Shown here: positions 1 to 35,965 of the stretch, piece by piece | Position numbering within the stretch: position 1 is the stretch's first letter | How the letters are laid out: each line of letters opens with the position of its first letter | DNA from: an uncultured Hungatella sp. | Lineage (GTDB): Bacteria; Bacillota; Clostridia; Lachnospirales; Lachnospiraceae | Length of the DNA: 35,965 bases | Reading direction: 5' to 3' | Assembly: GCA_949879025.1 (NCBI GenBank) | Contig: CATLBO010000026.1 | Coordinates: 1-35,965, forward strand | Notes under the pieces: model-generated | Database searches by the model: none | The model's input: the letters and a program-made list of their open reading frames with translations, nothing else | Told to the model about the DNA's origin: nothing | Made by a program: the position numbers and the translations under genes

Positions 1-254
1 CCACGGCGTCAGGCAAGACCTGGCTGGCGGTGGAGCTGGCCAAGCGGTACGGCGGCGAGGTGGTGTCCGCCGACTCCATGCAGATCTACCGCCGGATGGA
101 CATCGGCACCGCCAAGCCCACCGCAGACGAGATGCAGGGGATCGCCCACCACATGCTCGATGTGGCCGATCCCGGGGAGAACTTCTCTGCCGCCCGGTAC
201 GTAGACATGGCGTCCCGCTGTGTGGAGGACATCCTGGCCCGGGGGGCGCTGCCC
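1..254 (+). pseudogene. miaA: miaA fragment (tRNA dimethylallyltransferase), both ends missing
   Basis: Reading in frame from base 3 gives TASGKTWLAVELAK, the Walker A loop of MiaA. It continues through VVSADSMQIYRRMDIGTAKP, HHMLDVADP and FSAARYV, all typical of this enzyme, which adds an isopentenyl group to A37 of tRNAs reading U-start codons. The N-terminal few residues lie outside the window. Similarity stops at ILARGALP (base 254), exactly where MiaA should continue with a glycine-rich substrate-binding stretch. The frame then runs through unrelated sequence to a stop at 438-440. About 85 of roughly 310 residues remain, so the piece is not functional. Its GC content and codon use are much higher than in every other gene here and resemble Oscillospiraceae DNA. 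It is either a gene broken by insertion or deletion, or a misjoined contig. Confidence 0.85.
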
Positions 255-316
255 GCTACCCCGCAGTGCCGCTCGATTCCGCTGCGCTCCATCTCGCTCT
301 TCGGGCTTCGCCCTAT
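255..316. other. GC-rich non-coding segment joining miaA fragment to hairpin
   Basis: This 62-base stretch has no similarity to MiaA in any of its three forward frames and carries no recognisable gene. It is GC-rich like the miaA fragment, and it ends at the A-run of the 317-381 hairpin. It could be the outer part of a REP/MITE-like repeat inserted in miaA, or foreign sequence brought in by a misassembly. I cannot distinguish these. Confidence 0.35.
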
Positions 317-381
317 AAAAAAAGATAAGCAGGAAGCTGCTTACGTGCAAGCACGACGCAGCTTCCTGCTTATCTTTTTTT
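317..381. terminator. Strong bidirectional hairpin terminator, 24-bp perfect arms
   Basis: The arms 317-340 and 358-381 are perfect reverse complements. The left arm begins with seven A and the right arm ends with seven T, so either strand would end in a U-run. The 17-base loop contains a second small hairpin (CGTGC-AA-GCACG, 344-355). The stem is unusually long for a simple intrinsic terminator, which also fits a mobile repeat element. Confidence 0.75.
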
Positions 382-415
382 GCACTGCTCATTGCCTGCT
401 AGAACATTATAATAA

Positions 416-450
416 ATTTCAGGCTCTAGCACAAGACTAGAGCCTGAAAT
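416..450 (-). terminator. Hairpin downstream of the HtrA gene
   Basis: The arms 416-429 and 437-450 are 14-bp perfect reverse complements around a 7-base loop. The hairpin lies about 35 bases past the htrA stop on the minus strand and is followed there by an AT-rich stretch (TTTATTATAA). It is the likely end of the glycan/protease transcription unit, although the U-run is imperfect. Confidence 0.6.
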
Positions 451-483
451 AGGTATAAAATGGGAACTTTTATTTTGTTTTTG

Positions 484-2232
484 TTAGGGGTTTGCTTTTT
501 TTATGTCTGGGGTGGTCTCTACTAATGTGTCTTTTCCTCCTAGAGTGATCTCTATGGTTCTTTCTGCATATTCTCCGTTTTCTAATGTCTGCACTGTCAT
601 ATTTACTGTTTCGCCTTCTTTGTAGTATTTCAGTAATTCCTGCAGGCTTGCCATGGTTCTTACGGTTTGATCGTCAAATTTGGTGATGATGTCTTTTTCC
701 CGGAGGTCTGTTTTGGATGCTGCGCCGCCTTCTATTATTCCTGATATAAAGACTCCTGACGGCATGCCCAGCTGTTTTACCATGCTGTCTTCTACAGTGA
801 ATCCCTGGATTCCCAGATAGCCTTCTTTGCCTTCTTCTACTACCTCTCCTCCTCTGGTTCTCTTGGTCATAAGGGAGCTGATGATGTCTTCTACTTTGGA
901 GATGGGAATTGCATAGCCTACGCCTTCTACGTCTGTGGAGGAGTATTTTGCAGCGTTAATCCCAATTACTTCGCCCTTCATATTTAGAAGTGCACCGCCG
1001 CTGTTGCCTGGGTTGATGGCGGCGTCTGTCTGAAGCAGATTTCTGGTAGTAGAGCCTTCGGTTGTTACTTCTCTGTCCAGTGCACTGATGTATCCTACTG
1101 TCACGGACTGCCCATGCCCCAGGGCATTGCCGATAGCTATGACTCCCTGGCCCATTTTTAATTCATCAGAATTGCCCAGAGTTGCAACGCTGATCTGCCC
1201 TAATGTCTCTGACGGAATGTCACCTAACGGAACCGCAATCACTGCCAGGTCTAAATCTGCATCAGTCCCTTTGATGGCGGCATTAATTGAAGTTCCGTCA
1301 ATAAATGCTACAGACATGGTGGTGCTGTCTTCTACTACATGGTTATTTGTTACAATAAGCAGTTCCTCATCGTTCTGCCCTACAATAATGCCGGAACCGC
1401 TGCTTGGAACTTCGTAAGTCTGGGGCATTCCAAACCAGGGATTGCTTTGATACAACGTGGTATTGTTAATAGCAACAATGGATGGCATGGCATTCTCTAC
1501 AATAGAAGAAACATCCATAACCACTGCATTGCCTGCCGACGCACCAGATGGAATGCTGGGGACTGTCTCCGCTGCGATGGATGGAGCCTGCGTCTCTGCC
1601 TGGCTTACCTGAGGATAAGTGTGATCGGGTTTTATAAAATCCGCCGCCATATTAATCCCAACCATTGTGCCGCCGGATACTACGCCGAAAAGAAGGGCTG
1701 CCGCTGTTATGCCTGCCACTTTCGAAGCCACCTTTCTGTGCTTGCCGGCTTTTTTACTGCGGTCAGCGGTTCCTGGGCCGCTCTGGCTGCCAGCTATCTG
1801 GTAATCAGGCATTCCCTGTCCATGGGGGCCGTATGACGGGCCGTTCTGGTATGGCCCTGTAAAAGTGCTGCGGTCATCCGGCCGCCCGGAATTGGGGCCG
1901 TAGGCGCCAGTTTGTCTGCTGTGGTTCATAGCTGTGTATGGCTGCTGGGACTCATAGGCACCCTCCATGTTGGAGCGATTCTGATACTGGCCTGCCCCCT
2001 GTCCCGGATAACCGTTTCCTGGCTGAGGCTGAGCAGAATACTGGTTCAGATTCTGACGGCTGCCCTCCTCTCCCGCCTGGTTCTGGATGACGTCCTGCCG
2101 GGGCGCACCTTCCATCTCCTTTTTTTCTCCGGAAGAATCTTTCATAATAAAATTAGGCTCCGTCTCCTGCTCTCTATGGTTATCAGGACTCCCATTGCCG
2201 TCAAACCCTTGATTTCTGTTTTCTTCGTACAT
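484..2232 (-). CDS. htrA: HtrA/DegP-type membrane-anchored serine protease with PDZ domain
   Basis: This 582-residue protein is a surface quality-control protease that degrades misfolded exported proteins. Residues 1-170 are a long cytoplasmic, disordered Gln/Gly/Asn/Pro-rich tail. One membrane helix follows at about 172-198 (AGITAAALLFGVVSGG). A trypsin-like domain has the triad His298 (TNNHVVED), Asp328 (DLDLAV) and Ser411 (NPGNSGGAL), and one PDZ domain spans about 470-560. Bacterial HtrA proteins are often 350-450 residues, so the extra length is the N-terminal tail. The ATG at 2232 follows AAAGGGG at a normal distance. A terminator-like hairpin (2403-2453) separates it from the LCP gene upstream, so it probably uses its own promoter near 2285-2320. 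The family call is firm, but the role in glycan export is only implied by position. Confidence 0.95.
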   Translation of the reverse strand: MYEENRNQGFDGNGSPDNHREQETEPNFIMKDSSGEKKEMEGAPRQDVIQNQAGEEGSRQNLNQYSAQPQPGNGYPGQGAGQYQNRSNMEGAYESQQPYTAMNHSRQTGAYGPNSGRPDDRSTFTGPYQNGPSYGPHGQGMPDYQIAGSQSGPGTADRSKKAGKHRKVASKVAGITAAALLFGVVSGGTMVGINMAADFIKPDHTYPQVSQAETQAPSIAAETVPSIPSGASAGNAVVMDVSSIVENAMPSIVAINNTTLYQSNPWFGMPQTYEVPSSGSGIIVGQNDEELLIVTNNHVVEDSTTMSVAFIDGTSINAAIKGTDADLDLAVIAVPLGDIPSETLGQISVATLGNSDELKMGQGVIAIGNALGHGQSVTVGYISALDREVTTEGSTTRNLLQTDAAINPGNSGGALLNMKGEVIGINAAKYSSTDVEGVGYAIPISKVEDIISSLMTKRTRGGEVVEEGKEGYLGIQGFTVEDSMVKQLGMPSGVFISGIIEGGAASKTDLREKDIITKFDDQTVRTMASLQELLKYYKEGETVNMTVQTLENGEYAERTIEITLGGKDTLVETTPDIKKANP

Positions 2233-2284
2233 ATAATAATCCCCTTTCTTATGGAATATCTGGTTGTTTTTTGTTTATGAACAT

Positions 2285-2320
2285 ACTATATCAGTGGTTT
2301 GTGACGGAATTGTGACGGAA
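2285..2320 (-). promoter_or_regulatory. htrA promoter with tandem 11-bp direct repeat, OmpR-family-type site
   Basis: Bases 2299-2309 and 2310-2320 are two adjacent identical copies of TTGTGACGGAA, giving TGTGAC-N5-TGTGAC with 11-bp centre spacing. Read on the minus strand, a -10 like TATAGT lies at 2285-2290, while the -35 position is poor and is covered by the repeats. Direct hexamers one helical turn apart are the usual layout of OmpR-family sites (for example WalR and PhoP boxes). I infer activation by a two-component regulator that responds to envelope stress. Confidence 0.55.
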
Positions 2321-2402
2321 TTATAATAAAACTGTGAAAGCAGGCCTGAGGCTTGTTTTCACGGCCATATGCATATTTGGGCCGTAATCCGTACCATGAA
2401 CA

Positions 2403-2453
2403 GCAAAATAAAACGCTGCCCTGCAGTATGCTCATACAAGGCAGCATTTTTAA
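2403..2453. terminator. Hairpin between LCP gene and htrA promoter
   Basis: GCTGCC at 2415-2420 pairs with GGCAGC at 2440-2445, and an inner GTATG-CT-CATAC stem sits inside. On the minus strand the stem is followed by GTTTTATTTT. On the plus strand it is followed by ATTTTTAAA. It begins about 10 bases after the LCP stop and probably ends the main glycan operon. Confidence 0.65.
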
Positions 2454-2454
2454 A

Positions 2455-4626
2455 TTATGGTCCTGGAGCTTCAGCTCCCGGCGCCTCAGGTCCCGGCGTA
2501 TTGTTTGGTGTATCTCCGCCCGGATTGTCAGGACCTTGATTATTATTCTCGGTTGCCATTCCCGGCCCTGCCTCCCACGGCATAGTGGAATTTATGGGGT
2601 TTCCTCTTGGATCAAGAGGCTCTCCTTCCCCGGGAGCGGCAGAACTGGTTTCTTCCGGCATCGCCGCTGTACCTGTATTCCCGCCAGGTTCCGTGCTTCC
2701 GCCTGGCCCGGTGGCTCCAGGGTTGTCTGTACCCGGCTGCTGATGACCAGGACCCTGAGGATTGGGATTGGTGCTTGTCCCCTGGTTCTCGTTATTATCA
2801 TTGATAGACGGCCCGTTTCCCGGCCCCTGAGTGCCTCCTGGCTGGAGAGGCCTTGTTGTTCCTGTTCCTCCCGGCAGAGATGGTTCTTCCTCAGGCCAGT
2901 CGTCAATAGGAGCATCCAGCAGTTCGCCGTTTTCATCTGTTTGACCCGGATAGATATTGATTATATTGCCATCCTCATCTGTTTCATTCGGTGTGGTAAG
3001 GCTTTCATCCTCATCTGTTTCATCGTCACTGGCTGTTGTCTCTTTTTCTATAACCTTGGCCTTTGTAGTTTCCTCTGGTACATAACCGTCTGTAGACAAA
3101 GCGCTGCCTTTAAAAGGCGCCCCTTCTTTATACATGCCGCTGTCCGCCGCAATTTTACTGCTAATCTGCTTTACCTGATCTGTAGTCTCATAATCTTCAT
3201 CCCCAAACAGAAACGTATGGAGCTGCTTTACATTAGACTCCAGAGTCTGGGGGATTACACAGTCCCCTTTTCCAGGCATGTTGGCATTTCCTTTGGCAAA
3301 CGGAAAGCCTGTGGTCTCACCCATATAATACTTGTTAATATTCAAAGCCATGGTAGTCATATCAGCAAAAGTAATGTTGGTGCTGACATTGGGCAGCACT
3401 ACAACTAAAATATTATTAAGCACAGAGTACTCCGCCTTCTTAGCCTTTGCAAATGCCAGCTCAATAACCTTCCTCTGCCGTTCTGTCCTGGCATAATCCG
3501 TATCCATCAGGCGCAGACGTCCATAAGCCACTGCCTGGACTCCGTCCAAATGCTGCATGCCTGTGCTTTTCAGATGATGAGAGCCTATGCCTGTGGCTTC
3601 CACAGTTGCCGTAATAAATCCGTTAATGTATTTAAACTCCGGTTTTGTGATCTCCACATCCACTCCGCCTAGAATATTGATTCCTTCAGCAACAGCCTTC
3701 CAGCTAAATGTTATATATTCGGTAATATTCAGATCCAGATTCTTATTAAGAGCTTTCAGAGCCTGCTGCGGCCCTCCATTGGTGTAGGCTGCATTGACCT
3801 TTCTGTAAGAACCCTCATCATTAATATTCAGATACGTATCTCTGTATACAGATGCCAGTTTGATCTCACCCGTATCCTCATTGATACAGCAGATAATAAT
3901 AACATCCGACTGGCAGCCTGCGCCTACATTGCTGCCCCGGCTGTCCACGCCGAATATGGCAATCATCCGGTAGCCCTTCATCTTTTTAATGGTATCCAGA
4001 GAGATCTCATTATTCCCCACTTCCTGAGGGTCAAACTCTTCCCGCTGAATCAAAGTAAGCCGCCTTGCAAAATAACCATACGTAAAAATAAATATCAGGG
4101 CAAAGCATTCCGCTATGATCATGGAAATGATCCGCCGCCTCAGTTTCTTCTGCTTTGCCTTTTGTGCCCTGGCCTGGGTTGCCCGTTCCCTTGTGCTGCC
4201 GTCCGGCGGGGGAATAGTCCCCTTCCTCCTGGCACTGCCGCCCTGGGCCTCTGCCATCCTCTGTGTCCTGGCACTTCCGTTTGCCGCAGCCATCCCTCTT
4301 GAACCTGGCGGCCTTCCTCCTGCGGCTGCTCTTTCTGTACCATATTCCTGGCTGGCAGCCGTCTCCCGTCTGGCTGCTCTGTTTCTCTCTTCGTCGGAAA
4401 GCCTTACACGTCCTGTTGTCCCTGGTATCGGAGCGACTCTTCCTGTTCCCTCCATACCTGACAAGGATGCAGACCTTCTGCCGCCCCTGTTTTCAGCATC
4501 CCGTCCGTAGCTTCCTCTTCTGGATCCAGGGGGCAGCGGCCGCCCTGGCATATCTGCCCTCCCGGGAGCATTTCTTCTGTTTCCGTCAGGCCTCTGCCCA
4601 AACTCATTATCATGCTCATAGTTCAT
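2455..4626 (-). CDS. LCP (LytR-CpsA-Psr) family cell wall glycopolymer ligase with long tail
   Basis: This 723-residue LCP protein belongs to the enzymes that move glycopolymers from polyprenyl-pyrophosphate carriers onto peptidoglycan outside the cell. Residues 1-160 are a cytoplasmic Arg/Gly-rich basic region. A membrane helix follows at about 165-188 (MIIAECFALIFIFTYGYF). The LCP domain (about 217-440) carries the expected Arg/Asp motifs: GVDSRG at about 226, YRDTYL at 261, and YGRLRLMDTDYARTERQR near 368. The last 220 residues are low complexity, acidic then Pro/Gly/Thr-rich, and probably lie in the wall. I chose ATG 4626, which has GAGG upstream, over a TTG at 4656 that has no binding site. 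The stop of the preceding transferase gene lies about 30 bases upstream of this start. Its position at the end of a polymer operon fits attachment of that polymer to the wall. Confidence 0.92.
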   Translation of the reverse strand: MNYEHDNEFGQRPDGNRRNAPGRADMPGRPLPPGSRRGSYGRDAENRGGRRSASLSGMEGTGRVAPIPGTTGRVRLSDEERNRAARRETAASQEYGTERAAAGGRPPGSRGMAAANGSARTQRMAEAQGGSARRKGTIPPPDGSTRERATQARAQKAKQKKLRRRIISMIIAECFALIFIFTYGYFARRLTLIQREEFDPQEVGNNEISLDTIKKMKGYRMIAIFGVDSRGSNVGAGCQSDVIIICCINEDTGEIKLASVYRDTYLNINDEGSYRKVNAAYTNGGPQQALKALNKNLDLNITEYITFSWKAVAEGINILGGVDVEITKPEFKYINGFITATVEATGIGSHHLKSTGMQHLDGVQAVAYGRLRLMDTDYARTERQRKVIELAFAKAKKAEYSVLNNILVVVLPNVSTNITFADMTTMALNINKYYMGETTGFPFAKGNANMPGKGDCVIPQTLESNVKQLHTFLFGDEDYETTDQVKQISSKIAADSGMYKEGAPFKGSALSTDGYVPEETTKAKVIEKETTASDDETDEDESLTTPNETDEDGNIINIYPGQTDENGELLDAPIDDWPEEEPSLPGGTGTTRPLQPGGTQGPGNGPSINDNNENQGTSTNPNPQGPGHQQPGTDNPGATGPGGSTEPGGNTGTAAMPEETSSAAPGEGEPLDPRGNPINSTMPWEAGPGMATENNNQGPDNPGGDTPNNTPGPEAPGAEAPGP

Positions 4627-4658
4627 GCATATAACCTCGTTTTTACCATGCCCCAAAA

Positions 4659-6077
4659 TCAGTAGGCATTTTTATTGATAAACCCTTTAAAGAATGTCAG
4701 TAATAAAATTTTAAAATCCAGCCCAAGGGTCCAGTTTTCAATATAATACAAATCGTGTTCGATCCTCTTAGTAATGGAAGTGTCTCCCCGATACCCGTTT
4801 ACCTGGGCCCATCCAGTCATTCCGGGCCGGACTTGATGTTTAATCATGTACCTTGGAATCTCTTCTTTAAATTTATCTACAAAAAACGGCCGTTCCGGCC
4901 TGGGGCCCACCAAGCTCATCTGCCCCATAAGCACATTAAACAGCTGCGGCATCTCATCAATGCTGGTCTTGCGGATAAACCGGCCGATAGGGGTCACCCT
5001 GGAGTCGTTGGGAGTCGTCCATCGGCTTTTTTCCGCTGCCGGGGCCTGTACCTCCATGGAGCGGAATTTATACATCTTAAACGGCCTGCTGTGAAGCCCT
5101 ACCCGCTCCTGGCAATAAATCAGCGGTCCCGGAGAAGTTATTTTGATGATCGCAGACGTAATCAGCATAATCGGAGAAAACAAAAGGAGTGCCACCAGGG
5201 CGCCAAAAATATCAACTGCCCGTTTCATAGTCTTATTCAGCATATTATTCAGGGGAACATGGCGGATATTAATCACCGGAAGTCCTTCCAGGTCCTCCGT
5301 AAACGGCCTGGTAGGGATCATGTTATTATAATCCGGAATGAATTTCGTGTGAACCCCCGATTTTTCACAGGAAGCCACAATGTCTTCCAGTTTGGCATAC
5401 TCCTTTAGTCCCAAGGTAATCGCAATCTCATCCAGCTGATTCAGCTGCAAAATCGAATCCAGCTCCGCAATCTTTCCAAGAAATTTTACTTTTCGGTATT
5501 CTTTGCCTGCCGGAACGTGATCATCCAGGATTCCATACACCTGGTATCCCCACTCTGCATTCTGCCTTACTCTGTCAATAAATCCTTCCGCTGCCCGGCT
5601 GTAGCCGATCAGCAGGATATGCTTCTGATTATACCCTTTTGCCCGCAGGGAATGAAGAAACTGACGGATAAGATTCCTTTCAACAGTCTCTACCACAACA
5701 TTAATGGTAAAAAAGTAGAATACCATTCTTGTGGAATACTCCTGAAGATAAGGGTTCTTTTTCAGCAGGAAAAACAGCATGGAGATAATCAAAATCCCTG
5801 TTATATTGGCCCTGCAGATATTGGCAAATTCATATCTGCGCCTCTGTATCCTTTTCGGCGTGTACAGCTGAAAAAATGTATACAAGATCAAATACAGCGG
5901 AACAATGACGATTAAAGCTCCGAAATAAATGCGGGGCGGCAAAATCCCAATACCAGGATTGAACCACAGGTTGCCCATATACAGGCAAATCCATGCCAAT
6001 GTATAGGACACAATGATCATCAGTGCATCCAGCACCACATGAAGGCCGTTAAGCTTTTTCTGATTGCTTTTTATCAT
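4659..6077 (-). CDS. Polyprenyl-phosphate glycosyl-1-phosphate transferase (priming enzyme)
   Basis: This 472-residue polytopic enzyme belongs to the WbaP/WcaJ/CpsE type. It moves a sugar-1-phosphate from a nucleotide sugar to undecaprenyl phosphate at the inner face of the membrane and so starts each repeat unit. The N-terminal half has four to five membrane helices. A nucleotide-binding-like region follows (ILLIGYSRAAEGF, about 154-166). The catalytic domain (about 280-472) begins with KRAVDIFGALVALLLFSP and has YKFRSM, the catalytic Asp-Glu of SIDEMPQLFNVL, and GPRPERP. Length is normal for the family. AAGGTG precedes the ATG. A 131-base gap upstream contains a TATAAT, so the gene and the LCP gene may also be transcribed separately. 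The sugar used cannot be told from sequence. Confidence 0.95.
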   Translation of the reverse strand: MIKSNQKKLNGLHVVLDALMIIVSYTLAWICLYMGNLWFNPGIGILPPRIYFGALIVIVPLYLILYTFFQLYTPKRIQRRRYEFANICRANITGILIISMLFFLLKKNPYLQEYSTRMVFYFFTINVVVETVERNLIRQFLHSLRAKGYNQKHILLIGYSRAAEGFIDRVRQNAEWGYQVYGILDDHVPAGKEYRKVKFLGKIAELDSILQLNQLDEIAITLGLKEYAKLEDIVASCEKSGVHTKFIPDYNNMIPTRPFTEDLEGLPVINIRHVPLNNMLNKTMKRAVDIFGALVALLLFSPIMLITSAIIKITSPGPLIYCQERVGLHSRPFKMYKFRSMEVQAPAAEKSRWTTPNDSRVTPIGRFIRKTSIDEMPQLFNVLMGQMSLVGPRPERPFFVDKFKEEIPRYMIKHQVRPGMTGWAQVNGYRGDTSITKRIEHDLYYIENWTLGLDFKILLLTFFKGFINKNAY

Positions 6078-6118
6078 GATTTTTCACCTTAGTATTAATG
6101 TGCTGTCATATCCCATAC

Positions 6119-6124
6119 ATTATA
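6119..6124 (-). promoter_or_regulatory. Candidate internal -10 (TATAAT) upstream of the priming transferase
   Basis: A perfect TATAAT on the minus strand lies about 42 bases before the priming transferase start, in a 131-base AT-rich gap. No good -35 hexamer is seen at 17 bases. The call is weak, but the position is sensible for an internal operon promoter. Confidence 0.35.
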
Positions 6125-6208
6125 CATGAAAAATCCCATTCTGATATTAAATTTCTCTTAAAATATGGAAAAATGTTCTTCACATTTAAGCAGTAGAACA
6201 AGTATACC

Positions 6209-7207
6209 TCACGTCTGAGGATTATTCAATAACAATTTTCGCTTGGAAAATTCATATACATACACAGCCATTCCCGCCAAAAGCTCCCACTGAATTGCAA
6301 GATAATTTGAGAAATGCCGGGGGTGAAACACTACCTTCTGACAAGTGCCCATGGTTGCAATCCCCTCTTTGATTCCCTCTGCATAGGCCTTCTCAAAGCC
6401 CAGATTTTTAAAAAACCCATATTTTACTGCAATGCCTGCTGCCAAAGGAATCATATTGATCATCAGCTGAGGCAAGGGCATATTTTTATAATTCAGGTAA
6501 ATGTTATTGCGTGCCGCCAGCTTTACCTTAAATTCATTATAGCGGGAGCCGCTGGTTCCGCTTCCTACATGATACACCACTGCTGTGGGGCAGTACATAT
6601 TGTGGTAGCCGAAGATTTTCGCCCGCCAGCACACATCAATATCCTCCAAATAGGCGAAATGCTTCTCATCAAAATATCCTATGGTCTCAAAGACTTCACG
6701 ACGGTAGATAGCAGCCCCGGCGCAGGCAGAAAACACCTCACATGAACGATTGTACCCTTTAGAGCTTTGCCCCACGCCTCGCTGGTAGGCCCAGCCAGCC
6801 AGGGAATACATGTCTCCTGCATCATCCATCAGCTCTTTATGATGGAGCTGAATCATTTTGCTGCTTACGGCAAAAATCCTTTTGGAACGGCGGATCGAGC
6901 GCAGCAGTTCTCCCACAAAATCCGGTTCCGGCTCCGTGTCGTTGTTTAAAAGCAGCACATAGGGAGTCTCTGCCTCACGGATTCCCACATTCACGGCTCC
7001 GGAAAACCCGGTGTTCGTCTCAAGAAATATTGCAGGAATCTCATGTTCTTTCAGCCATTCCACGCTTTCATCCGTAGATCCGTTATCTACTACCAGAATC
7101 TGAAAATCCCGGCATCTCTGCCGCTGAAGTGCTGCTATGCAAGGTTCCAGAAATGCCCTGCCGTTATAATTGGGAATAATAACCGTTACCGCTAATTGTC
7201 CAGCCAT
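6209..7207 (-). CDS. Glycosyltransferase family 2, rhamnosyltransferase-like
   Basis: This 332-residue cytoplasmic or membrane-associated inverting glycosyltransferase adds one sugar to the growing lipid-linked repeat unit. The GT-A fold starts at VTVIIPNYNG (8-17). VVDNGSTDES (about 39-48) binds nucleotide. The metal site is NND at 88-90 (LLLNNDTEP). The acceptor-side acid motif is YLEDIDVCWRAK at about 185. The overall arrangement matches the dTDP-rhamnose-type branch (WbbL-like), but donor specificity is not readable. GGAGG precedes the ATG. The 59-base gap from the larger GT2 upstream fits one operon. Confidence 0.92.
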   Translation of the reverse strand: MAGQLAVTVIIPNYNGRAFLEPCIAALQRQRCRDFQILVVDNGSTDESVEWLKEHEIPAIFLETNTGFSGAVNVGIREAETPYVLLLNNDTEPEPDFVGELLRSIRRSKRIFAVSSKMIQLHHKELMDDAGDMYSLAGWAYQRGVGQSSKGYNRSCEVFSACAGAAIYRREVFETIGYFDEKHFAYLEDIDVCWRAKIFGYHNMYCPTAVVYHVGSGTSGSRYNEFKVKLAARNNIYLNYKNMPLPQLMINMIPLAAGIAVKYGFFKNLGFEKAYAEGIKEGIATMGTCQKVVFHPRHFSNYLAIQWELLAGMAVYVYEFSKRKLLLNNPQT

Positions 7208-7266
7208 ATAAATTTCCTCCGCATATTCATTGTGTAAACATCTGGCAAAACAGCTGTTATGCAGAT

Positions 7267-9477
7267 TTACTGCCCCATCAGTTCCCTGATAGCCTCATCC
7301 AGCTGGTAGGGTTTTCCGATTTCTTCCTTTTTTAGATCCCGCAGAGCAAAATTAGATTTGCGCAGAGTCAGATTAGGATTGTAATAAGGGTCTCCTTCTT
7401 TTAAAATATCCGGCCACTTTTTCGCAAACTTTGCCACCTCACGGTTAAACCGGGCCACCTTCTCCGGCGTGTCCTCCAGTCCCCTGGATTTGGACTCGTA
7501 GTGGTAAAGCACTGCATAAGGCGCATAAACCACCATTTTTCCCAGACTCCGTACTTTCATGCAGTAATCAATATCATTAAATGCTACAGCCAGCTCTTCG
7601 CTGAATCCTCCTGTTTTCTCAAATATGGTTCTTTTACTCATCATGCAGGCTGCTGTTACTGCACTGTAGTCCTGGGCACACATGGCGCGGTGAAAATAGC
7701 TGTTCTCCGCTTTGTGAAGGCCAATAAATGTATGGCCTGCAATACCGCCGAAACCTACCACTACTCCTGCATGCTGTATGGTATCATCCTGATACAGCAG
7801 TCTGGCTCCCACAGCTCCCACATCGTCCCTCTGGCAAAAACCCAGCATTTCTTCTATAAAATTCTCTGCGATCAGTTCTGTGTCGTTGTTAAGAAACAGA
7901 AGGTATTCCCCTGAAGCATGTTTCACGCCAAAATTATTAATAGCAGAATAATTAAACTCCCTGTCCCAGACAATCACCCGGACTTGCGGAAATTCCTTCT
8001 GAACAGCATCATAATATTCAAAGGTTTCCTTCTTTGTGCTGTTGTTCTCCACCACCACAAATTCCACGTTTTTGTAGGTTGCCCTGGTTAAAATAGCCCT
8101 CATGCATAAATCCAGATCCTGACAATGGTCTTTATTTGGAATAATAATGGATACTTTCGGGTTCCCCTTAATCTTAAATATGGTGTGGTAAATGCCGTAG
8201 TCCACGCCCTTTTCCACTTTTTCAGCCTCGATTCCCATCCGGCGGTAATGTTCCATAATCGCCTTGGAGCCGGCTTCGAAAGCATAAAGTTTGCTCTGCG
8301 GATTGCTGGCAGTGGAATCCTGATGGCATCTCCAGTGATACAGTACCTTAGGGATATGCCACACCCCTTTTGCTGCCTCCGTGCACCGGAAAATAAAATC
8401 GTAATCCTGGGCCCCGTCAAACTCTTTCCGGAGTCCCCCTACCTTATCCACCAGATCCTTTTTTACCACAAACTGATGGCAGATATAGTTAACGCTGGTC
8501 AGCAGATCCGGGTTGAAATCCGGCTTAAAATGAGGGTCAAACAATGCGCCCCCATCCATATCCATCTTATCCTCATCAGAATAGATCACCTGGCAGTCCG
8601 GGTGTTCCCTGACGGCTCTGGCACATTCATACAAAGCATTTTCTGTCATGGCATCATCATGATCCGCCAGGACAATGTAATCTCCTGAGGCCATTGCTAT
8701 GGCTGCATTGGTATTTTCGGAAATTCCCTGGTTTCTCCCAAGCTTTTTATAACGGATACGGGAATCTTTATCCATATACTTTTTAACGGTTTTGTAAATA
8801 TCAGTTCCCTGAGGACTTCCGTCCGCCAAACAAAGCTCCCAGTTAGGGTACGTCTGGGCCGCAATGGAATCCAGCATTTCCCGCAGATACCGCTCTGGAG
8901 TTTTATATAAAGGCATAACAATGGAAAACACAGGGCCATTATCCCACGTCTCTTTTCGCTGCCTTTCCAGCTCCTGGTCAGATGGTTTTGTTAAAGCATA
9001 CCATTCTCCGTAATCGTAATCATTATCCAGTCCCTGAATCTTATGAACAGATTTAACAAACAGCGCACGGAGGCCGTTTTCCTTCCAGAAATCCATAGCC
9101 ACCCGGACCGTTTCCATATTCATCAGATCTTTCAGTTTCTGCATCCGTTTGTGGGCTACGCTGGCGCGCTTCCTGATCAGCTCCTCATTGTATTTTATCC
9201 GCACTTTCCTGCTGTCACACTGAATCACCAGGTAATAATTCTTTCCCCGCTCATATGGGAACTGAATGTCAAATCCAAAATCGCTGTCATACACTTTGCC
9301 ATAATAAATCTGGCTTACATCATCTCGTCTGGTGGACACATGTTTAAACTGAATGGCCCGGTGTTTTTCATCCTCCACCCAAAATACCGGCTGGGACTCA
9401 GGCGTTTTTCCAATTACCCAGCCATTTAGCTGGATGGAATTTTCCCTGATGCGGACCACATCCACATTATGTTTCAT
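7267..9477 (-). CDS. Two-domain GT2 glycosyltransferase
   Basis: This 736-residue protein has two tandem GT-A domains. Residues 1-150 form an N-terminal beta-rich region of the kind often found ahead of such pairs. The first domain begins at VFSIVMPLYKTPERYL (about 168), with LADGSPQG and an ADHDD metal motif. The second begins at KVSIIIPNKDHCQDL (about 438), with VVENNS and FLNNDTEL, and ends with FNDIDYCMK. Both metal motifs are intact, so the protein may add two sugars or make an alternating linkage. Its ATG lies inside the end of the preceding gene (11-base overlap) with AGAGGAAG as binding site, so translation is probably coupled. Confidence 0.92.
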   Translation of the reverse strand: MKHNVDVVRIRENSIQLNGWVIGKTPESQPVFWVEDEKHRAIQFKHVSTRRDDVSQIYYGKVYDSDFGFDIQFPYERGKNYYLVIQCDSRKVRIKYNEELIRKRASVAHKRMQKLKDLMNMETVRVAMDFWKENGLRALFVKSVHKIQGLDNDYDYGEWYALTKPSDQELERQRKETWDNGPVFSIVMPLYKTPERYLREMLDSIAAQTYPNWELCLADGSPQGTDIYKTVKKYMDKDSRIRYKKLGRNQGISENTNAAIAMASGDYIVLADHDDAMTENALYECARAVREHPDCQVIYSDEDKMDMDGGALFDPHFKPDFNPDLLTSVNYICHQFVVKKDLVDKVGGLRKEFDGAQDYDFIFRCTEAAKGVWHIPKVLYHWRCHQDSTASNPQSKLYAFEAGSKAIMEHYRRMGIEAEKVEKGVDYGIYHTIFKIKGNPKVSIIIPNKDHCQDLDLCMRAILTRATYKNVEFVVVENNSTKKETFEYYDAVQKEFPQVRVIVWDREFNYSAINNFGVKHASGEYLLFLNNDTELIAENFIEEMLGFCQRDDVGAVGARLLYQDDTIQHAGVVVGFGGIAGHTFIGLHKAENSYFHRAMCAQDYSAVTAACMMSKRTIFEKTGGFSEELAVAFNDIDYCMKVRSLGKMVVYAPYAVLYHYESKSRGLEDTPEKVARFNREVAKFAKKWPDILKEGDPYYNPNLTLRKSNFALRDLKKEEIGKPYQLDEAIRELMGQ

Positions 9478-10450
9478 TGGCTGCTTCCTCTTTCACTTCT
9501 TTTTTCTCCGGCTTCTCCTCAAAGTTAATCCGCTCCTCCTCAATAACCAAAGGCCTTTTCATAACCCTGCTGTTAATAGCCAAGATATACTCACCCACCA
9601 AACCGATAAAAAATATCTGAACAGAACCCAGAAAGCACATGCCAATCAGAAGAGGAGCCATGCCTGCTGCAAACCTGTCCCAATACATCAGCTTCATTAC
9701 CAGATACACCGCAGCTACAATCATACTGATTCCGCAGCAAATGCCGCCGAAAATCGTGGCCAGCCGCAGCCCCACTTTTGTATAGGAAGTAACGCTCAGC
9801 ATCGCTGCATCAAACAGCTTGTAAAAGTTGTTGCTGGTCTTGCCTGCACGGCGTCTTGGCTGCTCATAAGGAATCTCTTTCCGCCTGAATCCCAGCTCTG
9901 CCACAATCCCCCGAAGAAACGGCGTCGGATCGTCCAAGTCCCGGAGAACCTGAATAAACCGTCTGTCATATAGTCCGAAGCCTGTAAACTGCTCAATCTG
10001 TTCCACGTCGGACAGTCTCTTTATCATTTTATAATAACAGCCTCTCAGCCAGTACATAATCGGATTCTCTTTGCTGGACTTTTTAATTCCAATGACAATC
10101 TTATATCCGTTTTCCCACTCTCTCACATACTTTGGAATCATCTCCACCGGGTCCTGAAAATCCGCCGCCATAAGAACCGTACAGTCCCCGGTGCTCTGGA
10201 GCATGGCATAATAAGGGGAATTAAACTGCCCGAAATTTTTTGCATTAAAGATTCCCTTTATATCTTTGTCATTGCCTGCCAGCCTGCGGATAATGTCTCT
10301 TGTCTTATCATTGGAGTCATTGTCAATAAAGATAATTTCATATCCGTAATCGGGCAGGCTTGCTCGAAATGTCTCTCTCAAGGCATCTGCCAGGGCCTCC
10401 ACATTTTCCTCTTCATTATAACAAGGCACCACGATGCTGATTTTCTTCAT
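9467..10450 (-). CDS. Polyprenyl-phosphate glycosyltransferase, GtrB/DPM1-like
   Basis: This 327-residue protein resembles GtrB, ArnC and dolichol-phosphate mannose synthase. It loads a sugar from a nucleotide donor onto undecaprenyl phosphate so it can be flipped and used outside the cell. The GT2 domain shows VVPCYNEEENV (7-17), FIDNDSNDKT and the metal motif ADFQDP (96-101). Two C-terminal membrane helices lie at about 228-252 and 262-288 (PLLIGMCFLGSVQIFFIGLVG), followed by a basic/acidic tail. AAGGAG precedes the ATG. No matching GtrA flippase or large membrane glycosyltransferase is in the window, so its partners may lie elsewhere. Confidence 0.92.
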   Translation of the reverse strand: MKKISIVVPCYNEEENVEALADALRETFRASLPDYGYEIIFIDNDSNDKTRDIIRRLAGNDKDIKGIFNAKNFGQFNSPYYAMLQSTGDCTVLMAADFQDPVEMIPKYVREWENGYKIVIGIKKSSKENPIMYWLRGCYYKMIKRLSDVEQIEQFTGFGLYDRRFIQVLRDLDDPTPFLRGIVAELGFRRKEIPYEQPRRRAGKTSNNFYKLFDAAMLSVTSYTKVGLRLATIFGGICCGISMIVAAVYLVMKLMYWDRFAAGMAPLLIGMCFLGSVQIFFIGLVGEYILAINSRVMKRPLVIEEERINFEEKPEKKEVKEEAANET

Positions 10451-10460
10451 AGTAATCTCC

Positions 10461-11522
10461 TTACTCCATTGTAACCATGACCTTAATCAGGTCTTTAGGC
10501 TTATCTCTCATAAGATACAGCGCCTGTTCTATTTTGTCAAACCCTTTCAGATGGTGGGTAACCAGTCTTTCCGGATGAATCCGTCCGTATTTTACCATGT
10601 CAAGCATTCTTTCAATACGCACCCGGCCGCCCTCTGCCAGCTCCGTGCGGATCGTTTTCCCTGCCATGCCCCGGCCGCCGGAAAATTTGGGAAAGGGCAG
10701 GGAGCCTGTTCCGCCAAAGTAGTTAATGTTGGACACAACGCCCACGCCGTAGCGCACCATGTCAACTGCCTGGGCAAACACCTCATCACCGCCGCCGCAG
10801 ATAATTACAGAATCCGCCCCCAGACCGTCTGTGCGTTCCAGAACCTGGCGGACTATATCATTGTTTCTGTAATTCAGCACTTCCGTGGCTCCCATCTCTA
10901 AAGCGCACTGCACGCATAAAGGACGTTCTCCTACAGCAAGAATCCTTGACGCCCCCTTTAAAGCTGCTCCGGCCACTGCCATCAGTCCTATAGGGCCAAT
11001 GCCCATAACCACTACCGTATCTCCGAATTTAATATCCGCATTCTCTGCCCCTGTAAATCCCGTGGTTACCACATCCACACACATTAATGCCTGCTTTATG
11101 GAGATTCCTCCTGGGATCCTGGCCAGGGTAGTGTCTGCATCCGGAATCAAAAACCTCTCTGAAAACACTCCCGGCTGGCTTCTTCCCAGCTGATGGCCGG
11201 AAAAGGGGGCCGATGCATGTTTAAAATTGTGTTCTTGAATTCCTCTTGCACGCCAGTTGGGAGTTATGGCAGGCACAGCCACTATATCTCCCGGCTTAAA
11301 GTCCTCTACCAGTTCCCCCGTCTGCACCACCTGGGCCACGCATTCATGCCCCAGCACAAGATTGGGGGCTTTCCTGGAACCGCCGCCAAATACGGTATGC
11401 ACATCTGAGGAACAGGGAGCCATGGCCACCGGTTCCAGAATGGCCCCGTAAGGCGTCAGCTGAGGCTCAGGCACATCGGCCCACCCCACTGCGCCAGGTT
11501 CCTTTAACACAAATGCTTTCAT
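10461..11522 (-). CDS. Zinc-dependent secondary alcohol dehydrogenase, MDR family
   Basis: This 353-residue medium-chain dehydrogenase aligns from end to end, from memory, with Clostridium beijerinckii secondary alcohol dehydrogenase. It keeps that enzyme's zinc ligands: Cys37 (APCSSDVHT), His59 (LGHE) and Asp150 (CVDVVTTGF). The Rossmann loop is VMGIGPIGL (172-180). Where the beijerinckii enzyme has Gly198-Ser199-Arg200 holding the NADP phosphate, this one has Gly-Glu-Arg (VGERP), so cofactor preference may have shifted. The ATG overlaps the stop of the epimerase-methyltransferase gene by four bases, with GGAGG upstream, so the two are tightly coupled. In a glycan operon it more likely reduces a keto group on a sugar or sugar branch than isopropanol, which is an inference. 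Confidence 0.9.
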   Translation of the reverse strand: MKAFVLKEPGAVGWADVPEPQLTPYGAILEPVAMAPCSSDVHTVFGGGSRKAPNLVLGHECVAQVVQTGELVEDFKPGDIVAVPAITPNWRARGIQEHNFKHASAPFSGHQLGRSQPGVFSERFLIPDADTTLARIPGGISIKQALMCVDVVTTGFTGAENADIKFGDTVVVMGIGPIGLMAVAGAALKGASRILAVGERPLCVQCALEMGATEVLNYRNNDIVRQVLERTDGLGADSVIICGGGDEVFAQAVDMVRYGVGVVSNINYFGGTGSLPFPKFSGGRGMAGKTIRTELAEGGRVRIERMLDMVKYGRIHPERLVTHHLKGFDKIEQALYLMRDKPKDLIKVMVTME

Positions 11523-13780
11523 GACAGTTCCTCCAATTTATTACTGCGCAATGCCAATATTTTTACCCTGGTTCCATATCGGCTGCGGATAATGCCTGCA
11601 ATCTCCTCCGTATATCCGGGAGCAGCGATCAGTATCACGTCAGCAGACTCTTTGTACCAATAGTCTGGGCCTGCAATCAAAAGGTGGGAGACAGGAGCAA
11701 ACTTTCCCTGCTTAAAGGGCGCTGAATCAATAATATACTTTGCATGATCCTGCAAAACCGTAGTAGCTGCCAGCGTAAATCCCTGATGGCTGGCCCCCCA
11801 CAGGGCCAGGGATTTTCCTTTCTCTTTCAGGCGGCTGCAAAGTGATGCTATTTGGCTTTGTATATCCGTAAGACTGTGTGCCAGACCGGAGATATCTATG
11901 GGTGCAGTTTCTTTTTCTGAACCAGTCAAACCGTCAAAAGCCCTTTCCCTGGCTGTCGGCAAGCCTTTATTCCTCTGCTGGTTTTCATCCTGATCTTTGC
12001 GCTTTTTTACGATGACAGACAGGGTATCCCGGTTTACTGTCTCCTGTTCTAAAACTTCGAAGCCATGGCTTTCCAGCAGATATCTGAGCGTATCAAATGT
12101 GTAGTAGGCAATATGATCCCGAAGCAGTTCGTAATAGCCATGATACTGCAAAATATATTCCAGGCTTGGAACCGTAATCAGTCCCATCCCTTCTTCTGTC
12201 AGATTGTTCCTGATACAGTCTAGCATCACTCCTGGCCTTGGTTGGTGTTCCAGAAAATTAAATGATAAAAACACATCATAAGGCCCATGTTTTCCAAGAA
12301 CCGTATCCGGGTTCTCTGTAAACCCCTGAACCACATGAAGGCCATCCTCTGCGGCTGTATCTGCCAAAACCTGGCTATGCTCCACGCCATAGGCTCTTAC
12401 CGGGAATTTAGTCAGTACTTTTAAAAATTCCCCTCTTCCGCATCCAACTTCCAGAAACTTTTTTCCTTCCAGATGATATGTGTCAATCAGATGCCTGTAT
12501 TGTCTGGTTCTTAAGTCCGTCATGGTGGTAGAGTACCCTCCGGAGCGAATCACATCCCGGTAATAGCTGACAGGCTCACAGTCGAACTGCACCAGGCCGC
12601 ATGTCCTGCACTGATGAAGGCAAAGCGTAATCCCTTTGTCTTCCTTAACCTCATGTTCGTCCGGAATGTCCTGGGCAGAAGCCGGCATGCCTTTAAACTC
12701 CATCAGCTTCGTCCCCTCCAATGTTTGACCACATAAAATGCAGTGATGCGCTTTCCGGCCTTTGTCCTGATCATCATGTTTACTGTTATTATTCTTTATC
12801 TCAAGCATACGCTTTATTCCCTCTTCAAACGATATTTCCGGCTTCCATCCTGTTCTCTCCTGAATCTTGCTGATATCCGGTATCAGGTTTGCCGGTCCCT
12901 CTGCATTTGGGGGAAGCTGTCCGTACATACAGCTTCCCTTTCCTCCGCACTGCTGATACATTGCTTCCACATACTGTTTTAAAGGCCTGGTCCACTCCCT
13001 GCTGCCTGCCAGATTATAAATTCCTTTGCCTAAAGCCGCTTTGTCTGAGAAAGCCAGGGTCAGCAGGCCTTTCACCAGATCTTCTATATAAAGGTAATTC
13101 CACTGCTGGGTACATGCCCCCAGTTCCATCCTGCCGCCTTTTAAAAATGTGTCCAGACACGTATTTACCAGGGACCATGGGTGATCTCCAGGCCCGTAGA
13201 CGCTGAAAATACGTGCGTGGATATACTCCATCCTATAATGATCCCTTGTCTCCCAAACATGGCATATGTCATGGGCCCGCCTTCCAAATTCCACCTTTGC
13301 CCTGCCGTACTCCGATATTGGATGACAGTCCATGTCTTCTTTCATAACTGTCTGGCATACTCCATACTCTGCCTGTGATCCGCTGAATACAAACCGACGG
13401 CACTTAAGGCTTCTGGCTCCCCACAGCGCCTTCACCCCGTCTTCCACATTCTTTTGCTGCACATCTGCCTTGATCCGGTTACGGCTCCCTGAGCCGTCCC
13501 AGCCAAAATGGAAGAAAATATCACAAGTTTCTTTTATTAATGAAGCAATGTTATCCAATGCGCCCAGCTCCATCTCCAGGATATGAAGCCTGTCCTGGCT
13601 TCTCCTTTCAGCCAGGTATTCTCTTTGGCATGAACAGATTTCCTCTATACTGTCTGTCAGGCTTTTCAGATTCCGTGAGCCAGGACGCACTACGGCATAC
13701 ACCTGATGTCCCTGGTGCAGCAATTCCTGAATCAATGCCGTTCCCAGAAAGCTTGTAGCTCCTGTTACCACCAGATTCAT
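11519..13780 (-). CDS. NAD-dependent sugar epimerase/dehydratase fused to sugar C-methyltransferase
   Basis: This 753-residue fusion has an extended-SDR domain at about 1-320: GATSFLG nucleotide loop at 7-13, SGS, and catalytic YGRAK near 160. After a Lys/Asn-rich linker comes a four-cysteine zinc module (CILCG ... CRTCG, about 350-400). A class I SAM methyltransferase follows (FLEVGCGRGEF, about 445). The C-terminal Rossmann-like domain of sugar C-methyltransferases (WGASHQGFTL, IDSAPFKQGKF) spans about 640-745. Known relatives of the second half (TylC3, NovU) methylate carbon 3 or 5 of 4-keto nucleotide sugars. The SDR half probably makes or reduces that keto sugar. I start at ATG 13780, which has GGAAGGG upstream, rather than 24 bases earlier. 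Confidence 0.9.
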   Translation of the reverse strand: MNLVVTGATSFLGTALIQELLHQGHQVYAVVRPGSRNLKSLTDSIEEICSCQREYLAERRSQDRLHILEMELGALDNIASLIKETCDIFFHFGWDGSGSRNRIKADVQQKNVEDGVKALWGARSLKCRRFVFSGSQAEYGVCQTVMKEDMDCHPISEYGRAKVEFGRRAHDICHVWETRDHYRMEYIHARIFSVYGPGDHPWSLVNTCLDTFLKGGRMELGACTQQWNYLYIEDLVKGLLTLAFSDKAALGKGIYNLAGSREWTRPLKQYVEAMYQQCGGKGSCMYGQLPPNAEGPANLIPDISKIQERTGWKPEISFEEGIKRMLEIKNNNSKHDDQDKGRKAHHCILCGQTLEGTKLMEFKGMPASAQDIPDEHEVKEDKGITLCLHQCRTCGLVQFDCEPVSYYRDVIRSGGYSTTMTDLRTRQYRHLIDTYHLEGKKFLEVGCGRGEFLKVLTKFPVRAYGVEHSQVLADTAAEDGLHVVQGFTENPDTVLGKHGPYDVFLSFNFLEHQPRPGVMLDCIRNNLTEEGMGLITVPSLEYILQYHGYYELLRDHIAYYTFDTLRYLLESHGFEVLEQETVNRDTLSVIVKKRKDQDENQQRNKGLPTARERAFDGLTGSEKETAPIDISGLAHSLTDIQSQIASLCSRLKEKGKSLALWGASHQGFTLAATTVLQDHAKYIIDSAPFKQGKFAPVSHLLIAGPDYWYKESADVILIAAPGYTEEIAGIIRSRYGTRVKILALRSNKLEELS

Positions 13781-13864
13781 TTGCTCTTCCCTTCCTTTCT
13801 GCAAAGATGTGTTCCCGAAATCTCTCCCCTGCCTTTGAGGCAGATTGGCTGGTTTTCCTACAGG

Positions 13865-15730
13865 CTAACCCCGAATCCGGGGAATCAGCATATTCTCGTC
13901 CATCTCCTCATCTGATAAAAACGGTGCCAAATCCTCCAAAGGCTGTGACACCATGCTCCCATCCTCCAGCCGCTTCGCCGCAGACTTGGGTTCAAAATTT
14001 TGTTCCCTGGTCACAAAAACCTCGCAGATAACCGGCCCCTTTGTATGAAGCGCTTTCTCTACTGCATCTCCTACTTCCCCATTATGGCTGGCTCTGATGT
14101 AGGGATACCCATACGCCCAGGCCAGCTTCTCCATAGATGGAAAGCTTAAATCTCCGCTGTCTTCGCCGATACCCACCAGCGGCTCCCCAAAGAAGTTCTT
14201 CTGCGTCTGCCGGATCGAATGATATCCTCCGTTGTTAATCAGAAAAATCTTTACAGGCATCTGATGGTGGATAATCGTCTGCAGTTCCTGCAGGTTCATC
14301 TGGATGCTTCCGTCTCCTGTTAAAAGAACAATATCCTCCCCTGGTTCAGCCATACATGCCCCGATGGCCGCCGGAAGATCATAGCCCATAGATGCAATTG
14401 CTGAATTGGTAATAAACCTTTGTCCTTTTTTAATAATATAACCATGCCCCCCTGCTACGCAGGCCGACCCATTGCCTACCACTGTAATTCGGTTCTCCGG
14501 CAGTCTGGAACTCAGTTCCTTTACCAAAGCATAAACATTGGCTTTCTTTGTCTCATCTTTAATAAGATGCTTTTCCTGCACTACCGGATATTTTTTCTTC
14601 CACATCTGGCAGGTTTCCACCCAGTTCATTCCCCTCAGACCTTTTCCTCCGCTAAATACCGGAGTCTCCGCCATCTCTTTATCAATAACCCGCTCCAGCG
14701 CTTCCAGCAAATCCTTAGCGTCAGCGTGAACTGCCATGTTCACATGAATGCTTGGTTTTTTTAACTCTTCTATGTCAACATCATTAATAATCGTATAGGC
14801 CTCTCGTGCCCATGTCTCATAATTATACCCAACCTGACGGATGCTGAGACGGCTTCCAACAGAAAATACCAGATCACTGTTCTGAACCGCAAAATTTCCG
14901 GGCCGGTCACCCATTCCTCCTGCCCGTCCCACATAGAACGGATCTTCATCGCACATCAGATCCTGGCTGTTCCATCCTGTAGCCACAGGAATCCCCAGCT
15001 TTCTCACTACCCTCTCAAATACCCCATAAGCCCCTGCAATACGGATTCCGTTTCCTGCGTTGAAAACAGGTCTGGAGGCACTGGCAATCTTTTCCAGTAT
15101 CTCCCTGGCCGTTTCATCGTTTACCTTTCCGGGCAGCCCCTGACCTTCTGTCCCTGCCTCGTATTCCTCTGCATTGAATCCTTCCAGTTCATCTGCGTCC
15201 ACATAAGCTCCCTGAACATTTAATGGAATATCCAGCCACGCAGGCCCAGGACGCCCTGACTGCGCCAAATAAAGGGCCTTCTCCAGACAATACCGGATCT
15301 TCTGAGGATCAATAACCATCTCACTGTACTTGGTCATGCATTCTACAGCTTTTATAATGTCGAATTCCTGATCGCCCATGGCCCGGATTCCCACGCCGGA
15401 CCACCTGGCTGTAGTGTCATACCGTACCTGCCCTGAAAGTACCAGCATAGGAATGGAATCCAGCCAGCCGCCTGCCACTCCGGTGATGGCATTGGTTCCC
15501 CCAGGTCCTGTAGTGACGCACAGAGCGGCAATCTTGTTGTGAATTCTGGCATAACTTTCCGCCGCAATGGCACAGGCCTGCTCATGGTGCTGATATAGGC
15601 AGCAAAGTCCCTTTTCATGGCCCAGGGAATCATTCAGGTGCATGGCTCCACCCCCTGTGACTGTGAAAACCTGCGTAATTCCCCGCTGTACCAAAGTCCG
15701 GGCAATGTAATCAGAAACTTTTATTTTCAT
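13865..15730 (-). CDS. Thiamine-diphosphate-dependent enzyme, acetolactate synthase-like
   Basis: This 621-residue protein has the three-domain layout of the acetolactate synthase/pyruvate oxidase family. The Pyr domain carries the activating Glu50 (YQHHEQACAIAAE) and TGPGGTNAITGVAGG. A central domain includes FNAGNGIRIAG. The PP domain holds the metal/ThDP motif GDGSIQMNLQELQ, closing with INNGGYHS. It would decarboxylate a 2-keto acid and transfer the C2 unit. In a sugar operon the closest known precedent is YerE of yersiniose synthesis, which adds an acetyl branch to a 4-keto sugar. The true substrate is unknown. ATG 15730 follows AAGGAG, and an upstream in-frame extension to 15823 has no binding site. 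It is the first gene of the long minus-strand operon. Confidence 0.9.
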   Translation of the reverse strand: MKIKVSDYIARTLVQRGITQVFTVTGGGAMHLNDSLGHEKGLCCLYQHHEQACAIAAESYARIHNKIAALCVTTGPGGTNAITGVAGGWLDSIPMLVLSGQVRYDTTARWSGVGIRAMGDQEFDIIKAVECMTKYSEMVIDPQKIRYCLEKALYLAQSGRPGPAWLDIPLNVQGAYVDADELEGFNAEEYEAGTEGQGLPGKVNDETAREILEKIASASRPVFNAGNGIRIAGAYGVFERVVRKLGIPVATGWNSQDLMCDEDPFYVGRAGGMGDRPGNFAVQNSDLVFSVGSRLSIRQVGYNYETWAREAYTIINDVDIEELKKPSIHVNMAVHADAKDLLEALERVIDKEMAETPVFSGGKGLRGMNWVETCQMWKKKYPVVQEKHLIKDETKKANVYALVKELSSRLPENRITVVGNGSACVAGGHGYIIKKGQRFITNSAIASMGYDLPAAIGACMAEPGEDIVLLTGDGSIQMNLQELQTIIHHQMPVKIFLINNGGYHSIRQTQKNFFGEPLVGIGEDSGDLSFPSMEKLAWAYGYPYIRASHNGEVGDAVEKALHTKGPVICEVFVTREQNFEPKSAAKRLEDGSMVSQPLEDLAPFLSDEEMDENMLIPRIRG

Positions 15731-15870
15731 AACTGTTGTTTCTCCTTTTTCTTGAAATTTTTCCAAAATATCCGTCTCTGCTGCCGCCCATACCAGGCAG
15801 AGCATACCCCCAAATGCCCGCATTCTGCGTCATTTTTCTGCTTTTTCGTATCATGGCGCATATTTTCATA

Positions 15871-15896
15871 AGTATACCACAAATGTCAGTGGTATA
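15871..15896 (-). promoter_or_regulatory. Inverted repeat overlapping a -10, candidate operator of the glycan operon
   Basis: TATACCAC (15873-15880) and GTGGTATA (15889-15896) are perfect 8-bp inverted arms separated by 8 bases. On the minus strand the left arm overlaps a TATACT -10 (15871-15876), about 140 bases before the first operon gene. A dimeric repressor site is the simplest reading. The -35 at the usual distance (TTTTAT) is poor. Confidence 0.5.
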
Positions 15897-15961
15897 AAAG
15901 TCTTTTTAAATCCTGCCATTTCTGCCACTAACCTGCACTTTCCCCCGCAGCCCCTATCCGT

Positions 15962-15967
15962 TATAAT
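15962..15967 (+). promoter_or_regulatory. -10 TATAAT for the cell wall-binding protein gene
   Basis: A perfect TATAAT sits about 58 bases before the ATG. The -35 at 17 bases (TTTCCC) is weak. The element resembles the TTATAATG promoter at 18899-18907 of the second wall-binding gene, which suggests shared control. Confidence 0.5.
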
Positions 15968-16024
15968 GCAGGAGTAATGCAAATGCGGATTTTCACCAAA
16001 CACAAAAAAGGAGAGAATCAATTT

Positions 16025-17470
16025 ATGAAAAAACAGATCAAATGGACCGCAGCACTTTCTACCGCAGCTATTATGACTGCCCTGACCCCTTCCTTTTCTT
16101 CCCCAGTAATGGCTCAGCCTTCTGGATGGATTCAGGAAAGCGATACCTGGATGTTCTATGACGAGGACGGATATGCTATAACTGATACCTGGAAGAAGCA
16201 TGACGGAGAGTGGTACTACCTGGATGAGGATGGAAAATTAAGCCTTAATCAGCAGATTGAGGAATACTATGTAGGCTCTGACGGAAAGCGGGTGGTAAAC
16301 CAGTGGGTAAAACTTCCCAACGAGGATAACTGGGGGGATGACAATGCGCCTGAGTTCTACTGGTACTATCATGGAAAGGACGGCAAAGCCACAGTCTCCA
16401 GGTTCAGAACTATTGAAAATAAAACCTACTATTTTGATGGCCAAGGACACATGCTTACCGGCCTTGTGGAAATCGAAGGAGACACCTATTATTTCGGTGA
16501 AGACGGCGACGGCGTCATGAAAACCGGCTGGGTACAGCTGGAAAATGAAAACTCTGACGAAGAGCCATCCTGGCACTATTTTAATTCCAATGGAAAGATG
16601 GTGCAGAATGAAATAGACAAACGAATCAACGGAAATTATTACACCTTTAAAGACGGCAAGATGCAGACAGGTTGGTATAAGATGCCTGCGGAAGCTGCGG
16701 CTGCGGATACCGCTTCTTCTGATACTGCGGCAGAGACCGCAGCTGCGGATACCGCCTCATCAGATACTTCTGCAGAAACTGCAGCTGAGGATACTGCAGC
16801 TGAAACCACAGTCTCTGATGCCAATGCAGCCAAAAGCGCTTCAGCCACCCAGGCTCCTGCTGCTGGCTATCAGTACTATGACAGCGACGGAAAACGTGCG
16901 TCCGGCTGGAGAACTATCCATGGCATTCCCGGCGTCAGCAGTGAGGATGAGATGCACAAATTCTATTTTAAAAACGGCCAGCCTTACTTTGCCCAGGACG
17001 GCATTGAAATCTTCTTTATCAGTTCAAGCAGATATGGCTTTAACAATAAAGGTGAAATGCAGACAGGGCTTCAGAGTGTAGTACTGGAAGACGGTTCTGC
17101 TGCCACATACTACTTCGGAACTGACGGTGTTATGAAAACCGGAAAGCAGACTATTTTCAGCGAAGAGGAAGGCATAAATCAGACCTGGTTCTTTCACGCT
17201 GACGGTGAGAAACGCGGCCAGGGCTATACAGGAATCCGTGACAATGTGATTTATGAAAACGGCCTCCGCAAGCAGGCTGACCCCAGCTTCCGCTATTCTC
17301 CGGTTCAATTTGAAGGAAAGAATTATCTGGTAAGTACGGCAGGAACCATTCAGAAAGCCACTGCTTCCTCCAAGTCTGCTGTAAAGCCGGAACTTGGCGC
17401 CGGATACCGTGATTTCAAAGACCTGAGCGAATTCGTATGGACTGTAGATGTTAATGGCATCGTTCAGTAA
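16025..17470 (+). CDS. Secreted protein with choline-binding-type cell wall repeats
   Basis: This 481-residue protein has a Sec signal peptide that ends near residue 30 (SFSSPVMA). Two blocks of cell wall-binding repeats follow, of the pattern W-Y-Y-x5-DG-K-x-x-x-x-W. The first block is at about 31-220 (for example EWYYLDEDGKL, KTYYFDGQGHM, DTYYFGEDGDG) and the second at about 278-430 (YQYYDSDGKRASGW, ATYYFGTDGVMKTG). An Ala/Thr/Ser/Asp-rich linker made of 14-residue repeats separates the blocks. Such repeats bind choline or other teichoic/glycan decorations. No enzymatic domain is visible, so it may be structural or a ligand of the cell's own polymer. ATG 16025 follows AAAGGAGAG, whereas an upstream in-frame start at 15977 has none. 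The gene diverges from the glycan operon. Confidence 0.9.
   Translation: MKKQIKWTAALSTAAIMTALTPSFSSPVMAQPSGWIQESDTWMFYDEDGYAITDTWKKHDGEWYYLDEDGKLSLNQQIEEYYVGSDGKRVVNQWVKLPNEDNWGDDNAPEFYWYYHGKDGKATVSRFRTIENKTYYFDGQGHMLTGLVEIEGDTYYFGEDGDGVMKTGWVQLENENSDEEPSWHYFNSNGKMVQNEIDKRINGNYYTFKDGKMQTGWYKMPAEAAAADTASSDTAAETAAADTASSDTSAETAAEDTAAETTVSDANAAKSASATQAPAAGYQYYDSDGKRASGWRTIHGIPGVSSEDEMHKFYFKNGQPYFAQDGIEIFFISSSRYGFNNKGEMQTGLQSVVLEDGSAATYYFGTDGVMKTGKQTIFSEEEGINQTWFFHADGEKRGQGYTGIRDNVIYENGLRKQADPSFRYSPVQFEGKNYLVSTAGTIQKATASSKSAVKPELGAGYRDFKDLSEFVWTVDVNGIVQ
16697..16807 (+). repeat. 42-bp coding tandem repeat (Ala/Thr/Ser/Asp linker)
   Basis: Units 16697-16738 and 16739-16780 both encode AAADTASSDT(A/S)AET, and a shortened third (AAEDTAAET) runs to about 16807. 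Because 42 is a multiple of three, copy number can change without a frameshift. This makes it a likely length-variable spacer between the two wall-binding blocks. Confidence 0.75.
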
Positions 17471-17501
17471 TATAAAATAAGATTATTTATCCACCCGTTC
17501 G

Positions 17502-17537
17502 AAAGCTGCCAAAGTAGGAATATTTTGGCAGCTTTTT
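17502..17537 (+). terminator. Intrinsic terminator of the cell wall-binding gene
   Basis: AAAGCTGCCAAA (17502-17513) pairs perfectly with TTTGGCAGCTTT (17524-17535) and is followed by further T. It lies about 30 bases after the stop codon. Confidence 0.85.
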
Positions 17538-17658
17538 CCATATATTTTGTTACAAAATCACATTTTCTGCGTTTATAACATAATAGGTATTTATTACATA
17601 ATGTACTCTGGGAGTCTCTTGTCGGCAATTTCAGTGAGATAATTTTAGGCCAGGTGTA

Positions 17659-17702
17659 CGCAGTTTAGGAAGCTCACACATAACTATGCTGACTAAACTG
17701 CG
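17659..17702 (+). promoter_or_regulatory. Inverted repeat in the leader of the zinc-ribbon gene
   Basis: CGCAGTTTAG (17659-17668) is the perfect reverse complement of CTAAACTGCG (17693-17702), with a 24-base loop and partial pairing beyond. It lies about 70 bases before the ATG at 17771, with no T-run after it. It could be a leader structure or a large operator. The rest of the 17538-17770 gap shows only AT-rich sequence without a clear promoter. Confidence 0.4.
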
Positions 17703-17770
17703 CTACAGTCGGCTTAAAAGCAGGTGCAGAAGCGATACCGGAAGTACATCATGCTCTATGGAGGAACGAT

Positions 17771-18211
17771 ATGAGGGAATTATCAGTTTACTACTGCAAT
17801 AAGTGCGGCTTCTACGCATACTTCCAGCTGCCTAAGAACGCTGTCTGCCATCATTGCAATATACCTCTGACACGTCTGGATATGAATCACCGCGATTTTA
17901 CAAGTCTTAGCTATGAAGCCCGGGACCGTCTTATTACTCTCAAGATGATCGAAGCAGTTCCCTCTTTAACCAACCGCATTACTGCACCAGAAAAGTTATA
18001 TCGGCAAAGAAAGCTGGTAGGCACCCTGACTCAGCAGATTATAGAATTGGAAGCCGAGAATAGCAAACTGAACGAAACTCTCGAATGGATGCATGCCACA
18101 ATCTGGGACGAGCTGAAAAAGAAGCAGGCTCTAAAAGAAGAAATCCGCCGTCTTAAAGCATTAATCCCTCCGGCTGATGAGGATGTCCAGCAGCAGCTGG
18201 CCGAATATTAG
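17771..18211 (+). CDS. Unrecognised zinc-ribbon plus coiled-coil protein
   Basis: This 146-residue protein belongs to no family I can name. Residues 9-29 form a four-cysteine zinc ribbon (CNKC-x13-CHHC). A basic middle segment follows at about 40-75. Residues 77-140 are a long charged heptad helix with leucine and isoleucine positions (LTQQIIELEAENSKL, LKEEIRRLKALI), so it is probably a dimer. There is no signal peptide and no membrane segment. GGAGG lies six bases before the ATG, a strong translation signal. It converges on another short coiled-coil gene (18414-18566). A role as a DNA- or protein-binding adaptor is possible, but nothing in the sequence proves it. Confidence 0.75.
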   Translation: MRELSVYYCNKCGFYAYFQLPKNAVCHHCNIPLTRLDMNHRDFTSLSYEARDRLITLKMIEAVPSLTNRITAPEKLYRQRKLVGTLTQQIIELEAENSKLNETLEWMHATIWDELKKKQALKEEIRRLKALIPPADEDVQQQLAEY

Positions 18212-18340
18212 TTCTGGCTTGCGGAATATTAAGGGCCATATTCACCGAAATCTCCGCAAAGCAGTGGCAAAGCGCACCTAAGTATTGCCTTTTGTCATTT
18301 CTTCCAGGTTATGAGAGATTTGGAGCAAATACTAATAAAT

Positions 18341-18405
18341 AAAAATCGGGACACCCTGCAGCCACTACATCCTTGTTAAAACATGGCTACAGGTATCCCG
18401 TTTTT
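18341..18405. terminator. Bidirectional terminator between converging coiled-coil genes
   Basis: The arms 18341-18364 and 18384-18405 are imperfect reverse complements (AAAAATCGGGACACC against GGTATCCCGTTTTT). An A-run begins the left arm and a T-run ends the right, so it can stop transcription from both sides. Confidence 0.7.
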
Positions 18406-18413
18406 ATGAACAG

Positions 18414-18566
18414 CTATGCTGTCCCATTGTTGTCAGAAACATACCGGGCAATCAGCCGATCCAGTGTTGTCTGCATCTGTGCGACGGTTTTCTGCAGTGT
18501 CTCATTATCCTTTTTCAGTTGTTCATTCTCGGCCTTAAGGCTGGCGATCATATCTTTTTCGTTCAT
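18414..18566 (-). CDS. Small coiled-coil protein, 50 residues
   Basis: The minus strand reads a 50-residue protein starting MNEKDMIASLKAENEQLKKD and ending LIARYVSDNNGTA. It is almost wholly a leucine-zipper helix. Support for a real gene comes from AGGAG ten bases before the ATG, a promoter with a 17-base spacer upstream (18600-18628) and a terminator right after the stop. The sequence resembles the leucine-zipper start of IS66-type TnpC transposases, so it may be a free-standing remnant. It may instead partner the coiled coil of the converging zinc-ribbon protein. Confidence 0.65.
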   Translation of the reverse strand: MNEKDMIASLKAENEQLKKDNETLQKTVAQMQTTLDRLIARYVSDNNGTA

Positions 18567-18599
18567 TTCGTTTTTCTCCTCTTTCTATTGAATGCCTTA

Positions 18600-18628
18600 A
18601 CTATACCCTATTCCTCTCCCTTTGAAAA
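18600..18628 (-). promoter_or_regulatory. Promoter of the small coiled-coil gene
   Basis: On the minus strand TTTTCA (18623-18628), a 17-base spacer and TATAGT (18600-18605) form a plausible sigma-A promoter about 35 bases before the ATG. The rest of the 18629-18898 gap is AT-rich and I see no gene in it. Confidence 0.5.
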
Positions 18629-18898
18629 GGGGATTCAAACGCATAATTCGACAAATTCACCTCAAGAACTATTTTACTAAATTTTTACAGCTTTTGCATC
18701 AGAAAAATTTCACTATATATGCCATATCCCTTATCTTTGACCCACAACTTATGGTTTTTTCTTCCAGTTTTGCCTCTTATTCCCACTGTCGAATCATGTC
18801 GACAAAAACTTTACGCCTTTTCGTTCTGATGGTAAGAAACTTGTTTCAAAATCGTAAGAATTAGTGCCTGATTTTCACTGGAAATGGAGCTATTCCTA

Positions 18899-18907
18899 TG
18901 TTATAAT
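18899..18907 (+). promoter_or_regulatory. Extended -10 promoter (TGTTATAAT)
   Basis: TG-T-TATAAT is a perfect extended -10, 35 bases before the start of the second wall-binding gene. No -35 is obvious, as expected for this promoter class. Confidence 0.65.
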
Positions 18908-18941
18908 GAGGTCAATCAAAAGAGAAGGAGGTTGTGATGGT

Positions 18942-19262
18942 ATGAAGAAAAGAAAAGTTACCGCAGTTGCACTTTCCTCCTTGTTGATGCTCCTGTCTGC
19001 GTTCCCTGTCTATGCAGGTACATGGACGGCACATGACGACGGTACGTGGTCCTACCTTAACGAGGATGGCGAAAGCGTGGTGGGCTGGATCGAAGACGGC
19101 GATGACGTATATCATCTTAGCACAGAGGGTCTTAAGACCACTGGATGGTTCAAGTCAAAGGGTTCATGGTACTACTTTGACGAAGACGGCGTTATGGCAT
19201 CAGACACCTGGATTGATAATTATTATGTAAATTCGGATGGCAAGTGGAAGGGCACGAGATGA
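18942..19262 (+). CDS. Small secreted cell wall-binding repeat protein
   Basis: This 106-residue protein has a signal peptide ending near residue 25 (LLSAFPVYA). The whole mature part is about four short wall-binding repeats (GTWSYLNEDGES, DVYHLSTEG, GSWYYFDEDGVM, NYYVNSDGKW). No catalytic domain is present. It is much shorter than the protein at 16025-17470 but of the same repeat type, so it may be a minimal wall-decoration protein or a fragment of a longer ancestor. AAGGAGG precedes ATG 18942, and a nearer ATG at 18937 leads to an immediate stop. A terminator follows at 19276. Confidence 0.85.
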   Translation: MKKRKVTAVALSSLLMLLSAFPVYAGTWTAHDDGTWSYLNEDGESVVGWIEDGDDVYHLSTEGLKTTGWFKSKGSWYYFDEDGVMASDTWIDNYYVNSDGKWKGTR

Positions 19263-19275
19263 ACCCCAGGAGGCT

Positions 19276-19311
19276 AAAGAGAGGCGTGGTTAATAACCAT
19301 GTCTCTTTTTT
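19276..19311 (+). terminator. Intrinsic terminator after the small wall-binding gene
   Basis: AAAGAGA and GTGGTTA on the left pair with TAACCAT and TCTCTTT on the right, around a small bulge, followed by a T-run to 19311. Confidence 0.75.
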
Positions 19312-19341
19312 GATTTCCGAAAATACCCGCTCCAATATCTT

Positions 19342-20355
19342 TCAAACCATGCGATTCATATACGACTTTTTTTGCTTCAGATCACTGTGAACATAAATAT
19401 CCATGGTTACTTTTACTGAAGAATGCCCCAGTATTTCTGAAAGAGCTTTATTGTCAAACCCGTTCTCAATCCATCGGGAAGCGAATGAATGACGCAGGGA
19501 ATGAATATTAATATCAGGAACGCCGCACTTCCTTAACAGATTCTTGAATTTTCTCTGGACTCCTCTGGGTTCCATGCATTTGGATATCCCTGTCAGAATA
19601 TAGCAAGCATCGCCTTTTTTGTATCTCTGCATTTTTAAAACAAGAAAATCCGGGAGTGGTATCTCCCGGACTGAAGTCCCTGTCTTAGGTGTTCCTATAT
19701 ATATAATAGTTTTTGACAGCGTTTCTTTTGCAATGCCTTCTGTATCCAAATTCCGAATCCTGGAAACTGTTCGGTTTATCTGTATGGTTCCTCTAAGCCA
19801 ATTAACATCTTTCCATTGAAGCCCACATAGTTCACCCACCCTGATTCCGGTGCAGATGCAAATCAGCATCCCCAGTTCAAAGCTTTCTCCCGATCCATTC
19901 AGATAATGAAGCAGCTTCTCCGAATTTTCCTGGCCGAGCGTACGCATATACGTTTTTTTATATTTGGGAATATAAAAGCACAGTTTTTCTGCTGTTCCTA
20001 TACCTTTTTCTTCTCCCATTTGGAGAATTCTTTTCAGAAGAAATACAATCAGACGCAGAGTGCTCCAGGACAGTTCCTCTCTCTGCTTTTCCTGCAGATA
20101 CTGCTTCAAAACCCAATTATTCAATTCCTCTGCCTGCCGCCCTCCAAGACAGGGCAAAATGTGTTTTTCAATTACAGTGATGTACACCGCATAGGTGGTG
20201 GGCTTCACCTTATAGCGGATAGATGTCTCCCATTGGCTGCATAATTGAGATATAGCATGGCCTTCAGGCTGCTCCAAATATTCTTTTTCTCTTATCATTT
20301 TATTCATCTCCCCTACCACTCCATCAAATGCCAGAAGATTAGCAGGCTTCGCCAT
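19342..20355 (-). CDS. Tyrosine recombinase (phage/element-type integrase)
   Basis: This 337-residue site-specific recombinase has an N-terminal SAM-like core-binding domain at about 35-130. The catalytic domain carries Arg172 (CTGIRVGEL), Lys224 in the hairpin (TPKTGTSVREI), His285 and Arg288 (HSLRHSF), His311 (ILGHSS) and nucleophile Tyr321 (MDIYVHS). All active-site residues are present, so it should be active. GAAAGGGG lies upstream of the ATG. It sits at one edge of a run of genes (19342-24625) that interrupts wall-protein genes and looks acquired. I could not identify att repeats by eye. Confidence 0.93.
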   Translation of the reverse strand: MAKPANLLAFDGVVGEMNKMIREKEYLEQPEGHAISQLCSQWETSIRYKVKPTTYAVYITVIEKHILPCLGGRQAEELNNWVLKQYLQEKQREELSWSTLRLIVFLLKRILQMGEEKGIGTAEKLCFYIPKYKKTYMRTLGQENSEKLLHYLNGSGESFELGMLICICTGIRVGELCGLQWKDVNWLRGTIQINRTVSRIRNLDTEGIAKETLSKTIIYIGTPKTGTSVREIPLPDFLVLKMQRYKKGDACYILTGISKCMEPRGVQRKFKNLLRKCGVPDINIHSLRHSFASRWIENGFDNKALSEILGHSSVKVTMDIYVHSDLKQKKSYMNRMV

Positions 20356-20552
20356 CCTGCAGCCCCTTTCGGTTCTGCAGATTTAAGTCTTTCTATAACA
20401 ATCTCTTCCAAAAACGCGGCCATGCGACGATTTCTGTCAAGCGATGTTTGTACTGTCTTGCATCTCCCTGTATCTGTGTCCTATGTGTCTTTTACAATAT
20501 ATTTCCTTATTTTATTCTAGTGGATACAGCAAACAAATGTCAAGGAAATTGT

Positions 20553-20583
20553 AAAATATGGAAAATATGGAAAAAATATCCAT
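20553..20583. promoter_or_regulatory. Tandem AAAATATGG repeats upstream of integrase and HTH gene
   Basis: AAAATATGG is repeated head to tail at 20553-20561 and 20562-20570. It is followed by AAAAAATATCCA, which makes an imperfect dyad (ATGGA...TCCAT). The site lies in the roughly 300-base gap between the divergent integrase and small HTH gene and is a candidate binding site for the HTH protein. Nothing else is recognised in this gap. Confidence 0.35.
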
Positions 20584-20663
20584 TTAGTATATTATATGAA
20601 ACTAACCATCCTCTGCAGGGTTATACACTTAAGGTAGTACCATATTTGAGAGGGGATTAGCCT

Positions 20664-20906
20664 ATGAATGAGCAAGAATTACTGGCAAACCGTATAAAAT
20701 ACTACTGCGACGCCCGTGACATGTCTTTTTATACTCTGGCAAATCGTGCTGCCGTACCGTTGACTACATTAATGCACATTGTCAATTGCTCAACGAAAAA
20801 TCCAGGTATTTTTACCATTATAAAAATTTGCAGCGGACTGGATATTACCATTACGGAATTCTTTAATTCGGAAGAATTTGTGAATATTGAATTTGAGATC
20901 GAGTAA
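20664..20906 (+). CDS. Short helix-turn-helix (XRE/Cro-type) protein
   Basis: This 80-residue protein is nearly all one XRE-type DNA-binding domain. Helices run from LLANRIKYYCDARDMSF, through the turn SFYTLANRAAVPLTTLMHIV, to the pattern NPGIFTIIKICSGLDITITEFF that closes most Cro/C1 folds. There is no extra domain. GAGGGG precedes the ATG. It diverges from the integrase gene across a gap holding repeated AT-rich sites, so it probably controls the integrase and/or itself, as is common in small mobile elements. Confidence 0.85.
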   Translation: MNEQELLANRIKYYCDARDMSFYTLANRAAVPLTTLMHIVNCSTKNPGIFTIIKICSGLDITITEFFNSEEFVNIEFEIE

Positions 20907-21037
20907 CGGCAGTTTTTCTTCATGGCAAGTATGGATGCTTACATAGAAGAATCCATACTGTCTTCGGCAGATAACGGCTAAGCTGGTGTGGAAGCATGTC
21001 TGGGCAATATCAGACTACGGTAAAATATTGCTTCTCT

Positions 21038-21056
21038 GCTATATAAGTTATATAGC
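21038..21056. promoter_or_regulatory. 19-bp palindrome
   Basis: GCTATATAA-G-TTATATAGC is a perfect palindrome in the otherwise featureless gap 20907-21131. It has no T-run, so it is more likely a protein-binding site than a terminator. Confidence 0.35.
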
Positions 21057-21131
21057 AAATACATTGTTGAGCGAAAGGCCATAATAATGGAAGCCCTGAA
21101 TAAAAACCATTATCCAGCTGTTTCATATATA

Positions 21132-21205
21132 ATGAAATATGGAATAAGTCAAAAAAGGCCGTATGTATAAACATACAGCCGCCTTTGGCTCATTCCATAT
21201 TTCAT
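21132..21205 (-). terminator. Compound hairpin terminator after the duplicated gene
   Basis: An inner stem (GGC-GTATGT with ACATAC-GCC, 21157-21180) is followed on the minus strand by six T (21151-21156). An outer pair of perfect 14-bp inverted arms (21132-21145 and 21192-21205) encloses it. The outer arm touches the stop codon of the gene at 21205. Confidence 0.7.
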
Positions 21206-21798
21206 CAATCCTGCCGGAGAGGCAACTGTTTCAGTTCCTCTGTCAGTTCTTTAATTGTTGACTGCCTTTCACGAAAAAGATGTTCCCTATTTTGTTCATC
21301 ATTACTCAGCCTGCCCACTAATTGTCCAAAACGGTCATCTTTGACCATCAGGAGGGCAAATGCAAACTGCTCATAAAGCTCATCTTTTCCTAAATGCAAA
21401 GATATTGAAACCTTGTAAGAGTTTCTCTCACAAACATAAACAACAGCTGGGCCGGGAAGCGAGTCCAACAATGCATAAAAGCCTTCGATTGTTTTCCCCA
21501 GCTTTGCCATAGCTGCTATACAATGTTTGCCGAGGGTCATAGGAGTGTTCCGTCCTTCCTGGAAAACAGCAGCCAGCTGTTCTCTGTCATCGCCGCACTC
21601 CATAAGGCTTTCTCTTTTCCCTGTTTGAACCGTCTGTTCAGCAGGGTAATTATTTGAATCTGACAATGCATAGGTATCTTTCGCCGTTTCTTCCAGCTTT
21701 AGCATAGTTGTTACGCAATGTCCGCCGAGGGTCATGGGTGTGTTCCGTCCTTTCTGGAAAACAGCAGCAGGCTGTTCGCTATCACCGTCACGTGCCAT
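21205..21798 (-). CDS. Unrecognised protein with in-frame internal duplication
   Basis: This 197-residue protein belongs to no family I know. It has two copies of a 65-residue unit. Copy one has VFQKGRNTPMTLGGHC (from residue 13). Copy two, from Met66, has VFQEGRNTPMTLGKHC. The repeat is also clear in DNA at 195-bp distance and includes the region before each ATG, so the present linker is an old 5' leader now translated. The C-terminal part (about 108-197) is unique, with VVYVCERNSYKVSISL and a charged helical end (STIKELTEELKQL). No signal peptide or membrane segment is seen. ATG 21798 has AGAGG upstream. It lies 75 bases downstream of the XRE gene and is probably co-transcribed with it. Confidence 0.75.
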   Translation of the reverse strand: MARDGDSEQPAAVFQKGRNTPMTLGGHCVTTMLKLEETAKDTYALSDSNNYPAEQTVQTGKRESLMECGDDREQLAAVFQEGRNTPMTLGKHCIAAMAKLGKTIEGFYALLDSLPGPAVVYVCERNSYKVSISLHLGKDELYEQFAFALLMVKDDRFGQLVGRLSNDEQNREHLFRERQSTIKELTEELKQLPLRQD

Positions 21799-21850
21799 AG
21801 TTTCCTCTCTTTCCCCCATCCGAACCGACTGTCCGGCAGGGTTAATTATT
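21465..21850. repeat. 195-bp tandem duplication covering leader and gene start
   Basis: Two roughly 195-bp units sit head to tail, with near-identical segments such as CCGAGGGTCAT (around 21530 and 21725), TGGAAAACAGCAGC and GGGTAATTATTT/GGGTTAATTATTT. The copies have diverged at scattered positions, so the event is not very recent. The outer limits are approximate. Confidence 0.75.
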
Positions 21851-21873
21851 TATCTCAACTCCTTCAAAATATA

Positions 21874-22464
21874 TTAATGTCCTGCTGGAACAGACAGAAC
21901 CCCTACAATATATTCCTTCAGGTATTGAAACCGTTTTCTCAGCAGCAGCAAATCCTCATTAAGATTTGCTTCCTCCGTAATCTTCATGGTTTGTATCAAA
22001 ATTTTTAATACTGCAATATTTTCAATTGTGCCAAATTGAGAAAAATCGCTGAGACATTTAAGAAAATCCGGATCTTTCCGAAATATTTCTTCTACTATCT
22101 TTACAGAATCAATAGGTTCCCCAGAAAATGAATAGTATTCCTCCTGGGGAGTTATGACTCCGCTATACCCAGCCTGTACAAGAAGGGTTGAATAAGGCGT
22201 TGCCAGAAAAGGGGCCAATGCTTTCAATGTCTTCCGTGTTGGCCTGGTATCATATTTTGTTTCCAAACGGCATAGCTGTGCCTGGGTAATGCCGATTTTC
22301 TCAGCAAATGCTCTTTGGGACAGGCCCATATTCTCCCTGGCAGCCTTAATTCTCACTGCCAATGGTTCTGTCTCCTTCAGACCAAATGAGGAATAATCTG
22401 CTTCAGATTGTGAATGCCCCTTTATAATATGCTCCTCAGTGCTGGCATTTGACGCATCAACCAT
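21874..22464 (-). CDS. XRE-family transcriptional regulator with C-terminal helical domain
   Basis: This 196-residue protein has a canonical XRE helix-turn-helix at about 40-100: LAVRIKAARENMGLSQRAFA, EKIGITQAQLCRLET, then TLKALAPFLATPYSTLL. The second half is mainly helical (for example FLKCLSDFSQFGTIENIAVL), with no catalytic motif, and probably forms the dimer or senses a partner. AAGGAGG before ATG 22464 is near perfect, and an upstream in-frame start at 22506 lacks one. The gene diverges from the P-loop ATPase gene across a very AT-rich gap and probably represses that shared region. Confidence 0.88.
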   Translation of the reverse strand: MVDASNASTEEHIIKGHSQSEADYSSFGLKETEPLAVRIKAARENMGLSQRAFAEKIGITQAQLCRLETKYDTRPTRKTLKALAPFLATPYSTLLVQAGYSGVITPQEEYYSFSGEPIDSVKIVEEIFRKDPDFLKCLSDFSQFGTIENIAVLKILIQTMKITEEANLNEDLLLLRKRFQYLKEYIVGVLSVPAGH

Positions 22465-22553
22465 TTTGTGCCTCCTTGAATTATATTTTGCCTGTATTTT
22501 TATCAATGTACAGATTTACTTTTTATTAATTTTATCATAATTTAATCCTTTGA

Positions 22554-22604
22554 TCAATATATAATATATTATATTATATATTATATTATTCTTTTTGATA
22601 TAAT
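22554..22604. promoter_or_regulatory. AT-only tract and -10 between divergent regulator and ATPase genes
   Basis: Bases 22557-22590 are an unbroken A/T run of alternating TATAT/ATTATA type with many overlapping dyads. It is followed by TATAAT at 22599-22604, a likely -10 for the rightward ATPase gene (ATG 22700). Such a tract melts easily and is a plausible regulator-binding region. The remaining gap shows no ORF with a binding site. Confidence 0.45.
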
Positions 22605-22699
22605 TTCTTAAAATAATAATATCTTATGCATTGACAAACGTGTCCCTTGGAAATTATAATATTCCATATCTACCGTCTTGGCACTATGGAGGATTTCAT

Positions 22700-24625
22700 A
22701 TGGCAATCAGAAAAATCAACAGCGGCATACAACCTGCTTTCAAGCAAAACGACATTACCGAATTAGCTAAACTATTCCCAAGGGGATTCTCATATTTCTT
22801 TATGCCCTTACTGCCCCCAAAAAATATGAAAGAAAGTGAAGCTTTCTATGTTCCTAATGAAAATATGGAATCTCAGATATATGAAGCCTTCTCTGGAGAT
22901 GAAAGCAGCGTGTCTATCCTTATTGGGGAAAAAGGGAGCGGAAAATCTACTTTAATCAGACATTGCCTTAAGATGTCTGCAAATCAGGTCAAAATTGAAA
23001 AGAACACAATATTTCTATTCAATGTTTTCAACTGCCGCCCACCTTATTCAATGTTTCCTTTTCATATTGAAAACAGAATTGGCTCTGTAAATGCAAAGTT
23101 AGAAGAATCTTATCCAAAACTTTCAGAGTATTTTTATTCCCTCCAGGGGCAAAAACAGTTTTATGATTTTACAGAAAAAACACATGCTGATATTCTGCAA
23201 TATACCAAAGCAAATCTATTAGAACCTTTAAGTCCATCCCGTCAAGAGGCGATGGCATTAGAACATGCCCGCAAGCACGTCTCTGCTGTCTATGAGGCTC
23301 TTAAATTACAGTTTCTTCTCACATCCTCTCTATGTCCTATCCAGCGTCTTGTTATTTCGATAGATGGCATTGATGAGTTTACTCCATGCCAAATAGAGGA
23401 AATCCTCTGTGCTTTTATAACATTATATAAGCAGTTAAATTCCTTTCCGCAGGATAAAATGCCAAAATACTGTACTGTCAATCTGCTGATTTCTCTCCAG
23501 CCGGCTTCATACCGCTCTCTTTATCAGGCACGAAGGCGTCAGGCCTGGCCTGTAAACCGAGTAATTATTATGAATACTTTCTTTAATTTAGAGAAATATT
23601 TCAGCAGGCGGCTCCGCCGCTATTCCCAAAAATCATCAGCACAGAATGCGGAGGTCTGGCGAAAATGTCAGCAGCAATTGGGACTGATCTGCCAAAAGTT
23701 CGGTGGAAAATATGACTCCATGATCTGGAACTTATCCTTTCACAGTGTTCCTGAAGCATTAAAGCTTTATGCGAAAATACTATGCAATCAAACTTGGATG
23801 CGCCAGGGACAGCGAGATTCTGACAATGACTGGTTTAACTCTGAAACCTATATTTTGAATAATATCAGTGTAATCCGCGCCATATCCTGCGGTGATAACG
23901 AAATATTTGTTAATACTCCTGAATCACATGTATCTAACTTATTATATAATACGCCTGATAAGGATTACAGCATTCTGTGTCTCTATATTATTGCATTATT
24001 TAAAAGACACCTGGATACTGATGAAGTATACGGTTCTGATTTCTTGGTTTTGGGCAATGTAATATCCTTTTTTCAAGACCTTTTTCCCACCATCCCTGAT
24101 ATATCAGCAGACGTGCATACATCACTTAAGTATTTATACAGCCGTAAAATATTAGTAAAAAGCTATACAGATATCTTAGTCCCGGAGAGCCATAGAGAGC
24201 CTGACAGCTTATGGGAACATAGCCGCTTATATCTTTCTTCCAAAGGAAAAGAGCTGTGGAATATGCTGCAGGCAGACAGCGTCCTTATGGAAATATGCAG
24301 GGAAGATTATTACAGAACATATGATACTGAGGGATGCTTTAATAATAGATACAGCAGTTATGTGTTAATGGAAGATCAGCAAGATGAGCTTTTTATAGAT
24401 TCGTGCAGAATATTATCTTCGCTTATTGCTTTGGAAGAAACTTATACTGAAGATGCCAGAAAAAATCAAACAGTTTGTCTGCTGACAGAGGCATTGGGGT
24501 CTGAAATGATGTGCTCTTATCTGATGCAGGGCATCAAGAAATCCATGGAATATTCTGGGCTTATACGCCAGCCAAATGTATATGAGGCTTTTGCACAAGT
24601 CAATGAGAAACTCCATGCACTATGA
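22700..24625 (+). CDS. P-loop ATPase of unknown role (STAND/AAA-like)
   Basis: This 641-residue cytoplasmic protein has Walker A GEKGSGKST at 76-84 and Walker B LVISIDGIDEF at 217-227, with an Asp-Asp/Glu pair. Next come a sensor-like strand (VNLLISLQPASYRSL) and an Arg-rich helix (FSRRLRRYSQ) that could give an arginine finger. The C-terminal 300 residues are helical, with segments like YLYSRKILVKSYTDILVP and LYLSSKGKELWNML that recall winged-helix modules after STAND ATPases. I see no nuclease, protease, TIR or membrane effector. ATG 22700 has GGAGG seven bases upstream, better than a TTG at 22631. Next to an integrase and XRE regulator, a role in phage defence or element control is a fair guess, no more. 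Confidence 0.8.
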   Translation: MAIRKINSGIQPAFKQNDITELAKLFPRGFSYFFMPLLPPKNMKESEAFYVPNENMESQIYEAFSGDESSVSILIGEKGSGKSTLIRHCLKMSANQVKIEKNTIFLFNVFNCRPPYSMFPFHIENRIGSVNAKLEESYPKLSEYFYSLQGQKQFYDFTEKTHADILQYTKANLLEPLSPSRQEAMALEHARKHVSAVYEALKLQFLLTSSLCPIQRLVISIDGIDEFTPCQIEEILCAFITLYKQLNSFPQDKMPKYCTVNLLISLQPASYRSLYQARRRQAWPVNRVIIMNTFFNLEKYFSRRLRRYSQKSSAQNAEVWRKCQQQLGLICQKFGGKYDSMIWNLSFHSVPEALKLYAKILCNQTWMRQGQRDSDNDWFNSETYILNNISVIRAISCGDNEIFVNTPESHVSNLLYNTPDKDYSILCLYIIALFKRHLDTDEVYGSDFLVLGNVISFFQDLFPTIPDISADVHTSLKYLYSRKILVKSYTDILVPESHREPDSLWEHSRLYLSSKGKELWNMLQADSVLMEICREDYYRTYDTEGCFNNRYSSYVLMEDQQDELFIDSCRILSSLIALEETYTEDARKNQTVCLLTEALGSEMMCSYLMQGIKKSMEYSGLIRQPNVYEAFAQVNEKLHAL

Positions 24626-24651
24626 TTCCATATTATCTGCTCCTGAAAAGA

Positions 24652-24672
24652 GGCCTGCTTTGAAAGCAGGCC
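24652..24672 (-). terminator. Terminator between converging ATPase and amidase genes
   Basis: GGCCTGCTTT and AAAGCAGGCC are perfect 10-bp arms around one base. On the minus strand they are followed by TCTTTT. The hairpin starts 14 bases beyond the amidase-like stop and may serve both genes. Confidence 0.7.
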
Positions 24673-24685
24673 CCTTCCAGATTCT

Positions 24686-25915
24686 TTATTTGATTGTAAA
24701 TGGGCTGGTAAACACGGCCTTCCGGTCTGCCACGTTTTCTGTCTCCACTTTAAATATAAAATCCCCTCTTGGACATTGATCGATAACCATCGCATTGTCC
24801 ACACGCCCATCAAGATAAAACTGCTTGGTATACGGAGAAATATCAATGCTGCAGATAACCTCATCAGTATCTATATGGTATATCTCAGCATAGACCCTAC
24901 TCAGACTATGAGGCGAAGTAATACTTCCTGCTATACCGTACATTTTCCCATATGGCAGCACACCGGATGGATAGCTTGTTACGTCAAGAGTAAGCCATGA
25001 ATCCTCGGGAGAAGGAGCTGCTACATTAAAATCTGTGCTGACTACTGTGTATATATTTCCTCCAGCATTGGCTTCAACGATGTAGTGATAGTCGCCAGGG
25101 ATCAGTTTATTAAAAATCAGATATGGATCAAGCAGCTTTTCAAGGTCTCCTGTCGATGAATTTATATATTGTGTCTTGCTCTGTACAACCTCGCCTGACT
25201 GATTCACAATTTTACCTGTAATGCTGTCGATTGTTCCTGAAGTGCAGGTTACTGTCCCGCCTAACCCAAAGAACATCCCCTGCTCTAAGCAAATATTAGC
25301 AGGTGCCTTTAAATCAATGACTGTCATGGACTCTGGCTGTACCGTTCCAACATCTGTTCCCGTTCCGGTATCAAAAGAAGACACATGTACAGCGTAGATT
25401 TCCAGCTGCCCAATGTGGGACATATTATTTACGTCGTCCGCATATAGTCTCTCATTATTCTTCTTCATGCTGTGGGCATACACAGTCATGTAGCCCCTAT
25501 TGTCTTTTCCGGCACAAAGGGTTGCATGGAGGTATTTGTTACAGGCCGGACAATATGTAAAAACTGGGTCTCCAGCAGATACACTGCCTGAATTCTGATC
25601 ATAAGGTACCGTAAGGCCCCATTGAGTATATTCCGTAGTAAGTTTAGATGCGTCCCCATATGCCTGCAAAGCTCTGTACAAATTCCCCACACCTGCCTCT
25701 GACACCTGTACTCCTCCGGCGGTCAGGCATTGGGATACGAAGTTAGCGCAGTCATTAGAGCTATCACTATTCCAGTTTCCCTGTGCATATTCTATGGCTT
25801 TATTCGGCTGATAAGTATCTGCATAGGCCACATAGGAGGGATGACATACTGCAGCGGCTCCGAAAAACATTAAGCTTAGTGACATTAAGCTGGAAATCTT
25901 TGTTATCTTTTTCAT
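24686..25915 (-). CDS. Secreted protein with amidase_6-like domain
   Basis: This 409-residue exported protein has a signal peptide that ends near residue 32 (SYVAYA). Residues about 38-195 match the amidase_6 pattern: AIEYAQGNWNSDSSNDCANF with a putative catalytic Cys, VSQCLTAGG, then a CPACNKYLHATLC segment and a late His-rich part (YAHSMKKN). Such domains are NlpC/P60-like folds proposed to cut cell wall peptides or amides. Residues about 215-409 form two beta-rich repeats of about 100 residues starting MTVIDLKAPANICLE and SWLTLDVTSYPSGV, probably Ig-like wall-interaction modules. ATG 25915 follows AGGAGAAGG, and an upstream in-frame start at 25990 is not supported. The gene is less GC-rich than the left part of the window. 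Confidence 0.85.
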   Translation of the reverse strand: MKKITKISSLMSLSLMFFGAAAVCHPSYVAYADTYQPNKAIEYAQGNWNSDSSNDCANFVSQCLTAGGVQVSEAGVGNLYRALQAYGDASKLTTEYTQWGLTVPYDQNSGSVSAGDPVFTYCPACNKYLHATLCAGKDNRGYMTVYAHSMKKNNERLYADDVNNMSHIGQLEIYAVHVSSFDTGTGTDVGTVQPESMTVIDLKAPANICLEQGMFFGLGGTVTCTSGTIDSITGKIVNQSGEVVQSKTQYINSSTGDLEKLLDPYLIFNKLIPGDYHYIVEANAGGNIYTVVSTDFNVAAPSPEDSWLTLDVTSYPSGVLPYGKMYGIAGSITSPHSLSRVYAEIYHIDTDEVICSIDISPYTKQFYLDGRVDNAMVIDQCPRGDFIFKVETENVADRKAVFTSPFTIK

Positions 25916-26049
25916 TGTTATCCTTCTCCTCTGATATATTATTTTGTAACTTGTGATATAAAATATATCACCACCAATTAAGATTGTCAAGCCCTTCTTT
26001 TGATTTTCTGCTTGTACTAAACTTTATACCCTTATAAAAAACAAAGGCA

Positions 26050-26079
26050 GCATTTATAAATAAAATCGTTTATAAATGC
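26050..26079 (+). promoter_or_regulatory. 11-bp inverted repeat upstream of the frameshifted gene
   Basis: GCATTTATAAA (26050-26060) and TTTATAAATGC (26069-26079) are perfect inverted arms with an 8-base spacer, about 40 bases before the ATG at 26121. The arrangement fits a dimer operator. No T-run follows, so it is not a terminator. Confidence 0.45.
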
Positions 26080-26120
26080 ACAAACCAAACAGCCGGAAAA
26101 TTATCAGGAAGAGACATAAA

Positions 26121-26589
26121 ATGGACAGGTTGGAACTTACAAATTATAAATATAAAATTCTCAATGAAATCAGCAGTATTATAAAGATTACATCTGGCGA
26201 GGCTTTATCCATCTTTAACTTTTTAGAGCAATGCACCAATACCAGCATTGCTGAGGTATCCCGACTTGACAGTGTTGAAGAGAATAGTAAATTTATATCT
26301 GATAACGGGTTATATTACATCAATATAAAATTGGCAGCACTGGCGGTTATAGCATGTTTACTTGATATCAATTTGACCCACGGCGTACTAGGTCTTATTA
26401 TGGCAATGACAGGGATTAATACAAAAGGAATATATAAACAACCATATCGCCTGCGGCTATCGAAAACAGGGGACATGCTGCTGCACTCGTAAGGACGTTG
26501 AAAAAATTTTAGATATTTTATGTGATAAAGATTTACTTGTAAAATTGGATGGTGATCATTTTAGAATCCGGGATACTTGGACGATTTAA
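26121..26589 (+). pseudogene. Small unrecognised protein gene with probable frameshift
   Basis: The first frame starts at ATG 26121 with an AGGAAGAG binding site and reads to a stop at 26490-26492. It includes a hydrophobic segment (LAALAVIACLLDINLTHGV) and ends in unpromising sequence. The next frame is open from 26410 to a stop at 26587-26589 and reads GYRKQGTCCCTRKDVEKIL and then DKDLLVKLDGDHFRIRDTW. That is a convincing winged-helix-like end with a Cys-rich turn. A single base change near 26425-26440 would join them into a protein of about 155 residues. It could be a true broken gene, a sequencing error or programmed shifting. The family is unknown to me. Confidence 0.6.
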
Positions 26590-26622
26590 ATTAACAATCT
26601 GTATAAAATATCCGGGTTAGAT

Positions 26623-26658
26623 GAGGCTGAGCACAGGGAGCTGCCCATGCTCAGCCTC
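26623..26658. terminator. Hairpin between small gene and transporter gene
   Basis: GAGGCTGAGCA (26623-26633) and TGCTCAGCCTC (26648-26658) are perfect 11-bp arms with a 14-base loop, placed between two converging genes. No T-run follows on either strand, so termination strength is doubtful. Confidence 0.45.
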
Positions 26659-26717
26659 TTGAAGTAAAGATAGGCTCATTCTCTGACTCTTTGTCTAAAG
26701 TATTGGTGTACTTTCTT

Positions 26718-28097
26718 TTATTTAATAAAACCAAACACATTTAACAATACAAGAAGCATAAACGCCGGCACAACGACTACTGTCATAGCTTTGTCCCACT
26801 TGGTAAGCTTTCCATCCCGCATATTAGCTGTCAGTTCTTTTTCATAGTCTTTCCATCCCCAAATCTTCCATACGAAAAGGCAGGTCAGCAAACAGCCAAG
26901 TGGAAGAAGCACATAACCAGTAAAGCAATCAAACCAATCATAGAACCCATAATATTCTGTTCCCCCAAAGTTTGGCCAGGGGAGTCTAACGCTCTTGAGA
27001 GGTCCAAACCCTAAGGATGTCAGTATATTTCCGATCCCAATAACAATTGCCGCTACAATAATAGCCTTCTTTCTTCCCATTTTCATTTTAATCTCAAAGG
27101 TACGCACGCTGATCTCAATAAATGAGAAAAGGGACGAAAATACAGCGAAGATTAAAGCAATAAAAAACAGCGAACCAATAAACCGTCCGCCTGGCAGATC
27201 CTTAAAGATACCGGCCATTACATCAAAGATCAAAGCAGGCCCTTTTTGGACGTCAACGCCAGCACCAAAAGCTGCCGGTATAATAACAAAGCCAGCAAGG
27301 ATGGCTGCTGCTGTATCCATATAGCTGATTATAAGAGCATCCTTTCGAATATTATTCTCTTTTGGAACATTTGCTCCCAAAGTTGTGAAAATTCCCCACC
27401 CAATCCCCACTGAAAACAAAACCTGTGTTACTGCATCAGCAAAGACTTTCACGTTGAAACTGCTGAAATCAGGAAAAAGATAGTACTTTAACCCTTCCAG
27501 AGCGCCTTCAGCTGCCAGCATACTGTAAAAGCCGCAGACAACAAGAAGAATAAACAGCGCCGGAAGCATTGCCTTGGAAATCCTCTCAATAATAGTAGTT
27601 ATACCAAAAAGGAGTAAAAAAACTACAAGAAACAAAACAATGAAGTTGTAAATCAGAGGCTGAATTGGGTCAGAAATAAAATTCTGATAGAATATGTTAG
27701 GATCTTGTCCAAAGTCACCGCTGATAATAAACTGAATACCATAGCGCAAAACCCAGCCCCCTACAACTACATAGAAAAAATTAATCATAATGGTACAGAT
27801 ATTTGCCATCCATCCGACAAATCCCCATTTCCTGTTAATCTTTTCAAAGACAGAAACAGTGTCTGATCCTCCATGTCGGCCAATTGCTGTCTCCATCTCC
27901 ACCATAGGCTTGGCAAGAAGAAGAACAATGATAATATAGGTAAGTATAAAAATCCCTCCGCCTCCGCGATAAGCCAAATAGGGAAACTTCCATACATTTC
28001 CAAGTCCAATAGAGGCTCCAGCTGCTACCATTATATAGCCAAAGCGAGATCCCCATTGGGCTTCCCCACTGTGTTTTGGTTTCTTATTTTCAGACAT
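26718..28097 (-). CDS. Sodium-dependent amino acid transporter, NSS (SNF) family
   Basis: This 459-residue membrane protein imports an amino acid or related amine with sodium. Helix 1 has the family signature AGASIGLGNVWKFPYLAYRGGGG, whose unwound middle forms the substrate and sodium sites. Helix 6 region SVGIGWGIFTTLG and helix 8 SLFSFIEISVRTFE are also typical. About eleven to twelve helices can be drawn, the usual number for bacterial members such as MhsT and LeuT. The substrate is not predictable from sequence. AAAGGAAAGTAGG precedes ATG 28097, and an earlier in-frame start at 28130 lacks a binding site. It seems unrelated to the neighbouring glycan genes and is flanked by its own gaps. 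Confidence 0.93.
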   Translation of the reverse strand: MSENKKPKHSGEAQWGSRFGYIMVAAGASIGLGNVWKFPYLAYRGGGGIFILTYIIIVLLLAKPMVEMETAIGRHGGSDTVSVFEKINRKWGFVGWMANICTIMINFFYVVVGGWVLRYGIQFIISGDFGQDPNIFYQNFISDPIQPLIYNFIVLFLVVFLLLFGITTIIERISKAMLPALFILLVVCGFYSMLAAEGALEGLKYYLFPDFSSFNVKVFADAVTQVLFSVGIGWGIFTTLGANVPKENNIRKDALIISYMDTAAAILAGFVIIPAAFGAGVDVQKGPALIFDVMAGIFKDLPGGRFIGSLFFIALIFAVFSSLFSFIEISVRTFEIKMKMGRKKAIIVAAIVIGIGNILTSLGFGPLKSVRLPWPNFGGTEYYGFYDWFDCFTGYVLLPLGCLLTCLFVWKIWGWKDYEKELTANMRDGKLTKWDKAMTVVVVPAFMLLVLLNVFGFIK

Positions 28098-28216
28098 GTT
28101 GCCTACTTTCCTTTCTTTGGATTGTTTCATTTAATATAGAACATGTATCTTGCCACATTGTAGCTTCCTTTATCATCTATAGATAAATGTACATAGGCAT
28201 ATTCCTATTCTTAGTT

Positions 28217-29650
28217 TTAAAATGCACCATAAATAAATGCTGTATTTCCAAAGTACCCCAAAACTATGGTTAAGCCACAGAAGGTAAAAAACAGTACTAG
28301 AGACCCAAATTTACTCAAATCCAAAAGTGGATAAAACCCGTTCACAACAGGATTACCTTTAGCATCTACGCACCCTTCCTTCTTACTATGAATTACTGCG
28401 GCAATTGTAGCCCCTACCAGACAAACAATAGCAAAATAGCTCCATACATAAGGCTGATTAATTCCTGTATGAATTGTAAACATTCCCCGCCAAACTTGTA
28501 ATGCATTTTCAAAGCTATCAGCACGAAAAACTACCCAAAGCAATGTTACAATAATAAATGTGATAACTATGTCAATCGCTTTAGCAAGTTTATCTATTCT
28601 TTTGCCAATCACTTTATTAACGCAATTAATAATGCCATGGAGCATACCCCATACGACAAACGTCCATCCTGCCCCATGCCATAGGCCAGATACTAACTGT
28701 ACTGCTAGAAGATTTAAATATGTTCTGATTTCACCTTTCCTGCTTCCACCAAGAGGTATGTAGAGATAATCCTGAAACCAAGATGATAGACTGATATGCC
28801 ATCTTTTCCAAAAATCAGGCATACTATATGCAATGTATGGTAAATTAAAATTGGGCTTTAAATCAAATCCAAGTATTCGGGAAATGCCAATAGCCATATC
28901 TGAATATCCGCTAAAATCAAAATATATTTGTAACGAATAACTTATTGCAGCAAGAATAACAGTACTTGTATTATATGCACTCGGAGCTCTAAAAACATCG
29001 CTGACAAATACCCCAAGATGATCAGCAAGTACAACTTTCTTAAAAAGTCCAAAAACAAATATTTGAATTCCTATTGTCAGTCCTTTATAATCAATTCCTT
29101 TATAATTCCTTGTCTGAGTAAAAAAATAATCTGATCTAACAATAGGTCCTGCAGTAAATTTAGGAAAGAAAGATAAATAGAGCAAAAAATTTAATATATT
29201 CTTTTCACACGAAATCTTCCCTTTATACAAGTCAATTATATAGGAAAGAGCCGAAAATATATAAAAACTGATACCAACAGGCAGCATTATATTAAGCGTC
29301 ACTCTATTCATTCGGAGAATATGGGTAATGCTTGAGATAAAAAAATTAAAATATTTAAAATATGCTAATACTGCAATTAGAACAGAAATTCCAAATATCA
29401 AAATCCATTTATTTCTTGTCTTTTCTATTAAACACCCACAGAAGAATGTAAGTAGTGAAACAAGCACAAGGCATAAGCAGAATTTTACATCTACCATAAC
29501 TATATAAAAATAGCTCATTACTAATATAAGTGTCAGCTGTATTCGATTCCAGACTGCATTTGTCCTTGTGATATAAAATATCTGTATAATCCATATTAGT
29601 ATATAAAAGAGGCCAAAGGATAAGATAAAATTAATATTATTTAAGTTCAT
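28217..29650 (-). CDS. MBOAT-family O-acyltransferase, AlgI/DltB-like
   Basis: This 477-residue polytopic membrane protein has about ten helices. It has the MBOAT core DFSGYSDMAIGISRILGFDL, the PYIAYSMPDFWKRWHISLSSWF segment with its conserved Trp-His, and the catalytic-region His in LVSGLWHGAGWTFVVWG. AlgI-type proteins pass acetyl groups across the membrane to a partner that acylates glycans outside the cell. The preceding gene overlaps it by four bases (ATGA) and encodes a membrane-anchored SGNH-like protein, the usual partner. GAGGG is the binding site. It is the last gene of the sialic-type operon, so it probably O-acetylates that polymer. The A/T content is visibly higher than in region A. 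Confidence 0.92.
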   Translation of the reverse strand: MNLNNINFILSFGLFYILIWIIQIFYITRTNAVWNRIQLTLILVMSYFYIVMVDVKFCLCLVLVSLLTFFCGCLIEKTRNKWILIFGISVLIAVLAYFKYFNFFISSITHILRMNRVTLNIMLPVGISFYIFSALSYIIDLYKGKISCEKNILNFLLYLSFFPKFTAGPIVRSDYFFTQTRNYKGIDYKGLTIGIQIFVFGLFKKVVLADHLGVFVSDVFRAPSAYNTSTVILAAISYSLQIYFDFSGYSDMAIGISRILGFDLKPNFNLPYIAYSMPDFWKRWHISLSSWFQDYLYIPLGGSRKGEIRTYLNLLAVQLVSGLWHGAGWTFVVWGMLHGIINCVNKVIGKRIDKLAKAIDIVITFIIVTLLWVVFRADSFENALQVWRGMFTIHTGINQPYVWSYFAIVCLVGATIAAVIHSKKEGCVDAKGNPVVNGFYPLLDLSKFGSLVLFFTFCGLTIVLGYFGNTAFIYGAF

Positions 29651-30648
29651 TCTTCCCTCACCATTCTATCATTTATAATAAAATCTGCTATTGCTTCGGC
29701 AATAGCCTTATGTCCATACTTATTAAGATGTCCCGTGCCGACAGCAGTGTTTGTAAATCCATGTGCCAATATATGTTTATCACTATAGAGTTCATCAAAT
29801 ATTTCTGTCATATCAATAAACTCTATACCATTCGACATACAGCATTCCTTAAACAATCTCGCATAATCTTCGTCATATCTAATAATCTCCCCTAACCCAT
29901 TAATCTCTGTTTTAGGATGATAAAAAATAAGACATTTAACATTGTTCTCTTGGCATATATTTGCTATTCTCTCAATAAATTTGTTTAGTGTATTTTTATA
30001 ACCAATCATAGAACTTCCGTCATCTGTATCTGCAGATAAATTACTTTCTTTCCATATTTTAATTTGGTTATATAACATAGGAACAGCAGGCAGGTAGATC
30101 TTCAGTTTTCGCTTTAGTCCCCTATCAATTGAACTTCCAGGATTTATATATGTGCCTTTCATAACTGACTTCATATCTGTTATATGTAGATTAACCGTAT
30201 CTGTTTCTATAATAACATAGCGCTTTGGTCTATACTCCTCTAAGGCATCTTCTAAATTCTTAGCACAGCAATATATTGTGTGTCCAGATATTCCAATATT
30301 ATATGTGTATCCCACATCCTTTTGGTTTAACAAATATGTTACATTTTCATCATAATTAACATTATATCCTTCCATATGGGAACTTCCCATTATAAGATTG
30401 TCTACATTATTTTCATTCACCTCATTATTAAACCCATTAGAGTCAACTTTAATCCACGAAAATCCCTCTACCATATTAGTTCTCAATTGGTTATCTGCCA
30501 ATTTCCAGTCAGTAGATCCTGAATTATTTTCTGTATGAATACTTGGGTATGCGTATCCTATAATAAATATGGATAGAATGCACAGACATATAAAAAAAGC
30601 TAGGCCAACTTTTAAAATAGTAATTAAACAGCGGATTATTTTACTCAA
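29647..30648 (-). CDS. Membrane-anchored SGNH-like hydrolase/acyltransferase partner of MBOAT
   Basis: This 333-residue protein has one N-terminal membrane anchor (ILKVGLAFFICLCILSIFII) and an extracytoplasmic domain. LIMGSSHMEGYNV at about residue 86 looks like SGNH block I with its nucleophile Ser. Later HLNKYGHKAIAEAI resembles block V with its His. Such proteins (AlgJ/AlgX, DltD-like) receive acyl groups from an MBOAT protein and place them on glycans. AAAGGAG sits eight bases before TTG 30648, whereas the GTG at 30657 directly touches the binding site, so the TTG start is better. Family assignment is less sure than for the MBOAT gene because only the two motifs support it. Confidence 0.7.
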   Translation of the reverse strand: MSKIIRCLITILKVGLAFFICLCILSIFIIGYAYPSIHTENNSGSTDWKLADNQLRTNMVEGFSWIKVDSNGFNNEVNENNVDNLIMGSSHMEGYNVNYDENVTYLLNQKDVGYTYNIGISGHTIYCCAKNLEDALEEYRPKRYVIIETDTVNLHITDMKSVMKGTYINPGSSIDRGLKRKLKIYLPAVPMLYNQIKIWKESNLSADTDDGSSMIGYKNTLNKFIERIANICQENNVKCLIFYHPKTEINGLGEIIRYDEDYARLFKECCMSNGIEFIDMTEIFDELYSDKHILAHGFTNTAVGTGHLNKYGHKAIAEAIADFIINDRMVREE

Positions 30649-30737
30649 GCAATGCACTCCTTTATTGCGTATTTATCAATAAACATATAGTCAATGTAAT
30701 TGCCTCGATTAAATATATAAATAATATTAAGACTTAT

Positions 30738-31781
30738 CTATATCATATTCCAAGTCAAAATACTATCCTCTTCCAGATCCATCCTCACTGGCCTTCCGAC
30801 AACGATTTCTGTATATTTCGGAGATATTCCAGTTCCAGGCCTTTTGGGCATAAGATCTTCCCTTTTGATTATCTCTCCAGCCTTCATATCCCTTGTCAAT
30901 ACAAGAGATCTACGTGCTTCAGATCTCGGTATAAGCTCACAGTCAAGAACCGTTTTCTCAGGAGAGCCCAGCACCATGTCAATCCAGTGGAAATTGGCAA
31001 TTGCCTTCTTAAAGTCTTCCGGATCGCCAGAATGGTAATGATCATTCCCAGGAAGTGTTTTATCCAGCGTAAAATGTTTCTCTATAACTTCTGCTCCCAA
31101 CAGATATGCCGCAGCAAGAGTCATCATTGTATCATCAGGAGCAACATGATCTGAAAATCCAACTTTGATATCCGTAAAATCTTTTTTTAAAGTCTCAATA
31201 ATACGAAGATTAGCATCCTCAGGCATTGTCGGATATGAAAGCACACAGTGAAGAATCGTAATGTCTCTGCAACCTGAGTTCTTCAATATACGAATTGCCT
31301 CGTCAACCTCAGACAGGTAGGATGCTCCTACAGAAATTACCACTGGTTTACCTTTAGATCCAATATAGCCAATAAACGGCAAATTGGATAGATCAGAAGA
31401 CGAAATCTTATAAAAGTCAACCATATCTTCCAGATAATCAACCGAAGCATAATCAAACGGAGTAGAAGTATAATCCATACCTTTGCCATGCGCATAGTTA
31501 CACAACTCCCGGTATTCTGCTTCTCCAAAATGATCATGCTTTAAGAAAAGTTCATACTGAGTTTTAGTTGGCTCTTTGCTAGTGTCCCAATATGCAGGTG
31601 AATTCTTAGATACAATCGTTCCGGCTTTATAAGACTGAAACTTCGCACAATCAATGCCAATTTCAGAGGCTTTATCAATATATAACTTCGCAGCCTCAAT
31701 CGGAGAGATATTAAGTGCTTTTGCAGTATCATAGAAGTTTACACCCATTTCTGCAATCAAATATGGTCTTGTAGTTTTCAT
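30738..31781 (-). CDS. NeuB-type nonulosonic acid synthase
   Basis: This 347-residue enzyme condenses phosphoenolpyruvate with a six-carbon amino sugar to form a nine-carbon acid. The TIM barrel (1-280) shows the family motifs YLIAEMGVNFYDT, CAKFQSYKAGT, YTSTPFDYASVDYL, YKISSSDLSNLP, ILHCVLSYPTMPED, VGFSDHV and EKHFTLDK. An antifreeze-like SAF domain (about 283-345) ends the protein (RSLVLTRDMKAGEII, KRPGTGISP). Length is normal. Whether the product is N-acetylneuraminic, legionaminic or pseudaminic acid cannot be told. AGGAG lies inside the end of the acyltransferase gene, and the genes overlap by four bases. It acts before the CMP-activation enzyme at 32818. Confidence 0.93.
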   Translation of the reverse strand: MKTTRPYLIAEMGVNFYDTAKALNISPIEAAKLYIDKASEIGIDCAKFQSYKAGTIVSKNSPAYWDTSKEPTKTQYELFLKHDHFGEAEYRELCNYAHGKGMDYTSTPFDYASVDYLEDMVDFYKISSSDLSNLPFIGYIGSKGKPVVISVGASYLSEVDEAIRILKNSGCRDITILHCVLSYPTMPEDANLRIIETLKKDFTDIKVGFSDHVAPDDTMMTLAAAYLLGAEVIEKHFTLDKTLPGNDHYHSGDPEDFKKAIANFHWIDMVLGSPEKTVLDCELIPRSEARRSLVLTRDMKAGEIIKREDLMPKRPGTGISPKYTEIVVGRPVRMDLEEDSILTWNMI

Positions 31782-32785
31782 AATTTTTCTCCTATCTTTT
31801 CAATTAAATTGTTTGTAATCGGACTTTCAATGGAATAAAATACAATTCCGACTAAAGAGCAGATTAATACACTTACACAAAGTATAAGCATATCATTTGT
31901 AATTTGGTCATAAATTTTGTTAAAGAATAAGTAGTATAACATTTGTGTAAAAAATATATTGTATGATGCCTTTCCAAGAAGTTCCAATGTCTTGCAATTT
32001 AAATTAGTTTTTTTTAAAATTGTATAGACAAACGGTATAATAAACAGACATCCTATCATACTTCGTCCCCGCCAGTACACAAAAAAGAGGGGGTCATAAT
32101 TTGTATAGCACATTATAAAAATATAAGCAGCACCAATTATAATACAAATTAAAGATACTGCTCTTTCATGCTTAATTTTAAAATCGTTAGCGCAATATAC
32201 CCCTATTGCAATTATAAAAATATATCTAAATATTAATAGTCTATAACACTCCTCATTCATTAAATATGCTGTCTTTAATATTTCATAGAATAAATTGGCA
32301 ATAAAGCAAATGAACAACCCTTTTTCTCTATGTCTTCTAACTATAATATCTATAGTTGGAAAAACAATAATATATTGCATCATTATTGGATAATAATAAC
32401 TTCCTTGTCCTACCCCCCCGGATAAAAAATGTATGACAATTTCATATAATGAATATTTAGTCTGCGGATTTAGCCAAAATAGGGTTTCTTCAGCAAGAAA
32501 AGTAATAAAAAATGGTATTGTATATCTAATCCCTTTTCGCATAATATTATTTAATGTATATGAATCAGCCAGCCCATTTATCTTATGCCTTATATTTGAT
32601 AAACTACCAACATATCCTGAGAGAAACATAAAAATAGGAACAGACATATCTATCCAATATGGAAATAAAAGTTTTGCTCTCATAACATTACTCCACCTAT
32701 AATGTGTTATTAGAACAAATACAATACAAATTCCTTTTAAAACATCTACATTGCTATTTCTTAAATGCTTATGCTCGTAATTCAT
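31778..32785 (-). CDS. Acyltransferase-3 family membrane protein
   Basis: This 335-residue polytopic protein begins with NVDVLKGICIVFVLITHYRW, where the His is the family's proposed catalytic residue. It continues with PIFMFLSGYVGS and about ten membrane helices. Family members (OatA, WecH, NodX) acylate sugars or lipids using acyl-CoA. Position between the CMP-sugar synthetase and the NeuB gene implies decoration of the nonulosonic acid or its polymer. GGAAGG precedes the ATG. It has no extra SGNH domain, and it is separate from the MBOAT/SGNH pair lower in the operon. Confidence 0.9.
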   Translation of the reverse strand: MNYEHKHLRNSNVDVLKGICIVFVLITHYRWSNVMRAKLLFPYWIDMSVPIFMFLSGYVGSLSNIRHKINGLADSYTLNNIMRKGIRYTIPFFITFLAEETLFWLNPQTKYSLYEIVIHFLSGGVGQGSYYYPIMMQYIIVFPTIDIIVRRHREKGLFICFIANLFYEILKTAYLMNEECYRLLIFRYIFIIAIGVYCANDFKIKHERAVSLICIIIGAAYIFIMCYTNYDPLFFVYWRGRSMIGCLFIIPFVYTILKKTNLNCKTLELLGKASYNIFFTQMLYYLFFNKIYDQITNDMLILCVSVLICSLVGIVFYSIESPITNNLIEKIGEKL

Positions 32786-32817
32786 GCATCACCTTCCAAT
32801 GGTATAAATACTTAATT

Positions 32818-34419
32818 TTACAGCCCATTAATTAACCCCATAACTCGTTGTCTTCCTCCCCGAAGATTATGACTTAAAAGTTTAGTTTGAAATTTCTGGC
32901 GGGTGTTCTGTGATAATCCAAGATACATTTTAAGAGTGCTCTCTATAATTTCGTTATCAGGATTAAGGCCAATATATGTAAACCCATTTTCATTACAAAC
33001 AAATCCGTGCTTTTCCTCCCTCCGGTTTTGGGCCATTGCAATAGATGGAATTCCAAGAATTGCAAGCTCATAGCCTGTCCGTCCTCGAGAAGTAATACCA
33101 ACATCACAGCTCGTCATAAGCTCAGGCATGTTTCCTACATCATAAAGAACCCTGATATTATCATACTTATTATACTTTAACAGTTCGTCGACATTATTTT
33201 TTGCTCTTCCTAAAACAACAATAAATTGATATCCTTTGTATTCAGGCTTAACTACCATACTAAGAAGTCTATCTGAATAATTCTGAGGATCTGCTCCGCC
33301 AAATGAAATGAACACACATTTTACCGTATTCTTTATCTCTATAGGCCTGTAGAACATAAAGGTTTTGCCAGCAATATAATACTGTTCTCCTGCCTTTACT
33401 TGAGGAAGATCTGATTCATGATATAGAGCATTAAACACGATATCAGCCTTAATCTGGCCTTCACCGTCATCCTCAAAGTTCACAATTTTTGTTTTTGGCA
33501 GGACTGACCGAAGTCCAATCATATAATCTATAGAGGTTGTTAAGATATCATTAATAAAGATAGAATAATTCTTTTCTTTGCATATCTCAAAAAGCTCCGC
33601 TATACCGTTAACAGGCCTCAAATTGTGTTTCGTATTTCCGAACACCTTTGGATCTGTCTGGTTAATATCATAGTAAATATCTGGTTTAACATAAAATTCA
33701 TCAGCAAGCTCCAGTGCCCGATAAATGTGTCCAATACCACGTTTGTTATTACCATTTACGTAGATAGCAACACTCTCTTCATTCAAAACTGCTGCAACAC
33801 TGCGGAGATCATTAAATGTATCAACATCATGCGATTCATTCTCCGAGATCTCAAAAACATCTACCTTCTCACCAATCCTCGTTTCTGGTGTAACAATGGA
33901 AGCTCTTGAGATTACAAATGCCCCTGTCTCTAAATAGCATGGCGGAAGATACTGACGGTTTAGGCGTTCTTTGTAATTAGGAACTTTTTTTCCGTGCTTT
34001 AGCCCCCATGAAAGATGAGGTGCATTGATTGCAGAAATAACCGTATCCAGATCATTATCTATCGCATAACGAATTGCGGCATTAAGGGTACCAACTTTAA
34101 GTGTTGGCGATGTTGGCTGCATAGTGACAATATAATCCCATGTTTTATCTTTCGGAACCGCATCTGCAATAACTGCGTCCAAAGTCACAGCATCACCACA
34201 AAGACTTTCGTCACGCCAATGAACTTTTACCCCCATCTGAGTGGCTATAATACGAACATCAGGAGAATCTGTAGACACGACTACATCAGTGATGAGTTCA
34301 GAATTTAATGCATTCATTATTGAATAATAAATAAGAGGTCTACCATTGATAATCCGAATATTTTTGTTTGGTATCCCTCTTGAACCTGCGCGAGCTGGAA
34401 TAATAGCAATAATCTTCAT
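32818..34419 (-). CDS. CMP-nonulosonate cytidylyltransferase fused to PseG-like sugar domain
   Basis: This 533-residue fusion starts with a NeuA/PseF-type cytidylyltransferase (1-220): IPARAGSRGIPNKN (7-20) binds CTP, followed by VSTDSP, MQPTSPTL and the metal motif DVDTFND. The rest (about 222-533) is a GT-B-like fold with GNNKRGIGHIYRALELAD, FISFGGADPQNYSD and GRTGYELAILGIPSI. It resembles PseG/SpsG, the UDP-sugar hydrolase that frees the six-carbon precursor for NeuB-type synthases. One protein could thus act both before and after the synthase. The start is fixed by the conserved MKIIAIIPARAG, yet no good binding site is seen upstream. This may reflect disturbance by the neighbouring IS, or coupling to a lost upstream gene. 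Confidence 0.92.
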   Translation of the reverse strand: MKIIAIIPARAGSRGIPNKNIRIINGRPLIYYSIMNALNSELITDVVVSTDSPDVRIIATQMGVKVHWRDESLCGDAVTLDAVIADAVPKDKTWDYIVTMQPTSPTLKVGTLNAAIRYAIDNDLDTVISAINAPHLSWGLKHGKKVPNYKERLNRQYLPPCYLETGAFVISRASIVTPETRIGEKVDVFEISENESHDVDTFNDLRSVAAVLNEESVAIYVNGNNKRGIGHIYRALELADEFYVKPDIYYDINQTDPKVFGNTKHNLRPVNGIAELFEICKEKNYSIFINDILTTSIDYMIGLRSVLPKTKIVNFEDDGEGQIKADIVFNALYHESDLPQVKAGEQYYIAGKTFMFYRPIEIKNTVKCVFISFGGADPQNYSDRLLSMVVKPEYKGYQFIVVLGRAKNNVDELLKYNKYDNIRVLYDVGNMPELMTSCDVGITSRGRTGYELAILGIPSIAMAQNRREEKHGFVCNENGFTYIGLNPDNEIIESTLKMYLGLSQNTRQKFQTKLLSHNLRGGRQRVMGLINGL

Positions 34420-34441
34420 ATTAGGAATTAAATTCGATTAC

Positions 34442-34466
34442 AAAGGAGTAACCGAATCTCTCCTTT
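34442..34466. other. Small inverted repeat before the CMP-sugar synthetase
   Basis: AAAGGAG (34442-34448) and CTCCTTT (34460-34466) are perfect arms with an 11-base loop, 23 bases or more before the ATG. On the minus strand the right arm contains an AGGAG that the stem would hide. It may be chance or a translational control element. Confidence 0.3.
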
Positions 34467-34485
34467 CTTAATTTAATAAGTATTA

Positions 34486-35965
34486 GGCGTTTGTGAAACG
34501 CCAGAACCCGCATAAAGACGGGATATTTTTTGTTACAAAACGAAACAACTCCTCACTGGTTTATGGTAAAATTGAGATGTCCAGTAACAATCAACCATCC
34601 ACCGGAAAGGAGTTGTATCTATAATGATACCATACAAACAGCTCTCTTTGGCAGATATTTTCACCGATTGCCAAAATAAATTTGATAACGATAAATATCC
34701 GTTCCTTGAACTTCTCGAAAATACCATGAACCTTGATGAAATTGTCCCAGTGTCTTTTGTTTCTCATTTCCACGCTGCCACCGGCAGGCCCCGTAAGCAT
34801 CTGCTTTATCCAATGCTCAGGGCTCTGTTTTTGCAGCTTATCTTCTCAATCCCAACAACATCCCTGCTGATTGTATTCCTGAAATACTCCCGGGAACTGC
34901 GGGACTTCTGCGGGTTTGATGTTGTCCCTGACGCTTCTAACTTCACCCGCTTCAAACAGGATTTCCTGCCGGACTTACAATCCATGTTCAGCCGCCTTGT
35001 TGAACTGACCGAACCAATCTGCCAGAAAATCGATAAGGAAAAAGCATCCATGGTTCTCTTTGACACTTCCGGTATTGAGGCATGGGTGACGGAAAACAAT
35101 CCCAAATACGCCAACCGTATCATAAGACAGCTGAAAGCCTTTAAAAAGTCCAAAGGTCTCGATGATTCCTATGACCCTTATAAAGCTGCTTATGGCTCCA
35201 TGCCTTCCCACGCAGCCGCTAACCCGGCTATCCAGCAAATGTACATTAATGGGCATTTCTGTTATGCCTATAAATTTGGCATCGTCACAAACGGGCTTGG
35301 CATTGTCAGGGACATCACCTTTTATAATAAAGACTTTCTTGAAGCACACCCTGACATTATGGTTGAAAAGAAATCCGACTCCCCGGACGAGGATAAAAGC
35401 CTTGCGGATTCCAAAGCACTAATACCCGTATTAAAAGATTTCCTTCAAAAACATCCGCTTATTAATCCGAAAATTTTTCTCGGGGATGCCGCTTTCGACT
35501 GCATCGAAATTTATAAATACCTGCTTCAGGAAACATCCATTGAGAAAGCATATATTCCACTTAACGGAAGAATTTCTCTTCCGGAAGCTGACTGTCCCTT
35601 AAATGAGAATGGCATTCCCTGCTGTCCAAAGAACCATTCCCTTCAGATGAAACGGGAAGGGGGCAAATCCCATCTGCGCCGCGGCCTCCCTACCATGAAG
35701 TTCGTATGCCCAAAAATGAAATGGGAATGGGACAAACTTACAAAGAAATCAAAACGTGTATGCCATTGTGAAGACCCTTGTACGGAATCTTCCTGCGGCA
35801 GGATGTTCTATCTTTATCCGGAGAAACACCTGCGTGCTTATCCCGGGACGCTGCGCGGCACACAGGAATGGGATGCCACCTACAAGATCCGTGTGAACGT
35901 GGAAAAATCAATCAACCATTTCAAGGACAGCTTTTGTGTTGCCGGACGCAAGACCCAGAATGAAA
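34486..35965 (+). mobile_element. Insertion sequence, left part (IS1182/IS5-like), cut by window end
   Basis: The transposase gene and its AT-rich leader form the left part of an IS. The leader has two hairpins, GGCGTTT-GTG-AAACGCC (34486-34502) and CCCG/CGGG (34507-34522) followed by T6. These may be near the terminal repeat and could block readthrough from outside. The exact IS end is not determined because the other end is outside the window. Confidence 0.6.
34624..35965 (+). CDS. DDE transposase, C-terminus beyond window
   Basis: The frame is open from ATG 34624 to the window edge (447 codons) without a stop. It begins MIPYKQLSLADIF. A DUF772-type N-terminal domain (LLYPMLRALFLQLIFSIP, NFTRFKQDF) is followed by a DDE core, with first Asp in VLFDTSGIEAW and second in FLGDAAFDCIE. 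A Cys-rich insert follows (CPKNHS, CHCEDPCTESSCG) of the type seen in some IS1182-related transposases. The catalytic Glu may lie around NVEKSINHFK or beyond the edge. AAAGGAG sits 11 bases before the ATG. No disruption is visible, so the element may be active. The family name is my best estimate. Confidence 0.88.
   Translation, partial: MIPYKQLSLADIFTDCQNKFDNDKYPFLELLENTMNLDEIVPVSFVSHFHAATGRPRKHLLYPMLRALFLQLIFSIPTTSLLIVFLKYSRELRDFCGFDVVPDASNFTRFKQDFLPDLQSMFSRLVELTEPICQKIDKEKASMVLFDTSGIEAWVTENNPKYANRIIRQLKAFKKSKGLDDSYDPYKAAYGSMPSHAAANPAIQQMYINGHFCYAYKFGIVTNGLGIVRDITFYNKDFLEAHPDIMVEKKSDSPDEDKSLADSKALIPVLKDFLQKHPLINPKIFLGDAAFDCIEIYKYLLQETSIEKAYIPLNGRISLPEADCPLNENGIPCCPKNHSLQMKREGGKSHLRRGLPTMKFVCPKMKWEWDKLTKKSKRVCHCEDPCTESSCGRMFYLYPEKHLRAYPGTLRGTQEWDATYKIRVNVEKSINHFKDSFCVAGRKTQNE

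Follow-up and report, generated by a model that had tools for sequence, protein, structure and literature searches.

A candidate yersiniose-type sugar module with a C-methyltransferase and a second reductase in a Gram-positive surface polymer locus

Results

The window, by which we mean the whole stretch of 35,965 nucleotides analyzed here, belongs to a draft genome of an uncultured Hungatella sp. (3.79 Mb, 82.8% complete). Three intact open reading frames lie together on its minus strand. They encode a YerE-like ThDP-dependent enzyme of 621 amino acids (13865 to 15730; Pfam TPP_enzyme N, M and C domains), a fusion of an SDR to a C-methyltransferase (CMT) (11519 to 13780; Pfam Epimerase, Methyltransf_23 and Methyltransf_14), and a zinc secondary-alcohol dehydrogenase (ADH) (10461 to 11522; ADH_N and ADH_zinc_N). 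Within the fusion, the SDR half comprises residues 1 to 335 (12776 to 13780) and the CMT half residues 336 to 753 (11519 to 12775). By eye, a purine-rich, Shine-Dalgarno-like run precedes each ATG (15730, 13780 and 11522), longer frames extend to 15823 and 13804, and the start of the ADH gene overlaps the SDR-CMT stop by 4 nucleotides.

Downstream on the minus strand follow a GtrB/ArnC-like GT2 (9467 to 10450; PgfS 177.5 bits and ArnC 110 bits, each below its cutoff), a double GT2 and a further GT2 of the polymer operon (7267 to 9477 and 6209 to 7207, both assigned by Pfam), a WcaJ-type undecaprenyl-phosphate glucose phosphotransferase (4659 to 6077; TIGR03023, 499 bits against a cutoff of 410.75), an LCP-family glycopolymer transferase (2455 to 4656; TIGR00350, 80.1 bits against 62.3) and HtrA. 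The upstream border is a divergent gene for a choline-binding-repeat protein (15977 to 17470, plus strand; Choline_bind_3), and the same border was found in the congeners that were read.

Comparing 26 genomes of the genus showed that this locus varies. The double GT2, a marker of the polymer operon, is present in 25 of them. The locus was not found in G005, which is 73% complete. Between the choline-binding gene and GtrB, the genus loci hold an optional module. It consists of the ThDP gene, the fusion and the ADH gene in the same order in 10 of the 26 genomes, the window's included. In G023 and G025 a second SDR takes the place of ADH, in G020 the ThDP and SDR genes are accompanied by CMT as a separate gene, and in G007 and G019 only the ThDP and SDR genes are at the locus. 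In G012 the locus holds the fusion and ADH; a fragment of ThDP lies where a different contig ends. The module is absent from the locus in 8 of the 26 genomes, and G017 could not be scored because its contig ends too early. A ThDP gene with an adjoining SDR lies elsewhere in G001, G002, G008, G009, G014, G017 and G021, which have no module seen at the locus; a search at E 1e-60 gave no ThDP match in G004 and G018. The original prediction had treated the three genes as one set that should be found together in relatives. That set is intact in the window, at the positions given above, and recurs in congeners beyond chance.

For a wider comparison, named genomes were scanned with a 13-row ThDP alignment, and the best 80 of 583 relatives were kept, which makes this a biased sample. 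Adding the genus loci and the window and removing two duplicates gave a set of 102 loci with ThDP identity of at least 45%, leaving out L096 to L099 (below 45%) and L043 (no ThDP). A gene was taken to be in range when its center lay no more than 8.5 kb from that of the ThDP gene.

The nearest PDB sequence to the ThDP enzyme is 8rph, matched over its full length at 387 bits; the best acetolactate synthase reached 216 bits. This structure is that of JanthE, described in the portion of its report available to us as YerE-like, with physiological substrates not identified (PMC12188165). By sequence, the enzyme is closer to JanthE, a characterized YerE-like protein, than to the acetolactate synthases of the PDB. 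Across the locus set (best 80 of 583 plus the genus), the catalytic-Glu position is kept in all 101 readable ThDP rows of 102, and the ThDP motif reads GDG in 98 of 102 rows and GEG in 4. According to the available part of a survey of such enzymes, YerE uses pyruvate as the source of the activated acetaldehyde that it adds to CDP-3,6-dideoxy-4-keto-glucose (PMC12247030). We propose, from these resemblances, that the window's enzyme would likewise acylate C4 of CDP-4-keto-3,6-dideoxyglucose. Its likeness to YerE, which had been suggested from the open reading frame, is supported by JanthE as nearest solved relative and by gene context. Plasmid matches to the ThDP enzyme are at most 31.7% identical, many of them annotated as acetolactate synthase, and those to the fusion are weak.

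Genes for such an acceptor are present. RfbF, RfbG and RfbH adjoin on another contig of the window's genome (C1), each above its curated cutoff (391.9 bits against 300.25, 444.7 against 278.45 and 725.2 against 423, respectively). RfbG exceeds its cutoff in 25 of 26 congeners versus 1 of 14 control genomes, and RfbH is found in 0 of 14 controls. Among the 102 loci (best 80 of 583 plus the genus), 24 have all three Rfb genes in range and 36 have one or more; SDR is in range in 87, GtrB in 76 and a polymer GT in 45. The one-strand order F-G-H-ThDP holds in 22 of the 24 complete RfbF-G-H loci of this same selection, with SDR and GtrB next in 18, and 4 of the 24 have a GtrA-like gene. An even draw of 299 genomes from one family gave 83 with both ThDP and RfbH, 7 with ThDP only, 16 with RfbH only and 193 with neither; RfbH thus accompanies ThDP in 83 of 90 genomes and occurs in 16 of the 209 lacking ThDP (Fisher P = 1.9e-48, ignoring kinship).

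A keto-sugar partner for the ThDP enzyme, as originally suggested, is therefore supported by the Rfb genes in the genome, by locus linkage and by co-occurrence in the 299 genomes. The suggestion had allowed either a CDP- or a dTDP-sugar. Although RmlB scores above its cutoff in 21 of 26 congeners, the dTDP route is disfavored because it is RfbF-G-H that is linked to the ThDP gene. CDP is the likelier nucleotide, and the likely acceptor is CDP-4-keto-3,6-dideoxyglucose.

The SDR half has a fold resembling those of GalE and RMD, and carries conserved GSQAE and YxxxK motifs; the predicted structure of the fusion (pLDDT 74.8, pTM 0.50) served domain assignment only. A Glu after the active-site Ser/Thr marks NDP-sugar 4,6-dehydratases. 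With the motifs aligned by eye, the corresponding position in GSQAEYG is Ala, and because the dehydratase Glu is absent we read this half as a ketoreductase, proposed to be YerF-like from its position in the place of YerF. The original prediction had the SDR half making the keto sugar. That role is unlikely because the motif lacks the Glu and because a dedicated enzyme for the step, the CDP-glucose 4,6-dehydratase RfbG, is encoded in the genome together with RfbH; we rejected it on the motif and on RfbG. In the loci from the best 80 of 583 plus the genus, GSQAE and YxxxK are kept in 37 of 38 CMT-locus rows (the other being a gap), in 13 of 13 CMT-less polymer loci and in 26 of 26 CMT-less Rfb loci, 2 of which have Trp or Phe in place of the Tyr after GSQAE; a second SDR has the motif GSRVEYG in 15 of 15 rows.

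The CMT half matches MtmC (78.7 bits), KijD1 and TcaB9 in both sequence and fold, its best matches being sugar 3-C-methyltransferases, and it has a C-terminal Methyltransf_14 domain (45.4 bits against a cutoff of 23.5). PDB titles name TcaB9 mutants at His181, Glu224 and His225, positions that we mapped via KijD1. In the same sample (best 80 of 583 plus the genus), all 38 CMT rows keep four Cys and both His (positions 181 and 225) without change, and all 38 have Asp at the Glu224 position. The ADH matches 3fsr, an NADP-dependent alcohol dehydrogenase, at 378 bits over its full length. Its Cys37, His59 and Asp150, which we take to be the zinc ligand positions of this enzyme type, are present in 21 of 21 rows (best 80 of 583 plus the genus).

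The original prediction had also placed the ADH after the methyltransferase, and a tie between the two is supported by gene context. Of the 102 loci, the 90 with at least 4 kb downstream were scored; the other 12, in none of which CMT was seen, were too short to be included. Among the 90 (best 80 of 583 plus the genus), 20 have CMT with ADH, 15 have CMT with a second SDR, 2 have CMT alone (L046 and L153, with no second reductase) and 53 have neither. A second reductase accordingly accompanies 35 of 37 CMT loci versus 0 of 53 CMT-less loci; ADH is confined to CMT loci, and none of the 90 has both reductases or a second reductase without CMT. On the tree of the 90 ThDP rows, again from the best 80 of 583 plus the genus, CMT changes state 8 times. 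A kinship-aware test of the association, using 7 independent pairs on supported branches, found 6 in agreement, 0 against and 1 with no difference (median P = 0.031, range 0.031 to 0.063); polymer-only trees gave 3 of 4 and 4 of 5 pairs in agreement, too few for significance. Two RfbF-G-H operons with near-identical ThDP genes, L135 and L136, differ in that one has CMT and the second SDR and the other does not; they also differ in SDR type. A similar contrast exists within Hungatella hathewayi, where strain WAL-18680 (L115) carries ThDP and SDR only and strain DSM 13479 (L117) carries ThDP, SDR, CMT and the second SDR. These observations support the view that CMT is an add-on that comes with its own second reductase, either ADH or another SDR.

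The SDR and CMT are fused in 12 of 37 CMT loci (best 80 of 583 plus the genus), all of this genus, as they are in G012; in the other 25, including G020 of this genus, they are separate genes. In the family sample, RfbH occurs in 28 of 28 genomes with SDR or CMT matches. ThDP is found at threshold in 27 of these, and inspection of the locus with these matches in the one other genome, G226, showed a ThDP gene there too. No CMT without ThDP was seen among the genomes examined, G012 keeping its ThDP fragment.

We compared 31 loci with CMT and 13 without it for alignment columns that track CMT. At 95% there was none in ThDP, SDR, GtrB, double GT2, GT2 or WcaJ; at 90% there was one, in ThDP (position 111), and none in the other five proteins. 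Reductase state requires 8 changes on the GtrB tree versus 11 on the ThDP, SDR, double-GT2 and WcaJ trees, a fit that is explained by linkage to the neighboring reductase gene as well as by substrate fit.

Discussion

Our findings favor the reading, to which we assign a probability of roughly three in four, that the three genes encode the tailoring steps at the end of a yersiniose-type CDP-sugar pathway, which would supply a Gram-positive surface polymer and include C-methylation with its own reductase. What was observed here is the genes with their key residues, the presence of precursor genes and the pattern of co-occurrence, and the steps below are proposed on that footing. CDP-4-keto-3,6-dideoxyglucose would come from RfbF, RfbG and RfbH, whose genes lie on another contig. 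The ThDP enzyme would decarboxylate a 2-oxo acid, pyruvate being the simplest candidate, and transfer the acyl unit to C4, after which the SDR half, in the place of YerF, would reduce a carbonyl of the acylated product. On this one CDP-sugar, the fused CMT would methylate a carbon that adjoins a carbonyl. ADH would handle the carbonyl that C-methylation needs and that SDR does not deal with. The product would be a C-methylated 3,6-dideoxy sugar with a carbon branch at C4, and the GtrB-like enzyme may load it onto polyprenyl phosphate. If SDR removed the sole branch carbonyl first, CMT would be left without an activating ketone; alternative orders would therefore have CMT act before SDR, or the dehydrogenase make the ketone that CMT needs.

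The position of the methyl group is a matter for graded guesses. Our first is the branch carbon, at somewhat below even odds; by analogy with the solved relatives, ring C3 is its main rival, ring C3 and C5 together being a doubtful choice and any other carbon slightly more so. Ring methylation before acylation, in which the CDP-4-keto sugar would receive its methyl at C3 or C5 and the ThDP enzyme would then act on a methylated acceptor, strikes us as unlikely. MtmC, KijD1 and TcaB9, the best matches of CMT in sequence and fold, methylate NDP-keto sugars in this way, and CMT retains the His residues at positions 181 and 225. After C4 acylation, however, such a route would leave no ketone for the second reductase that is tied to CMT, and a weaker point against it is that no ThDP column cleanly splits loci with CMT from those without.

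Less probable again is the production of two sugars from one precursor, with ThDP and SDR giving a yersiniose-type sugar and CMT with ADH or the second SDR giving a separate C-methyl-3,6-dideoxyhexose. C-methyl sugars are known to be made by a module in which a ketoreductase follows the C-methyltransferase, and CMT and the second reductase do travel together. Yet every CMT genome found has ThDP, if only as a fragment on another contig in G012 or on reading of the locus in G226; the polymer loci have the same glycosyltransferases with and without CMT, and in this genus a single polypeptide carries both SDR and CMT.

A variant acetolactate synthase unrelated to sugars is a very improbable identity for the ThDP enzyme: its best NCBIfam matches are acetolactate synthase models and it keeps the Arg aligned with the DDR motif of acetolactate synthase, but it falls far below the cutoff of the equivalog model TIGR00118 (319.4 bits against 538.35), its nearest solved relative is JanthE, and its gene is linked to RfbF-G-H and SDR, on which grounds we rejected the plain synthase that had been named as one way in which the original prediction could fail.

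Some observations count against the tailoring pathway as we propose it: the 7 genomes with ThDP and no RfbH, the loci L046 and L153 with no second reductase, G012 with no ThDP at its locus, the Asp at the position of TcaB9 Glu224, the lack of a ThDP, SDR or GtrB column that cleanly tracks CMT, and the presence of RmlB, which leaves some room for a dTDP sugar.

Chemistry of this type is already known. In the available portions of two sources, C-branched dideoxy sugars are described from Gram-negative polysaccharides, mycobacterial glycolipids and antibiotics (PMC4753412, PMC12247030), and the latter counts more than 200 predicted YerE-like enzymes, most of them without a known sugar product. 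Among the matches listed from the open-licence literature, we found no paper that treats this set of genes in a polymer of Clostridia and no description of the Gram-positive polymer setting, the SDR-CMT fusion or the tie between CMT and a second reductase. As had been suggested from the window, the polymer may carry a novel sugar. More tentatively, it may be an undescribed 3,6-dideoxyhexose whose ThDP-made C4 branch is lengthened by CMT and reduced by ADH, for example a 4-C-(1-hydroxypropyl) sugar in a Gram-positive polymer, varied among species by reductase swap, loss of the methyl step or gain of an aldolase.

A large group of YerE-like enzymes in Clostridia is now tied to a named acceptor and to three patterns of add-on, which are CMT with a zinc dehydrogenase, CMT with a second SDR, and an aldolase; the question of substrate is therefore open to direct testing. 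If the reading is true, gut Lachnospiraceae labeled Hungatella, Lacrimispora, Enterocloster and Clostridium bear C-branched dideoxy sugars on their surfaces.

The third pattern bears on the donor. An HMGL-type aldolase is in range in 14 of the 102 loci, none of the 14 having CMT (best 80 of 583 plus the genus). ErwE and a Mycobacterium marinum enzyme favor hydroxylated 2-oxo acids, according to the part of the survey available (PMC12247030), so that a donor made by the aldolase is a fair guess in those loci. Pyruvate would be the simplest donor in the window because no aldolase gene lies beside the trio.

The closest known system is the yersiniose A pathway of the Yersinia pseudotuberculosis O-antigen, with ddhA-D, yerE and yerF; the portion available of a Pseudomonas genome paper names the same genes as those for yersiniose (PMC4509608). 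Both systems have RfbF, RfbG and RfbH, a YerE-like enzyme and a reductase that follows it, and Clostridia operons match the gene order F-G-H-ThDP-SDR. In contrast to that pathway, the genes described here sit in a Gram-positive polymer locus with LCP and a GtrB-like transferase, include the extra CMT and second reductase, and have their precursor genes on another contig. JanthE, from Janthinobacterium, has a CDG motif where the window's ThDP enzyme has GDG. MtmC, KijD1 and TcaB9 have the fold and the His181 and His225 positions in common with CMT, but they serve antibiotic sugars; here Glu224 is replaced by Asp, and CMT is fused to SDR or lies beside it. MtmC is itself described as a bifunctional ketoreductase-methyltransferase in the part of its report available (PMC5103430). 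The NADP-dependent secondary-alcohol dehydrogenase 3fsr has the zinc-ligand positions in common with the window's ADH along its full-length match. The two differ in the coenzyme loop, which has Ser in 3fsr and Glu here, and in that the ADH described here is tied to CMT in sugar loci.

Divergence and possible mobility of the module

The gene for the fused SDR, a putative ketoreductase, and C-methyltransferase (SDR-CMT; window 11519-13780, minus strand) changes faster than its neighbors: its product is 88% identical to that of its nearest relative, locus L034, while the YerE-like ThDP enzyme, the alcohol dehydrogenase, and the GtrB-like protein are 95 to 97% identical between the same two loci. 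In several congeners the ThDP gene and/or the SDR gene lies at a second chromosomal place (loci L090, L092, L094, and L033), adjoining hflK-like and hflC-like genes, as would be expected if the module could insert at two sites. ThDP and SDR genes also accompany RfbF and an aldolase in two records labeled Methanomassiliicoccaceae archaeon (L168 and L169), reflecting either gene transfer or mis-binning.

An HMGL-type aldolase was encoded close to the ThDP gene at 14 of the 102 loci with a ThDP protein of at least 45% identity (L145, L146, L158, L168, L169, L174, L176, L187, L188, L189, and L092 to L095), accompanied at several of them by a HAD phosphatase; none of the 14 carried the C-methyltransferase. 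The aldolase may serve to make longer acyl donors.

Related gene clusters

The rfbF-G-H cluster of the window's genome (L106; contig C1, 36500-56000) also contains a LicD-family gene, GmhA-, HddA-, and HddC-like heptose genes, all three below NCBIfam cutoffs, and genes for two membrane proteins without any Pfam match. A second ThDP protein of this genome, 37% identical to that of the window, is encoded in a different cluster (L096; contig C124, 364-2133). The ThDP proteins of loci L097, L098, and L099 (31 to 34% identity) are encoded in clusters with NeuB-like and FabZ-like proteins, named by eye from the sequence letters; these clusters may represent a different ThDP-dependent glycan pathway.

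Elsewhere in the window are a phage-type integrase gene (19342-20355, minus strand) and a reading frame for an IS1182-like transposase (34624-35964, plus strand; 64 bits, short of the cutoff of 270), which is truncated where the window ends. Between them, a nonulosonic-acid-like cluster (28217-34419, minus strand), with NCBIfam matches below cutoffs, encodes a NeuB family protein, a PseF/PseG-like two-part protein, a DltB-like MBOAT protein, and a protein with a weak GDSL match.
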